Source: Zhongshania aquatica (GTDB taxonomy: Bacteria; Pseudomonadota; Gammaproteobacteria; Pseudomonadales; Spongiibacteraceae). From it: DNA of 64,000 nt. A program made the translations under genes and the position numbers. The notes below the pieces were generated by a model. It was not told the origin of the DNA. It saw nothing but the letters and a program-made list of their open reading frames with translations, and ran no database searches. The DNA lies in contig NZ_JANZNQ010000010.1 in the NCBI RefSeq assembly GCF_027257955.1, forward strand, positions 62,001 to 126,000, read 5' to 3'. Shown piece by piece: positions 1 to 64,000 of the stretch (position 1 is the first letter of the stretch; each line of letters opens with the position of its first letter).

Positions 1-622
1 GCTGGGTTAAATTTGTATCTACCAATAAGGTCTTAGCACACAGCGACGCCACCGCCTTGCCCATATAACGCTCAACCAACAGCAGTGCGGTGAGCATTTC
101 CGCTCCGTTGGCGCCGCCAGTTATCAGGCGCGGCTCCTCAACAACGAGCTTGCCAGCATTCAAACGAATATCGGGGTAGCGCTGCTGAAACTGCTCCGCC
201 AACCACCAACTTGTGGTGGCACTTAGTCCCGCTAACAAGCCGGTTTCTGCCAGCACAAAGCTGCTGGTGCATTGCGTGCAAATAATACATCCGTTGTGAT
301 ATTGCCGACCAAGCCAATCAATAATGCCGCGCATGGCGTCCAGCTTGTGGGTAAACGCTCTGCCACCGGGATAATTCATCGCCGGTACCACCACGATGCT
401 GTCTGTCGGTAGCTCTGTCAGCGGTCCATCGACGGCAATGCGCAAGCCAGATGCGGTTGTAACCGCGCCGCCATCCTCAGACAGCACCTGCCACTCAAAC
501 ATACCCTCCTGCCGCTTATATTGCTCGCGCCAATGGGAGTTTGCGACTAAATACAAATCCTGCGGATTTACCAAGCTGCCTGCATAGCAGCCTTCATAGG
601 CAACGATATAAACCTTCGGCAC
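1..622 (-). CDS. GlxA-family transcriptional regulator, N-terminal part (partial)
   Basis: The frame is open from a GTG at 622 to the left edge, so about 207 residues of the N-terminus are present and the C-terminus is outside the window. The translation begins MPKVYIVAYEGCYAG and has the DJ-1/PfpI-like fold of GlxA regulators. The nucleophile-elbow region has cysteines at about residues 112, 115 and 118, followed by SSFVLAETGLLAG and the ATTSWW stretch typical of the family. In full-length members an AraC-type DNA-binding domain follows, which I infer but cannot see. It is divergent from the oxidoreductase starting at 758, and an inverted repeat lies between them. No ATG is available near the start, so GTG is the best choice. 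Confidence 0.8.
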   Translation of the reverse strand, partial: MPKVYIVAYEGCYAGSLVNPQDLYLVANSHWREQYKRQEGMFEWQVLSEDGGAVTTASGLRIAVDGPLTELPTDSIVVVPAMNYPGGRAFTHKLDAMRGIIDWLGRQYHNGCIICTQCTSSFVLAETGLLAGLSATTSWWLAEQFQQRYPDIRLNAGKLVVEEPRLITGGANGAEMLTALLLVERYMGKAVASLCAKTLLVDTNLTQ

Positions 623-647
623 AGTAGCTCTCCTAATATGAAGTGCA

Positions 648-690
648 ACAGTGTCTCTATCCGCATATTTAATGTCAATAAAGACACTGT
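648..690. promoter_or_regulatory. Inverted repeat between divergent genes
   Basis: Nine-base arms ACAGTGTCT (648-656) and AGACACTGT (682-690) are perfect reverse complements separated by 25 bases. They sit in the 135-bp gap between the GlxA-type regulator and the flavin oxidoreductase. The position suits an operator for one or both genes, but no regulator assignment is possible from sequence alone. Confidence 0.35.
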
Positions 691-757
691 AAGAGTTGGC
701 GACAACACTCTACAGTAAGGCCTCCACACAGACCTTAATAAACAGAGTGTTTCGACT

Positions 758-1738
758 ATGGCATTACCTGAGCTACTTAAAAATCGACTGCAACTGCCCG
801 CCGTTGCCGCGCCTATGTTTTTGGCATCGGGACCAGAACTCGTTATTGAAACCTGTAAAGCGGGCATGATCGGTTCGTTTCCAGCATTGAATCAGCGCAG
901 CAGTGAAGGCTTCGAAGAATGGCTCAACACCATCAATGCATCTCTAAATCAATTTGAAAAAGACACCGGCACCAAAGCCGCGCCATTTGCAGTAAATTTA
1001 ATCGTTCACAAAACCAATCCGCGCCTAGAAGCCGATCTGGCGCTATGCGTAAAACATCAAGTTCCTATTATTATCACTTCGCTGGGCGCGGCTAAACCCG
1101 TCATTGATGCTATTCACAGCTACGGCGGCTTGGTATTTCACGACGTTATTAACGCGCGGCATGCACGAAAAGCAGCTGACGCCGGTGTAGACGGCATCAT
1201 TGCGGTTAGCGCCGGAGCCGGTGGACACGCGGGCAATATCAATCCCTTTGCGCTGGTTGCCGAGATTCGCGAATTTTTCGACAAGACATTACTACTCGCA
1301 GGCGCTATATCAAAAGGCAGCGACATTGCCGCCGCGCAAATGATGGGAGCGGATCTAGCGTATTTGGGAACACGCTTCATTAATACGCAAGAAAGCCTAG
1401 TCCAAAAAGAATATAAACAGATGATTGTAGAGTCCAAAGCTACTGATATCGTCTACACACCGAATATCTCTGGTGTATTCGCCAACTTCCTTAAGCCAAG
1501 TATTGTGAATGCAGGGCTAGACCCAAGCAATTTGGAACCTAAAACAAACATCGATTTTGGCGAAGAATTAGAAGTTGATGCAGACCACAAGGACGGCGAT
1601 AAAGCAGGCGGAGCGTGGAAACAAATCTGGTCCGCGGGTCAGGGCGTCGGCGCAATCCATGACATCCCAACTACGGCAGAACTTGTAGCAACACTGATAG
1701 CAGAACACAAAAGCGCCACCGCCATATTTAGCAAGTAA
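758..1738 (+). CDS. NAD(P)H-dependent flavin oxidoreductase / nitronate monooxygenase family
   Basis: This 326-residue protein has the FMN-binding TIM-barrel layout of the 2-nitropropane dioxygenase/nitronate monooxygenase family. It shows an N-terminal PVVAAPMFLASGPELV-like opening, the glycine-rich SAGAGGHAG segment in the middle (FMN phosphate/catalytic His region) and GADLAYLGTRFINTQES further on. Such enzymes oxidise alkyl nitronates or act as NAD(P)H:quinone/enoyl reductases; the real substrate is not predictable. It starts at ATG 758 and ends just before a strong hairpin. It is transcribed alone, divergent from the GlxA-type regulator, which is a plausible controller (inference). Confidence 0.85.
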   Translation: MALPELLKNRLQLPAVAAPMFLASGPELVIETCKAGMIGSFPALNQRSSEGFEEWLNTINASLNQFEKDTGTKAAPFAVNLIVHKTNPRLEADLALCVKHQVPIIITSLGAAKPVIDAIHSYGGLVFHDVINARHARKAADAGVDGIIAVSAGAGGHAGNINPFALVAEIREFFDKTLLLAGAISKGSDIAAAQMMGADLAYLGTRFINTQESLVQKEYKQMIVESKATDIVYTPNISGVFANFLKPSIVNAGLDPSNLEPKTNIDFGEELEVDADHKDGDKAGGAWKQIWSAGQGVGAIHDIPTTAELVATLIAEHKSATAIFSK

Positions 1739-1769
1739 GACGACGCTATAAACGCTTATATGTTTTGCC

Positions 1770-1812
1770 AACAAGTGGCGCGCATACCTTAGGGGCCGCG
1801 CCACTTGTTTAT
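1770..1812 (+). terminator. Hairpin terminator after the flavin oxidoreductase
   Basis: A perfect 13-bp stem (AACAAGTGGCGCG at 1770-1782 and its complement at 1797-1809) with a 14-base loop lies 31 bases after the stop codon. Only a short T-rich tail follows, so termination may be partial. Confidence 0.6.
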
Positions 1813-1862
1813 CAAGATTCCAGGCGTCAGTTCAAACACTGCCGTCCAGAGAGTGCAGCTCC

Positions 1863-2300
1863 CTATGCCCGCGTTGCTATTTGAATCTCAAGTTTTTTTA
1901 CAGCTGTTAAAGAATTACTGACAATACAGATCTTCTCCGCCTTCTCTAGCAAAGTCGTCGCCTTTGCTCTCGCGCTCTCGTCGGCAATGGTTAAGGAGAC
2001 TCGTGTCAGAATTTCGGTGAACTGCATATTGCGGTCGACTTTATCCAAAGTGCCTTCAGTCGTACACTGAATCGCATCCCATTCTAAACGCGCAATCCCA
2101 GCTACCGTGCGAAACGACAATACATAGCAATTAGCCGCAGCCGCTAGCAGCAACTCTTCAGGTGACCACCTATCGCCAGGTCCATCAAATTGCGTCGGGG
2201 CTGCAATTTCCATGGCTGGCAAATGAGCCGCAGAGACCTGCAAATTATTATCCGGATTTGCATCGACCGTAACCGAATAGTGGTGAGGCAAGACGTCCAT
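1863..2300 (-). CDS. OsmC/Ohr-family thiol peroxidase-like protein
   Basis: The 145-residue protein carries the OsmC-family signature: SPEELLLAAAANC with Cys58 and the helix Glu49, and the second cysteine Cys125 in EKICIVSNSL. In the family these two cysteines reduce organic hydroperoxides with lipoyl or thiol cofactors in the cytoplasm. The length matches small OsmC proteins. It starts at ATG 2300 with a GGAG ribosome site 7 bases upstream. An AT-rich palindrome (2312-2330) is immediately upstream. The exact subfamily (OsmC, Ohr or YhfA-like) is uncertain. Confidence 0.85.
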   Translation of the reverse strand: MDVLPHHYSVTVDANPDNNLQVSAAHLPAMEIAAPTQFDGPGDRWSPEELLLAAAANCYVLSFRTVAGIARLEWDAIQCTTEGTLDKVDRNMQFTEILTRVSLTIADESARAKATTLLEKAEKICIVSNSLTAVKKLEIQIATRA

Positions 2301-2311
2301 CGAAAACTCCT

Positions 2312-2330
2312 TATATTAATATTTAATATA
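2312..2330. promoter_or_regulatory. AT-rich palindrome upstream of the OsmC-like gene
   Basis: TATATTAA and TTAATATA flank a TAT centre, giving a 19-bp dyad starting 12 bases before the start codon and just upstream of the ribosome site. AT-rich dyads in this position are typical operators of MarR/OhrR-type peroxide sensors. No such regulator gene is in the window, so the link is inference. Confidence 0.4.
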
Positions 2331-2616
2331 CCTGCAGATAACATCAGCTTATTAACAATTAAGCAAATTAAATAAATATCCAAAACCTGCCCCGGAATAC
2401 CGAAATGACGGCTGAAAAGCAGACTCATAGTGTTGATTTTTATCATGAAGCTCGCGCAAACTGTTTATTGTTTTATGGTCTTTTTATTCCCCCTAGACAA
2501 TGACATCTATACCACGGAATGACAGCAAATATATTAGCGCTCACCAATAAGATTTGAACTACCACAAGATAGACATAGCTGAACTACAACATTGAGTATT
2601 GACAAGGAATTCGTGC
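2331..2616. other. Intergenic region with no recognised gene
   Basis: This 286-bp AT-rich stretch separates the OsmC-like gene from the divergently transcribed wax ester synthase gene. It must hold the promoter of the lipid cluster, but I find no near-consensus -35/-10 pair, hairpin or RNA gene. Only short shadow reading frames occur. Confidence 0.5.
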
Positions 2617-4134
2617 ATGAAGCAATTATCCCAATTTGATTCCATTTTCGTTTACAACGAAACCACATCAACACCACTGCACATTAGCCCTATACTTATA
2701 TACGACCCCAGCACTGCGCCCGACGGTATTGTTAGGTTTAAAGATATTATCGCCAAGTTTAAGGAACGCATTCACAAGTCTCCGGTATTTCGCAGAAAGC
2801 TTGTCCGCGTCCCATTTAATCTCGATAGTCCCTACTGGATTGAAGATAAAAGCTTCGATTTAGAGTTTCACATACGTCATATCGCCCTTCCCCAGCCCGG
2901 CGACTGGCGACAGTTTTGTATACTGCTTGCACGCTTACACAGTCGCCCACTAGATTTGAATCGGCCACCTTGGGAAGCGTACATCATTGAGGGCTTAGAC
3001 AACATAAACGGCATGCCCTCAGGCTGCTTTGCCATGTATTTAAAAATTCACCACAGCGCAATTGATGGCGCTACAGGCAACCAAATTATAGAAGCACTTC
3101 ACGACCTAGACCCAAATTCAGTAATCATTACTGCCCCAGACAATTGGGAAGGCGAAGACGAACCCAGCTCTTACACACTGCTTAAAAATGCGTATCTAGG
3201 CATGTTCAAGTCGCCCAAAAAAGTGACCCGCTTAGTAAAACAATTAATTAACTCACGTCGTGAGGAAAACAAGGGCTATGACGGAAAAGCGTTTGAAAAC
3301 CATGACATTAAAGATCGTATACGATTCAACAATCCTGTAACGCCGCACCGAGTGTTTGGCGGTCTGCGCATGGAATTACAAGATTTAAAACACATTAAAA
3401 ACACCGTTGGGGACTGCACATTAAATGACGTGCTATTAAGCATTGTTGGTGGAGCCATGCGTAATTACCTGCTAGCGAAAAATGAGTTACCCGAAAACTC
3501 ACTGGTAGCGGGCGTACCCATCAGCACCCGATCCAAAGAAAACAGCAATGCAGACGGCGGCAATGAAGTTGCGGGAATGCGCCTGCACTTAAGAACTGAT
3601 ATTGAAGATCCCATAGAACGACTCAGGCTCATCCACGGTGACGCAACCACCACCAAAGCTTATGCCAACGCCGTTGGTGTCGAACTACTATCAACAATTG
3701 TAAATTCAATCCCTTCCGGCCTGGCATCGCTCGGCATGCGTGTGGCGGCGAACACTGGCTTGACTAGTAAAACACCGGCATTTCACACCATCGTCACCAA
3801 CGTACCAGGCCCACAGTTTCCCATGTATATGTGTGGCGCTAAAGCCATGACATGGTTAGGTGCTGGTGCCCCACTAGACGGCACGGGACTATTTCATACG
3901 GTAAATAGCTATTTTGGCAGCGTATTTCTAACGTTTATTTGTTGTCGCGAAATGATTCCTGATCCTGACTTCTACCATCAGTGCATTAACAGTGCCTACC
4001 GCGACTTGTTCAATGCCGCCGAAAAATTGCGTCAAGCTATACCGGAAAACGCAACGTCAGCAAAGAAGATAACACCAAGAAAGAAACCGCAAGCCAAAAA
4101 AGTGACAACCACAACGGCAATCAGCTCAAGATAA
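2617..4134 (+). CDS. Wax ester synthase / diacylglycerol acyltransferase (WS/DGAT)
   Basis: The 505-residue protein has the catalytic HHxxxDG motif of bifunctional WS/DGATs at residues 145-151 (HHSAIDG). It also has the conserved C-terminal segment containing TIVTNVPGPQ and later GTGLFHTVNSY. It joins acyl-CoA to long-chain alcohols or diacylglycerol at the inner membrane to make storage lipid. The final 30 residues are Lys-rich. I chose ATG 2617 over a TTG at 2599 because AAGGA lies 8 bases upstream of the ATG. It is the first gene of a cluster with an SDR and an acyl-CoA synthetase, which could provide alcohol/ketone chemistry and acyl-CoA. Confidence 0.92.
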   Translation: MKQLSQFDSIFVYNETTSTPLHISPILIYDPSTAPDGIVRFKDIIAKFKERIHKSPVFRRKLVRVPFNLDSPYWIEDKSFDLEFHIRHIALPQPGDWRQFCILLARLHSRPLDLNRPPWEAYIIEGLDNINGMPSGCFAMYLKIHHSAIDGATGNQIIEALHDLDPNSVIITAPDNWEGEDEPSSYTLLKNAYLGMFKSPKKVTRLVKQLINSRREENKGYDGKAFENHDIKDRIRFNNPVTPHRVFGGLRMELQDLKHIKNTVGDCTLNDVLLSIVGGAMRNYLLAKNELPENSLVAGVPISTRSKENSNADGGNEVAGMRLHLRTDIEDPIERLRLIHGDATTTKAYANAVGVELLSTIVNSIPSGLASLGMRVAANTGLTSKTPAFHTIVTNVPGPQFPMYMCGAKAMTWLGAGAPLDGTGLFHTVNSYFGSVFLTFICCREMIPDPDFYHQCINSAYRDLFNAAEKLRQAIPENATSAKKITPRKKPQAKKVTTTTAISSR

Positions 4135-4171
4135 TTGCGCCACACGCTTCAATACAAGGATTAATAGCACC

Positions 4172-4942
4172 ATGAACTACTTCAATTTAGACGGGAAAGT
4201 CAGCCTGATTACTGGCGCCTCAAGTGGATTAGGTGTGCACTTTGCCAATGTACTTGCCAATGAGGGAGCAACTGTTATTCTCGCCGCACGCCGTGCCGAC
4301 AAACTAGCCTCGGCGGTGGAGACTATTCGTAATAACGGTGGCAAAGCCTTTGCTATCACCATGGACGTATCAAACGCAGAGAGTGTAGAGAAAGCATTCG
4401 CGGTCATCCAAAACGAACACGGCGGTGTGGATGTACTGGTGAATAACGCAGGTGTTGCCGATGACCCTAAGAAGTTTTTAGATACCACAGAAGACGATTG
4501 GAACTGGGTAATGGAAACTAACCTCACTGGCGCATGGCGGGTTGCGCGAGCAGCAGCCCTACAAATGAGTAATAACAATACTGCCGGCAGCATTATCAAC
4601 ATCGGCTCAATTTACGGACTACACACCGGCGTCATGAAAGTGGCTTACAACGTCTCCAAAGTTGCCGTGGTTCAACTTACCAAGTCTATGGCAATGGAGC
4701 TGTGCCGCAAAAATATTCGCGTCAACGCACTCTGCCCCGGCTGGTTTGTTACCGAAATCAATGACAGCTACTTTTCATCTGAGGGCGGTCAACGTTACAT
4801 ACAGGGCTTTCCATCAAAACGCCTAGGTAAAATGGAAGACTTAAGCGTGCCACTACTACTATTAGCCAGTAATTCTGCCGGTGCGTATATGAACGCTACG
4901 ACACTGACCGTAGACGGTGGTTTGATTGAATCCCCCATCTAA
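4172..4942 (+). CDS. SDR-family oxidoreductase
   Basis: This is a classical short-chain dehydrogenase/reductase of 256 residues. It has the TGASSGLG cofactor motif at 14-21, a DMDVS-type adenine pocket (here TMDVSN), NNAG near 92, and the catalytic triad Ser146, Tyr159 and Lys163 (YNVSK). It ends with the usual DGG segment. AAGGA precedes ATG 4172. It lies 37 bp after the wax ester synthase and 38 bp before the acyl-CoA synthetase on the same strand, so co-transcription is likely. The context points to fatty acyl or beta-keto/hydroxy acyl redox chemistry, but the substrate cannot be read from the sequence. Confidence 0.88.
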   Translation: MNYFNLDGKVSLITGASSGLGVHFANVLANEGATVILAARRADKLASAVETIRNNGGKAFAITMDVSNAESVEKAFAVIQNEHGGVDVLVNNAGVADDPKKFLDTTEDDWNWVMETNLTGAWRVARAAALQMSNNNTAGSIINIGSIYGLHTGVMKVAYNVSKVAVVQLTKSMAMELCRKNIRVNALCPGWFVTEINDSYFSSEGGQRYIQGFPSKRLGKMEDLSVPLLLLASNSAGAYMNATTLTVDGGLIESPI

Positions 4943-4980
4943 CTAGTAAACATCCACCCATCACACGCGACGAGCCCCCA

Positions 4981-6549
4981 ATGACAAACGTTAGCCCAGT
5001 ACGCAGTTTTAATGAACTTATTGCTAAGCACGCAGCGACTCAACCAAACAATAATGCGACCATATTTAATGGCCGCAAAACCAGCTATGGTGAGCTAGAT
5101 AAAGTCAGTAACCGTTTCGCCAACGCCTTGCTCGGCGCAAATATTAGCAAGGGTTCACGGGTTGGCATACTGGCGAAAAATTCAGACACCTACCTACAAC
5201 TTCTGTTCGCCTGTGCCAAGGTCGGCGCAGTGGCAGTTGGGCTGAATTGGCGACTCTCGCCCGCCGAGCTAAGCTACATAGCTAATGACAGCGACATGGA
5301 GTTGTTATTTGTTGGTACTGAGTTTTTTGACGGCGCGCAAACAGTAAGCACCGCTGCACCAAAACTAAAGCACATCATTAGCCTAAATAACTCGCATCCA
5401 CATTGGCCGACCATACATGACTGGGCTAGCGACGTTGACACGCCACCAAGCATTTCTGTTTCTCCTGACGACGCTGCATTGCAGCTGTACACCAGCGGCA
5501 CCACCGGCCACCCCAAAGGCGTGGTTCTGCCCCATAGAGCATTTTTTGATCCTTGGATTTACGATCCTGATCCGCTGATGGCGTGGAATGAAGTGAGCCA
5601 AGATGAAGTGTGCCTATTGGCAATGCCCTTCTTTCATGTCGGCGGCATCGGGCTCTGCTTTATGTCCCTTCGCGCAGGTTGCAGTGCTGTAATTGTGCCC
5701 GAATTCTCGCCCATGGAATTTCTCCGCCTAGTGCCAGAGCATAAGGTTACACGAACCTTTCTCGTTCCCGCTGCGATACGCTCTATATTGCTGCTACCCG
5801 AAGCATCCAGTGCTGACTGGTCATCATTAAAGCTCGTTATTTATGGCGCGGCCCCGATGCCAGAAGCCTTGTTACTTGACGCATTCAAGATACTAAAATG
5901 TGATTTCACCCAGTTATACGGTATGACCGAAGTGTGTGGCGCAGTTGTACATTTACCACCACAAGATCATATTGAAGGCAGCACCCGCTTACGGGCTGCA
6001 GGAATACCAATACCATCAACAGACATCAAAATTATCGACGGCGCGGGTCAGTTAGTAAAACAAGGGGCGGTAGGCGAAATACTACTGAGCAGCCCCGCAG
6101 TAATGCAAGGCTATTGGAAAAATGAAGACGCTACCGCTAAAACACTAGTTGATGGCTATATACATACCGGCGATGCAGGCTATCAAGATGAAGATGGTTA
6201 TCTGTATATCTTCGACCGCGTCAAAGACATGATTATTAGCGGTGGCGAAAACATTTACCCCATTGAAGTCGAAAATGTGCTTTACAGCCACCCTGATATT
6301 AGCGATGTAGCGGTTATTGGTATTCCCGACGACAAATGGGGTGAACTAGTTGCCGCCGTTGTAGTGCTTAATAATGGCCGCTCACCTACAGAGAGCGAGC
6401 TTATAGATTATGTGAAAACACACATCGCGAGCTACAAATGTCCAAAGAAAATTATTTTCACAGATGAACTCCCCCGCAACGCGTCGGGAAAAATACTTAA
6501 ACGCGAACTAAGAAAGCCCTATTGGGAATCACTAGAACGTAAAATTTAA
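4981..6549 (+). CDS. Acyl-CoA synthetase (AMP-forming, long/medium-chain fatty acid ligase type)
   Basis: The 522-residue adenylate-forming enzyme has the P-loop-like TSGTTGHPKG motif at 171-180, the YGMTEVCGA motif, the DGYIHTGDAGYQDEDGYLYIFDR linker region and the C-terminal catalytic lysine in ASGKILKRELR. It activates a carboxylic acid as acyl-AMP and then acyl-CoA in the cytoplasm. The overall pattern resembles fatty acid-CoA ligases rather than acetyl-CoA synthetase. It is the third gene of the lipid cluster and may feed acyl-CoA to the upstream wax ester synthase (inference). Confidence 0.9.
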   Translation: MTNVSPVRSFNELIAKHAATQPNNNATIFNGRKTSYGELDKVSNRFANALLGANISKGSRVGILAKNSDTYLQLLFACAKVGAVAVGLNWRLSPAELSYIANDSDMELLFVGTEFFDGAQTVSTAAPKLKHIISLNNSHPHWPTIHDWASDVDTPPSISVSPDDAALQLYTSGTTGHPKGVVLPHRAFFDPWIYDPDPLMAWNEVSQDEVCLLAMPFFHVGGIGLCFMSLRAGCSAVIVPEFSPMEFLRLVPEHKVTRTFLVPAAIRSILLLPEASSADWSSLKLVIYGAAPMPEALLLDAFKILKCDFTQLYGMTEVCGAVVHLPPQDHIEGSTRLRAAGIPIPSTDIKIIDGAGQLVKQGAVGEILLSSPAVMQGYWKNEDATAKTLVDGYIHTGDAGYQDEDGYLYIFDRVKDMIISGGENIYPIEVENVLYSHPDISDVAVIGIPDDKWGELVAAVVVLNNGRSPTESELIDYVKTHIASYKCPKKIIFTDELPRNASGKILKRELRKPYWESLERKI

Positions 6550-6599
6550 CTACGACAGCCACCTATACGACTTGCGCCACCATTACGATTCACGTAACA

Positions 6600-6640
6600 A
6601 GCTCAAAGGCAAAAAATTATCATTTTTTTGCCTTTGAGCT
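6600..6640. repeat. Long perfect inverted repeat after the acyl-CoA synthetase gene
   Basis: Two 17-base arms (6600-6616 and 6624-6640) are exact reverse complements around a 7-base loop. The outer part of the stem is AGCTCAAAGGC and the inner part is six A:T pairs. It could end the lipid operon, but the T-run lies inside the stem rather than after it, so it is not a textbook intrinsic terminator. Confidence 0.55.
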
Positions 6641-6752
6641 GACTTTCCCGTCCACATTCAGTCTATAGTTAGTATTAACTAGGCACACCATTCTTCGTGA
6701 CTGGAACGCCCCAGCAGTAACATTATCTACAGATAATAAGCAGAAGTAACAC

Positions 6753-7883
6753 ATGCCAGTATTTTCAAAAAACCTAATGGCCGCAGCAATATTTAGTGCC
6801 TTGGTAGCTTGTAGCGGCATTGACGCACAAGATACCGAAAAGCTAAATATTCAAGCGCCAAGTGCATCGCAGGTAGCTGCCCTTTTAAATCCTGAGGACA
6901 GCGACAAAGTACTGGACGTTAGCATATTTCCGGAAGACAACATTCTGGCGATGAATGCCGAAATGCGCTATTTCGTAGAAGAGAATGTTCCCGCCGCATT
7001 ATCACCCCGGGCACGGTTAACCTATCTGCTTGACAGCATGGTTAGGCCATCTCAGCTTGGCTTAAAATACGATCCAGGGATTACCCTAAACGCCACCGAA
7101 ACATTTGAGCAGCGCACTGGGAACTGCCTTTCTCTCACGTCACTCTTCATCGCTCTCGCAAGAGAAGCCAAGCTCAATGTGTATTACAACGAAGTGACGA
7201 TCCCGCCCAGCTGGGACATGGTCAGCGACAATAGTATGGTGTTTTATAAACACATCAATGCCATTGTCGATTTCGGAAAAGACGGCAAAGAAGTTGTCGA
7301 TCTCAGCGTTGATAATTACGAATATCATTACCCACAACACCGGGTAACTGAACAAGAGGCTGCCGCACAGCACTACAATAATCGGGGCGCTGAATTTCTT
7401 AATCTAGGCGACAATGACAAGGCGCAACTGTATTTTAGACGCGCGCTTTACCTGGACCCCCAAGCAGGGCATATCTGGGGAAACCTAGGCACCCTACTAC
7501 GCCGCCAACAACGAAATACGGACGCAGAGATCGCCTATCGCTACGCACTATCGCTTAACCCAAACGACCAAGTGGCCATTAGTAATCTAGGCCGCTTGTA
7601 TCGGGAGCTAGGCAATAAAGAAGAGGCGCGTAAGCTTGAGAAAATAGCAGAGAACTTCCGCAAGAAAAATCCCTTTTGGCATTACAGTCGTGCGAAGGCT
7701 GAGTATGAGAAAGGTAATTTTGATGAGGCGCTAACATCTATTCAACAGGCAATACGTCTTCAGAAAAATGAATACCGTTTCTATCGATTTGCCTCACTAA
7801 TCTATTTCCGTCAGGGAAAGCTAGTACTTGCACAGCAATTTTCTGACAAGGCGAGCAGACTTAAGCTTTCCGCCGAAAAGTAA
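6753..7883 (+). CDS. Lipoprotein with transglutaminase-like domain and TPR repeats
   Basis: The 376-residue protein begins with a short lipoprotein signal; the lipobox LVAC puts the lipidated cysteine at residue 20. Residues about 50-195 resemble the SirB1/transglutaminase-like fold, with the nucleophile-type cysteine in RTGNCLSLTSLF and a downstream histidine in YKHINAIVDF. About 205-345 contain tetratricopeptide repeats (for example GNLGTLLRRQQRNTDAEIAY). It is probably a periplasm-facing, membrane-anchored protein that binds or cleaves a partner. Function is unknown. It is transcribed alone and converges on the TonB receptor gene. Confidence 0.75.
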   Translation: MPVFSKNLMAAAIFSALVACSGIDAQDTEKLNIQAPSASQVAALLNPEDSDKVLDVSIFPEDNILAMNAEMRYFVEENVPAALSPRARLTYLLDSMVRPSQLGLKYDPGITLNATETFEQRTGNCLSLTSLFIALAREAKLNVYYNEVTIPPSWDMVSDNSMVFYKHINAIVDFGKDGKEVVDLSVDNYEYHYPQHRVTEQEAAAQHYNNRGAEFLNLGDNDKAQLYFRRALYLDPQAGHIWGNLGTLLRRQQRNTDAEIAYRYALSLNPNDQVAISNLGRLYRELGNKEEARKLEKIAENFRKKNPFWHYSRAKAEYEKGNFDEALTSIQQAIRLQKNEYRFYRFASLIYFRQGKLVLAQQFSDKASRLKLSAEK

Positions 7884-7895
7884 ATTAGCACCCAC

Positions 7896-7917
7896 AAAAA
7901 AGGCGCCTTCCGGCGCC
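7896..7917 (-). terminator. Intrinsic terminator for the TonB receptor transcript
   Basis: Read on the minus strand, GGCGCC-GGAA-GGCGCC forms a 6-bp GC stem followed by six T residues. It lies about 45 bases after the stop codon of the TonB-dependent receptor. Confidence 0.8.
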
Positions 7918-7960
7918 CAATTCAGCAGATCCTTTGCCTTTAACTATTCAAAACAGAATA

Positions 7961-10600
7961 CTAGTATTTCCAGCTCAGGCTGAGGCCTACACTTGTACCA
8001 ACATCTTGCTCAAGAATTTTAACGTTTTGGCCACTACTGTTCTTTTGCTCAAATTCTCGACTAGAGTCTAATAGATTAGAAACTTTAACTTTTAGCGACA
8101 GAGTTTCAGTCGGGTAGTAGTTGTAAATCAAATCCAAAGAACCGAATGGCTGTTCAAACGCGTCGTCATTGCCAGAGGTACCCGCAAAGAAAATACGCTC
8201 TCCAGAAATATTATATAGAAGCGAAGCACTGTGACGCTCATCTGGCGAGTCATAACCAAGCGAGGCATTTACCACGTAGGCAGAGTGGCCAGTCAAACGA
8301 CGATTCGTGTTAGTCACTTCGTTATTACTGGTAATAGTAATTTCAGAATCACTTAACGTCACGTTACCCGACAGAAACAAACCAGCCGGTAAGGTTTTCA
8401 AACCTTCAAATTCAACGCCGTATACTTCGCCGGAATCACCATTGATATAACGCAGTACAGTATCGTCGTCAGATCCTGCGCCTTGCACTTGCTCTATTGG
8501 CAATGTTAGATCTTTGTAGAATAGTGACACTGTGAAATTATCTCCACCATCATAGTAAAACTCACCGCGCAAATCGTAATTGCGAACATCGGTCGACTTC
8601 AAGTTCGGATTACCAAAGACGCGCACACTCAACTCGGGATCGATATAAGCAACGTCTGCAAGCTCACGCAAGTCTGGTCGAACTACGGTATCGCTGACGC
8701 TAAAGCGAACTTGAAACTCATTCGCGCCGATCAAACTCATACCTGAGTATGTGAGTGCGAAACTTGAATAAATGTCGTCGTTCTGAATAGCAAACGTTTG
8801 ATTCGGATCCTGCAATTGATTAATCAACTGCTGGTTGAATACACCGGTAAAGTCGAGCAAGTTAACCGGTAATACCGCCTGCTGGTACTCTTCGTAACGA
8901 GCGCCGACAGTTGCGCGCCACTCTTCGGTCATCCGGAAATCTAAGCCACCATATGCTGCGTTTACCTTCTGCGCAGCAACATAGCTTTCATTTCCGAAGC
9001 CCGACCCCATGGCGATGTCAAAGGCATTATTTAAATCGTTAATACGCGCATCAGTAAATACCGTTTGTGGCGTACCCACAGTTGCCGTTGTGCCTACGTT
9101 AGCGGTGTAGCCGTAGTATTCACGCGATTTTTCAGAATTCCACCAGCCCCCAGATACCGTAAGCTCACGACCATCAATATCGATGGGTAATTCTAGGCGT
9201 CCACCCCAGCTCTCAACATTATCTTCCAAAGACAGAAACTCAAACTGCCCTGCGGTCGATGACTGTGAAATGAATGGTGTTGCGGGCGACGTATTTCTGT
9301 CAATCGAGCCAGAAAAAGTCGTCGCATTGGGGACGTCTGTCGTGGCTTTCGCGTCGGAGTAAAACCAATCAAAACTCAACATTTCCAGTTCTGCTAGCGG
9401 CGCAAATTCACCGAAGCGATGACTACCCGACAACTGCGTTAATTCCAGCTCGCGCTCTTCTAAGCGTGTTGCATACTTCAAATTAGGGATATTATCGGCA
9501 GCCGGATTATTATTGCTAAAGCCCGTTGTTATACGTGCTTCATCTGCATTATTTTGAATAAGATAGTGGCTAAGCTGCAAAGTATTATCTTTCGCATACT
9601 CTGCTCCCAAAACAACCGCCAAGGTTGTGCGCTCTTCGTAGACACTTCTTTCCACATCGGAGAAGTTAACATTGGGATTACCGATACTGCGCTTGGTCTG
9701 ATTTTTATTGCGATATTCTTCGTCGTAAGCACCGCTTATAGATGCACCTAAAACGAGGTCATCAGTCACATCCCACGCGTTGCCAAGATCCACTTTAATA
9801 TCACGATCTGGATCAAGACTACCGCGTTTAATAGCAACATTGCGATTTAAAGAGGTAATTAAATCTCGCTGGATTTGCTCAGCGTCATCCCGCGTCATGG
9901 TGTTTCCCGCAGCATTTTCAATATCGAAAATATTGCTTTGCGACAAATCCCCTTTGTAACGACTAATCGCGTTGCTTAACGCCTGTGGCATAGAGCCAGA
10001 TCCGCCCGGGTAGGTAAGACCTTTATCACTTTCAGTGTTCATTCCTGTACCGATACTAACCGCAGCAACTGGGCCAGAAGGCACGCTGCGAGTTCGGATA
10101 TCGATAGCACCGCCGCCAAAGTTAGCAGGTAGCTCAGGACCCCAGGATTTCTGAACCTTTAATGATTCAACGATACTTGCCGGAAACAAATCCAAAGGGA
10201 TAACACTTCGCGCTAAATCAGGCGATGGCACTGCAGCGCCGTTTACCGTCACGTTGCTGTAACGTTCACCCAAACCGCGAATATAAATAAATTTATTATC
10301 TACTAGCGTTACACCCGTCACTCGGCGCAACGCTGCACCGATGGTGCTATCACCCGCGCGAGCAATGGCTTCAAAACCAAGGAAATCTGCAGAGTAAGGT
10401 AATTCAAGACGTTCATCTGTAAGTGAGGCGGCTGCGCTTTGTAAGCGCCCAACCACAACCACTTCTTCTAGCGACGCTGGCGAAAATTGTTCGCTATCGT
10501 CTGCCGCGATATCTTGAGCTATCGCCGAGCTCATTAGCCCGCCGGTTGCCAGCGCTATGGCTATAGATAGCTGCTTTCGCGCAAATCGTTTAGTTAACAT
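7961..10600 (-). CDS. TonB-dependent outer-membrane receptor
   Basis: The 879-residue protein has a signal peptide (cleavage near SAIA, residue 28), a TonB-box-like EEVVVVGR at about 45-52, a plug domain (AALRRVTGVTLVDNKFIYIRGLGERY, GGGAIDIRT) and a 22-strand-type barrel ending in SLSWKY with the terminal aromatic residue. Such receptors import scarce ligands with TonB/ExbBD energy; the ligand is not identifiable from the sequence. AGGA precedes ATG 10600. It is 112 bp downstream of the beta-helix lipoprotein gene on the same strand. The Pho-box-like array in front of that gene suggests both respond to phosphate (inference). Confidence 0.93.
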   Translation of the reverse strand: MLTKRFARKQLSIAIALATGGLMSSAIAQDIAADDSEQFSPASLEEVVVVGRLQSAAASLTDERLELPYSADFLGFEAIARAGDSTIGAALRRVTGVTLVDNKFIYIRGLGERYSNVTVNGAAVPSPDLARSVIPLDLFPASIVESLKVQKSWGPELPANFGGGAIDIRTRSVPSGPVAAVSIGTGMNTESDKGLTYPGGSGSMPQALSNAISRYKGDLSQSNIFDIENAAGNTMTRDDAEQIQRDLITSLNRNVAIKRGSLDPDRDIKVDLGNAWDVTDDLVLGASISGAYDEEYRNKNQTKRSIGNPNVNFSDVERSVYEERTTLAVVLGAEYAKDNTLQLSHYLIQNNADEARITTGFSNNNPAADNIPNLKYATRLEERELELTQLSGSHRFGEFAPLAELEMLSFDWFYSDAKATTDVPNATTFSGSIDRNTSPATPFISQSSTAGQFEFLSLEDNVESWGGRLELPIDIDGRELTVSGGWWNSEKSREYYGYTANVGTTATVGTPQTVFTDARINDLNNAFDIAMGSGFGNESYVAAQKVNAAYGGLDFRMTEEWRATVGARYEEYQQAVLPVNLLDFTGVFNQQLINQLQDPNQTFAIQNDDIYSSFALTYSGMSLIGANEFQVRFSVSDTVVRPDLRELADVAYIDPELSVRVFGNPNLKSTDVRNYDLRGEFYYDGGDNFTVSLFYKDLTLPIEQVQGAGSDDDTVLRYINGDSGEVYGVEFEGLKTLPAGLFLSGNVTLSDSEITITSNNEVTNTNRRLTGHSAYVVNASLGYDSPDERHSASLLYNISGERIFFAGTSGNDDAFEQPFGSLDLIYNYYPTETLSLKVKVSNLLDSSREFEQKNSSGQNVKILEQDVGTSVGLSLSWKY

Positions 10601-10628
10601 AATCAGAATCCTAAGTGCTCAGGAAAAT

Positions 10629-10681
10629 GCCCTCTCGAGCGGAGGGCGTTCTAGCTTTGTACTAGCGGGCCGCTAGCCCGC
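10629..10681 (-). repeat. Two adjacent hairpins between the lipoprotein and receptor genes
   Basis: One stem pairs GCCCTC (10629-10634) with GAGGGC (10642-10647). The second pairs GCGGGC (10665-10670) with GCCCGC (10676-10681). Neither is followed by a T-run on the minus strand. They look more like mRNA processing or stability elements that tune receptor versus lipoprotein output than terminators; this role is inferred. Confidence 0.5.
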
Positions 10682-10712
10682 CTTTCCTGTGTAACAGGGT
10701 ATTGCCAATTAC

Positions 10713-12404
10713 TTAGGGATTAAGAGGAGCGCTTAAACCTACCGTCCAGCCTGCCAACCAGTCGTCGCCCGCATTTGCGCCACCAAGGTACGTTGGCGCG
10801 TCAAAGAAGGGATTAATTGCAGATACATCCGTTAACTGAGTGGCTTGATCAAACGCTACGGTGCCGTCTGCTTTAGTTAACGCTGCTGCAGTTTTGTAGC
10901 CACGCGTACCTACACCACCAACAATCAAGCTTTGAGCGGGAATTTCACCAGCGGCAAGAACTTCGTTATTGATGTTGTCATTTTTGGGGGTGTCTGCGGA
11001 TCCGTCAGTCCCTCCTTTCAACCAAACAGCTAGATCAAAGTTACCTTTAGTGGCACCGCTTACTTTCAGAGGCTCACTACAAGCAATCAAGTTACTGCTT
11101 GCTTTACTGACACCTGACTTAGCAGCAGCAATAGTTTGCGGACCTTCACTATCATCAAGCTCCAAACACTCTTGACTCGCCATGCCTACCGCGTTAGACG
11201 TTACGATAGAGTTGTACATTTGAAAGTAAACACCTTCACGGAATAGCGGACCTTCTGAATCACCTTTAGACGTCGCATTAATACCTGCATTTTGTTTAAC
11301 GCCTGACGTAACACAGGTCATGTTAGAAATGATCATATTGGTGGTTGGGGTGATATCGTCTGCGCGATTTTCACCGGTGTTATCGCCTTCTACGCAGCGG
11401 TTAGAACCAGAAGTATGAACGACCACGGCGTACTGAATCATGCCGTTATAACCTTCCGAGTAGTCGATTGAATCGTCGCCCACGTTAACCGCAACTAAAT
11501 GATCGGCATTGACTGCACCGCCAAAAAACTCGAAACCATCATCCTGTGAGGTGTAAGCTTGCAGGTGGCTTAAAGTAGTGCCACTACCAACGCCGTTGAA
11601 GGTAAATGCGTTAAGCTCGTTACCATCAACGACTTCAAAACCCGCGTGTTTAACAACAACATATTTCATTACACCAGAGCTCTCAGCGTTGTTGTTACCG
11701 CCGTATGTTGCTGGCTGGCCCTCTGCTTCTTGGTTACAGTTATGCGGGTTATTTGCAGTAGGAGCAAAGTCACTCACTGAGCCCGTGCCTGAACCAGTCG
11801 CCGTACCGTCATGACATTTATTAGTCATGCCGTTACCGTTAATTTGTAAACCGCCCCACAGACCGCGATCATCTTCAGTGGCAACGCCATCAATATCTTC
11901 GTCAGCCGTGAAGATGATTGGCGCAGTCGCTGTGCCTTCAGCAAAAATTTGTGAGCCACGGGTAATACGAACATAGCTAGTTGGCTGCTTGAACACCATA
12001 GTCACACCAGCTTCGATATTCAGCTTAGTGCCCTGACCTTCTTGTAAAATAGGCGTACCGGTTGCAGCCGCTTGTCCGTCCACGTCTTCACCAATAAACA
12101 AGCTATCGGCAAATTCATGCACACCGGCTATAGCAGAAAAGGTAACTTGATCTGCTGTAATAGGATTGTTGGAGCTAACAAATGCCGCTGGATAGAAGCA
12201 GTCGCCCGATGAAAATTGACCTTGGAAGGTGTTGCCGTTCTTAACGTAGGAAGCGCATGGGTTATTGCTAGTACTGCCACCGGTGTTAGTGCTGTTGTCT
12301 TGGCTATTATCGACAGTCGTCGGGCTTAAATTAATATCGCCACCACCACAAGCTGCTAGTAGCAAAGCGGATGACATTGCTGTCAGTGCAAAAAACTTTT
12401 TCAT
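10713..12404 (-). CDS. Outer-membrane-type beta-helix lipoprotein, partner of the TonB receptor
   Basis: The 563-residue protein starts at ATG 12404, chosen because GGAGA lies about 9 bases upstream; a TTG 21 bases earlier lacks a ribosome site. The signal ends in LLLAAC, lipidating Cys19, followed by GGG, which favours export to the outer membrane. The body is rich in Gly, Asn and Thr, with repeating short strands (VTMVFKQPTSYVRITRG, WGGLQINGNG, MKYVVVKHAG) typical of right-handed parallel beta-helices. I do not recognise a named family. Its position upstream of a TonB receptor suggests a surface ligand-binding or ligand-processing lipoprotein. Confidence 0.78.
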   Translation of the reverse strand: MKKFFALTAMSSALLLAACGGGDINLSPTTVDNSQDNSTNTGGSTSNNPCASYVKNGNTFQGQFSSGDCFYPAAFVSSNNPITADQVTFSAIAGVHEFADSLFIGEDVDGQAAATGTPILQEGQGTKLNIEAGVTMVFKQPTSYVRITRGSQIFAEGTATAPIIFTADEDIDGVATEDDRGLWGGLQINGNGMTNKCHDGTATGSGTGSVSDFAPTANNPHNCNQEAEGQPATYGGNNNAESSGVMKYVVVKHAGFEVVDGNELNAFTFNGVGSGTTLSHLQAYTSQDDGFEFFGGAVNADHLVAVNVGDDSIDYSEGYNGMIQYAVVVHTSGSNRCVEGDNTGENRADDITPTTNMIISNMTCVTSGVKQNAGINATSKGDSEGPLFREGVYFQMYNSIVTSNAVGMASQECLELDDSEGPQTIAAAKSGVSKASSNLIACSEPLKVSGATKGNFDLAVWLKGGTDGSADTPKNDNINNEVLAAGEIPAQSLIVGGVGTRGYKTAAALTKADGTVAFDQATQLTDVSAINPFFDAPTYLGGANAGDDWLAGWTVGLSAPLNP

Positions 12405-12461
12405 ATTTACTATCTCCGAAACCAACTCTAAGGATTTTTTAGGTTTGAATTTATGTAGCGT

Positions 12462-12517
12462 ATGGTAGGGAGACTTAGTGACAGATATGTGAATACTATG
12501 TTTCAGTTATGTGACAC
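12462..12517 (-). promoter_or_regulatory. Putative PhoB-regulated promoter: four tandem 11-bp repeats plus -10
   Basis: On the minus strand four contiguous 11-mers read GTGTCACATAA (12507-12517), CTGAAACATAG (12496-12506), TATTCACATAT (12485-12495) and CTGTCACTAAG (12474-12484). They resemble the CTGTCAT-plus-AT unit of Pho boxes. Six bases after the last unit is TACCAT (12462-12467), a plausible -10. The four-unit array with a 6-base gap to the -10 matches the known layout of the E. coli pstS promoter. The start codon of the lipoprotein gene is 57 bases further on. Confidence 0.65.
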
Positions 12518-12615
12518 GTAGAAAAAAGTTCCTTGGAAATGCGGATAAGAAGCGGCTTAGCAAAATAGCTATTTAAGGCAACAAGAGACTTATAGATGAA
12601 ACTGGGGTGGCAGAA

Positions 12616-12649
12616 ACAAAAATGCCGCTGAATTCAGCGGCATTTTTAT
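12616..12649 (-). terminator. Bidirectional intrinsic terminator downstream of purA
   Basis: A 24-bp perfect palindrome (12621-12644, containing GAATTC at its centre) is flanked by A-runs and T-runs on both sides. It therefore terminates the minus-strand purA transcript and would also stop plus-strand read-through. Confidence 0.85.
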
Positions 12650-12667
12650 GTTTCAAATAAAAATTAA

Positions 12668-13981
<1,314 letters not shown>

Positions 13982-14013
13982 TTAATACACTGACCCGTAA
14001 CTACCGAGCCCAA

Positions 14014-15183
14014 TTAATTCAGCGGTTTAACACACCACTGCTCTTCCACTTTACTAATTACCCGGTCACATGCCGCATCGGTCTCCTGACCAGGTAAACC
14101 GCAAATCACTTTCTCTCCAGACTCACGCAAAGATTGTACAAACTGCCATTGCGAAGGGCTTGGATCATAAGGAGCAAATATTGCCGCCACGTCTGTTACT
14201 GGCGGCAACAGGCCCAGCAGGGCCTTTAAATCTATACTAAAACCGGTGGCGGGACGGGCACGGCCAAATAACACGCCGATATCGTCGTAGCGACCGCCTA
14301 AAGCGAGGGCTTGCCCGTGCTCGCGCACCAGCGCCGAAAACACCACCCCCGTGTGATAGTGCAAACCGCGTAATTCAGCCAAATCAAAATAGAACTGAAT
14401 ATCTGGAATACGCAGTGCCAAGGACTCAGTTAACTCTTCTAAACTAGCTATTGCTGCTACTGCGTCGGGAATATCGGCAAATAGTTCTCGTCCGCGTTGC
14501 AACACATCTTCACCACCGTGTAACTCGTTCAATTCCAATAATTGCTTGGCAACATTGGCGGCAACTGGCAGTCCGGCAACGAATAACTTTAATTCTGTTT
14601 TTGCTTTGCGCTGCAAGATATCGAAATAGCTCGCTTCTTGTTCCGCATTTAATGCTGCCGCCTTAACGACTGCACGGTAGATACCCACATGACCGGTATC
14701 TAGGGTAATGCCATTTAAACCAGCTACTCGCAGCGTTTCCAGCATCAAGCATATGATTTCTAAATCACTGGCTGGACTATTATCACCGTATAGTTCGGCG
14801 CCCAATTGTAAAGGTGAACGTGAAGCCAATGGCTGCTTCGGCTTGCTGTGCAATACACTACCGGCATAACACAAACGCACAGGACCTTCGCGCCCCAAGC
14901 TATGGGCGTCTATTCGCGCAGCTTGCGGGGTAATATCCGCCCGCAAACCCATCATTCTACCGGTGAGTTGATCTGTCACTCGAAAGGTCAGCAAATCAAT
15001 ATCACTACCCAAACCGACGAGTAAGGATTCTGTGTATTCCAGCATAGGCGGAATAATCAACTCGTAGCCCCAACGTTTATAGAGGTCTAAAAGTTGCCGA
15101 CGCAATGCTTCAACCTGAGCCGCTTGCGCGGGCAACAGTTCTTCCACACCGTCCGGAAGTAGCCAACGATCTACCGAAGTCAT
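14014..15183 (-). CDS. hisZ: ATP phosphoribosyltransferase regulatory subunit
   Basis: The 389-residue protein is a HisRS-like paralogue. It has class II synthetase-like motifs (a motif-2-like RADITPQAARI and a GGRYDDIGVLFGR segment) but is shorter than histidyl-tRNA synthetase and lacks its anticodon-binding domain. Such HisZ proteins form a complex with short HisG and give it histidine feedback control. hisG itself is not in the window. It sits between the DUF2065 gene and purA, as it does in Pseudomonas. Confidence 0.93.
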   Translation of the reverse strand: MTSVDRWLLPDGVEELLPAQAAQVEALRRQLLDLYKRWGYELIIPPMLEYTESLLVGLGSDIDLLTFRVTDQLTGRMMGLRADITPQAARIDAHSLGREGPVRLCYAGSVLHSKPKQPLASRSPLQLGAELYGDNSPASDLEIICLMLETLRVAGLNGITLDTGHVGIYRAVVKAAALNAEQEASYFDILQRKAKTELKLFVAGLPVAANVAKQLLELNELHGGEDVLQRGRELFADIPDAVAAIASLEELTESLALRIPDIQFYFDLAELRGLHYHTGVVFSALVREHGQALALGGRYDDIGVLFGRARPATGFSIDLKALLGLLPPVTDVAAIFAPYDPSPSQWQFVQSLRESGEKVICGLPGQETDAACDRVISKVEEQWCVKPLN

Positions 15184-15218
15184 ACGCGATTTTTGCTCTC
15201 TTGATTAGCTATCTGACT

Positions 15219-15404
15219 TTACCGCAGCAAACTCAATAATATGAGGCCCGATATCATACTTATTAAACCGGCGATGCGGACGTTACGACTGTCCATATCT
15301 GCCATTCGGTATGCCAATAACCGCCAGCGTTCTGGACTCAGAAACGGAAGCACACCTTCAATAATAAGCACCAGACTGATAGCCACTGACAGTTCCTGCC
15401 ACAT
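15219..15404 (-). CDS. DUF2065 small membrane protein (YjeT-like)
   Basis: This 61-residue protein begins MWQELSVAISLVLIIEGVLPFLSP, the usual start of DUF2065/YjeT proteins; the family length fixes the start at 15404 rather than upstream. It has two predicted transmembrane helices (about 4-20 and 41-59) linked by a short basic loop. Its place between hflC and purA/hisZ is conserved across gammaproteobacteria. A link to the HflK-HflC complex is often assumed from position, but no function is established from the sequence. Confidence 0.88.
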   Translation of the reverse strand: MWQELSVAISLVLIIEGVLPFLSPERWRLLAYRMADMDSRNVRIAGLISMISGLILLSLLR

Positions 15405-15489
15405 GCGCTTTGCCTGCCACAAACATAAAAAATCCGCGCTGCCCAAAGACGTTAAGGTCTCGGATCAGCCCGGATGCGTGAATCATACC

Positions 15490-15515
15490 ACACTCCCCGC
15501 CATAGCGAGGAGTGT
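15490..15515 (-). terminator. Hairpin between hflC and the DUF2065 gene (weak terminator?)
   Basis: Arms ACACTCC (15490-15496) and GGAGTGT (15509-15515) form a stem that extends inward with one mismatch. No T-run follows on the minus strand. It may be a partial terminator or an mRNA stabiliser at the end of hflC. Confidence 0.35.
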
Positions 15516-15523
15516 CAGGTAAT

Positions 15524-16399
15524 TTAACGCTTTTCCGACCCTTGTTTTAGGTAGCGGAAAAACTCGCTTTCGCTATCAACAACCAGCAGGTCACCCTTAT
15601 TGCTAAAGGACGCCCGATATGCCTCTAAGCTGCGAACAAAAGCATAAAACTCGGGGTCGGCACTATAAGCCGCTGCGTAGGTGCGAGCTGCTAATGCATC
15701 GCCCTCACCGCGCAATACTTGCGCGTCTCGGTAGGCATTTGCACCGATAACAGTGCGCTGACGATCAGCCGTCGCACGAATTTTCTCAGCCAATTCGCGG
15801 CCAGTAGAACGATGCTCACGCGCTTCGCGCTCACGCTCAGACTTCATTCGATCAAACACCGACTGGCTAACCTGTGATGGCAGATCGATACGCTTAACTC
15901 GGACATCAACTAACTGGATACCAAATTCGCTAGTAGTGATCTCGTTAAGGTCGCGAGTTAAATCGGTCATCAACAGATCGCGCTCACCCGACACCACTTC
16001 GTGGAAGGTACGCTCGCCGAACTTATTTCGCAGACCAGTATTAATACGCTGAGCTAACAAACCCTCGGCGCGAACTTCCTCACCGTTGGTCGCGGTATAG
16101 TACTTTTGGGTATCGATAACACGCCATTTAGCATAGAAATCCACGTCTAGCGGCTTTTTCTCAATGGTTAGAAAACGCTGCGTCGGCGCATCCAAGGTCA
16201 AAATACGACGCTCGAATTTACGCACCATATGCACAAACGGTGTTTTAATATGCAGACCCACTGCGATATCGGGGTCGACGATTTCACCAAACTTGAGCAG
16301 TACGGCCCGTTCAGTCTCACGCACGATATACAAAGAATTGAACGCCAGCACCAACGCGCCCAACAATAAAATGACAACGGTAAAAGAACGATTACCCAT
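15524..16399 (-). CDS. hflC: Protease modulator HflC
   Basis: The 291-residue protein starts at MGNRSFTVVILLLG, with one transmembrane helix at about 5-25 followed by a periplasmic SPFH/band-7 domain (ETERAVLLKFGEIV). HflC and HflK form the large cage around FtsH that modulates degradation of membrane proteins and of regulators such as lambda CII in E. coli. The start at 16399 is 1 base after the hflK stop, with GAGG inside the hflK end, indicating translational coupling. A longer reading frame start at 16450 would overlap hflK and lacks support. Confidence 0.95.
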   Translation of the reverse strand: MGNRSFTVVILLLGALVLAFNSLYIVRETERAVLLKFGEIVDPDIAVGLHIKTPFVHMVRKFERRILTLDAPTQRFLTIEKKPLDVDFYAKWRVIDTQKYYTATNGEEVRAEGLLAQRINTGLRNKFGERTFHEVVSGERDLLMTDLTRDLNEITTSEFGIQLVDVRVKRIDLPSQVSQSVFDRMKSEREREAREHRSTGRELAEKIRATADRQRTVIGANAYRDAQVLRGEGDALAARTYAAAYSADPEFYAFVRSLEAYRASFSNKGDLLVVDSESEFFRYLKQGSEKR

Positions 16400-16400
16400 G

Positions 16401-17543
16401 TTAGCGACCCTCTCTGCGAGTGGTTTGCGTATCGCGGCGTAACTGCTCAACCACCTTATCTGTCAACGCACGTATATCGACTTCTTCTTGAGAACCCTTG
16501 CGAACAGTCGCAGATTTATCCATTAATTTATCGATAGGCAGATACATCATATTGTTGCCGCCATCGACGTCGACCATCACTTTAGTCGCGTCACTATATA
16601 AGGTTTCTAAGGCATCAATATACAGACGCTCGCGAGTTACCTGAGGTGCCTTGCGATACTCAGTAAATAAGTTTGCGAATCGCTGCGCCTCACCCTCTGC
16701 CCTTGCCACAACCTGCTCTTTATAGGCCTGCGCTTCTTCTAGTTGGCGCTGAGCCGCACCGCGCGCCTCAGGAATGATGCCATTTGCATACGCTTCAGCT
16801 TCGTTCTTTAAACGCTCGCGATCCTCTTTGGCTCGCGTTACGTCATCAAAGGCATCCTGCACTTGCGACGGCGCTTGGGCATCTTCAATATTAACCTTGG
16901 CCACCAAAATACCGCTTTGGTAGGTATCCAAATACGCCTGCAGGCGCTGCTGAGTATCAACCGCAATCTGTTCGCGGCCTTCCGTAATAACCTGATCCAT
17001 TTTTGAACTGCCCACCACATGACGCAGCGCACTTTCCAGCGCGTGCTCCAAGCTGAGCTCAGGACTTTTTACTTTGAGAAGAAAGTTGGCTGGGTCAGCG
17101 ACGGTGTATTGAACCGACAAGGCGACATCAACAATATTTTCATCTTCAGTCAACATTTGACCGCGGCTGGCCACTCCGCGCACTTTGGTCACATTTATTT
17201 TGTTCACTTCATCAATCAGCGGCGGATTCCAACGCAGACCTGGCATCACGGTTTCGTGATACACACCGAGCCGCAAGACAACAGCCCGCTCCTGCTGGTC
17301 GACCTGATAAAATCCGAATAGGCCCCACACGACAACCGCCAACACAGCAATAATTACCAGCGTGCTCGCGCCTAATTTTATATCACCACCGCCATTGCTT
17401 CCGCCGGGTTTTTTCCCCCCACCGAAAATGCTATTGAGCTTTTCTTGAAGCTTTTTAAGCGCTTCATCTAAATCCGGCGGCCCTTGGTTTTTACCACCCC
17501 AAGGATCATTATCTTTGCCACCACCCGGCTCATTCCAAGCCAT
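16401..17543 (-). CDS. hflK: FtsH protease activity modulator HflK
   Basis: The 380-residue protein has a Gly/Pro-rich cytoplasmic N-tail (WNEPGGGKDNDPWGG), a transmembrane helix at about 60-80 (LVIIAVLAVVVWGLFGFY) and a long SPFH domain with the charged coiled-coil tail. It assembles with HflC around FtsH at the inner membrane. AGGAGA lies 8 bases before ATG 17543. Gene order hflX-hflK-hflC is the standard one. ftsH itself is found at the other end of this window. Confidence 0.96.
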   Translation of the reverse strand: MAWNEPGGGKDNDPWGGKNQGPPDLDEALKKLQEKLNSIFGGGKKPGGSNGGGDIKLGASTLVIIAVLAVVVWGLFGFYQVDQQERAVVLRLGVYHETVMPGLRWNPPLIDEVNKINVTKVRGVASRGQMLTEDENIVDVALSVQYTVADPANFLLKVKSPELSLEHALESALRHVVGSSKMDQVITEGREQIAVDTQQRLQAYLDTYQSGILVAKVNIEDAQAPSQVQDAFDDVTRAKEDRERLKNEAEAYANGIIPEARGAAQRQLEEAQAYKEQVVARAEGEAQRFANLFTEYRKAPQVTRERLYIDALETLYSDATKVMVDVDGGNNMMYLPIDKLMDKSATVRKGSQEEVDIRALTDKVVEQLRRDTQTTRREGR

Positions 17544-17646
17544 AGCCTTCTCCTGTGTTATCGTATTGTTTCGCTAATTAATCTTCTCGGTCATATTGAC
17601 CACCACATAAAATCTGCGACTCAACGACTTTTGCCCGGCGGGCAGT

Positions 17647-18963
17647 CTAGCAGAATTCTTCCTGCGTGCTAACCGGACGAGTCGACTGTAAATCCGCTTC
17701 AGACACCCCTTCACCCGACAAAAAACGCTGCCAATCGGATTCCATTAGACGCAATGTCAAACGCTGAGAACCATCATCGTTTAATTGCTCATCCATCACC
17801 GCATCCAAGCCATACAGGCGCGCACGCAAACGACCCTGTGCTGCTGTTAATGTGATGGTGGTTTCGCAAATCTCATTGCCCAGAATTTCGGTCAAAGCTT
17901 GATGAAATAACGCAAGTCCTTGTGAATCTCGCGCAGACAACCACACGCGAACCGGAATGCCCATATCATTGCGCTCAATACGGGGCTCAACGTCGATCAA
18001 ATCTGTTTTGTTGTACACCTCTAGCATCGGTATGTCTGCGGCACCGATTTCAGCCAACACTTTTACTACCTGCTTAATATTGTCTTGCCGCTCAGGGTCT
18101 GCACAATCCACTACGTGAATCAGCAAGTCGGCTATCGCCGCCTCCTCGAGCGTCGCCCGAAACGCCTCCACCAACTTATGGGGAAGATGACGGATAAACC
18201 CAACGGTATCTGCCAAAATAACGGGGCCAACATCACCCACTTGAATGCGTCTTACCGTGGGATCAAGGGTCGCAAATAACTGATCGGCGGCATACACATG
18301 GGACGCGGTCAGCACATTGAATAATGTCGACTTACCGGCATTGGTATAACCCACAATCGATAGCGCGGGAATTTCGGCTCGGCGCCTCGCTCTCCTCGCC
18401 TGATCGCGCTGCTTACGAACTTTCTGCAGTCGGCCTTGAATACTGGTAATACGGGCACGCAATAAGCGCCGATCAGTTTCAAGCTGACTTTCACCTGGGC
18501 CACGCAAACCAATACCGCCCTTTTGACGCTCAAGATGCGTCCACCCCCGCACTAAGCGGGTAGACATATGCTGAAGCTGGGCGAGCTCAACCTGCAATTT
18601 ACCCTCATGGGTATTCGCACGCTGAGCAAATATATCGAGTATCAAACCGGTACGATCAAGCACGCGGCATTGCAGCTCGCGCTCGATATTGCGTTCTTGG
18701 CTCGGAGAAAGGGCGTGATTAAACAGCACTATCTCACCCTCATTGGCGATCAGCGCTTCACGAATTTCTTCAAGTTTGCCAGTACCGACGAATAGGCGGG
18801 CATCCGGCCGCTTTCGCGAGCCAGTAATGAAGGCAACCGGATCCCCCCCTGCGGAGGTCACCAGTTGCACAAATTCGTCGGAATCTTCGCGCTCGTCTTC
18901 ACTGTGAAAATCCAGATGGACGAGAATTGCACGTTCACCGGAGTTAGGTCTTTCAAATAGCAA
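17647..18963 (-). CDS. hflX: Ribosome-associated GTPase HflX
   Basis: The 438-residue protein has the HflX N-domain (GTGKLEEIREAL), the Gly-rich linker GLRGPGESQLETDRR and a G-domain with G1 GYTNAGKSTLFN, G3 DTVGFI and G4 NKTD. HflX splits stalled 70S ribosomes and hibernating particles in a GTP-dependent way. It starts at a TTG (18963) preceded by GAGG at a 7-base distance, and no in-frame ATG fits. It lies 31 bp after hfq on the same strand. Confidence 0.96.
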   Translation of the reverse strand: MLFERPNSGERAILVHLDFHSEDEREDSDEFVQLVTSAGGDPVAFITGSRKRPDARLFVGTGKLEEIREALIANEGEIVLFNHALSPSQERNIERELQCRVLDRTGLILDIFAQRANTHEGKLQVELAQLQHMSTRLVRGWTHLERQKGGIGLRGPGESQLETDRRLLRARITSIQGRLQKVRKQRDQARRARRRAEIPALSIVGYTNAGKSTLFNVLTASHVYAADQLFATLDPTVRRIQVGDVGPVILADTVGFIRHLPHKLVEAFRATLEEAAIADLLIHVVDCADPERQDNIKQVVKVLAEIGAADIPMLEVYNKTDLIDVEPRIERNDMGIPVRVWLSARDSQGLALFHQALTEILGNEICETTITLTAAQGRLRARLYGLDAVMDEQLNDDGSQRLTLRLMESDWQRFLSGEGVSEADLQSTRPVSTQEEFC

Positions 18964-18994
18964 GAACGAACCTCAATTCAAAGAATTGTCGTAA

Positions 18995-19252
18995 TTAAAC
19001 GTCTTCTTGCTCTTCGTCGTCTTCTGGCGGATGCGCCATCGGCAGACGAACAACACGAGACGGTACGACAGTTGAAATCGCGTGCTTATATACCATTTGG
19101 CTAACGGTATTTTTCAGCAACACCACGAATTGGTCGAATGACTCGATTTGGCCCTGCAATTTAATGCCGTTGACCAAGTAGATAGATACCGGAATACGCT
19201 CCTTGCGAAGTATATTCAGATAAGGGTCTTGTAAGCTATGCCCTTTTGACAT
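18995..19252 (-). CDS. hfq: RNA chaperone Hfq
   Basis: The 85-residue protein has Sm1 ([24 protein letters not shown]) and the Sm2 signature YKHAIS at 55-60, both intact, with a short acidic C-tail (EDDEEQEDV). As a hexamer it pairs small RNAs with mRNAs. The start MSKGHS at 19252 is fixed by a strong GGAGG ribosome site and the family start. It lies between miaA and hflX. Confidence 0.98.
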
Positions 19253-19375
19253 GGTGTAGCCTCCTGTATGCCCAAACCGGGCGTCGATAAAACGTATCAA
19301 GAAAAGTAGCAATATGGATCGCAAACCTGCGAATAAGTTCGCGATCAGACTGGGTAACTTGCAGTATACCGTAAG

Positions 19376-20332
19376 TTATTGATATACGGCAGCGCCAGAA
19401 TGCATCAAGACCTTATTTAGCTGAGATTCTGTGGTTTCGCCAGTATCTAGCCAAATTAAGTCTGGCCAGCCACGCAACCACGTTAATTGACGCTTAGCTA
19501 ACTGACGTGTGGCGATTAACGCGCGTTCAAAAGCCGCTTCCACCTCGTAATCGCCGCGCAAATACTCCCAAACCTGACGATAACCCACAGCTCGAATAGA
19601 GGGCAAATCCGGATGAAGATCACCGCGCGCCATCAGCCCCGCAACCTCGTCAATAAAACCACCGGCAAACATCTGCTGCAGACGCTGCTCTATACGGGCG
19701 TGCAAAACAGATCGATCAGACGGCGCAATCGCAAACTGGTGGACATTATAGGGTAGCGACTGTGCAGACTGCCTAGCCCGCCATTCACTCATGGTAATAC
19801 CACTAATGCGATACACCTCCAACGCTCGGGACAATCGCTGTGAGTGATTCGGATGGATCCGCTCTGCGGACTCAGGATCAATCGCTGCCAATTCGGCGTG
19901 AATCGCAGGCCAACCAAGCTCAGTCGCCTTGGCGTTTATATCGGCACGGACTTGAGGATCTGCGCTGGGCATATCCGCCAACCCCTCAATCAAAGCTTTG
20001 AAATACAACATTGTGCCGCCGACTAAAACAGGGATACGCCCCGCCGCAGTACTTGCCGCCATCGCCGCCAGAGCATCCCGCCGAAATTGCGCAGCTGAAT
20101 AGGGCTCCGAAGGATCACAGATATCAATTAATTGATGGGGGTAGCGAACCAGCGTCGCGGCATCCGGTTTTGCACTACCGATATTTAAGCCTCGGTAAAC
20201 GAGCGCAGAATCTACACTAATCAAATCGCAGGGAAGATGGTCACTCAACGCCAAGGCCAAATCCGTCTTGCCCGCCGCCGTTGGGCCCATCAAGAAAATC
20301 GCAGAAGGCAAAAAATCAATATCAGCGGCCAC
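19376..20332 (-). CDS. miaA: tRNA dimethylallyltransferase
   Basis: The enzyme adds dimethylallyl to A37 of tRNAs reading UNN codons, the first step of ms2i6A formation. It has the P-loop GPTAAGKT at 16-23, the [18 protein letters not shown] substrate motif and [15 protein letters not shown] prefer GTG 20332 (318 residues) because it gives the ten-residue lead before AIFLMGP seen in E. coli; a TTG at 20350 would extend it further into mutL. Its start lies inside the end of mutL, so the two genes are coupled. Confidence 0.94.
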
Positions 20333-22175
20333 GCAAGAACCATTTATCAAGCTCGGCCATACCGACCTGAACCCAGGTCGGGCGACCGTGATTACACTGA
20401 CCGCTGCGTTCTGTGGCCTCCATGTCGCGCAGTAAACCGTTCATTTCCGGCAGGGTCAAACGGCGGTTTGCACGCACCGAACCATGACACGCCATCGTCG
20501 ACAGGATCTCGTTAATATGTGCACGAATACGATCACTACTGCCGAATTCCAGCAAGTCTGACAATACATCCCGCACCAGTTGTTCAACCGATGTATCGGC
20601 CAAAATGGAAGGTAACTCCCGAACAATCACCGATTCCGACGCCGCGCGTTCAACCCGCATCCCCAGTTCAGCAAAAACATCGCTGTGTTGCTCCGCGCAA
20701 TCAGCTTCGCGCTCACTCACCGCTAAATTCATTGGCACCAACAACGGCTGACTGCGAATGCCTTCACCGTCACGCGCATTCTTCATTCGCTCATAGGTAA
20801 TGCGCTCATGGGCGGCGTGCATATCTACCAGCACCAAACCCTGCTGATTTTCAGCAAGAATGTAGACACCCTTCAACTGCGCCAGCGCGTAGCCTAGCGG
20901 CGGCGCAACACTCGCATCCCCTGTACTTAGGCCTTGAGGTGTCTGTAAGCGCTGATACCCCGCTCGCTGATCGGCCACTTCCGATGAAAACGAGGCAAGC
21001 TGAGGCCGATACTGGCTTTGATACGCCCCAGAAGAATTCGACAAGACCGCGTCACCAGCGCTTGGACCCGCCGCACTTTCCGTCAAGGCCATTGCCGACT
21101 GAGTTTCTGGCATTGCCAACATCGGCTCGCCCGTCATTTGCGGAACCGACGCATTCTGCGGCACTGTATCCGGACGCACATCCGCCAAGACTTTGTGTAG
21201 GGTGCGAAAAATGAAATCGTGCACTGTGCGGCCATCACGGAAACGCACCTCATGCTTAGTCGGGTGAACGTTGACATCCACTGACGCTGGGTCCAACTCT
21301 AAATAAAGAACAAAAGCCGGATGACGACCGTGAAATAGCACGTCCCGGTACGCCTGACGAACCGCGTGCACAACCAAACGATCACGCACATAGCGACCAT
21401 TCACATAGAAATGCTGCAAATCGGCCTGACTGCGGGAAAAACTTGGCAAAGCCACCCAGCCCCACAATCGCAACCCCATTGCTTCGCGGTCGATAAATAG
21501 GGTCTGCTCCATAAACGCCGGCCCGCAGACTGCCGCTAGACGACGCTCTTGCTCTAACTGGTTATTTGCTGGTTTAAGGCTATGAACAGCGCGGCCATTG
21601 TGGCGCAGAGAAAAGCCAACATCGTAGCGGCTCAAGGCCTGACGTTTAACCACCTCTTCCAAATGGTTAAATTCGGTTTTCTCAGTGCGCAGGAATTTCC
21701 GGCGGGCGGGGGTATTAAAAAATAAATCACGCACCTCAACGGTGGTGCCACGCGGGTGAGCGATTGGCGCTAGCACCGCCTCCATATCACGACCTTCACT
21801 ACGAGCAGACCAGCCGGAGTCACTGTCTTCACGGGCGGTACTCAAACTCAAGCGCGATACCGAACTAATACTGGCCAAAGCCTCGCCCCGAAAGCCCAAG
21901 CTCGCTACCGACTCTAAATCTTCAAGTACCGAAATTTTACTAGTGGCGTGACGGCTCAGGGCCAAGGGCAAGTCTTCGTGGGAAATACCTTCACCGTCAT
22001 CGCGGACGCGAATTAACTTAACACCGCCATCTTCTATCTCTAATTCGATACGACGAGCGCCAGCATCTAAACTGTTTTCAAGTAATTCTTTAACAACCGA
22101 GGCGGGTCGCTCAACAACTTCACCCGCCGCAATTTGGTTTGCCAAGCGCGGGTCTAGTAAATGGATTTTTGTCAT
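20322..22175 (-). CDS. mutL: DNA mismatch repair protein MutL
   Basis: The 617-residue protein has the GHKL ATPase N-domain ([35 protein letters not shown]), a Pro/Ser/Gln-rich linker around 350-430, and a C-terminal dimerisation domain. The endonuclease-type metal motif DQHAxxERxxYE is not kept: [15 protein letters not shown] gives the HAAHER variant of methyl-directed systems. It bridges MutS recognition to downstream nicking. The ATG overlaps the amiB stop by one base (TAATG). Confidence 0.97.
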
Positions 22176-23542
22176 TAGGATGAGGGAATCTGTATTTTCT
22201 GACCGACGCGGATATCACTACCCGACATTTGATTGTGCCGCCGCAAATCATTCAGCGGTACGTTGTAGCGATGCGCGATACCAGAAAGCGTGTCGCCACG
22301 AGCGATAACATATTCACGCTCGCCTGCCACCGGCGCGTGGCCTTTACCGGGAGCAATATCGCCACGTTTTACCGCCGCAAAATAGGTATCTGGCGGCGGG
22401 CTCTCGCGGAAATAGCGATCAATACCTTCGTAAATCGCCTGTGACATTTGGCTTTGATAGGTCGAGCTTTTTAATTTACTGGCTTCATGGGGATTAGAAA
22501 TAAAGCCCGTTTCAACTAGTAAAGAAGGAATATCAGGGGATTTCAATACCGCAAAGCCCGCCTGCTCAACCCGCTTACTATGCAAACGGGAAATTTTACC
22601 CATCTCGCCCAGCAACTGCCCACCCACACTGAGACTCGCATCCAACGTGGCGGTCATGGACAAGTCAGTAAGCACGCCGGCAAGCACTTGGTCTTTATCT
22701 GACAGGCTCACGCCGCCCACCAAATCCGCCTCGTTTTCGCGCTGAGCCAAAATACGTGCCGACGCACTGGTAGCGCCACGCTTGGAAAGGGCGTAAACCG
22801 AACTGCCATTGGCCTTGGGATTTGTAAACGCATCAGCGTGTATTGAAACAAAGAAATCCGCCTGCGCCTTTCTGGCGAGATCGCGACGCTTAGCCAAGCC
22901 CACGTAATAGTCGCCATCGCGGATCATCACCACGCGATAGCCTTTCTTCTGCTCAAACCGTTCTTTCAAACGTAAGGCAATCTTATAGACCACGTCTTTC
23001 TCTTTGACTCGCCCCGGCCCAATTGCACCGGGATCTTCACCACCGTGGCCCGCGTCAATCGCGATCACCACGTCGCGGTGGGAGCTATTCTCTACACTCA
23101 TCACCACCTTGGGTGCATTCGGAACAGCTACACCACCAACCGTGGCTTTTTCTTCTTTGTCCAAAAAGTCTACGACCAAGCGATCATGCAATTCACCACT
23201 GGCCGCCAACAAAAAGCTTCGCACCTGCACTTCGTTACTCAGGTCAAAGACAATGCGTAACGCGCCACCGGGCTTCTCAGCGTGACGTATTTTAGAGATA
23301 GGACTATTGGCAAAATCAAGCTTGCTGGTGTCTGAGGTCAGCTTGGCACCCTGTATGTCGATAACAAGACGACTGGGATTCTCTAGGGTGATAAGCTCAT
23401 GTTCTACCGGGCCACTGAGGTCAAACACCACCCGACTATGATCTGGCGCCCGCCAAAAGCGAACGTCGCGGACTTCTGCAGCCTCCGCAATGGCTGCAAA
23501 AAATAGTAAACCACACAAAAGTGCACTGCTAATCCGATTCAT
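22175..23542 (-). CDS. amiB: N-acetylmuramoyl-L-alanine amidase (AmiB/AmiC type)
   Basis: The 455-residue exported protein has a signal peptide (cleavage near AEAA, residue 22), an AMIN domain at about 23-125, an Amidase_3 zinc domain at about 155-385 ([27 protein letters not shown]) and a C-terminal LysM motif ([19 protein letters not shown]). It cuts septal peptidoglycan between muramic acid and L-Ala to separate daughter cells. Location upstream of mutL and after tsaE matches amiB in E. coli and Pseudomonas. It overlaps tsaE by 14 bases. Confidence 0.95.
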
Positions 23543-24023
23543 ATTCGCTCAATTGGGCCAGAATTTGCTGCCCGCGCTGCGTAGTGCCGCGCGCGGCAAG
23601 TAGGCGGCCCACCCCCTGCTGCTCAATGCTAACCATTATGTCGGCAGATGGCAAAAATCCGCTACCACGCTGAGGCCACTCAACCAAACACACCGACGAA
23701 TCATCAAAATAATCCCGAATCCCCATATATTCCAGCTCTTCCGGATCGCCGAGACGATATAAATCAAAATGATACACACTGACAGGCTTGGCCATCGGCG
23801 GTTCCGTCGTCACCACTAATTCTTCATAAGCCTCCACCAAGGTATAGGTAGGACTTTTAACCGGTCCCAGATGACCAAAGGCGCGGAGTACACCTCGGCA
23901 AAATGTCGTTTTACCCGCGCCCAATTGGCCATCAAGATACACCACGGCGCCACCAATCATCGCTCGACCTAAAACTTCACCCGCCGCGACTGTCGCGTCT
24001 TCACCATCAAGATACTGCTGCAT
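23529..24023 (-). CDS. tsaE: tRNA threonylcarbamoyladenosine biosynthesis ATPase TsaE
   Basis: The 164-residue protein has the P-loop GQLGAGKTT at 32-40, the KSPTYTLVEAY motif and a VYHFDLYRL Walker-B-like segment, all typical of TsaE (YjeE). It works with TsaB and TsaD to make t6A37 in ANN-reading tRNAs and is essential in most bacteria. It overlaps nnr upstream by 17 bases and amiB downstream by 14 bases, so translation is coupled. Confidence 0.96.
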   Translation of the reverse strand: MQQYLDGEDATVAAGEVLGRAMIGGAVVYLDGQLGAGKTTFCRGVLRAFGHLGPVKSPTYTLVEAYEELVVTTEPPMAKPVSVYHFDLYRLGDPEELEYMGIRDYFDDSSVCLVEWPQRGSGFLPSADIMVSIEQQGVGRLLAARGTTQRGQQILAQLSEYESD

Positions 24024-25551
24024 ACCCGTTGATCACGCCTCGTAAATTATCGATTACATCACTTGCCAACATCCCGCGCTCGCCGAACTTAGCAGCACAA
24101 TCTGCAGCAGCGACATGAACCGCTGCCGCTAAACATGTGGCAAACACAGGATGGTGGTCCTGCGCTAAAAATGCAGCAATAATCCCAGACAACACATCGC
24201 CCATTCCGCCGCTGGCCATACCCGGATTTCCACCGCTGTTTAGGTAAATTGGCGAAGCTTCTTGTGCATCAGCAATCACCGTACCCGCCCCTTTGAGCAA
24301 CACCGTCGCCTGATATTTATCACGCAAAGCCAACACGCTGGCAAAACGGTCAGCTTGAAGCTCCGCAGTACTGCAATCCAAAAGCCTTGCTGCCTCACCT
24401 GGATGCGGCGTGAGTATACGTGCCCCGCGGTGAAAATGCAGGAGCTTCGGCTCTACGGCAATTATATTCAGCGCATCAGCATCAAGCACCACGGGCTTGT
24501 CACTCGCTAAGGCCGCTTTTAACAAGGTATGACCCCAAGCATCCTGCCCCAAGCCCGGCCCTATTACCAATACACTCGCTTTCGCCAGCAAGGGCAGAAT
24601 ATCTTCTATGACGTTAACACCGTGCGCCATAATTTCTGGCCGAGCAGTATTAAACGCCGCGACATGTTCAGATCTAGTCGCGCAGGAAATCAAGCCCGCT
24701 CCACTGCGCGCCGCGGCTGTCGCCGCCAACAATGCAGCTCCCGCCATCCCCAAATCGCCACCAATGACCAAGACATGACCAAACATGCCTTTATGGCTAT
24801 TTCGAGGTCGCGCCCCCCACTGCGCTAACATCGACGCGCAGTTCAATTGCTCAATCTTTTCAGCGCCCTGTTGCTTTAATTGCTGATATACCCCTCGAGG
24901 CACAGATAAGGAATCAAACACTGCCTCGCCGCTGCAATCGACTCCATCGAGAGTGTATAAGCCACGCTTTCGGCCAATAAAACTAATCGTAACGGAAGCG
25001 TGAACCGCTATACCAAGTCGCCTGCCGGTATCGCTGCACAAACCAGAAGGCACATCTATTGCCAATACCGGCGCGCCACAGCCGTTGATAACCGCAATCG
25101 CCTGTGCATATTTTTCACGTACCGCCCCGCGCAAGCCTGTACCGAGCATCGCATCGACCACAAGGCCTTTGGGGGCTGGGCATTCCCCCTCCCAATCCCT
25201 TACCAACACACCGGCATCTATCGCCGCCCGCATGGCGAGTGCCGCATCACCTTTTAATGACAACGGGTCTGCCAAAGCCCAAACATTAACCGGTAAACCA
25301 TGTTCTGCAGCCAATGCCGCAATAATGTATCCGTCCCCACCGTTATTGCCACCGCCGCAAAATATTTCTATGGGCGAATGATCTGGCCAGCGCTGCTGCA
25401 TTTCGCGAAATGCGGCCAGCCCCGCTCTACTCATCAACTCAAAACCGCTGAGACCACTGGCGATGGCGAGCCTGTCTAGTTCGCGCACCTGCGACGCGGT
25501 ATATAAGCTTTGGTCAGCAGAAATCGACTCACCCCACATGGAAAATGGCAT
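24007..25551 (-). CDS. nnr: Bifunctional NAD(P)H-hydrate epimerase/ADP-dependent dehydratase
   Basis: This fusion protein repairs damaged NAD(P)HX. The N-terminal YjeF epimerase domain occupies about 1-215 (CGGGNNGGDGYIIAALA). The C-terminal ribokinase-like dehydratase is at about 230-510, with GPGLGQDAWG, LTPHPGEAARLL and GNPGMASGGMGDVLSG. I favour ATG 25551 (514 residues, GAGA upstream) over a TTG at 25581 that adds ten residues. It heads the nnr-tsaE-amiB-mutL-miaA-hfq-hflX-hflK-hflC-hisZ-purA run, all on the minus strand. Confidence 0.94.
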   Translation of the reverse strand: MPFSMWGESISADQSLYTASQVRELDRLAIASGLSGFELMSRAGLAAFREMQQRWPDHSPIEIFCGGGNNGGDGYIIAALAAEHGLPVNVWALADPLSLKGDAALAMRAAIDAGVLVRDWEGECPAPKGLVVDAMLGTGLRGAVREKYAQAIAVINGCGAPVLAIDVPSGLCSDTGRRLGIAVHASVTISFIGRKRGLYTLDGVDCSGEAVFDSLSVPRGVYQQLKQQGAEKIEQLNCASMLAQWGARPRNSHKGMFGHVLVIGGDLGMAGAALLAATAAARSGAGLISCATRSEHVAAFNTARPEIMAHGVNVIEDILPLLAKASVLVIGPGLGQDAWGHTLLKAALASDKPVVLDADALNIIAVEPKLLHFHRGARILTPHPGEAARLLDCSTAELQADRFASVLALRDKYQATVLLKGAGTVIADAQEASPIYLNSGGNPGMASGGMGDVLSGIIAAFLAQDHHPVFATCLAAAVHVAAADCAAKFGERGMLASDVIDNLRGVINGYAAVS

Positions 25552-25695
25552 ACGGTGTTTCTCTATTATGTCGAGCTCCAATCTATCATAGCGCCCGCAC
25601 GGGTGCTGACAAGATTAGGAGCTTACTGTTATTTAGCGCTAAGCTGCATATAAGTTGCCGCATGGCATCAACGGACGTCTATATTGCCATACAAC

Positions 25696-26220
25696 TCAGT
25701 CGCCGGAGGCGCTCATAACACTATCTAGCTCATCACGGATGAGCAACTCCCGAGCGGCCACTTTCTTGAACAACCCCTCGGCGGCCTGTTTCGCCACATA
25801 TTGGGCTAACTGATCTGGCTGCACTGCGTGGCGAGTGCATCGTTTTTGCAATGTATCCGCATCCATTTTGGCAACAATGTTTTTCAGAATTGGGCCCGCC
25901 ACCGGAATCGCATCCTCCGCAGCGCGGTTAATCAGCGTTTCCAGCAGTGCAGCTTGTGGGTTTACACTTAAATCCCGCGCCACACCAATTACCAAACCCA
26001 AAGGCGGTGGCAATAAAATCCGCACCAGCGGATCGTCCAGAAAACCACCTTTAAGCGCCAACTGCTCAACCACCAGATCAATACCGTACTTAAGCTTCTG
26101 GGCGAAGGTTTTAGCAAACATTTGTTGGAATTTGGCTTGAGCAGCCAATGACATCTCATCGAATATCGATGCACAGCCCGACGTCAACAGCGTCATTAAC
26201 ACGAAGGCAATAGCACGCAA
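25696..26220 (-). CDS. DUF4197-like lipoprotein
   Basis: The 174-residue protein starts at TTG 26220; an in-frame stop directly upstream rules out a longer form. It has a short signal ending in the lipobox LTSGC (Cys16). The segment KGGFLDDPLVRILLPPPL followed by LINRAAEDAIPVAGPIL resembles the core of the DUF4197 family of envelope lipoproteins, but it is shorter than usual members as I know them. No function is known. It is inserted between nnr and queG, where the related Pseudomonas block has no gene, and is divergent from queG across 277 bp with no recognisable RNA. Confidence 0.6.
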   Translation of the reverse strand: MRAIAFVLMTLLTSGCASIFDEMSLAAQAKFQQMFAKTFAQKLKYGIDLVVEQLALKGGFLDDPLVRILLPPPLGLVIGVARDLSVNPQAALLETLINRAAEDAIPVAGPILKNIVAKMDADTLQKRCTRHAVQPDQLAQYVAKQAAEGLFKKVAARELLIRDELDSVMSASGD

Positions 26221-26497
26221 TTTTTAATACCGGCGAGAGAACACTCAGAGGGAAGTGCCGAAATGGCGGCGCATTCTAGCACGGCACCTACCCAACGGAA
26301 GCGGCCTGTCGACGAACAATGACAAAAATAATTACTAGGGAGTGAGCGACTCTCAAAACACTAGACGCGATTTTATATCAATGCCATTCAGGTCACAGAC
26401 TAGATGGCCTTTAAAGTGAAATTCACAGAGACATACAGACGCCACCGGACGGTGTAAAATAATAAGCCTTCATAGGGCTCACGCAGGCACCGGCAAC

Positions 26498-27571
26498 TTG
26501 ACCACCTCCAGTTCAACTGACCTCGATACTCTGGCGCAGCAAATTAAAGTCTGGGGGCAAGAACTCGGTTTTGCCCACATTGGCATTAGCCCCGCAAGCA
26601 ACGAAGTTCACGCCAAGCATCTACAAAACTGGTTGGCAAAAGAGTACCACGGTGAGATGAGCTATATGGCAGAGCGCGAAGGACTTCGCGCCGCACCGAA
26701 TGAACTACACTCTGGCACCATCCGTGTGATCAGCGCCCGCCTAGACTACTTGCCCGACAGCGAACGCTGTGAGACTGTCCTAAATTCACCCAACAAAGCC
26801 TATATCTCACGATATGCACTGGGCCGCGACTACCATAAATTAATTCGCAAACGCCTGAGCCAACTGGCAGAAAAAATCAGTACCGTTGCAGGTGGCAGCC
26901 ACCGCGCCTTTGTCGATAGCGCGCCCGTACTCGAACGCGGCTTTGCAGAACAAGCCGGACTGGGTTGGATTGGCAAAAACTCGATGCTGATCAACAGCAA
27001 AGCAGGATCATGGTTTTTCTTAGGTGAAATTTATACCGATGTGCCACTACCCATCGACCCGCCTCAAGAAACCGGCCATTGTGGAAGTTGTCGCGCATGC
27101 TTAGACGACTGCCCAACTGGCGCTATTGTGGCGCCCTATCAGGTTGACGCCCGCCGCTGCATTTCTTATTTAACCATCGAGCTGAAAGACAGCATCCCCG
27201 AAGAGTTGCGCCCACTCATGGGTAACCGTGTATTTGGCTGCGACGACTGCCAACTGGTCTGTCCTTGGAATAAGTTTGCACAAATCACCGATGAAACTGA
27301 TTTTTCTCCACGACATCAACTCGACAATAGCGAGTTAATCACTCTGTTTTTGTGGACGGAACAAGCGTTTTTAGACAACACGGCTGGGTCAGCAATTCGT
27401 CGTATAGGCTACCAGCGTTGGTTGCGAAATTTAGCCGTCGGCATCGGCAATGCGCCAGCAAGTACTGAAGCAATAAAAGCCCTAGAAACACAGCGCCCCA
27501 TTGCCGACAATATGGCCCGCGAACACATTGACTGGGCACTGGCAAAACATAAGAACGCGATCAATAAATAA
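26498..27571 (+). CDS. queG: Epoxyqueuosine reductase
   Basis: The 357-residue enzyme catalyses the last step of queuosine formation in tRNA, reducing epoxyqueuosine with a cobalamin and two [4Fe-4S] clusters. The cluster ligands are visible: Cys195, 198, 201 and 205 (CGSCRACLDDCP) and Cys248, 251 and 255 (CDDCQLVCP). It begins at TTG 26498, since the next Met is inside the conserved domain and this start matches the E. coli alignment. It is transcribed opposite to nnr-tsaE. A bidirectional terminator follows. Confidence 0.95.
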   Translation: MTTSSSTDLDTLAQQIKVWGQELGFAHIGISPASNEVHAKHLQNWLAKEYHGEMSYMAEREGLRAAPNELHSGTIRVISARLDYLPDSERCETVLNSPNKAYISRYALGRDYHKLIRKRLSQLAEKISTVAGGSHRAFVDSAPVLERGFAEQAGLGWIGKNSMLINSKAGSWFFLGEIYTDVPLPIDPPQETGHCGSCRACLDDCPTGAIVAPYQVDARRCISYLTIELKDSIPEELRPLMGNRVFGCDDCQLVCPWNKFAQITDETDFSPRHQLDNSELITLFLWTEQAFLDNTAGSAIRRIGYQRWLRNLAVGIGNAPASTEAIKALETQRPIADNMAREHIDWALAKHKNAINK

Positions 27572-27590
27572 CAAAACTAGGCGGCCACAA

Positions 27591-27615
27591 AAAAGCCCCG
27601 ATTCACGGGGCTTTT
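27591..27615. terminator. Bidirectional intrinsic terminator between queG and the autotransporter gene
   Basis: AAAAGCCCCG (27591-27600) and CGGGGCTTTT (27606-27615) form a 10-bp stem around a 5-base loop. It ends the plus-strand queG transcript and the converging minus-strand autotransporter transcript. Confidence 0.88.
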
Positions 27616-27636
27616 GACTAACACCAAAATGAAGAA

Positions 27637-29487
27637 TTAGAAGGGCAGTGAATAGTTCAGCATCACACTTTCACGACCCTCGCCTTCGTCGCTGTAATTT
27701 ATATTCAGCGCTAAACGCGACTTATCGATAGCCACAGACGCACCGATGCTGGCATCAACAAAGGTATCGCCGTCGGCACGATAGCTGGGCAGACGATAGC
27801 TGGCATACCCTAGATTAGTGTTTGTGACCTCTACCGTCTCGTCTGCATCTTCAAGCTCAGAAACAGAGAACACCTCGGCATACAAACTAACACCCTCACT
27901 CACCGCCATATTGGCCATTAACCCAGCACGAATTTGACGACTCTGACGACTTTGCTCTCCCCATTTATAATTAGACACTGCACCACCAGACTCAGTGTAA
28001 CCGTCAACGTCGCCACTGAGTAAACGCGCACCCAGTGCCGGCGCTATACTTAACGTTTTTGACGACGACAACTCATAGGCAAGCTGACCGTCAAAATGCC
28101 AAGCATAACCATCGCTACCACCACTTGCTGTAAGGCCACGATCACCCAAACTAAAATGACGATCCAAGTCGCTATAATCAATCACGCTCAAACCTGCACT
28201 ACCCTCTGCAAGCCAACGTTCGTCGCGATAACTCAGCAAACCACTCAAACCAACACTGCTGGCAGAAAAGTTTGTCTGCTCTGTGTCAGTCTCGTATTTG
28301 GACATACTTAGCGCGGCACCCACGCTCACGGTTGGCAGTACGGCCTTATTAAAACCAACGGTTAAATTTCTACCATCTTGATCGCCGCCACTGGGGGTAT
28401 CTTCAGCTGAACCACTCGCATTAATAAAAAAGTGACTGGTATTCTCATACCAGCGATTTTCGCGCATAGTCTGCGCCAAACTCTCGTGTTGAGTGCGCGC
28501 AACGCCCAAAGCAATGCCTGGAAGTTGTCCAACGAGCTGCGGCGCAACCACCACATCAATCAGGTAATCACCGGTAATTTCGCCGACCTTTGCCGTTGGA
28601 TGAACACCGTCGTTAAAAAGCAATTTACTGGGATCAGGATTCGTGCCGTCTATACCGAATACGGGATGCTCAATACAGTCGGCGTTGCTATCGTCAAAAC
28701 ACATATAGCGCTGATCAAAGGTACCTAAAGGACCGAAGGCAACATTTGCACCATTCGCGAAACCATAGGATTCCGCATTATCAGATACATAGGTAATAAC
28801 CCCCGCTAAATCGACAGGAATGATATTCGCGCCACTAAAATTAGCAAAAGTCTGTAATGCCTGATTATACCCAGCGGCACCGGCAGATACCGCTGCGGCG
28901 GACCCAGGACTACTCAAGTTTTGTGCTTGCACCGCCGGCGTTTTACCTAGATCGGGCAAATTACTCAGCATAATATAGCGACCACCCGCAGCGCTGATCG
29001 CAGAAACCCCCGCAATTAATGTTTTCGCCGAGTTAACGATAGTCGCCTGATCCACAGCTGTACCGTTAAGAAAATCATTACCGCCGCCATCTATCAAAAA
29101 TAGCGCATTGGGATTAATAGTATTATTTTCGGTGAGATATGCTGGCCGGGCCTCTGCGCCACCCGCTGGCACGGCCAAGCCCGTGCCGTTAATAGAGTTC
29201 AAAATGTCTGCGGTCTCATAACCACCCACCGCATAGTTTGTGCCGCCACCTGCCGCCGGATCTGTAGCTAAACCCAAAGCCATACCCAAGTACTGCGGTG
29301 CGATATTCGCGTAGGCACCCAGACTAAAATCACCGCTACCATCGCCAACTCGGTTGGTAAATCGTCGCCCAAGATTACCGCTATCCAGCAAACTATCACC
29401 AAAAATGACAAGTTCGCTAAAATAACTTTGCGCTGATAAGGGCGTACAAAACAAAGAAGCCATACATAGCGCCGTCAATTTTTTCAT
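27637..29487 (-). CDS. Autotransporter GDSL-family esterase/lipase
   Basis: The 616-residue protein has a signal peptide (cleavage near LSAQ, residue 19) and an SGNH/GDSL hydrolase passenger with block I FGDSLLDSGN (Ser32), GGNDF in block III and a DGVHPTAKV segment with the catalytic Asp-His. A beta-barrel covers about 340-616 and ends in LNYSLPF with the terminal Phe. The layout is that of EstA-type esterases held on the cell surface, acting on short-chain esters or lipids. GAAGGTGG precedes ATG 29487. It interrupts the conserved queG-orn neighbourhood. Confidence 0.9.
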   Translation of the reverse strand: MKKLTALCMASLFCTPLSAQSYFSELVIFGDSLLDSGNLGRRFTNRVGDGSGDFSLGAYANIAPQYLGMALGLATDPAAGGGTNYAVGGYETADILNSINGTGLAVPAGGAEARPAYLTENNTINPNALFLIDGGGNDFLNGTAVDQATIVNSAKTLIAGVSAISAAGGRYIMLSNLPDLGKTPAVQAQNLSSPGSAAAVSAGAAGYNQALQTFANFSGANIIPVDLAGVITYVSDNAESYGFANGANVAFGPLGTFDQRYMCFDDSNADCIEHPVFGIDGTNPDPSKLLFNDGVHPTAKVGEITGDYLIDVVVAPQLVGQLPGIALGVARTQHESLAQTMRENRWYENTSHFFINASGSAEDTPSGGDQDGRNLTVGFNKAVLPTVSVGAALSMSKYETDTEQTNFSASSVGLSGLLSYRDERWLAEGSAGLSVIDYSDLDRHFSLGDRGLTASGGSDGYAWHFDGQLAYELSSSKTLSIAPALGARLLSGDVDGYTESGGAVSNYKWGEQSRQSRQIRAGLMANMAVSEGVSLYAEVFSVSELEDADETVEVTNTNLGYASYRLPSYRADGDTFVDASIGASVAIDKSRLALNINYSDEGEGRESVMLNYSLPF

Positions 29488-29784
29488 ATCAATCCACCTT
29501 CTTATTGTTGTCTACCAATAGTCGATCTGAAACCGGAAACCTATTCAGCGAACCTAAATCAATCAATTCACAGCGAATATGCGACAAGTTTTCATCGACA
29601 ACATAAGCTGCTACAAGACTCGTTTTTGCGCTTTATCACAATAGGTGTAAATACAGATAGCTAATGAACAATAGAAGATAGATTGCACTTACGCAAAGAT
29701 AGGGGTGATTAAAATCAGGTAGGCCGACAATAATAAGCTACCGCTCACGTCGCCAGTAACGAACGCGAGCAACACAAAATGAAT

Positions 29785-30330
29785 TTAAGAGAGGCGAAGA
29801 AAATGCTCGCGGTAATAACTCAGCTCGGCAATGGAATCATAAATATCATTAAGCGCCAGGTGCGATGCAGACTTTTTCAAACCGCCGCTTAAATCCGGGC
29901 GCCAACGTTTTGCCAATTCTTTCACACTACTCACATCTAAATTGCGGTAATGGAAATAAGCCTCTAATAGCGGCATTTCGCGGGCCATAAAGCGACGATC
30001 TTGGCAGATGCTGTTGCCACACATCGGCGATGCACCCTTATTTACGTGCTTATCTAAAAATGCCAAGGTCAGCCGCTCCGCTTCTTCGGCAGTAATGCAA
30101 GTGTCTTGCACCCGCTTAATCAAACCTGATTGACCATGCTGGCGGGTATTCCACTCATCCATCCCTGCTAAAATCTCGTCCGACTGGTGAATCGCCAGCA
30201 CGGGCCCTTCGGCAAGCACATTTAAGTTTGAATCGGTCACCACAGTCGCGATTTCAATTATGTGGTCATTAATAGTGTCTAAACCGGTCATTTCCAGGTC
30301 AATCCAAATTAAATTCTGTGCTTTATCCAT
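29785..30330 (-). CDS. orn: Oligoribonuclease
   Basis: The 181-residue DEDDh exonuclease has [10 protein letters not shown] with Asp11 and Glu13 and a full-length conserved core ([43 protein letters not shown]). It degrades dinucleotides and pGpG, closing RNA turnover and c-di-GMP breakdown. It is divergent from rsgA across 153 bp, which must hold both promoters; I see no strong consensus there. The link to FimX and PilZ signalling nearby is through c-di-GMP turnover, by inference only. Confidence 0.97.
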
Positions 30331-30483
30331 GGGTTTGCCTTCACCGTGAAATTAAAAAGATAGCCACATAAGCCCCACAGTTTAGTGAGAAATACTGCAC
30401 GCGAGCTACGCACACACTTACGCAAAGTGTCGATTGTACCAGCACATAGGGTAAGATGGCTCTCCCTAGGCGAATGAACCTTC

Positions 30484-31494
30484 ATGACAAAACGCAAACT
30501 GAGCCGCCAGCAACGCTGGCGCATCGAAAAAGTACAGGCCGAACGCAGTGAACGGGCGACCAAGCGAGACACTCAGCTTGACCAAGCGCTAAGCGAGGGC
30601 GAACTCGGCCCTGAGCAAAACGGACTTATCGTCAGCCATTTTGGTCAGCAAGTTGAAGTTGAAGCAAGCAGCGGCCTACGGCAACGCTGCCACGTCCGCG
30701 CCCACATTGACGCCTTGGTAACCGGTGATAGCGTTACTTGGAGAGAGGGCAAGCCGACGGGGGTTGTCGTGGCATGTAACAGCAGAAGCTCATTACTTTC
30801 TCGTCCAGACAATCACGGTAAATTAAAACCCGTTGCCGCCAATATCGACCATATTGTTATTGTCATTGCCCCGGAACCACGCGCCCACGCCAATCTCATT
30901 GACCGCTATTTAGTCGCCGCCGAAGCCATTGGTATACGGCCGATATTGCTGCTCAATAAAACCGATTTAATAAACGACGAAAACCGCGAATATCTAAACA
31001 ATATGCTGGCTCGCTACCAGGAAATTGGCTATGAAGTTACCCGCGCGTCTACTGAAGCAGACCACGGCTTAGATGAATTAAAACAACGCCTATGTGGGCA
31101 GATTAGCGTTTTCGTCGGGCAATCAGGCGTGGGTAAATCATCGCTAGTGAACAGCCTGCTACCTGGCACCGACACCCGTATTGGCGCTTTATCGGAAAGC
31201 ACCGCAAAAGGAAAGCACACCACGACCACCGCGCGACTTTTCCATTTCCCCGACGGCGGCAGCCTAATCGATTCACCGGGTATTCGTGAATTTGCGCTAT
31301 GGAATATGGACAGAGAAAAAGTCCTGGCAGGATTTATCGAATTCCGCCCCTTTCTCGGTATGTGCCGTTTTCGCGACTGCAAACACGAGCACGAACCCCG
31401 CTGCGCTCTATTAGACGCCGAAGCGGAGAACAAAATTCGCCCCGAACGCATGGCGAGCTATCGACAAATTCTACAAAGTTTAAACGACGAATAG
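30484..31494 (+). CDS. rsgA: Small-subunit biogenesis GTPase RsgA
   Basis: The 336-residue circularly permuted GTPase has an OB-fold N-domain, then G4 NKTD before G1 [14 protein letters not shown], and a zinc-binding tail [14 protein letters not shown]. It checks late 30S assembly and releases RbfA, which is also encoded in this window. The order orn-rsgA matches E. coli and Pseudomonas. In Pseudomonas, motAB follows rsgA; here the rhodanese gene comes next. Confidence 0.96.
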
Positions 31495-31702
31495 TTATAA
31501 GCATCGCTGTGATTTGCCAACCCTTCTTATATCACGCTATCGCCGTCGAATTTTTCACCGCGCATTATTTAGAAGACCAGGCAGCGAGACCTCCACTACC
31601 GCATTGTTAACATGTTAGTAGCCATGCAAATGCATTATGGCGTCGCCTTACAGAGGCCGCTACTGATACAATCAATCTACACGCTAACATAAGTTATTTA
31701 TT

Positions 31703-32548
31703 ATGAAAGACTGGCCACTATTAATTGAGACAGCGCAACTTGCTGACGCGCTGCACGACCCAAAATTACTCATCTTGGACACCAGCAGTGCCGAGAATTA
31801 CGCCGAGCATCACATTCCCGGCGCCATACATATAGCGCCATCAGAATTACAATCAGGCATAAAACCCGCCGTTGGCAAACTACCTAGCATCGACGCGCTA
31901 AATACCCTGTTTTCAAAAGTAGGGCTAACGCCAGACAAACATGTCATCGCCTATGACGACGAAGGCGGCGGCTGGGCAGGTCGCTTAATCTGGACACTCG
32001 ATGTCATTGGACATCGTAACTACTCTTACCTAAACGGTGGTCTACCTGCGTGGCTTGAAGAAGGTTATTTAACCGAAAAAGTCGCTAACCATCCTGCACC
32101 TACGCCGCAAGACATTAATATCGATAGCACCGCAATTGCAGAAATTGAAGATTTCGTCAGCATGCTAGACAACACGCAGCTCGCCATCTGGGATGCGCGC
32201 TCACCAGAGGAATATCGCGGAGAAAAGGTCTTGGCGCAACGCGGTGGCCATATTCCTGGGGCGATCAACCTCGACTGGCTTGAGTTGATAGATCGAAACA
32301 ACCATCTGCGGCTCAAAGATTTAAGCAGCTTGCAGGCTCGCTTAAATGAGTTAGGTATCACCGCCGATAAAACCGTGATTACCCACTGCCAAACCCACCA
32401 TCGTTCTGGCTTAAGTTATTTACTGATGAAAATACTCGGCTACCCTCATATCAAGGGCTATCACGGCTCGTGGGGTGAATGGGGTAACACTGAAACAACG
32501 CCAATTGAAACCGGTGATCGCGCGCAACCCAGCGCCCACCAGCCTTAG
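31703..32548 (+). CDS. rhdA: Rhodanese-type sulfurtransferase (RhdA-like)
   Basis: The 281-residue protein has two rhodanese domains (about 1-135 and 150-275). The C-terminal domain carries the active Cys229 in the loop CQTHHRSG, the distinctive loop of Azotobacter RhdA and not the CGSGVTA loop of SseA. It transfers sulfur from thiosulfate or similar donors. The gene is 60 bp before psd on the same strand, as in Pseudomonas where rhdA and psd are adjacent. Confidence 0.9.
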   Translation: MKDWPLLIETAQLADALHDPKLLILDTSSAENYAEHHIPGAIHIAPSELQSGIKPAVGKLPSIDALNTLFSKVGLTPDKHVIAYDDEGGGWAGRLIWTLDVIGHRNYSYLNGGLPAWLEEGYLTEKVANHPAPTPQDINIDSTAIAEIEDFVSMLDNTQLAIWDARSPEEYRGEKVLAQRGGHIPGAINLDWLELIDRNNHLRLKDLSSLQARLNELGITADKTVITHCQTHHRSGLSYLLMKILGYPHIKGYHGSWGEWGNTETTPIETGDRAQPSAHQP

Positions 32549-32608
32549 CGTCAGATGTATATTGTTATAAAAACCTGAATCAGTGAATCTCGCTCAAGAG
32601 GACAGTGT

Positions 32609-33472
32609 GTGAAAATCGCGTTTATTATTATTCAGTATCTGCTACCCCAGCACCTGTTATCGAGGCTGGTAGGCAAGCTTGCAGAAACCGACATACCATG
32701 GCTAAAAGACCTGTTAATTAGTCGATTTATCAAGCAGTACCAGGTAGACATGAGCGAAGCGGCGGACTCCGATCCGCGGAGCTACGCTAATTTTAATGCT
32801 TTTTTTACCCGTGCTTTAAAAGACGACGCAAGACCAATATGCGACGACGAAAGCGGCATCGCTTGTCCTGCAGATGGCGCCATCAGCCAAATTGGTAAGA
32901 TCACCGGCGGTCGAATTTTTCAAGCCAAGGGTCAAGACTACAGTCTTTTGAGCCTGCTTGGCGGTAACCGTGAGGCCGCCGCACTGTTCGATGAAGGCAG
33001 CTTCGCGACCATTTACCTGTCACCACGTGATTATCACCGCGTGCACATGCCCCTCACCGGCACGCTACAATCGATGAGCTATATTCCAGGCGCCTTATTT
33101 TCGGTGAACACTACCACTGCGGAAAACGTCCCCGGCCTGTTTGCAAGAAACGAGCGCGCCGTGTGCTTATTTGACACAGACGCAGGCCCGATGGCCGTCA
33201 TTTTGGTTGGTGCGATGATTGTCGCCGGTATTGAAACTGTGTGGGATGGCCAAATTGCGCCTCCACCAAAGGGTATAAAAACCACTGACTATCGTCAGGG
33301 TGCTAGGAAAATCACTTTAGAGAAAGGCGAAGAAATGGGCCGTTTTAAACTCGGCTCAACCGCCATTGTTCTCTTTGCTAAAGGTCGCAACGAATGGCTA
33401 GATCGCTTTGAAGCGACCACCCCAACGCGACTGGGTGAAACCTTGGGACAGGTAAATAAAATTGCAGAATAA
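32609..33472 (+). CDS. psd: Phosphatidylserine decarboxylase proenzyme
   Basis: The 287-residue inner-membrane enzyme makes phosphatidylethanolamine. The self-cleavage motif LGST is at 248-251, so cleavage before Ser250 would yield the pyruvoyl alpha subunit. The N-terminal hydrophobic stretch and catalytic Asp/His regions ([23 protein letters not shown]) are present. It starts at GTG 32609 with GAGGA upstream. It ends convergent with epmA 32 bp away, with no clear terminator in the gap. Confidence 0.97.
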
Positions 33473-33503
33473 AGTGTGTCGGGCGAAAACCTCTTAGCAA
33501 TGG

Positions 33504-34457
33504 TCACGCCCGCTCTAAAGGAAATGCTATCACCTCATCGATGCGTGCCGCTCCACACGCCAGCATAGTCAGCCGATCAAAACCCATCGCAACACCGACA
33601 CACTCTGGCAGCGCCGCCATTGCTTTAAGCAGGTTGCGATCTATCGGCGGCAGCACCTGACCACTCTCGGCGCGGCGAAGATGATCATCGCGAATACGCC
33701 TCACTAACTCACCGCTGTCACGTAATTCATCATAGCCATTTGCCAACTCCATACCGGCATAAAAAGCCTCAAACCGAGACGCAAGCTGAGGGCCTTGTGC
33801 GCTCGTTCGCGTTTTGGCTAAGGCCGCCTGCGATGCGGGAAAATCGTAAACAAAACTGAGTATCGTTCCGTCTAGGGCAGGCTCAACAACGGATGACATT
33901 AGCAATTGTAGCCAGAGGTCGCGATCGTCCGAGTCAAAGCTGAGGTCTAGATGGGATCGCGCGCAGGCCTTTAATTCGGCCAAAGAAGCGCGATGGGGAT
34001 TCAAATTGCAATACTGAACAAAGACCTGCTCATAACTGAAATGCGCGGACTCAATAGTCCCAACAGCCAAGGAAACGACCGCCGCCACTTCATCCATTAA
34101 ATCCTGCAAGCTCAAACCGGGACGATACCACTCCAGCATCGTAAACTCTGGATTGTGTCGCCGCCCCCGCTCACCGCGACGAAAGGCCTTACAAATTTGA
34201 TAGATTGCCCCACTGCCCGAGGCCAGCAAACGCTTCATTGCAAATTCGGGAGAGGTCTGCAAATACATAACGGCATCACCCTCTGGGGCGATGGTTGTAA
34301 TTGCTTCAATATTAGGGTCGCTTACCGGTGCCGAGGCAAGCAACGGTGTATCCACTTCCAACACACCGCGCTCAGCAAATAGCGCGCGCACCGCAGCCAA
34401 CAACTGCGCGCGACGACTCAAAGCCGAAAAATCAGCCGTGGGCCGCCAGTCAGACAT
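33504..34457 (-). CDS. epmA: EF-P--(R)-beta-lysine ligase
   Basis: The 317-residue protein resembles the catalytic core of class II lysyl-tRNA synthetase without the anticodon-binding domain. It has SPEFAMKRLL, motif 2 (FRRGERGRRHNPEFTMLEWYR) and motif 3 (GVAMGFDRLTML). EpmA attaches beta-lysine to the conserved lysine of EF-P. Its ATG (34457) immediately follows the efp stop with zero spacing, indicating tight co-expression. Confidence 0.96.
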   Translation of the reverse strand: MSDWRPTADFSALSRRAQLLAAVRALFAERGVLEVDTPLLASAPVSDPNIEAITTIAPEGDAVMYLQTSPEFAMKRLLASGSGAIYQICKAFRRGERGRRHNPEFTMLEWYRPGLSLQDLMDEVAAVVSLAVGTIESAHFSYEQVFVQYCNLNPHRASLAELKACARSHLDLSFDSDDRDLWLQLLMSSVVEPALDGTILSFVYDFPASQAALAKTRTSAQGPQLASRFEAFYAGMELANGYDELRDSGELVRRIRDDHLRRAESGQVLPPIDRNLLKAMAALPECVGVAMGFDRLTMLACGAARIDEVIAFPLERA

Positions 34458-35027
34458 TTACGCTTTAACTCGGTTTTGGTATTCGCCGGTGCGCGTATCG
34501 ACTTTTATCACTTCGCCAATACTTAAAAACAAGGGGACTTTTACCACCGCGCCAGTGCTCAAGTACGCAGGTTTAGTGCCGCCCTGCGCTGTATCACCTT
34601 TAACACCCGGATCAGTTTCAACAATTTCCAGCTCAACAAAATTAGGTGGCGTCACTGACAATGGCGCGCCGTTGTATAATGTAACGGTGCAAATATCCTG
34701 TTCTTTCAGCCAATTCGAGGCATCACCTACGGCTTTAAGATCGGCCTGAAACTGCTCAAACGATTCAGGGTCCATAAAGTGATAGAATTCACCGTCGTTA
34801 TACAAATATTCCATACTTTGATCGATAACATCAGCGCCTTCCAGCGACTCACCGGATTTGAAAGTACGCTCCCAAACCCGACCTGAGTTAAGATTGCGCA
34901 AACGCACACGGTTAAAGGCTTGGCCTTTGCCGGGCTTAACAAATTCATTATCTAAAATAGAACAAGGCTCGCCGTCGAGCATAACCTTTAGTCCGTTGCG
35001 AAATTCATTGGTAGAGTAATTAGCCAT
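34458..35027 (-). CDS. efp: Translation elongation factor P
   Basis: The 189-residue protein relieves ribosome stalling at polyproline. The modified residue is Lys34 in VKPGKGQA, the lysine type that EpmA acts on (not the arginine type of Pseudomonas). ATG 35027 has GAGGA upstream; longer frames to 35261 run into the divergent epmB gene and are spurious. It is followed directly by epmA, and epmB starts 46 bp away on the other strand, so the three genes form one modification module. Confidence 0.97.
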
Positions 35028-35073
35028 GATTTTCCTCAGCGACGGTGTGAAACCGTAGTTTAAAAAGGCTGCA

Positions 35074-36087
35074 ATGATACCCTTAAAAGACACATTTTGG
35101 CAGGCTGAAAGCTGGCAGCAACAAATGAGCGGTATGATCCGCGATCCCGAGCGTCTATTAGCCCGCCTGCAATTAGATGAAGAAGCGCAACCCGAAACCG
35201 CTGCCGCATTGAAGCAATTCCCGCTTAGAGTACCTGAAGCCTTTGTCGCGAAAATGGCCATAGGCGACTGGAAAGACCCACTACTACTTCAGATTTTACC
35301 TTTGGGTGAAGAGATGGCGGAGCACGTCGACTACGTTAACGATCCACTTGAAGAGGCCGCTGCCAACCCCGTGCCAGGCTTAATTCATAAATATCACGGC
35401 CGGGTTTTACTCATCGCCAGCCCGACATGCGCTGTTCATTGCCGCTACTGTTTCCGCCGCAACTTTCCTTACGACACCAACAATCCGAGCCAACGAGACT
35501 GGCAACACGCACTTGAATACATTGCTGAGCGCCCAGAAATTAGCGAAGTCATTCTCAGTGGCGGCGATCCACTTTCCCCGCCAGACGAATATTTGCAGAA
35601 ACTAATCTCCAAAATTGCTGCAATTCCTCATGTCGACACCCTGCGAATTCATACTCGCTTGCCCTTAGTCTTGCCGGCACGAATTACACAAAACTTGGTT
35701 CATGTACTTAGTCATCACCGCCTGCATACCGTAATGGTCATACATTGCAACCACGCCAATGAAATAGATTCAGCTACTGCCGAGGCTCTGGGTAGGCTTA
35801 AAAATGCGAACATCACGCTACTAAATCAAAGCGTACTGCTTAAAGATATTAACAATGAGGCCGATACATTAATCAACTTAAGTCGTCGCCTATTCGATGT
35901 AAATGTCATGCCTTATTATTTGCACCTTCTCGACAAGGTAAGAGGGGCAGCACATTTTAGGGTGAATGAAGAGGAGGCGCTGCAGCTTATGCGCGCTATA
36001 ATGGCGGAGCTACCCGGATACTTGGTACCGAAATTGGTTAAAGAAGAACCCGGCGCAAGCAGCAAGTCACCACTTGCGCTATTATGA
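35074..36087 (+). CDS. epmB: EF-P beta-lysylation protein (lysine 2,3-aminomutase family)
   Basis: The 337-residue radical SAM enzyme carries the CxxxCxxC motif (CAVHCRYC, Cys119, 123 and 126) and the PLP/SAM-binding segments [12 protein letters not shown] and [17 protein letters not shown]. It converts (S)-alpha-lysine to (R)-beta-lysine for attachment to EF-P by EpmA. AAAGG precedes ATG 35074. It is divergent from efp, and the PilZ-type gene follows on the same strand. Confidence 0.96.
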
Positions 36088-36163
36088 ATTAACGCGTAAA
36101 AACATAGACTTAAAACACAAACTGTGGAAACTACGCATTAAGACTGTCAAATCGCAGGACTTT

Positions 36164-37957
36164 ATGAAAAATAGCTCAAGCCTCGCTGTGGCGACGCCGG
36201 AAATAAGCCGCGAAACGCACAGCCAGTTCGCATTAAACGCAAATGCCGTCAATTCATGGCTAAGCAGCTTACCGCTAGCAAACCTAGGCGAAGCCACTCG
36301 CCTGCTGTTCCAAGCGCTATCCGAGTTAAGCCACACCGCGTGCAAGCCCAAAGATCGCTATGAAATTCTAGAAAAAATACGTCCGCAGGTTCACTACATT
36401 GTCAAAGGCTTATCACAACACTATTTGAACAAACCCGTAGTCTTACCAGAGAAAACACAAAAAATAGTCCTGCTTGCCAACACATTAAATACCCAACTTG
36501 CGACCGGCTATTGCCAAGCGTTTAAGGGACTAGAAGGTGAAAATAGGCTACTTCGCTCGAAAGATGCTATGGCGACCTGCCTTCATCGCGCGCTAACTGA
36601 GCACGCCAGAATTCTGTTACGCACCTACCAACTGTACCGATCTAGCCATAAAGACTTTTGGCTTACCGCGCATAAAATTTACCTATGTGCGAATGCGCAA
36701 AAACTCCGCAAGCCGAAAATCATTGACAGCGTCTATGGCGATGGCACCGTCCAACAAGCCTATTTGCGCATTCTGATGTTGAGCTGCAGCAATACGCATC
36801 AGCTTCCACAACGCCATATTGAAGAGATATTCAATGAACTGAATAGCTGGACGGCGTTTATCGAGCTCTGCGAAGACAAGCTCGAGCGCTGCGTCTTCTT
36901 GTTTAACCCATCAGAAGACGCGCCGCCGGCTTATCGCGAGTTGATTAAACGGGCACCATCCCCCGGCTGGCTGGGCATAGACACCAAACTGCTACTATCA
37001 CAGAGTGGCGGTTTAGCGGGCGCCCTGTCGCCGCGCAAGAGCAGCAATGCCGGTACGCTTAACAAATCTATTCTAGACCACCTGAATATTTCGTGGAGCT
37101 CTGCAACGTCTCGCGCCGCAGAGCGCAGACCTTGCAGCGAACCCGTTCTAATTTCCGTCGGCATGAATACCACTCACTTCTACGTGGCCAATCAACAAGA
37201 CTTTAGCCACTTCCAATTTGAAGACGACATTCACAATCACGCTGCGCTATTCACAGAGCGGACCTCAAAAACTAACGATGTATGGGGACAGAACGGTAGC
37301 GCAGATACACGAGGCCGCGACCCATTCGAAAAACAAAGTTTAAACGGCAATCCCTCAAGTGGCCCGATTGAGACGATTAACTACGGCCTGCCACAAGACA
37401 ATACTGCAGCCGTCACAACAGAGGGCAAATATGAATATGTTCGCTCACGCATGCTTGATACCAGTAGTTCCGGTTGCAGAATAGAATGGCCCGACAGCGC
37501 CAACGTCCGCGTTCGTACTGGCGAACTTGTTGGTTTAAAAACTGATGATTATGAGGAATGGCGAGTTGGCGTTGTGCGCTGGATACGCAGCGATGGCTCC
37601 CATCAAATTGGAATTGAAACACTCGCCTCAGGCGCAACGCCGTATAGCGCTCGGCTCGTTCAATCTGGCTTGGCGGTCAATGACTATCAGCGCGCGATGC
37701 TACTGCCAAGTGGCCAAGTAGCTGAGGGCCCCCTACTATTGCTATCTGGCATTGTTGGTATCTCAGAGGGGCAGACCATAGAACTTTTGCGCCCAGGCCA
37801 TTCTATGCGTATTAAATTAGGCAAAATCGTGGAACAATCAAATGCCTTCAAACTGTTTCTTTTCCAAGATATAGCCCGTAACCAAACTAAAGTCGATGTC
37901 GCTGACCCAGACGCAGTGAACAAAAACGACTTTAACCAACTATGGGATATTCTGTAG
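36164..37957 (+). CDS. PilZ-domain protein upstream of FimX
   Basis: The 597-residue protein has a large N-terminal region of no recognised family, rich in helices (about 1-310), a low-complexity middle, and a C-terminal PilZ-like module at about 430-510 with the DxSxxG signature in LDTSSSGCRIEWP. PilZ domains bind c-di-GMP. I chose ATG 36164 with AGGA upstream; a TTG at 36074 would overlap epmB. In Pseudomonas an uncharacterised PilZ-type gene also lies directly before fimX, so a role in type IV pilus or c-di-GMP control is inferred. Confidence 0.72.
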   Translation: MKNSSSLAVATPEISRETHSQFALNANAVNSWLSSLPLANLGEATRLLFQALSELSHTACKPKDRYEILEKIRPQVHYIVKGLSQHYLNKPVVLPEKTQKIVLLANTLNTQLATGYCQAFKGLEGENRLLRSKDAMATCLHRALTEHARILLRTYQLYRSSHKDFWLTAHKIYLCANAQKLRKPKIIDSVYGDGTVQQAYLRILMLSCSNTHQLPQRHIEEIFNELNSWTAFIELCEDKLERCVFLFNPSEDAPPAYRELIKRAPSPGWLGIDTKLLLSQSGGLAGALSPRKSSNAGTLNKSILDHLNISWSSATSRAAERRPCSEPVLISVGMNTTHFYVANQQDFSHFQFEDDIHNHAALFTERTSKTNDVWGQNGSADTRGRDPFEKQSLNGNPSSGPIETINYGLPQDNTAAVTTEGKYEYVRSRMLDTSSSGCRIEWPDSANVRVRTGELVGLKTDDYEEWRVGVVRWIRSDGSHQIGIETLASGATPYSARLVQSGLAVNDYQRAMLLPSGQVAEGPLLLLSGIVGISEGQTIELLRPGHSMRIKLGKIVEQSNAFKLFLFQDIARNQTKVDVADPDAVNKNDFNQLWDIL

Positions 37958-38016
37958 TCAAACGTTTGAATGACACACCTGCGATTTAACAAAACGAAGA
38001 CTATGATTGAGCCTTT

Positions 38017-40023
38017 ATGATCAGCAGTACGGCCATTAATATACTTTTATTTTCACTCTCAGATAGTGACGCCGAGCAGCTGGCCACTCACTGTCGTAAG
38101 GGGGGACGCATTGCACATACACTCGGCATTGATACCGGCGAAAAGCTATCTACGGCGATAAATGAATCCGATTGGGACGCGCTGATTTTTGATGCCGAAC
38201 ACGCTCAGTTAGATATTCAACGCTGCTGCCATATTTTGCGTAAGTACCAAAAAGATATCCCGGTGATTTACATGGGTGAAGGCGATACGCTATTACCTCC
38301 GGACCCCTGCGTGGTCGATATTGTGACCAAATACAATATGTCACAGGTTGTCAGCGCCGCGTTCAAAGCACAAACTGCCTTAGATCTTCGTCGTCAACTA
38401 GCGGACATGAAAATTGCCCTTGCCGAGGCTGAAGAACGGAATCAGCTACTGCTAGACGATCACCAAGACCCGATTGCGTACATTACTGACGGTATGGTGA
38501 TTTACGCCAATACACCATTTTGCGAGCAAATGGGTTACGACGATTTAGATGGCTTCCCGATCGTCGATTTAATTACCAACAAAGATCAGGAACGTTTTAA
38601 AAACGTCCTTAAAAAGCAACAACTGCACAATGAACATCAGCAATTAGAAATTAGCTTCTTTCTGGCTAATCAAACTGAGTTCAAAACCCATATACTTTGC
38701 GACAGCGCCCACTATGAGGGTGAAGACTGCATACAAATATCTATTCACAAGAACAATAACGGCAACGCGGTAAGCGGTGTAGATAACACCACAAGAATGA
38801 GTAGCAAATATCAATTTTTAACACTGCTACAAGACTTTATAGAGAATGAGCGCAATAGCAATTCATCGCTACTGCTTATCTCCCTTGACCGCTACAGCAG
38901 GTTGCGCAATAGCACCAGCCTCGTCGACATCGAGTCCCTTATTGAAACCCTTAGCAACAAAGTCCGTAGCGACATACCAGCACAGTATTACGGACGGGTT
39001 GCGGACGACATGATTGCCGCGATAGCCCATCACGTATCAAGCGACAGCGCACTTGAAATGGCATTGGAATTAGTCAAGTCTACAGAGTCTTCAATATTTG
39101 AAGTGCGCAAACAATCCTTACAATGCACTGTCAGTATTGCCATCTTACCGATCAACCACCTCACCCCACCTAAAGCTTCTCTATTACTAGATACGGCCTT
39201 CGAAAATGTCGAGAAAATCTATCACGACGGTGGCAATAAAGCCGAAATTTGCCGGCGCGACCGCCAACAGTTAAGTCGCAACGATTCACCCGATGATGTT
39301 ATTTCCGACGCGATGGCCAATGACCGCTTGAACCTCATGTTCCAACCGCTGGTCAATTTAGGTACCGCTAGCGGGGATCACTACGAGGCCAGTCTTAATA
39401 TTAAAAATTGGGTCGAGGGAGAAATGTCAGCGGGGGAAATGCTACGCACCATTGAGCGAGAACCAGAGAACACCCAGCTAGATCACTGGATTGTGGTCGA
39501 GGCAACCAAGCAACTCGCTAAAGAGCGCCTCGCTGGACAAGACCTTAAACTCATTATCAATCTCAGCGGTAACGTATTCCACGACCCTGAGTTTTGTGCA
39601 TGGTTGAGCGTTGCATTTAAAGCAGCAGGGCTGCCGCCGTCATCAGTGATTTTACAATTCAGCGAAGAGAGTATTGCCAACGCGCTAAAGCCCGCTCTGG
39701 ACTTCACTAGGCAACTACAGAGACTAGGTTCTTCCTTAGCAGTAAGAAACTTCGGCCGCGCCCAAAAAGGCAACAAATTCTTAAGTCACATTCGGCCGGC
39801 ACTAGTGAAACCGGGTTATCGCACAACCGACACGCCAACAGACGAACAAATTAGAGACGTGGTTCAACAAGCTCGATTACTCAACAGCCAAATAATCATA
39901 CCTAACGTAGGTAGCGCTGCGACCCTTGCCATGCTGTGGCAGCTGGGACCAGACTTCATCCAAGGCAGTTATGTGAACGAACCCATGCCCAGTATGAACT
40001 ATGAATTTGCCGCTTTTGGCTAA
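38017..40023 (+). CDS. fimX: FimX-like degenerate GGDEF/EAL c-di-GMP effector
   Basis: The 668-residue protein shows a REC-like domain (about 1-125), a coiled linker, a PAS domain (about 145-250), a GGDEF-like domain (about 265-415) and an EAL-like domain (about 425-665). Both catalytic signatures are degenerate: GRVADD replaces GGDEF near 326 and YEAS replaces the EAL site at 457-459. This matches FimX, which binds c-di-GMP in its EAL domain and drives type IV pilus assembly without enzyme activity. The neighbours (PilZ-type gene before, serB after) agree with Pseudomonas. A REC phospho-acceptor is not obvious. Confidence 0.85.
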   Translation: MISSTAINILLFSLSDSDAEQLATHCRKGGRIAHTLGIDTGEKLSTAINESDWDALIFDAEHAQLDIQRCCHILRKYQKDIPVIYMGEGDTLLPPDPCVVDIVTKYNMSQVVSAAFKAQTALDLRRQLADMKIALAEAEERNQLLLDDHQDPIAYITDGMVIYANTPFCEQMGYDDLDGFPIVDLITNKDQERFKNVLKKQQLHNEHQQLEISFFLANQTEFKTHILCDSAHYEGEDCIQISIHKNNNGNAVSGVDNTTRMSSKYQFLTLLQDFIENERNSNSSLLLISLDRYSRLRNSTSLVDIESLIETLSNKVRSDIPAQYYGRVADDMIAAIAHHVSSDSALEMALELVKSTESSIFEVRKQSLQCTVSIAILPINHLTPPKASLLLDTAFENVEKIYHDGGNKAEICRRDRQQLSRNDSPDDVISDAMANDRLNLMFQPLVNLGTASGDHYEASLNIKNWVEGEMSAGEMLRTIEREPENTQLDHWIVVEATKQLAKERLAGQDLKLIINLSGNVFHDPEFCAWLSVAFKAAGLPPSSVILQFSEESIANALKPALDFTRQLQRLGSSLAVRNFGRAQKGNKFLSHIRPALVKPGYRTTDTPTDEQIRDVVQQARLLNSQIIIPNVGSAATLAMLWQLGPDFIQGSYVNEPMPSMNYEFAAFG

Positions 40024-40060
40024 AGGTGGTCTGCCCGAATATATTTAAGCGCTACCGGGG

Positions 40061-41275
40061 CTATTTCCCCGTTAAGCGATCGCTAATTCCCAGCAAATAT
40101 AAAATACCGTCCAAGCCTAGGGTCGAAATAGACTGCTTGGCATTTTCACGAACAATGGGCTTCGCCCTGAAAGCAATACCTAAACCGGCGATACTTAACA
40201 TCGGTAAATCATTCGCGCCATCGCCAACCGCGATGACCTGTTCCAAATCTAAACCTTCTCGCTGAGCGATCTCGCGCAACAATTCTGCCTTGCGCTTGCC
40301 GTCTACGACGATACCTTCTACCTCGCCAGTGACATGGCCATCGCGAATAACCAGCTCATTAGCGTAGACATAATCAATACCCAACTTGCGTTGCAAGTAG
40401 TGACCAAAATAGGTGAAACCGCCAGATAGAATTGCCGTTTTATAGCCCAGCAACTTCAAGGTAGAGACCAAGTTTTCAGCGCCTTCCGTAATTTTCAAAC
40501 CTTCCGCAATACCGGCTAACACCGATTCATCGAGCCCTTTGAGTAACGCCACCCGCGCCTTAAAACTCTCGGTAAAATCGATCTCACCACGCATCGCGCG
40601 CTCGGTAATTTCTGCAACTTGCTCACCAACACCCGCAGCAATCGCAAGCTCATCAATGACCTCCGCTTCAATCAGCGTAGAATCCATATCAAAGGCGACT
40701 AAACGGCGCGTACGACGGAACATATTGTCTTCTTGGTAGGCAATATCGATATCCATCTCGCTGGCTAAGTGCAGCAGCTCCTTACGGAAGTCAGTAGCGT
40801 CGGGCAAATTCCCCCGAACAGACAACTCCACAGATGCTTTCGATTGTTGCGCCACACCTTCTAAAGGCACCCGTCCAGACAAACGATCTATACGGTCGAT
40901 ATTTAATGAATAGCGAGATACCACATCGGTAACACCGGCAATATGCCGCGCGGTAATTTTGCGCGCTAATAAGGTGACAATGTGACGTTGCTTACCTTGA
41001 CCCGACACCCACTGGTTATAACTCTCAGGGCTGACTGGCAGAAAGCGCACCTGCATGCCCATTTCATGGGTGCGAAATAAAATATCCTTAAGGATGCTGG
41101 CCGCTTCAACGCCTGCTGGCACTTCTACCAATAAGCCCAAAGACAAATTGTCATGAATAACCGCTTGGCCGATATCTAAGATATTCACCTGATGGTCTGC
41201 CAAAATACTGGTGATCGTGCTCGTCACCCCGGGCCGATCATCCCCCGCTATATTGATCAATATGATTTCGTTCAC
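40061..41275 (-). CDS. serB: Phosphoserine phosphatase with N-terminal ACT domains
   Basis: The 404-residue enzyme has two N-terminal ACT-like domains (about 1-165) and a C-terminal HAD phosphatase with DMDST (Asp196 nucleophile, Asp198) and the late GDGANDLPML motif. It completes serine synthesis. The extended ACT-bearing form is usual in Pseudomonas-type bacteria. It starts at GTG 41275 with a G-rich ribosome site. A small hairpin at 40056-40071 overlaps its end, but lacks a T-run. It is divergent from the Smp/AhpA-like gene. Confidence 0.95.
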   Translation of the reverse strand: MNEIILINIAGDDRPGVTSTITSILADHQVNILDIGQAVIHDNLSLGLLVEVPAGVEAASILKDILFRTHEMGMQVRFLPVSPESYNQWVSGQGKQRHIVTLLARKITARHIAGVTDVVSRYSLNIDRIDRLSGRVPLEGVAQQSKASVELSVRGNLPDATDFRKELLHLASEMDIDIAYQEDNMFRRTRRLVAFDMDSTLIEAEVIDELAIAAGVGEQVAEITERAMRGEIDFTESFKARVALLKGLDESVLAGIAEGLKITEGAENLVSTLKLLGYKTAILSGGFTYFGHYLQRKLGIDYVYANELVIRDGHVTGEVEGIVVDGKRKAELLREIAQREGLDLEQVIAVGDGANDLPMLSIAGLGIAFRAKPIVRENAKQSISTLGLDGILYLLGISDRLTGK

Positions 41276-41536
41276 ACCACCCCCTGCAGCAATCGGCGTA
41301 TTGTAGCGGTAGACGTGACTCCACCCAAGCTCTGCAACCTTGAAAAACGCTGTTTAATATAGAGAGCAAATACTATGTGGTCGGCGGCCACGCTAAAAAA
41401 GCGGAGTTTACACGGAGTAAATGCGCATTTTGTATACTCCCGATACCCAAGATGCCGAGCACAGTAATTAATCAGAGCGTTCCTTGATATACTCTTAAAA
41501 TAACAACAGCCTCGCTTTCCAGATGGAATGTTCACA

Positions 41537-42739
41537 ATGCTCAAGCAGCTCCTCAAATTACCTTTGTCCGCAAAATGCGGGCTCATTACCGCACTGATAT
41601 GCGCTATTGCAGGTATGACATTATTACTGACCAGCATGACCGCCAGTAAGCAGATACTACTTGAAACCACCCGTTTAATAGGCCAGCAATGGACTAATCA
41701 ACTGGCATCACAAAGCCAACAGGCGCTGCTGCGGAACGACAAAGTAAGCCTTCAGGCTATTTTACAAGACTATATCAATAGCCCACTCATTGTTTATGGC
41801 AGTATCGCCAATTCCCGTGACGAAACTGTTGCGGAGACGGGACACTGGCGCGCTGAAAATCTGAATTACGAATCGCCGGTTGCCGCCGACGGGCGGTTGG
41901 GTCTGGTAAAACTATCACTAAGTCGGGAGCTCATTGGCGACGAGATACGCGACTTAGGTAAAACGCTGCTAATTCTTACCGGCTTATTAGCCTGCTTTAG
42001 TTACGCCATTATTGCGGTGCCCATGCGCCGTATAGAAGGGTTTTTAGAGCTAGCCCGCGCCCGTATGGCGCAACCCTTAAGAAATGATCACAGCAGTTAT
42101 CCTGGTATCGACAGCTTAGGACTATTGTTAGAGGAAATACATAATCCGCAGATTAGGCTTAGCAAACTCGGCAAAAACCGCTTCAAAGATTACTATGTTT
42201 TGCACTGCCACTGGCAGGCCTATGACGCCCTTAAAACGCAAATGGCGCCCGATAGTTTTAAGGAGCACCTGCGCACTAGCTACGCCCGCGGCGAGGCAAT
42301 TGCCAAACTTTACCACGCCGATATTGTCGTTCACCGGCACAACGCCATTACCCTGCGTTTCTTTGAGGTCGCAGGCACTGACTACCCGTTATTTCGCGCG
42401 CTGTGCTGCGCAGACTTATTTCAAAGCCTAGACAAAGTATTGCGCAGCCGCGCGGGCATCGCACACATCTACGGCGAAGGTGATCACTGGGAATGCGCCG
42501 CCAAAGAGTGTGCAGCAATCGATCAACTGCACACCGTCACATCCGAAGGCAAAGGCACTTGGTTAGACGACGGCAGTCGAAACAATGAACGCTTAGATGC
42601 ATGGGTGGATATTCGTGGCAATCACGTCAGCGCGATGAAATCGCCTTACAGTGATTTATTAGAGAGACAGCAAACCCAGCTTAAAAAATTAACCCTGGAC
42701 TCGTATAAGCAAGACGCGCTCAGATCATCAACTAGCTAA
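41537..42739 (+). CDS. Smp/AhpA (YtjB)-family membrane protein
   Basis: The 400-residue protein has a cytoplasmic start, a transmembrane helix at about 10-35 (CGLITALICAIAGMTLLL), a periplasmic segment and a second helix at about 135-155 (LLILTGLLACFSYAIIA). The long C-terminal region is predicted to be cytoplasmic. It lies divergent from serB, as smp (ytjB) does in E. coli and its homologue in Pseudomonas. I start at ATG 41537 because GGA is well spaced there, while the ATG at 41528 abuts the ribosome site. Biochemical function is unknown. Confidence 0.72.
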   Translation: MLKQLLKLPLSAKCGLITALICAIAGMTLLLTSMTASKQILLETTRLIGQQWTNQLASQSQQALLRNDKVSLQAILQDYINSPLIVYGSIANSRDETVAETGHWRAENLNYESPVAADGRLGLVKLSLSRELIGDEIRDLGKTLLILTGLLACFSYAIIAVPMRRIEGFLELARARMAQPLRNDHSSYPGIDSLGLLLEEIHNPQIRLSKLGKNRFKDYYVLHCHWQAYDALKTQMAPDSFKEHLRTSYARGEAIAKLYHADIVVHRHNAITLRFFEVAGTDYPLFRALCCADLFQSLDKVLRSRAGIAHIYGEGDHWECAAKECAAIDQLHTVTSEGKGTWLDDGSRNNERLDAWVDIRGNHVSAMKSPYSDLLERQQTQLKKLTLDSYKQDALRSSTS

Positions 42740-42746
42740 TCTTCTA

Positions 42747-42788
42747 CTCAAAAAGGCGCAGAGCTAAATGGCTCTCCGCCTTTTTGAG
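42747..42788. terminator. Bidirectional terminator between the Smp-like gene and parC
   Basis: CTCAAAAAGGCG and CGCCTTTTTGAG pair as a 12-bp outer stem, extended inward by AGAGC/GCTCT. The A-run and T-run flanks let it act on both strands, stopping the Smp-like and parC transcripts. Confidence 0.88.
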
Positions 42789-42803
42789 CAACAGCCAAAA
42801 ATC

Positions 42804-45062
42804 TTAGCCAGCTGCCACCGTTTGCAAAGCATCCACTTTTTGGAAGCCACGCGGCAATTTATGTCCACGTCGTCCGCGTTCACCTAAATAGTGCTCCAGT
42901 TCAGAGAACTTCAAGGACAAGTGTCGCTTACCTGAGATCACTTTTAAGATATCGCGCTCAGAGAAAATAGCCACCGCTGACACATACTCTTCTCGATTGG
43001 CGACTCTAGCTGACGGAATGCCGATCATTTTATTACCTTTGCCACGGGGCATCAGCGGCAAATCTTTAATTGGGAAGATTAGCATGCGCCCTTCTGTTGT
43101 GACGGCAACAACATGGCTAGTTTCCATGTCTGCAATCGCTACTGGCGGCAGTACCAAGGCACCTTTAGGCAAGGTCAGCGCAGCTTTACCCGCCTTATTC
43201 TTGCTCTGCAGGTCAGACAATTTAGCGATGAAGCCATAGCCAGCGTCAGACGCCAATAAATAGTGGCCGTCATCGCTCCCCATCATCATGCCAGTGAAAT
43301 TCACTCCTGACGGCGGATTGATCCTACCCGTTAGTGGTTCACCTTGGCCGCGCGCAGATGGCAGGCCGTGGGCCGCAACTGTGTAGGTTCGTCCCGTGCT
43401 ATCAAGAATAATCACGGGTTGATTGCTCTTGCCCTTCACCGACAATTTATAGCGATCACCCGCTTTATAGCTCAGACTAAGTGGATCAATTTCGTGACCT
43501 TTACCGGATCGAATCCAACCCATATCTGACAGCACAACAGTTACCGGCTCAGCGGAGACAATATCTTCTTCTAAAAATGCACGCGCTTCGGAGCGTGTTA
43601 CCAATGGGGAACGGCGGTCATCGCCAAACTCCTCAGCAGCTGCCAGCAATTCTTTGCGCACCAAACTCTTCATACGACGCACAGAACCGAGAGTTAACTC
43701 TAAACCATCGCGCTCTTTGGCAAGCTCATCTTGCTCACCGCGAATCTTCATTTCTTCAAGCTTCGCCAAATGCCGTAATTTTAATTCGAGCACCGCTTCA
43801 GCTTGCGTATCAGTAATGCCAAAGCGTTCCATCAATACCGGCTTGGGCTGATCTTCTTCACGAATAATCGCAATGACTTCATCAATATTTAAAAATGCGA
43901 TCAACAAGGCATCTAAAATATGAAGACGCTTAAGTACTTTATCTAAGCGGTATTCTAAGCGACGACGCGTTGTCGTTGTGCGAATTTCCAGCCATTCAGA
44001 TAAAATTTTATCGAGGCCTTTTACCTGCGGACGACCATCGATACCGATCACATTCATATTCACGCGGTAGCTGCGCTCTAGATCAGTGGTGGCGAACAAA
44101 TGATTCATCACCGCCTGCTTATCGATACGATTAGAGCGGGGAATAATCACCAACCGAGTTGGGTTTTCGTGATCTGATTCGTCCCGCAAATCCACCACCA
44201 TCGGTAGCTTCTTGGCCTGCATTTGCTGGGCAATTTGCTCCAGCACTTTGGAACCCGAGGTTTGATGAGGCAAAGCCGTGATGACGATGTCTTCGCCCTC
44301 ATCCTGCCAAAGCGCGCGCATGCGCAGAGAACCGCGGCCACTTTCATACATCTTCCGCAGATCTTCCGCAGGGGTAATAATTTCTGCGTCAGTAGGAAAA
44401 TCAGGACCTTTTACGTGTTCACATAGCTCAGCAACACTGGCATTGGGCGCATCCAGTAAATGAATACAGGCGCTGACCACCTCACGCAAATTGTGAGGTG
44501 GAATATCCGTGGCCATGCCCACCGCTATACCGGTTGTACCGTTGAGTAGAATATTTGGCACCCGCGCTGGTAAGGTAGCGGGCTCATCCATTTGGCCATC
44601 GAAGTTGGGTACCCAATCAACCGTGCCTTGGCCTAATTCGCTGAGCAGCACCTCGGCGTATTTGGTTAATTTAGACTCGGTGTAACGCATCGCCGCAAAG
44701 GATTTCGGATCGTCTGGCGACCCCCAGTTCCCCTGACCGTCGATAAGCGGATAGCGGTAAGAGAAGTTCTGCGACATCAACACCATGGCTTCATACACAG
44801 CACTGTCACCATGGGGGTGGAATTTACCGATAACATCACCCACAGTACGCGCAGACTTCTTATGCTTAGCATTAGACTTAAGGCCAAGCTCACTCATTGC
44901 GTAAACAATGCGGCGCTGCACCGGCTTAAGGCCATCGGCAATATTTGGCAGGGCGCGATCGAGAATAACGTACATGGAATAATCCAAATACGCCTTCTCG
45001 GTGTAGCTTTTCAGTGGCATTTGCTCGACGCCGTCGGCGCCAATCACAATAGTTTCTGACAT
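42804..45062 (-). CDS. parC: DNA topoisomerase IV subunit A
   Basis: The 752-residue enzyme subunit decatenates chromosomes. The active tyrosine is Tyr127 in AAMRYTES. The quinolone-resistance region is wild type, with Ser87 and Glu91 in [12 protein letters not shown] corresponding to E. coli Ser80 and Glu84. The C-terminal beta-pinwheel is shorter than in GyrA and lacks a GyrA box, supporting ParC over GyrA. parE is not in the window. It starts at ATG 45062. Confidence 0.96.
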
Positions 45063-45129
45063 ATTCTGTTATTCAATCCTTATCAAAAATTCACGGCGCA
45101 CCACTAGGTACAACCCACTACTGAACACT

Positions 45130-45182
45130 TTGCGCTCTAAGGGTAATTACGAAGATTCACTTAGCGCAAGTCTCCGTATACT
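45130..45182 (+). promoter_or_regulatory. Possible promoter/operator upstream of the small ORF at 45212
   Basis: TATACT at 45177-45182 could be a -10 box. Upstream, TTGCGCT (45130-45136) and AGCGCAA (45163-45169) form an inverted repeat overlapping where the -35 would be. The -35 match itself is poor (GATTCA), so this assignment is tentative. Confidence 0.3.
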
Positions 45183-45211
45183 GAATCCACGTTGATCAGA
45201 GGAGATCCAAC

Positions 45212-45466
45212 ATGACTGCGCAAAAAGTAGTAAGCCTATCAGAATATCGTCAAGATACGCAGCAGATGCATATAGACGACGTTAGCGCACAAGCCTTCTT
45301 GTTTCTACAAGAACAGGCCCAGGAACTCGATCTCCCCATGCGCAAATTACTAAAAGAGCATTTACTAGGCATCGCCTGTGTCGTCAAAGCCGTCGAAGGC
45401 CTAGATGAAGCGCAAAACTGGCTGGCAATCATCAGTGACGAAATTAGTGCCACTGGTCATCACTAA
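45212..45466 (+). CDS. Small conserved-looking protein of unknown function
   Basis: The 84-residue cytoplasmic protein has an excellent ribosome site (GGAG 9 bases before ATG 45212), so it is likely translated. It has no signal or membrane segment. A VVSLSEYRQD start is followed by a largely helical body (AQAFLFLQEQAQELDLPMRKLLKEHLLG) and a His-His end. I do not recognise the family. It is divergent from parC and convergent with the zinc-ribbon gene. Confidence 0.65.
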   Translation: MTAQKVVSLSEYRQDTQQMHIDDVSAQAFLFLQEQAQELDLPMRKLLKEHLLGIACVVKAVEGLDEAQNWLAIISDEISATGHH

Positions 45467-45483
45467 GCCCCTGCAATTCTATT

Positions 45484-45666
45484 CTAATGTGCGGTGATTT
45501 TCTTTTCACCGCAACGCTCGCAAACATACACGGTAATCAACTTCCCCAGCTTCACATCAAACTGCTTAGCCTTATCAACCCGCCATTTGTGAAAGCCTTC
45601 ACGACACAAGGTATTTGGCGTTTTGCCCAGCGGTGACTTTCGCTTAAAGGGCAGCACATCGCCCAT
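45484..45666 (-). CDS. Small zinc-ribbon-like protein
   Basis: The 60-residue protein starts MGDVLPFKRK at 45666, fixed by AGGAGAG just upstream. It has a possible zinc ribbon: Cys21 and His25 in LCREGFHKW and a CxxC pair in VCERCGEKK. Similar short, basic N-terminus plus CERC proteins recur in Pseudomonas-like bacteria, as far as I recall, without a known function. It is divergent from slyD across 111 bp. Confidence 0.65.
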   Translation of the reverse strand: MGDVLPFKRKSPLGKTPNTLCREGFHKWRVDKAKQFDVKLGKLITVYVCERCGEKKITAH

Positions 45667-45777
45667 AGTAACTCTCCTATCAGATTCACTAAAACGCCCT
45701 ACCACTACGTGGATTTCGCGATTACTATACGCGCCTTGAGATAGCTGCGCGATAACAGAACGCAACGAGGAGAAATC

Positions 45778-46260
45778 ATGGAAATCAGTCGCAATAAAGT
45801 CGTGTCATTTCACTATGAGTTACGCGATGGCCAAGGCGCCGTGTTGGAAGACAATTTCAACGACACGCCATCTTTATACATGCACGGTGCAGATAACATT
45901 ATAAGCGGCTTAGAAAAAGCCATGTCTGGCCACACTGTAGGCGATGAATTTGAGGTCACTCTTCCCCCGGAAGATGCCTACGGGAATATCGAGCCCAATA
46001 AATCAGAGCGTATTCCCGCCAAATACCTCAAACACGAAGGCAAAATAAAGGTCGGCCAAGCGGTGCGTTTTAATACCGACAAAGGCATGCGCAACGCCAC
46101 AGTGATCAAAGTGGGTAAATTTTCAGTCGATGTAGACCTAAATCACCCGCTGGCCGGACAAACCCTTACCTTTAAAATACTCATCAAAGATATTCGGGAC
46201 GCCACCGACGAAGAAATTCGTCATCGCCATGCCCATGGTGAAGGCGGTCATCAGCACTAA
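45778..46260 (+). CDS. slyD: FKBP-type peptidyl-prolyl isomerase (SlyD)
   Basis: The 160-residue protein has the SlyD arrangement: an FKBP core split by the IF chaperone domain (PPEDAYGNIEPNKSERIPAKYL), followed by GQTLTFKILIKDIRDAT and a His-rich tail RHRHAHGEGGHQH suited to nickel binding. The tail is much shorter than in E. coli SlyD. It acts as a cytoplasmic foldase/metallochaperone. AGGAG precedes ATG 45778. Confidence 0.92.
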   Translation: MEISRNKVVSFHYELRDGQGAVLEDNFNDTPSLYMHGADNIISGLEKAMSGHTVGDEFEVTLPPEDAYGNIEPNKSERIPAKYLKHEGKIKVGQAVRFNTDKGMRNATVIKVGKFSVDVDLNHPLAGQTLTFKILIKDIRDATDEEIRHRHAHGEGGHQH

Positions 46261-46284
46261 TAGGAATGCTGTCTTAAATGCAGC

Positions 46285-47151
46285 TTATTGCGATGCGCGC
46301 CACACCTTGGCCGCATCGCGAATAAACGCGTCGACAGCATCTCGGTTTTTTAATATCGAAAATGTCTCTATATGACCACCTTGGTAGCTTAGTCGCTGCT
46401 TTGCTTGTTTGGCAGCAGCAAACAGAGTTTCGGAGTGAGAATAGGGCACCACCAAATCTTGTCTACCGTGAATTAACATCAAGGGAAGCGGCGAAATATT
46501 CGCGATCTCATCAACTAGATCATCACCCTGAGGCATCGCCCAGTTAGCGGGATACTGAAACAGCCAAGTGAGCCAACTTCCTGCCGCCACTTTTTTCGCG
46601 ATATCGCCATAGCCCGTAAAACCAGCATCTAAAATTACGCCCGCCAAATTGGGGTAATTCTCATGAGTCCGCGCGACAGCGACACCCGCTAAGCTTGCTC
46701 CAATGCTTTGCCCCAAGACTACTAAAGGCAAATCTGCCTGATCGGACTTAATAGACAACCAATCCAATGCACCCACGATATCTGCCTGAGCACCTTTAAC
46801 ACTCGGATACCCAGGTGACTCACCATAGCCACGATAATCGATTAAAAGTACATTAATATGGCGCTCTGGCAACCAATACACACTGGCCAAATGGGTACTT
46901 ATATTTTCAGCATTGCCGTGAGCAAACAACACCGTAGCAAGTGCTTTATCTTTAGCGGGCAACCACCAGCCATGTACTTCGCCGCCATCTGCGGTCGAGA
47001 ATCTGACATCACGATAATTCAAGCCAACATCAGCGGGCGTTCGAATGAGCTGCTGCTGAGGAAAAAACAATAGACTCTCACAGCCACTCACCAGCACCGC
47101 CAAAAACAGCAGTAGTACGCGGGTACGCCAAGTTTTGCAGCTTATTTTATC
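46285..47151 (-). CDS. Lipoprotein alpha/beta hydrolase
   Basis: The 288-residue protein starts at ATG 47151, two bases after the DUF4105 stop. This start gives a good lipoprotein signal (basic KTWRTR, then LLLFLAVLVSGC with Cys25). The hydrolase fold is clear: FAHGNAE, YRGYGESPG, the nucleophile elbow GQSIG, and the late Asp/His in GRQDLVVPY and GGHIETF. It resembles the BEM46/YfhR group of serine hydrolases; the substrate is unknown. A start at 47172 would overlap the upstream gene and lacks a ribosome site. It is co-transcribed with the DUF4105 gene. Confidence 0.85.
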   Translation of the reverse strand, partial: DKISCKTWRTRVLLLFLAVLVSGCESLLFFPQQQLIRTPADVGLNYRDVRFSTADGGEVHGWWLPAKDKALATVLFAHGNAENISTHLASVYWLPERHINVLLIDYRGYGESPGYPSVKGAQADIVGALDWLSIKSDQADLPLVVLGQSIGASLAGVAVARTHENYPNLAGVILDAGFTGYGDIAKKVAAGSWLTWLFQYPANWAMPQGDDLVDEIANISPLPLMLIHGRQDLVVPYSHSETLFAAAKQAKQRLSYQGGHIETFSILKNRDAVDAFIRDAAKVWRASQ

Positions 47152-47153
47152 CA

Positions 47154-49019
47154 TCAGAAATACTGTCGCCATGACAATTCTAAAGCCGCAGATTCAGCTC
47201 CATAATCCTTATGGTAATCCACGCTGGCGCGAATAGCCTGATTCTTCGCAATTGTCACATTTGAGCTAAGTGACAGGCGTTGCTTTACCCCTTCGCCCAC
47301 ATCATTTCCACCACCAAAATCAATATAACTTGCGCTCAACTCTGTTGCCCAGCGGCTGCCCTGCCATAGCTGGCCAACGCTTATTTGCGGCCCTATGCGC
47401 AAGCGATTATCGGCATCGTCATTGTGTTCTAATCGCGCCCCCGGAATAATATAGGCAACTCCGCCAACAAATTCTGTAGATACACCTGCGCCACCACTTA
47501 CTCTGGCAACTAAGCTTTGATCTGGCGATGTATCCAAGCGCTCAAGTCCTGCATTTACCTGCCAGCTCAAGGGAGAGAAAAAGGCGTTACGGGGCGCCAA
47601 GGATCGAATCGCTACTGGATCAAATCGCTGCAGGCGAAGCGACTCATTATCTTGCCAGCGGAGTTTAAGCTGCCCCATCATCAGGGTCGCGCCTTCAGGA
47701 TAGCCAGCCACCGAATCTAAGGCATCGTGGTAACTAATACGCCACTCTAAATCTGCATACTGCCTGCTTTTTCGAACACCGCCAGTCACACCGAGTAATG
47801 ACGTCGCATGCCCCTGATCTGGCCGACCCGGCACTGGAGGTAAGGGCAATGACTGTGAGCCGTAAGACTGAATCTCGCGGAGCAGTGTCAGGCTACGTGT
47901 CGCCTGCCCAGGGCTTCGTTGCTCACGGTTACTGGTGTAACGCAAATACCGATAAGCAGCCATTACTATCTGCTGACGCTCCGACGTGGTGTATCGTAAA
48001 TAACGCGGATCAGTGAGCTCTTTCTCATCTGCTGCCAAGCGCAACACCAACTCTTTTTGCGCAGCATCTAAGCCCATCAGCACCGTTTCAAGCTCTACGC
48101 GCCTAGACGCCCGATAGCTCGGCTCTTCAGTTAAGCCACTTTCAACCACCTGTCGCACTGTATCTACGGGCATCGCTGCCCGCGCAAACATAGACGTTAA
48201 GTCCAAGTCAGGCATCGCAACTTCAAGTAACTCTAATAGCCGAAAGGAACAATTCTCATCAAAAAAATAATAATCAAAATTAATATCACGCAACTCCCAA
48301 GTATGCGCCATGAGCATATCAATTTGATCAGCTGTTAGTGTTAGCGGGTATTCCCAAATATCACGATTTTCAAGACGGCTATATTCTTGAATTTTTTCAT
48401 AATAAGGTTGCATGCTAAATAAACCGGGATAGCCACCTAATATTCCTCGGTAGGCATACAACATACCGTTTTCGCCCGGAGGAATACTCGCCGCAAAATT
48501 TAGAGCATAGGATAAAAACGCACTTTCGCTGCGCTCACCTGCGGGGTCTAAGCGCAAAAATGTATGCCCGTACATCGAGGAAGGACTATTCAAATAGCTC
48601 GCGGCCAGCACTAGCACCACGCGTTCAATATCTATTTTTTCGCGCCACTCCGTGTACTCCTGGCAATGATCTAGCAAGCCTGACACTACGATATGTTGAC
48701 GGGATAACCACAGATATCGTGCGGGGTATCGGCATGCCGTTTCAACAGGGTTCTCAGCGAATGCTGTTAGAGTCTCTGTTAACTCCGCTTCTTGATCCAT
48801 TGCGCCGTTAGCAGCAAGAAAAAACCGAGTATCGTCTATATAGCTAGCCGCCACGCCATCGAAAAAAGTAGTACCGCGCGGAATATGTAATAAAGCCCGC
48901 CAAGCCGCACTATTCAACAGCTGTAAGCGGTCGACCTCTTGAACTGGCTGCATTTGTGAATATACAGGTAACGACACAGTAAATAGCAGTATCAGCACTG
49001 CCACACGGCTTTCAAACAT
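47154..49019 (-). CDS. DUF4105 (Lnb-type N-terminal) envelope protein
   Basis: The 621-residue protein starts at MFESRV (49019) with GAGAA upstream and has a signal peptide ending near VYSQ (about residue 21). The N-terminal half carries the DUF4105 hallmarks: SYLNSPSSMYGHTFLRLDP, the YRGILGGYPGLFSMQPYYEKI stretch and the FFDENCSFRLLELLE segment with conserved Asn-Cys. The C-terminal half is Tyr/Arg-rich beta strands ending in SWRQYF, suggesting an outer-membrane barrel. The DUF4105 fold is papain-like in related lipoprotein-processing enzymes, so an envelope hydrolase is plausible (inference). Confidence 0.82.
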   Translation of the reverse strand: MFESRVAVLILLFTVSLPVYSQMQPVQEVDRLQLLNSAAWRALLHIPRGTTFFDGVAASYIDDTRFFLAANGAMDQEAELTETLTAFAENPVETACRYPARYLWLSRQHIVVSGLLDHCQEYTEWREKIDIERVVLVLAASYLNSPSSMYGHTFLRLDPAGERSESAFLSYALNFAASIPPGENGMLYAYRGILGGYPGLFSMQPYYEKIQEYSRLENRDIWEYPLTLTADQIDMLMAHTWELRDINFDYYFFDENCSFRLLELLEVAMPDLDLTSMFARAAMPVDTVRQVVESGLTEEPSYRASRRVELETVLMGLDAAQKELVLRLAADEKELTDPRYLRYTTSERQQIVMAAYRYLRYTSNREQRSPGQATRSLTLLREIQSYGSQSLPLPPVPGRPDQGHATSLLGVTGGVRKSRQYADLEWRISYHDALDSVAGYPEGATLMMGQLKLRWQDNESLRLQRFDPVAIRSLAPRNAFFSPLSWQVNAGLERLDTSPDQSLVARVSGGAGVSTEFVGGVAYIIPGARLEHNDDADNRLRIGPQISVGQLWQGSRWATELSASYIDFGGGNDVGEGVKQRLSLSSNVTIAKNQAIRASVDYHKDYGAESAALELSWRQYF

Positions 49020-49035
49020 TATTGTTCTCAATAGC

Positions 49036-49055
49036 AAAACGGCCCCGAAGGGCCG
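49036..49055 (-). terminator. UUCG-tetraloop terminator after the DUF3015 gene
   Basis: On the minus strand CGGCCC-TTCG-GGGCCG forms a 6-bp stem capped by the very stable TTCG loop and is followed by TTTT. It lies between the DUF3015 gene and the DUF4105 gene, separating or attenuating their transcription. Confidence 0.82.
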
Positions 49056-49080
49056 CCAACAATCTCAATATTGAATAAAA

Positions 49081-49563
49081 CTATGAGACGTATTTTGACA
49101 AGCGTTGGTCTTCTTTCATGATGGCAAAAATCGATGCCATAACCGCATCAGCTTGCACATCCGCAGAGGGGAATAAGCTGTCAAAATTATTGTGAAGACT
49201 TTCTTTAAACACAGCACGATCTTCTGCACTAATACCTAGTGACACAGCAACAGCGGTTAATGCTTCGCCATCGCCACGGGCTACATCTTCAGAAAATTCA
49301 TCCATGATAGCGCCAACGTTGACCACCTTCTTGCCGCCATACGTCAACTGGCCATCAGCTGAACAACCATTTGTACCAGAGGTCATTCCGAAAGTGTTAT
49401 TACCAGACGTGCCGTTAGTAATAGAGGCAACGAGATGTGATGGCAAGCCAGATTGGCCAGCAAACAACATATTGCCCCAACCACAATTTGGACCACCGGG
49501 CGCAACAGCAAATGATGCGCTTGAACATGCTATTAAAGCCGATGCGATAAATAGTTTCTTCAT
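49081..49563 (-). CDS. DUF3015-family exported protein
   Basis: The 160-residue protein starts at MKKLFI (49563) with GAGGGA upstream and has a clear signal peptide cleaved near SFA-VAPGG (about residue 22). The mature part begins GGPNCGWGNMLFAGQSGLP and ends with the EDQRLSKY region seen in DUF3015 members. Two cysteines (NCGWG and GCSADG) may form a disulfide. It is probably periplasmic, with unknown function. It precedes the DUF4105 gene on the same strand. Confidence 0.82.
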   Translation of the reverse strand: MKKLFIASALIACSSASFAVAPGGPNCGWGNMLFAGQSGLPSHLVASITNGTSGNNTFGMTSGTNGCSADGQLTYGGKKVVNVGAIMDEFSEDVARGDGEALTAVAVSLGISAEDRAVFKESLHNNFDSLFPSADVQADAVMASIFAIMKEDQRLSKYVS

Positions 49564-49674
49564 AGTCAATCCCTCGTAAATTTTATATTTAAAAACCGCA
49601 GGCAGAGATTAGCACAGCCAACGAGCTTGTCTACGTTTCAAATATAAAATTCTATGAATAAGCTTTTTACAGGC

Positions 49675-49697
49675 AAAAAAAACCCCGCATAGCGGGG
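49675..49697 (-). terminator. Intrinsic terminator after pnp
   Basis: On the minus strand CCCCGC-TAT-GCGGGG is followed by eight T residues, 35 bases after the pnp stop. It closes the rimP-to-pnp operon. Confidence 0.92.
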
Positions 49698-49731
49698 CTT
49701 CTCGAGAAAGGATTAACGCTTATTCAGCGCT

Positions 49732-51852
49732 TTACTCACTCGTTTCTGCTACTGCTGCAGCGCTATCAGCTATCGCTTCTTTAATAGACAACTTGATACG
49801 ACCACGAGCATCAACATCCAGTACTTTAACCTGAACATCTTGACCTTCGGTGAGGTAGTCGCTGACATTTTCTACACGCTCATCAGAGATCTGAGAGATA
49901 TGCACAAGGCCATCTTTACCTGGCAGAATAGTCACGAACGCACCAAAGTCTACGATACGAGCTACTTTACCAGTGTAAGTTGCACCAACTTCAGCTTCTG
50001 CAGTAATTGCCAGAATACGGTTTACCGCATCATCGCGTGATGCTGAGTCAGAACCGTATACACGGACGGTACCGTCGTCTTCGATATCGATTTGCGCGCC
50101 AGTTTCTTCGCACATAGCGCGAATAGTTGCGCCGCCTTTACCGATGATGTCACGGATTTTATCGGAATCCACTTTCATCACGTGCATGCTTGGTGCGTTA
50201 TCAGAAACACCGCTACGCGAGGTCGCAAGAACCTGATTCATCTGACCAAGAATATGCAAACGAGCTTGCTGAGCTTGCTCAAGCGCCACTTCCATAATCT
50301 TTTGAGTAATACCTTCGATCTTGATGTCCATCTGCAATGCAGTAACACCGTCGGCAGTACCGGCAACTTTAAAGTCCATGTCACCCAAGTGGTCTTCGTC
50401 ACCGAGGATATCGGTCAAGACTGCGAAGCGCTCGCCTTCTTTAACCAGACCCATTGCGATACCGGCAACGGGTGCTTTAAGCGGCACACCTGCATCCATT
50501 AATGACAAGCTGCCAACACAGACAGATGCCATGGAGCTAGAACCGTTTGATTCGGTAATTTCAGACACCACACGAATAGTGTACGGAAAATCTTCTACGC
50601 TTGGCAAAACTGCTTCCAAGCTCCGACGCGCCAAGCGGCCGTGACCGATTTCGCGACGGCCAGTACTACCCATACGACCACACTCACCTACTGAATAGGG
50701 AGGGAAGTTGTAGTGAAGCATGAAGTTATCTTTAAACTCACCAGCCAACGCATCAACAAACTGCGCATCGCGGCTAGTGCCTAAGGTAGCAACACCGATA
50801 GCCTGAGTTTCACCACGGGTGAACAAAGCTGAACCGTGCGCCTTACCAAGTACACCAACTTCAACATTGATTGGACGCACGGTGCGTCCATCACGGCCAT
50901 CAATACGCGGCTCACCGTTCAAAATACGTTGACGAACGATTTGCTTTTCTAGCTTCGCAAATACACCTCGAACGTCGTCGGCGCTGTATTGTGCTTCGTC
51001 GCCAGTCGCCAATTCAGCAATAGCTTGGTTACGCAATTCGCCAACTTTAGCATAGCGTTCCATTTTATCAGTAATGCGGTAAGCATCACCCAAGCCAGCT
51101 TTGTAACCGCCAGCTACCGCGCCCAACAATGCGGTGTTTTCTTCTTGAGGCGCCCAAGTCCAAACTGCTTTGCCAGCTTCGCTCGCAAGCTCTTTGATTG
51201 CTTGAACCGCAGCTTGCATTTCTTGGTGTGCGTATAACACTGCACCCAACATTTGATCTTCGGTTAACTGCTGCGCTTCAGACTCAACCATCAATACAGC
51301 GTCTTGCGTACCGGCAACAACCATATCTAACAGGCTTGTTTCTAGCTGTGCAAAGCTGGGGTTAAGGATGTAGCCATCTTCTGCAGTAAAACCAACGCGT
51401 GCTGCGCCAACAGGACCTGCAAATGGAACACCAGACACAGCCAACGCTGCTGAGGTGCCAATTAACGCGGCGATATCCGGATCGTTCTCTTTGTCTGCAG
51501 ACATTACAGTACAGATAACCTGCACTTCATTCTGGAAACCTTTAGGAAACAATGGACGAATCGGGCGATCGATCAGACGTGACGTTAATGTCTCTTTCTC
51601 TGAAGGACGCGCTTCGCGCTTGAAGAAACCGCCTGGAATTTTACCAACGGCGTAAGTACGCTCTTGGTAATGTACAGACAGAGGGAAAAAGTCCTGACCA
51701 GGCTTGGCAGATTTTGCCGCCACAACGGTACACAGAACTTGCGTATTATCGATAGTAACCAATACCGCGCCAGTCGCTTGTCTAGCGATACGGCCGGTTT
51801 CCAAGGTAACAGTCTGGCTGCCCCACTGGAATGTTTTAGTAACGGGATTCAC
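49732..51852 (-). CDS. pnp: Polynucleotide phosphorylase
   Basis: The 706-residue exoribonuclease has two RNase PH-like domains ([22 protein letters not shown]; the second with [19 protein letters not shown]), then a KH domain ([15 protein letters not shown]) and an S1 domain ([30 protein letters not shown]). It degrades RNA 3' to 5' by phosphorolysis, and can join the degradosome with RNase E. It follows rpsO across a hairpin, as in E. coli where RNase III processes this leader for autocontrol. Confidence 0.98.
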
Positions 51853-51889
51853 GGAGTAATTCCTCCCAAAATAAGGGTTATATAAAGTA

Positions 51890-51912
51890 ATAAGGGGGCC
51901 ACTAAGGCCCCC
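51890..51912 (-). terminator. Hairpin between rpsO and pnp
   Basis: GGGGGCC (minus strand, 51906-51912) pairs with GGCCCCC (51894-51900) around a 5-base loop, followed by a T-rich TTATTA. In E. coli the equivalent site is a leaky terminator for rpsO that lets transcription enter pnp. Confidence 0.8.
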
Positions 51913-51927
51913 TCACTTATTCTTGTT

Positions 51928-52197
51928 TTAGCGACGCAGACCTAGACGTTTGATCAATTTGCTGTAACGCTCTTGGTCTTTGCGTTTTAAGTAATCCAGC
52001 AATTTACGACGCTGGTTTACCATGCGAATCAAACCACGACGTGAGTGGTGATCCTTTTTGTGGCCTTCAAAGTGACCCTGTAGTTTGTTGATGTTAACTG
52101 TTAATAAAGCTACCTGCACTTCTGGAGAACCCGTATCGCCTTCAGCAGTTTGGTAATCCTTAACAACATCAGCCTTCTCAATAGCAGATAATGCCAT
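51928..52197 (-). CDS. rpsO: 30S ribosomal protein S15
   Basis: The 89-residue protein starts [12 protein letters not shown] at 52197, with GAGGAAAGAG upstream. It contains the S15 core ([37 protein letters not shown]). It binds 16S rRNA helices 20-22 early in 30S assembly and in other species represses its own translation. A longer frame to 52212 includes its own ribosome site and is spurious. Confidence 0.98.
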
Positions 52198-52336
52198 CTT
52201 CTCTTTCCTCATTACGAATATGCGTTTATAAATCGAGCCAGACCGCGCATATTTACAGTCAGGTTCGGAAGAAATGGCCTTTTGCCACTAACTTCATTTC
52301 CTTTTACCGGTGTCCCGGCACAAATTCAGCCGCGCA

Positions 52337-53266
52337 TTATCCCACAGTTGAAAGCAAACGACGAGGTGTAACGCGCCCATCGTCTAAAATTTCACCAATT
52401 CCGAGGAATTTTCCGCCCTCGGCGAGTAAAACAACCTCGCCCGATGTCGGCGCACCGGATACCTGCACCGGCTGCCCTTGCAGTAAATAGTAGGCCGCAG
52501 TGTCGCCTAGGGTAAGTTGAGGGATATGACCCAACGCATCGGTGATTGGCAACAATAACGCATCTAACCCGTCAAAATCTTCGCGGTCGCGAAGGGCTTG
52601 TAATTGCTCTGTCGATACCGACTGAGCCTCAACAAACGGGCCAGCCTGTAAGCGACGCAAACTCGACACATGCGCGCCACAACCGATAGCCGCGCCCAAA
52701 TCCTCAGCCAGCGAGCGAATATACGTTCCCTTGGTGCACCGAACGCGCACCACAGCCACCGCTAGCGCACCCGGCGTAAAGGATTCCAATACAAACTCTC
52801 GAATCGTGACCGGCCGTGCAGGACGCTCAACCGTTATGCCTTTACGTGCCAATTCATACAGCGGCTTACCGTCACGCTTAAGCGCCGAATACATGGGTGG
52901 CACTTGCAAAATATCACCACGCAATTTGGCTATTTGCGATTCAAGTTCGGCTGCAGTGAGATGTGACGCGTCAACTTCCGCCAATACGCTGCCTTCGGCA
53001 TCGCCAGTATCGGTTTGCTGACCAAAAATGAAGTGGCTGCGATATTCTTTATCTGCATCCAATAAAAATTGCGAAAACTTGGTCGCCTCACCAAAGCACA
53101 CAGGCAATACACCTGTCGCCAAAGGATCTAAGGCGCCGGTGTGCCCCGCTTTACTGGCATTATAAATTGCCCGAGCGGTGACCATTGCACCATTAGAAGA
53201 ACGACCGGGGGGTTTATCCAATACCAAAATACCGTCAACAGACCGGCCTTTACGACGTCTCGCCAA
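52337..53266 (-). CDS. truB: tRNA pseudouridine(55) synthase
   Basis: The 309-residue enzyme makes pseudouridine 55 in the T-loop of all elongator tRNAs. The catalytic aspartate lies in GHTGALDPLATGVLP, and the GTYIRSLAEDLG and C-terminal PUA-like region are present. It starts at TTG 53266, as no ATG fits and the family start MARRRKGR is reproduced. It lies 5 bp after rbfA in the same operon. Confidence 0.96.
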   Translation of the reverse strand: MARRRKGRSVDGILVLDKPPGRSSNGAMVTARAIYNASKAGHTGALDPLATGVLPVCFGEATKFSQFLLDADKEYRSHFIFGQQTDTGDAEGSVLAEVDASHLTAAELESQIAKLRGDILQVPPMYSALKRDGKPLYELARKGITVERPARPVTIREFVLESFTPGALAVAVVRVRCTKGTYIRSLAEDLGAAIGCGAHVSSLRRLQAGPFVEAQSVSTEQLQALRDREDFDGLDALLLPITDALGHIPQLTLGDTAAYYLLQGQPVQVSGAPTSGEVVLLAEGGKFLGIGEILDDGRVTPRRLLSTVG

Positions 53267-53271
53267 TGCAG

Positions 53272-53658
53272 CTATTCCCCGTCGCTATCCGTATAACGGC
53301 TGCGATCAGCGTCAACTGCATCTTGAATAAGCTTACTGATATGTTGGCCACGATTAACGCTGGTATCGTAATAAAATCGCAACTGCGGAGTAGTGCGAGC
53401 ATTGTTGATCTTGGCGACTTGGCTTCGTAAAAAACCCGCGGCCTTATTCAACACATCGAGAGACTCTTTCGCCTCTTCAGGCGTATTTTTACCCATGACG
53501 GTGACGTAAATCTTAGCATGGCTCAAGTCACGACTGACCTGAGCGTCTATGACACTGACCATGCCAAGACGCGGGTCCCTAAGCTCCTTCTGGATAAACG
53601 TACCCAACTCTCGCTTTAAAAAATCCGCTATCCGCGCTGTACGGCTAAACTCTTTCAA
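53272..53658 (-). CDS. rbfA: 30S ribosome-binding factor A
   Basis: The 128-residue KH-like protein begins KEFSRTARIADFLKREL and has the DPRLGMVSVIDAQVSRDLSHAKIYVTV core. It binds immature 30S subunits and is released by RsgA (also here). The start is TTG 53658: the only in-frame upstream option is blocked by a stop, and GGAG lies 11 bases before it. It is 28 bp after infB. Confidence 0.95.
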   Translation of the reverse strand: MKEFSRTARIADFLKRELGTFIQKELRDPRLGMVSVIDAQVSRDLSHAKIYVTVMGKNTPEEAKESLDVLNKAAGFLRSQVAKINNARTTPQLRFYYDTSVNRGQHISKLIQDAVDADRSRYTDSDGE

Positions 53659-53686
53659 TTGACTCGCTACTCCGCAACGTCAGCCC

Positions 53687-56473
53687 CTAGAGGCTACGTG
53701 CAATTTCCTTCACTTCATACACTTCGATCTTGTCACCGGCGCGCACATCTTTGTAATTCTTAACGCCGATACCACACTCAAGGCCATTCTTAACCTCGGA
53801 GGCATCGTCTTTAAAGCGGCGCAAAGACTCTAGCTCACCTTCGTAGACAACAACATCGGCACGCAGAACACGAATACGCTTGCTGCGATAAACCGTACCC
53901 TCAATAACCATACAACCTGCAATGTCGCCAAACTTAGGTGAACGGAATACGTCACGCACTTCGGCAACACCGACAATTTCTTCACGCATTTCAGGGCTTA
54001 ACATACCCGTCAAAGCGGCGGTTACATCGTCGATAACATCGTAAATAACGCTGTAATAACGAAGATCAACACCCTCGGTCTCAGCCAATCTACGCGAGCT
54101 AGCATCAGCCCGTACGTTAAAGCCGAACATTACTGCACCAGACGTCAACGCAAGATTCACGTCTGTCTCAGTAATACCACCAACACCCGCCGATACGATA
54201 TTGACACGAACCTCGTCATTACCAATATCCATCAACGACGCCTGCAAGGCTTCTAAAGAACCGCGAACATCGGTTTTAAGAACGACATTCAGAATACGGC
54301 GCTCCGCTGATTCCATGCTTTCAAACATACGATCAAGCTTAGCTGCTTGTTGGCGTTTAATGCGCTGCTCACGGTCACGCACTTGGCGGAAATCTGCAAC
54401 TTCACGAGCACGCTTGTCGTTTTCAACAACAACAAAGCTGTCACCCGCATCCGGTGTGCCATCAAGACCTAGTATTTCAACTGGAATTGACGGACCGGCT
54501 TCTTTAACAGGCTTGCCATTTTCATCAAGCATCGCACGAACACGGCCTGAACACTGACCGGCCAACACGATGTCGCCTTGACGTAAGGTACCGCTCTGAA
54601 TCAACAGTGACGCAACCGCACCACGCCCCTTATCCAAGCGCGATTCGATAACCAAACCTTGAGCAGGTAAATCTGCCGCCGCTTTCAATTCAAGCAATTC
54701 TGCCTGAAGTAAAACTGCGTCTAATAATTTATCTATGCCTTCACCAGTATGCGCAGAAACGTGCACAAACTGAGTATCGCCACCCCATTCTTCAGAAATA
54801 ACGTCTTTCGCAGACAGCTCATTCTTCACTCGGTCAGGGTCAGCGCCTTCTTTATCCATTTTATTGACGGCAACAACCAAGGGCACACCAGCCGCCTTCG
54901 CGTGGACAATTGCCTCTTCGGTCTGTGGCATCACACCGTCATCCGCAGCAACCACCAAGATCACGATATCGGTACTCTTAGCACCCCGTGCGCGCATCTG
55001 CGTAAACGCTGCGTGGCCCGGTGTATCAAGGAAGGTGATCATACCGTGACCGGTTTCAACGTGATAAGCACCAATGTGCTGGGTGATACCACCCGCCTCA
55101 CCGCTGGCTACCTTCGTTTTACGAATATAGTCGAGCAGCGATGTCTTACCGTGGTCGACGTGACCCATAACGGTAACAACAGGAGCGCGCGAGATCATGG
55201 TACCCGCGCCACGAGAACCCAATGTTTCCTCTAGCGCTTCTTCTACCGCATCCTCGGAAACCAACTTAACCGTATGCCCCATTTCCTCAACGACCAATTG
55301 TGCCGTCTCTTGGTCGATAGGCTGATTGATGGTGACCATCATGCCCATTTTAATCATTTCTTTAATAACTTCCGCAGCCTTAACTTTCATTTGCTGAGCA
55401 AGTTCTGCCGCGGTGGTGGTCTCACCAATATTAACGGCATAGACAATTTTATCCGTCGGCGCTTGGAAGGCGTGACGCTGCGCATCATCTGGCAATTTCA
55501 AGGTCTTCTTCTTACGACGACCGCCGAAAGAACCTGCGCCATCTATATCATCACGCTTATTACCACGTGATTTGCCACCCTTACGACGCGGACGATCATC
55601 ATCTGTGGCAGCTTCTGTTGGCGCTGCACGACGGTGATGACGTGGCGCTGGCTTTTCTGCAGCCTCATTACCACTGTCTTTGGACGCTGGTGCGGCCGCA
55701 GCAGGGGCAGGCGCCTTTGCCTTCACTTTACGCTTTTCTTCATCGCGTTTTTTGTCAGCCAAGACTTCAGCGCGACGCTCTTGAACACGCTTCTCTTCTT
55801 CTTTGCGACGCAAAATAGCGCGCTGACGAAGAACTTCCGGATCGACGTCTAATACGTCTTCGACCACTTCGCGGTATTCATCTGTTTTATTCGCTGGTGC
55901 AGCAGCAGGCACAACTGGCTCAGGCTCTTGCGCGATAACGGCCGGCTCTTCTTTAACTGGCTCAGGAGCCTTCTCTTCAACAACAGGCTCTGGCTCAGGC
56001 TCAGGCTCCGGTGCTTTCTCTTCAACAACAGGCTCAGGACTAACAGGCTCAACCTTAGGTTCAGGAGTAGCTTCAACAACTGCCTCTACCTCGGGCGCTG
56101 CGTCTACATCAGCTGTATCATTTAATTCTGCGCGCAAACGCTCCTCAGCAGCAGCTTCCGCCGCCATCTCCGCAGGATCGCGCTTGATATAAGTCCGCTT
56201 TTTACGAACTTCAATATTAACGGTTTTCTTACCCGCACCAGACCCGGTTTTGAGCGTACTTAAGGTCTTACGCTTCAAGGTAATCTTCTGTGGCGCCTCG
56301 GCTGATTCTCCGTGGCTCCGCTTTAAGAAAGTCAGCAGGGTTTGCTTGTCTTCATCAGACACAACTTGCCCAGCAGCGCTGTGCGACAGCCCTGCCTCTT
56401 TCATTTGCCTTAATAATCGTTCTACTGGCGCGCCAACGACTTCGGCAAGCTGGCTCACGGTAACTTCAGCCAT
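53687..56473 (-). CDS. infB: Translation initiation factor IF-2
   Basis: The 928-residue GTPase brings fMet-tRNA to the 30S subunit. It has the IF2 N-terminal domain ([18 protein letters not shown]), a long Glu/Pro/Ala-rich and charged linker (about 110-330) with tandem [15 protein letters not shown] repeats, and then the G domain (G1 [26 protein letters not shown]). Domains II to IV complete the C-terminus. It overlaps no neighbour and is 29 bp after nusA. Confidence 0.98.
55971..56035. repeat. Direct repeat inside the infB linker
   Basis: The 20-base sequence TTCTCTTCAACAACAGGCTC occurs at 55971-55990 and again at 56016-56035, encoding the repeated EPVVEE motif of the IF-2 linker. It is a likely site of in-frame length variation. 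Confidence 0.75.
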
Positions 56474-56502
56474 TCATCATTCTCCTAAACGGTACGACTC
56501 GC

Positions 56503-58005
56503 TTACTTTGCAGTTTCGTCTTCGTCTGCAAACCACGGAGCACGGGCAGTCATTATTAACTCACCAGCCCGTTCTTCAGTCATATCTTCAATATCGAGAA
56601 GATCTTCAACAGCCTGTTCGGCTAGATCTTCCATCGTTACAATGCCGCGGCTGGCAAGGATAAAGGCAAGGTGTTTTTCCATGCCATCCATTGTCAATAA
56701 ATCTTCAGCGGGCTCTGCGCTCTCTAACTTTTCTTCACTGGCTATCGCCTGGGTCAACAAGGCGTCTTTAGCGCGGGCTCGCAGCTCTTGCGCAATCTCC
56801 TCATCAAAACCTTCAATAGACATCATTTCTTCAAGTGGTACGTAGGCAACTTCTTCCAAAGTTGTAAATCCTTCATCCACCAACACTTCTGCAATGTCTT
56901 CACCCACATCGAGGGCGTCAACAAAAAAGCTTATTATCTGACCAGATTCTTGCTCGTGCTTAGCACCCATTTCTTCAATGCTCATCACATTGATGGTCCA
57001 GCCGGTTAGCTGACCTGCAAGCCGAACGTTCTGACCAGCCCGACCAATTGCCTGAGCAAGGTTATCGTCTGCAACACCAACATCCATTGTGTGAGTGTCT
57101 TCATCTACAACAATAGACTCGACTTCTGCAGGGGCCATGGCATTAATAACCAGCTGTGCCGGATTATCATCCCAAAGAATAATATCAACACGCTCATTGC
57201 CAAGCTCACCAGAAACCGCCTGCACACGCGAACCGCGCATACCAACACAGGCGCCCACTGGATCTATACGACCGTCATTCGTTTTTACAGCAATCTTAGC
57301 CCGCGAACCTGGATCACGAGCCGCCGCACGAATTTCGATAACATCTTCGGAAACTTCTGGCACTTCAATTTTGAAAAGTTCGATCAGCATTTCTGGGCAT
57401 GCACGGCTAAGGAATAACTGCGGGCCGCGAGCCTCGGGACGAACATCAGCCAAGATGGCGCGAACGCGGTCGTTGATGCGAAACACTTCACGGCCAACCA
57501 ACTCTTCGCGCGGCAACAAAGCCTCTGCGTTATTGCCGAGATCAACAATAATACTGTCGCGGGTTACTTTTTTAACCGTACCGTTAATGAGCTCGCCAAC
57601 ACGACTGCGATATTCATCAACGATTTGCGCACGCTCTGCTTCACGCACCTTCTGAACAATAACTTGTTTTGCAGTTTGTGCCGCAATACGACCAAAGCCG
57701 ACATTCTCAACGATCTCTTCGTAAATGTCGCCCGCTTTTAAATCAGCGCTGTATTCATGCGCTTCTTCGATCGTTAATTGGGTACCCAGCAATGCCATTT
57801 CGTCGTCTGGCATAACTAACCAACTACGAAAAGTCTGATAGTCACCCGTGTGGCGATCAATCACGACACGAATTTCTGAGTCTTCGTCATAACGTTTTTT
57901 GGCGGCTGTTGCCAATGCCTGTTCAATCGCTTCAAAAATGATGGTCTTCGACACACCTTTTTCGTTCGATACGGCTTCAACTACCAGCAATATTTCTTTA
58001 CTCAT
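56503..58005 (-). CDS. nusA: Transcription termination/antitermination factor NusA
   Basis: The 500-residue protein has the RNAP-binding N-domain, an S1 domain (about 135-200, [18 protein letters not shown]), two KH domains ([18 protein letters not shown] and [26 protein letters not shown] motif) and two acidic C-terminal repeats. It controls pausing, termination and lambda N or rRNA antitermination. In this operon it may act on its own leader. It is 47 bp after rimP. Confidence 0.98.
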
Positions 58006-58051
58006 TATCCGCCTCTTTCCGCAGCCGGCTATCTGAAATCGTCACCCTCGA

Positions 58052-58507
58052 TTAAAACCGAGGCACAACGTTCGCTTTATCAATTTGATCGTAAGGCAGC
58101 AAATAATCATGCTCCTCAACCATCAACACCACATCACCTTCCTCGATACCCATAAGACGACCGAGAAACTTACGACGCCCTTCAAAGGACGTGCGCAATC
58201 GAACACTAACATCACTGCCTACGTACTGCTCAAATTGAGCCAAGGTATACAGTGGTCTATCCATTCCCGGCGAAGAAACCTCAAGGTTATATTCACCAGT
58301 AATTGGATCTTCAACATCTAAAACACCGCTGATCTGATGACTCGCCTTTGCACAGTCATCAACGCCAATACCTTTTTCACTGTCTATGTAGACGCGCAAC
58401 AAGGTATGGCGACCATGAGACTGATAATCTAAGCCCCAGAGTTCGTAGCCGAGCGCTTCCACACCCGGCCGTATCAATTCTTCTAACTTGACGTTCTTGT
58501 TGGACAA
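58052..58507 (-). CDS. rimP: Ribosome maturation factor RimP
   Basis: The 151-residue protein assists 30S maturation. I start at TTG 58507, which gives a length equal to E. coli RimP and a family-like N-terminus (KLEELIRPGVEALGYELWGLDYQ); the longer frame to 58567 would run through the terminator hairpin T2. The SD-like GGTGGG is 8 bases upstream. SSPGMDRPLYT and the C-terminal Sm-like domain are present. It is the first gene of the rimP-to-pnp operon. Confidence 0.93.
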   Translation of the reverse strand: MSNKNVKLEELIRPGVEALGYELWGLDYQSHGRHTLLRVYIDSEKGIGVDDCAKASHQISGVLDVEDPITGEYNLEVSSPGMDRPLYTLAQFEQYVGSDVSVRLRTSFEGRRKFLGRLMGIEEGDVVLMVEEHDYLLPYDQIDKANVVPRF

Positions 58508-58524
58508 GTTCGCTACCCACCAAT

Positions 58525-58545
58525 AAAAAATGGGCCCAAGGCCCA
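58525..58545 (-). terminator. Leader terminator T2 next to the rimP start
   Basis: TGGGCC-TTG-GGCCCA forms a 6-bp stem followed by six T residues. It ends 17 bases before the rimP TTG, so read-through is needed for expression of the whole operon. Confidence 0.8.
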
Positions 58546-58583
58546 CCAACGAAATTCTTTGACGCATACCTATTGGCTATACG

Positions 58584-58606
58584 AAAAAGCCCCTTTGGAA
58601 GGGGCT
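58584..58606 (-). terminator. Leader terminator T1
   Basis: AGCCCCTT-CCA-AAGGGGCT forms an 8-bp stem followed by a run of five T residues (the first T pairs in the stem). It lies about 85 bases after the predicted transcription start and upstream of T2. Confidence 0.85.
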
Positions 58607-58697
58607 TCTAAAAACTTCTGATCTATATAAAAGCGAAGTCACCCTACGCTCAGAGTCGGCCACAAAAATACGCGATACCGCCCATATCAGGAGGCGC

Positions 58698-58726
58698 ATT
58701 ATAGTCGGCACCCACAACTAGGTCAA
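58698..58726 (-). promoter_or_regulatory. Near-consensus sigma70 promoter of the rimP operon
   Basis: On the minus strand TTGACC (58721-58726) and TATAAT (58698-58703) are separated by exactly 17 bases. The -10 is perfect and the -35 differs in one base. Transcription would start near 58690 and drive rimP-nusA-infB-rbfA-truB-rpsO-pnp. Confidence 0.88.
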
Positions 58727-58782
58727 GCCAAACCCTTGGCAAGGAGCATAACACCCAGCTTATTTCAGGCAGGCATAAAAAC

Positions 58783-58818
58783 AAAAAAAGGATAATTACT
58801 CATCGCAATTATCCTTTT
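58783..58818 (-). terminator. Terminator after tRNA-Leu
   Basis: AAAAGGATAATT and its complement AATTATCCTTTT form a 12-bp stem (58786-58797 with 58807-58818) with T residues downstream, just past the tRNA 3' end. It insulates the rimP promoter from secG/tRNA transcription. Confidence 0.85.
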
Positions 58819-58826
58819 CTATTTTT

Positions 58827-58912
58827 TGGTGCCGAAGGCGGGACTTGAACCCGCACGAGCTATGCTCACCACCCCCTCAAGATGGCGTGTCTACCAATTC
58901 CACCACTTCGGC
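58827..58912 (-). tRNA. tRNA-Leu (anticodon GAG)
   Basis: The 86-base gene folds as a leucine tRNA. The acceptor stem is GCCGAAG with CTTCGGC, the anticodon loop is TTGAGGG flanked by CCATC and GGTGG, the long variable arm is typical of leucine and serine tRNAs, and the T loop has GTTCAAGTC. ACCA is encoded at the 3' end. It reads CUC and CUU leucine codons. It sits between secG and rimP, as in Pseudomonas. Confidence 0.95.
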
Positions 58913-58919
58913 TAATTTT

Positions 58920-59300
58920 TTACTCGGCGTCCGCCGGCATTTCACTTGTAACTGGCATCGCAGACTCAACCTCTCCCGCCTGCACAGGCATCGTCTCGTC
59001 GCCTACTGGCGCAACATCACGGCTTTCCTGCAATACCGGCACATCGATAATATCTTCATTAACGCCGCTGCGCTGCTTTGCAACATAGGCAAGCGACAAG
59101 CTAGTCACAAAAAACAGAGTAGCCAATACCGCTGTTGCCCGCGTTAGCGCGTTACCACTACCGGTGCTACCGAATAAAGTTTGGGATGCGCCCGAGCCAA
59201 ACGAGGCCCCCATATCTGCGCCTTTACCTTGCTGAACCAGAATCAAACCAATAATAGAAAGACCAGCCAACACATGTACGATTAATATAATTTGTTCCAT
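58920..59300 (-). CDS. secG: Preprotein translocase subunit SecG
   Basis: The 126-residue protein has two transmembrane helices (about 3-20 IILIVHVLAGLSIIGLILV and 52-72 ATAVLATLFFVTSLSLAYV) around the QQGKGADMGASFGSGASQTLFGS loop typical of SecG. The C-terminal 50 residues are a long acidic tail rich in Glu, Pro and Val. It stimulates SecYE translocation. The start overlaps the tpiA stop (TAATG). The tRNA follows directly. Confidence 0.95.
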   Translation of the reverse strand: MEQIILIVHVLAGLSIIGLILVQQGKGADMGASFGSGASQTLFGSTGSGNALTRATAVLATLFFVTSLSLAYVAKQRSGVNEDIIDVPVLQESRDVAPVGDETMPVQAGEVESAMPVTSEMPADAE

Positions 59301-60055
59301 TACTCCGCCGCCCGACATATTGCGGAAAATTCCTGTGCATCAAGTGACGCACCACCAACTAAACCGCCATCAATATCCGCCTGAGCGAACAATTCACCTG
59401 CATTAGCAGCCTTAACACTGCCGCCGTACAGAATTCGCAAACCCTTCGCCAATTGCTCATCTTTCTTTGCAAAAAGAGCACGAATAAACGCGTGCACTTC
59501 TTGAGCTTGATCGGGGCTCGCCGTCTTACCAGTACCGATTGCCCAAACTGGCTCGTAAGCAATCACGATTAATCGCAACTGCTCAACACTTAAGGTCGAA
59601 AAAATCGGCTTAAGCTGGGCTGAAATAACTTCTAATGTTGCACCATCATCTCGCTGCGACTCGGTTTCACCGACGCACACCAATGGCAATAAACCTTGCA
59701 GTAAAGCCTGCTTTGCCTTTTGTGCAACCTGCTCGCTGGTTTCGCCATAAATAGCGCGACGCTCAGAGTGACCAACGATGACATAACGGCACCCGACATC
59801 AGCCAACATTGCAGCAGATACTTCGCCTGTAAATGCACCGTCACTAGGCTGATCGCATACATTCTGACTACCAACAGCAACAGGCGAACCTGACAAACCA
59901 GATAACACCTGCGGCAAATACACTGAGGGAGGAAACACTGCGATATCAACACCAGGCTCCGCAGGTAAGGACGTGTTTAATTCCGCCACCAACTTTCCAA
60001 TGCTGGCGCTATCGCCATACATCTTCCAATTCCCTGCTACGAGATTACTCCGCAT
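59300..60055 (-). CDS. tpiA: Triosephosphate isomerase
   Basis: The 251-residue TIM barrel interconverts dihydroxyacetone phosphate and glyceraldehyde 3-phosphate. The catalytic residues are Lys11 (GNWKM), His96 (VGHSERR) and Glu168 (AYEPVWAIGTG). AAGGGA precedes ATG 60055. A plausible promoter lies just upstream (60086-60114), and secG overlaps its stop by one base. Confidence 0.98.
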   Translation of the reverse strand: MRSNLVAGNWKMYGDSASIGKLVAELNTSLPAEPGVDIAVFPPSVYLPQVLSGLSGSPVAVGSQNVCDQPSDGAFTGEVSAAMLADVGCRYVIVGHSERRAIYGETSEQVAQKAKQALLQGLLPLVCVGETESQRDDGATLEVISAQLKPIFSTLSVEQLRLIVIAYEPVWAIGTGKTASPDQAQEVHAFIRALFAKKDEQLAKGLRILYGGSVKAANAGELFAQADIDGGLVGGASLDAQEFSAICRAAE

Positions 60056-60085
60056 GCCATTTCCCTTAGCGCAAAATGGGCGCCA

Positions 60086-60114
60086 ATCTTACATAAACTT
60101 ATAAATACATACAA
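60086..60114 (-). promoter_or_regulatory. Putative promoter of tpiA-secG
   Basis: On the minus strand TTGTAT (60109-60114) and TAAGAT (60086-60091) are separated by 17 bases, a fair sigma70 match located about 31 bases before the tpiA start. Confidence 0.5.
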
Positions 60115-60127
60115 GAACCGCCACCAC

Positions 60128-61462
60128 TTATGATGAAAGCTTTTGTACCTTGTCTGCTAGGCGCTGACATAAGTCCGCAACCTGCAGGGCATTCTCGCCC
60201 TCAACCATAACTCTCACCAAGGGCTCTGTACCTGAGGCGCGCAATAATACCCTGCCTCGCCCTGCTAATTCCAGCTCAACCTCGCCAACCGCGGCGCGTA
60301 ATTCAGAATCATTTAAATCCATCGGTTTTTGTATGCGAATATTCTGCATAATCTGCGGAAATTTTCTCACCGGCCTGCGCAGTTCAAACAAACTTTTGCC
60401 ACTTGCCACAACCGCCTGCACCACCTTTAGCGCGGCAACAATGCCATCACCCGTTGTACTGACATCACCACAAATGATATGGCCTGAATTTTCACCACCC
60501 AAGCTCCAGCCCAGAGCATTCATTCGCTCCTTAACGTAGCGATCGCCGACCTGCGCGCGCTCAAAAGAAACGCCCAGCGACTTTAATGCAAGCTCAAAAC
60601 CAAGATTAGACATCAAGGTGCCAACCACACCATCACAAGACTCACCACGCCGCAGCTGCTCGGCAGCAATGATGTACAAGAGATCATCGCCATCTACTAA
60701 TTCACCTGAAGCATCGGCAAACAGAACACGATCGCCGTCGCCGTCAAAGGCAATACCAAAATCAGCACACTCCTGCACAACCCGCGCCTGCATATCAGCG
60801 GGGTGAGTAGAACCAATATTCGCATTAATGTTAAGACCGTCAGGAGACGCGCCAATAACGATCACATTGGCACCCAGTTCAGTGAACACAGCTGGCGCGA
60901 CGTGATAGGTTGCCCCATGAGCGCAATCGAGTACTATTTTTAAGCCTGCAAGCGAGAGTCCAGTCTGGCCCGTAGACTTACAATATTCAATGTAGCGACC
61001 GGCGGCGTCGTCAATGCGACGCACCTTACCCAATCTTGCGGACTCCACCGTAGTCATAGTCGCATCAATGGCTTCCTCAATAGCCATCTCTAATTCGTCA
61101 GGTAGTTTAGTCCCGTCGGCAGAAAAGAATTTTATACCATTATCGTAATACGGATTGTGGCTGGCACTAATCACAATGCCTGCGCGCGCCTGAAAGGTTC
61201 TCGTTAAATAGGCAATAGCAGGTGTCGGCATTGGCCCCAATAAAAGAACATCTACACCCGCCGCCACCAAACCGGCCTCTAAGGCAGATTCGAACATATA
61301 ACCTGAAATTCGAGTATCTTTACCAATCAGCACTTTGCTGCGGCCTTCACGAGCGAACACCTGCCCCACCGCCCAGCCCAATTTAAGGACAAATTCCGGG
61401 GTGATTGCTCCCTCACCAACGCGACCGCGAACACCATCGGTACCAAAATACTTTCTAGCCAT
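60128..61462 (-). CDS. glmM: Phosphoglucosamine mutase
   Basis: The 444-residue enzyme converts glucosamine-6-phosphate to glucosamine-1-phosphate for peptidoglycan and LPS. The start is [13 protein letters not shown] at 61462 with GAGAAAAG upstream. The phosphoserine Ser101 is in ISASHNP, and the metal loop DGDGDR and the C-terminal [12 protein letters not shown] are intact. Its first eight bases overlap the end of folP. Confidence 0.97.
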
Positions 61463-62336
61463 TATTACTTTTCTCAAACTTCACAGCGGTTGCGAGCTTT
61501 ACCGCATCAACTGTTTCTTTAACATCGTGTACGCGAAGTATATGAACACCTCGCTCCACAGCCATTGCCGCCATCACGACACTCGCCGCCAATCTTTCTT
61601 CAACTGCACGCCCAGTAATAGCACCCAACATAGACTTGCGAGATACACCAACTAACAAAGGAAACCCCATCGCTGCGAAATCCGGCAGACGCCGAAACAG
61701 CTCAAAATTATGCGCGGTGGTTTTACCAAAGCCAAAACCGGGATCTAATAGTATTTGATCTTTTGAAAAGCCCGCAGCCAGACAAGCCGAGATTCGCTCC
61801 TGCAGAAAATTAGAAACTTCGTCAAAAATACTTTCATACTCTGGCTGTCGCTGCATCGAGTCGGGCTCGCCTTTCATATGCATCAGACATACCGGTAAGC
61901 CACTTGCGGCCGCCGCTGACATAGCGCCGAGTCTGGACAGCGCGCGCACATCGTTAATCATACCCGCACCCAACACCGCAGCCTCAACCATCACGCTGGG
62001 AGAGCTGGTATCCACTGATATGACAGTATCGAAACGCTCTGCAATAGCAGCAACCACAGGCAAGACTCGATCGCCCTCCTCTTGCACACTAACGGGGAGC
62101 GCACCCGGCCGCGTAGACTCACCACCAATGTCCACCAGCGTAGCACCCTGCTCACAAACCTCTTCGACCCGACGCAACACTTTTTCGAGCAATACGCCAC
62201 CAGCGTGAAATTGACCGCCATCAGAAAAAGAATCAGGGGTAACATTGATAATCGCCATGACCTGAGGCGTACTCAAATCCAATAAGCGAACACCGCAGCG
62301 GAGCTGCGGTGAAGATAGGCTTGCGGTGAGATTCAT
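61455..62336 (-). CDS. folP: Dihydropteroate synthase
   Basis: The 293-residue enzyme joins pterin pyrophosphate and p-aminobenzoate in folate synthesis and is the sulfonamide target. Key motifs are [31 protein letters not shown] and [10 protein letters not shown]. It lies 7 bp after ftsH and overlaps glmM by 8 bases, giving the usual ftsH-folP-glmM order. Confidence 0.97.
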
Positions 62337-62343
62337 ACCAATC

Positions 62344-64000
62344 TCAGTGATCGCTCACCGAGCCGACGAAGGGATCTTCTGGACGATTTTTCTTGTCATC
62401 ATTTGGCTCAGACTCCGGCTCCGCACCCGCCACTTTCGACTTGCGACCACCGGCAGTGTCGTCATCATCCCAACCCGCAGGCTTGCGCGGTTTACGACCT
62501 GCCATGATGTCGTCGATCTGTTTGGCATCAATGGTTTCATAGGTCATCAGCGCGTCAGCCATAACATCTAGTTTGCTGCGATGTTCTTCAAGGATTTTGC
62601 GCGCCGCCGCGTAACATTCATCGATAATACGACGCACTTCCTCATCTATCTGGCGAGCTGTTTCACCAGAGAAACTCTTGCCTTGCTGACCCGCAGACCG
62701 ACCCAAGAACACTTCCTCTTCAGCGTCGTCATACATTAACGGCCCCATCTTGTCCGACAGCCCCCACTTGGTCACCATCTTGCGCGCTATATCTGTTGCA
62801 CGCTGAATATCGTTAGAGGCACCCGTTGTTACGCCATCTGCACCAAGAGTCATTTCTTCCGCAATTCGACCGCCAAACAAAGAGCAAATTTGGCTGATAA
62901 TATGTCGACGGCTCAGGCTGTAGCGATCTTCTTCTGGGAGGAACATTGTCACACCCAAGGCGCGGCCGCGAGGAATAATACTCACTTTATAGACCGGATC
63001 ATGCTCTGGCATTTCGCGGCCTACAATTGCATGGCCCGCTTCATGATATGCCGTGTTCAGCTTTTCCTTGTCCGACATCACCATGGATTTACGCTCTGCG
63101 CCCATCATGATTTTGTCTTTCGCCAAATTAAACTGTTCCATACTAACAAGGCGCGAATTTCCACGCGCCGCAAACAGCGCTGCCTCGTTAGCCAAGTTGG
63201 CCAGATCTGCACCAGAGAAGCCGGGAGTACCACGCGCAATAATCGACGCCTCGACGTCATCACCCAAAGGCAATTTACGCATATGTACTTTTAGAATTTG
63301 TTCGCGACCGCGAATATCTGGCAAGCCAACCACAACCTGACGGTCAAAACGACCTGGACGTAATAACGCAGGATCGAGCACGTCTGGGCGGTTAGTTGCA
63401 GCAATAACGATTACGCCGTCATTTGCCTCAAAGCCGTCCATTTCAACCAATAGCTGGTTCAGTGTTTGTTCGCGCTCATCGTGACCACCACCCATACCGG
63501 CGCCGCGGTGACGACCCACTGCATCGATCTCATCTATAAAGATAATGCATGGCGCTTGCTTCTTGGCTTGCTCAAACATATCGCGAACCCGCGATGCGCC
63601 CACACCAACAAACATTTCAACAAAGTCAGAACCAGAAATTGAGAAGAACGGTACTTTGGCCTCACCCGCAATGGCTTTCGCCAGCAACGTTTTACCTGTA
63701 CCAGGAGGACCAACCATCAACACGCCGCGGGGAATGCGACCGCCTAAGCGTTGGAATTTGCCCGGATCACGCAGGAACTCGACCAGCTCCTGAACATCCT
63801 CTTTAGCTTCATCAACACCCGCCACATCGGCAAAGGTGGTTTTAATTTGGTCTTCGCTTAACAGGCGCGCTTTGCTCTTACCAAAGGCCATCGGGCCGCC
63901 CTTGCCACCACCTGCACCACCCTGCATTTGACGCATAAAGAACATAAAAATGGCGAGAATAATCAAGATTGGGAAGCTAGCTACCAGCAACTGGGTCCAC
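62344..64000 (-). CDS. ftsH: ATP-dependent zinc metalloprotease FtsH (partial, N-terminus outside)
   Basis: About 552 residues are present from the second transmembrane helix ([20 protein letters not shown]) to the C-terminus; roughly 90 N-terminal residues lie beyond the right edge. The AAA domain has GPPGTGKT, the second region of homology is present, and the zinc protease motif is HEAGH. The C-terminal tail is charged. FtsH degrades membrane and regulatory proteins and works with HflK/HflC, encoded 46 kb away. It precedes folP. Confidence 0.97.

Follow-up and report, generated by a model that had tools for sequence, protein, structure and literature searches.

Does the array of short repeats at 12462-12517, on the minus strand of a 64,000-nt stretch of Zhongshania aquatica DNA (the window, meaning the whole stretch that was analysed), act as a PhoB-activated promoter, and what would the lipoprotein and TonB-dependent receptor (TBDT) encoded behind it then contribute during phosphate starvation? 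The locus is made up of the following features.

12668..13960, minus strand: purA, upstream of the array, named by eye from its protein
12474..12517, minus strand: two Pho boxes, that is four tandem 11-bp PhoB half-sites, predicted from the sequence, a weight matrix and the ranking of a promoter model in the same genome
12462..12467, minus strand: -10-like TACCAT, 6 nt past the array, kept as TANNAT in the genus and spaced as in E. coli pstS
10713..12404, minus strand: ElpS-like lipoprotein gene, with ATG at 12404 and GGAG shortly upstream; 563 aa, lipobox cysteine C19
10601..10712, minus strand: intergenic stretch in which GC-rich hairpins are possible (fold z-score), with a terminator-like stem at 10629-10647
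7961..10600, minus strand: CC0171-like TBDT gene, with PF00593 and PF07715 over cut-off and CC0171-type homology

The initial annotation had described four contiguous 11-bp units, a 6-nt gap and a -10-like hexamer, in a layout likened to the E. coli pstS promoter. Reading of the minus strand from 12517 to 12462 confirmed the units as contiguous and head-to-tail (5' to 3': GTGTCACATAA CTGAAACATAG TATTCACATAT CTGTCACTAAG TCTCCC TACCAT), upstream of the lipoprotein gene, which the TBDT gene follows, and the fetched E. coli K-12 pstS promoter has the same geometry of four 11-bp units, 6 nt and a hexamer, there TATTTT. In both promoters the third unit is the weakest, the unit scores being 11.3, 6.4, 2.2 and 11.7 bits in the window and 16.0, 9.5, 3.3 and 7.1 bits in E. 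coli. The two arrays share 27 of 44 bases, ahead of different genes, and no other place in the window resembles the pstS array as closely; since the next non-overlapping place already reaches 24/44, plain identity to pstS is by itself weak evidence. Pho-box promoters are defined, in a review of the Pho system (PMC4415409), by tandem CTGTCAT-type 11-bp units. Set against a minimum of at least two such units the window has four, scoring 31.6 bits together, and they replace a -35 element at a fixed distance (6 nt) from TACCAT. PhoB and PstS of the same genome scored over their cut-offs, and the same box was found before phoB, before pstS and after pstS, where pstC is presumed from position. Between purA and the array, near 12618-12647, there is also a palindrome flanked by an A-run and a T-run, which is absent from the terminator-scan list.

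The PhoB weight matrix, whose use had been suggested at the outset, was trained on 53 upstream regions from 18 same-genus genomes, namely those of phoB (18), of pstS (18) and of the gene presumed from its place after pstS to be pstC (17), with the lipoprotein promoter left out; all 53 regions were kept, even the pstC regions of L103-L106, which have no real box, and that of a pstS under its family cut-off (L108). In a scan of the 64-kb window the best non-overlapping four-unit place after the array scored -9.5 bits, and the computed per-position chance of the array's score is 6e-12 to 1.2e-10, varying with base composition. A degenerate four-unit pattern, written after the site had been seen, matched once in the window against 0.01 expected. 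The array also ranked first in its own genome, with E 2.7e-16, under a sequence-only promoter model built from 15 orthologue promoters with the window excluded, a ranking in which 150 of 1161 first-look candidates were scored; the other four matches up to E 10 ran from E 0.03 to 0.64.

These four matches bear on the idea that the array serves not PhoB but another OmpR/PhoB-family regulator with an 11-bp repeat. The genome holds 50 matches to the PhoB model, presumably mostly other response regulators, and the runner-up promoter match (L257, C107:160813-160852, E 0.03), which consists of tandem TGTCAC-type 11-bp repeats outside the listed ORFs, adjoins no recognised Pho gene. On the other side, the site was found by a matrix drawn from phoB, pstS and pstC upstream regions, and the remaining three matches lie before a phosphate-selective porin gene (Porin_O_P, one promoter accounting for two matches) and just after pstS. 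Control by such a regulator is judged very improbable. Two own-genome sites were also noted: a multi-unit Pho array (L032, C85:202424-202486) ahead of a gene for a phosphate-selective porin (PF07396, E 3e-53), and a two-unit Pho-like box of 14.5 bits (L033, C9:147985-148001) between divergent polyphosphate kinase and Ppx/GppA genes, on the window's contig outside the window.

Conservation was evaluated in 57 related genomes, of which 27 gave a lipoprotein match and the 22 best loci were examined. The initial annotation had staked its reading on the 11-bp periodicity being kept in orthologues, and the array, the 6-nt gap and TANNAT were indeed retained in 17 of the 17 same-genus loci found, the window among them, with the array score reached by 0/300 shuffles at every one; one of the 18 genus genomes (84% complete) gave a paralogue-type match only. 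Outside the genus the arrays of L011, L013 and L021 were likewise reached by none of 300 shuffles and lack TANNAT at that spacing, while those of L012 (1/300) and L022 (10/300) are not convincing.

A wider comparison used the best 80 named loci listed (L115-L194), of which 78 had an upstream region that could be scored; two of the 80, L115 and L127, come from genomes already in the 57-genome set, the lipoprotein starts were assigned by our own lipobox rule, and the loci entering the promoter counts are phylogenetically non-independent. Among these best 80, a two-unit score of at least 12 was reached by 56/78 lipoprotein upstream regions and by 28/415 other ORFs of the same loci. With the 18 loci holding Pho or TonB2 genes removed from the best 80 listed, the figures became 41/60 against 11/314, and half-site spacings of 11 bp numbered 30 against 8 in control ORFs. 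The uncleaned control ORFs of the best 80 also peak at 11 bp (27), and this peak and the 28/415 arise at least partly because Pho genes share the same loci. As 14 of the 78 lipoprotein regions among the best 80 listed scored under 8 bits, the box is common and not universal. The four Caulobacter-type upstream regions (L252-L255) scored 8.5, 1.4, 1.4 and -0.6 bits under the genus-trained matrix, in contrast to the clear four-unit array of the window, so that promoter conservation is untraceable as far as Caulobacter.

That the array is a chance resemblance could be argued from its two degenerate units (2.2 and 6.4 bits), and is opposed by the gap between 31.6 and -9.5 bits, by the 17/17 genus conservation, by the first rank in the genome and by the excess over control ORFs in the cleaned part of the best 80 loci; on the matrix score, the genus conservation and the genome-wide ranking it was rejected, its probability being negligible. 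Control of this promoter by phosphate starvation, as read from the DNA, is thereby a well-supported prediction.

The proteins themselves offered few named relatives. Searches with the lipoprotein were run on 10713-12401, with the start one residue short, and found no Pfam family at E 0.001 or E 1 and no NCBIfam family at E 0.001; a PDB sequence search with its profile gave a best E of 0.15. Weak right-handed beta-helix Pfam matches in 2 of 17 relatives hint weakly at such a fold. For the TBDT, the PDB sequence search returned no solved relative at E 0.001. SusC/SusD pairs, in which a TBDT and a lipoprotein are likewise encoded side by side, served as a working analogy only, the window protein having no match among Pfam families, SusD-type families included, at either threshold. 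Lipoprotein lengths across L115-L194, the best 80 listed, were seen to be mostly stepped (about 480-600, 860-970 and 1270-1370 aa), as if the protein held one, two or three copies of a domain, with which repeated matches within one ORF agree.

The interval between the two genes folds with a z-score of -2.38, and 3 of 200 shuffles fold equally well; the terminator scan gave 4 sites where shuffled sequence gave 2.1 (sd 1.4), and is by itself not above chance. In 18 loci folded for this gap (the window, L002-L010 and L014-L021) GC-rich hairpins of differing sequence were observed, with no shuffle baseline, some of them followed by a T-run. On the far side of the TBDT gene a convergent gene for a TPR protein (6753-7883, plus strand), with a signal peptide possible by eye, adjoins it.

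Homology searches identified a precedent for the pair in Caulobacter crescentus, where ElpS (CC0170/CCNA_00169) and CC0171 are a homologous lipoprotein and TBDT in the same gene order. Measured by BLASTP against a Caulobacter-type genome (L252), which is not the named C. crescentus strain, the lipoprotein is 34% identical over 304 aa (E 2e-45) and the TBDT 26% over 851 aa (E 7e-54). Within its own genome, no protein other than the window TBDT matches the L252 receptor strongly (E 8e-49, the next being 5e-4). Of 397 Pseudomonadota genomes, 65 matched a 17-member lipoprotein profile, 57 at better than E 1e-60 with the own genome included, and so did 62 of 119 genomes from a single family taken for Caulobacteraceae. 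Some of the 57 may owe their match to paralogues of about 35% identity, and same-genome matches of that kind (L026, L029, L030 and, in the own genome, C63:124659-125831) were rejected as orthologues and judged to be a separate paralogue with no signal peptide by eye; the L029 copy sits between a lyase-family gene and a porphobilinogen deaminase gene. The orthologues L252-L255 carry an LAGC lipobox at residues 17-20 and N38 (counted in L252), both as in ElpS (PMC2996285), and in 4 of these 4 the TBDT gene is next after the lipoprotein gene. The lipobox cysteine is invariant in 21 aligned orthologues, the signal peptide having been read by eye. Like the window protein, the Caulobacter-type lipoprotein had no Pfam match at the cut-offs applied. 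The surroundings of L252 include polysaccharide-export, TBDT, T2SSC and secretin genes, the last three confirmed by Pfam; by contrast, no type II secretion (T2SS) genes, which are non-defining for the family, were recognised by reading the ORFs of window positions 4000-24000.

The profile matches, the lipobox and N38, the BLASTP results and the sole own-genome TBDT match place the pair in the ElpS/CC0171 family, and we conclude that it is a gammaproteobacterial member or counterpart of that family and not a new class of Pho gene. The initial annotation's statement that neither gene is a known Pho gene does not stand, as both are ElpS/CC0171 homologues and induction of the elpS promoter is reported to require PhoB (PMC5172544). 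Its broader proposal of an uncharacterised phosphorus-acquisition system at the outer membrane fared in two ways: the predicted regulation is well supported from sequence, and the novelty is cut by the ElpS precedent. Phosphate-starvation and PhoB control of the lipoprotein gene, predicted from the array in the window, is thus a reported property in Caulobacter (PMC2996285, PMC5172544). The PhoB regulon has elsewhere been counted as including TonB receptors and T2SS (PMC11208175), and the term TonB does not occur in the main text of the Pho review cited above (PMC4415409). A few searches of open-licence literature found no paper on the gammaproteobacterial pair.

As to what the pair does, the published work on ElpS points in part away from import. 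ElpS is described as a lipoprotein of the cell surface that is produced when phosphate is scarce and whose release depends on the T2SS, and its overproduction raised secreted alkaline phosphatase activity (PMC2996285), which points to mobilisation rather than import. It is therefore conceivable that the promoter is PhoB-driven and that the lipoprotein is a shed or surface phosphatase activator, as proposed for ElpS, next to a receptor that is an independent and roughly constitutive neighbour. Consistent with such an arrangement, cc0171 was reported to be constitutive (data not shown in that study; PMC2996285), T2SS parts lie beside 11 of the best 80 loci listed, a hairpin-forming stretch separates the two genes, and a Pho box of at least 10 bits was found upstream of 0 of 75 TBDT genes in the best 80. 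The same study reported no phosphatase activity for refolded or immunoprecipitated ElpS and detected no change in intracellular phosphate in Caulobacter (PMC2996285); the latter finding counts against the import reading, the former against an activator. So does the gene order, the receptor being directly downstream of the lipoprotein in 77 of the best 80 loci listed, where the remaining 3 end less than 1.5 kb from the lipoprotein gene, and so does the Pho box before an adjoining TonB2-type operon described below. The activator explanation is considered unlikely on balance, and is the most serious of the alternatives.

Support for the import of phosphorus comes from neighbours in the flanks. 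Within up to 6 kb per side of the best 80 loci listed, PhoR-like genes were found at 11, PstS at 7, TonB2-type parts at 10 and T2SS parts at 11, counts that stand without a background control and rest on tblastn thresholds of our own setting (the TonB2 entry of L129 is one 51-bit match). In L168 and L178, phoB, phoR and pstS, all over curated cut-offs, precede the lipoprotein-TBDT pair, with a 266-aa ORF of no family lying between them and the pair in L178. In some Alteromonadales loci the pair is adjoined by DUF3450, ExbB-, ExbD-, TonB- and TPR-type genes, a set of the kind that makes up the Vibrio-type TonB2 complex. Among the best 80 loci listed, DUF3450 is preceded by a Pho box of at least 17 bits in 6 of 8 DUF3450 loci (L164, L165, L170, L173, L178 and L183), the operons so led including ExbB/ExbD-type genes, and the other two (L166 and L194) have no such site of at least 16 bits. 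A Pho box in this position speaks for energised transport as part of the same response. In the window's genome, by contrast, the TonB2-type operon is on another contig, not adjacent to the pair (its parts beyond DUF3450 named by eye), and the array before it is weak, at 8.9 bits, with the other 16 genus loci ranging from -6.0 to 11.4. An 11-bp-periodic element (TGTTAC / TTCACG / TGTAAC) was noticed some 350 nt upstream of the DUF3450 match in the own genome (L262:958, on C52) and in L263-L278; it is conserved by eye in many species, degenerate, and mostly too weak for the Pho matrix.

The cargo could also be something other than phosphorus, such as a metal chelate for phosphatases or a membrane-lipid building block needed in phosphate starvation. 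Pho regulons do include genes without a direct phosphorus substrate, and the lack of a solved TBDT relative at E 0.001 is compatible with such a cargo. The adjacency of phoB, phoR and pstS in some lineages fits a phosphorus role more directly, while leaving room for this alternative, which is held to be rather improbable.

Taken together, the observed promoter anatomy, conservation, gene order and homology are likely to be best explained by a PhoB-activated promoter driving an ElpS/CC0171-type lipoprotein-receptor pair that acts in phosphorus acquisition. When phosphate runs short, the four tandem half-sites would stand in for a -35 element: phosphorylated PhoB would occupy them and bring sigma-70 RNA polymerase to the TANNAT -10. 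The resulting mRNA would encode the ElpS-family lipoprotein and, by partial read-through past the intergenic hairpin, the CC0171-family receptor; the lipoprotein may then reach the cell surface and capture or present a phosphorus-containing solute, which the receptor would import using TonB energy. The pair is probably, then, a TonB-driven phosphorus-acquisition pair. Against import stand the phosphatase results on ElpS, a cc0171 reported as constitutive and the weak own-genome TonB2-operon array. More tentatively, it is possible that the pair forms the outer-membrane portion of an importer of a phosphorus compound that is widespread in Alpha- and Gammaproteobacteria, under PhoB control and powered through TonB. 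On this view some Alteromonadales would encode it in one block (phoB-phoR-pstS-lipoprotein-receptor-[Pho box]-DUF3450/TonB2-type complex), an arrangement by which the starvation response may bring its own TonB motor. The few searches of open-licence papers brought up no account of the pair's clear four-unit Pho promoter in Gammaproteobacteria, of the family's wide spread across gamma- and alphaproteobacteria, or of a connection with a TonB2-type motor that carries a Pho box.

In summary, a large lipoprotein-TBDT family that has no name in Pfam is tied to phosphate starvation by promoter, neighbourhood and homology together, which opens the poorly understood ElpS finding in Caulobacter to tests in many marine bacteria. 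Should import be what the pair does, these bacteria would have a TonB-driven way of acquiring phosphorus at the outer membrane in addition to phosphate porins.
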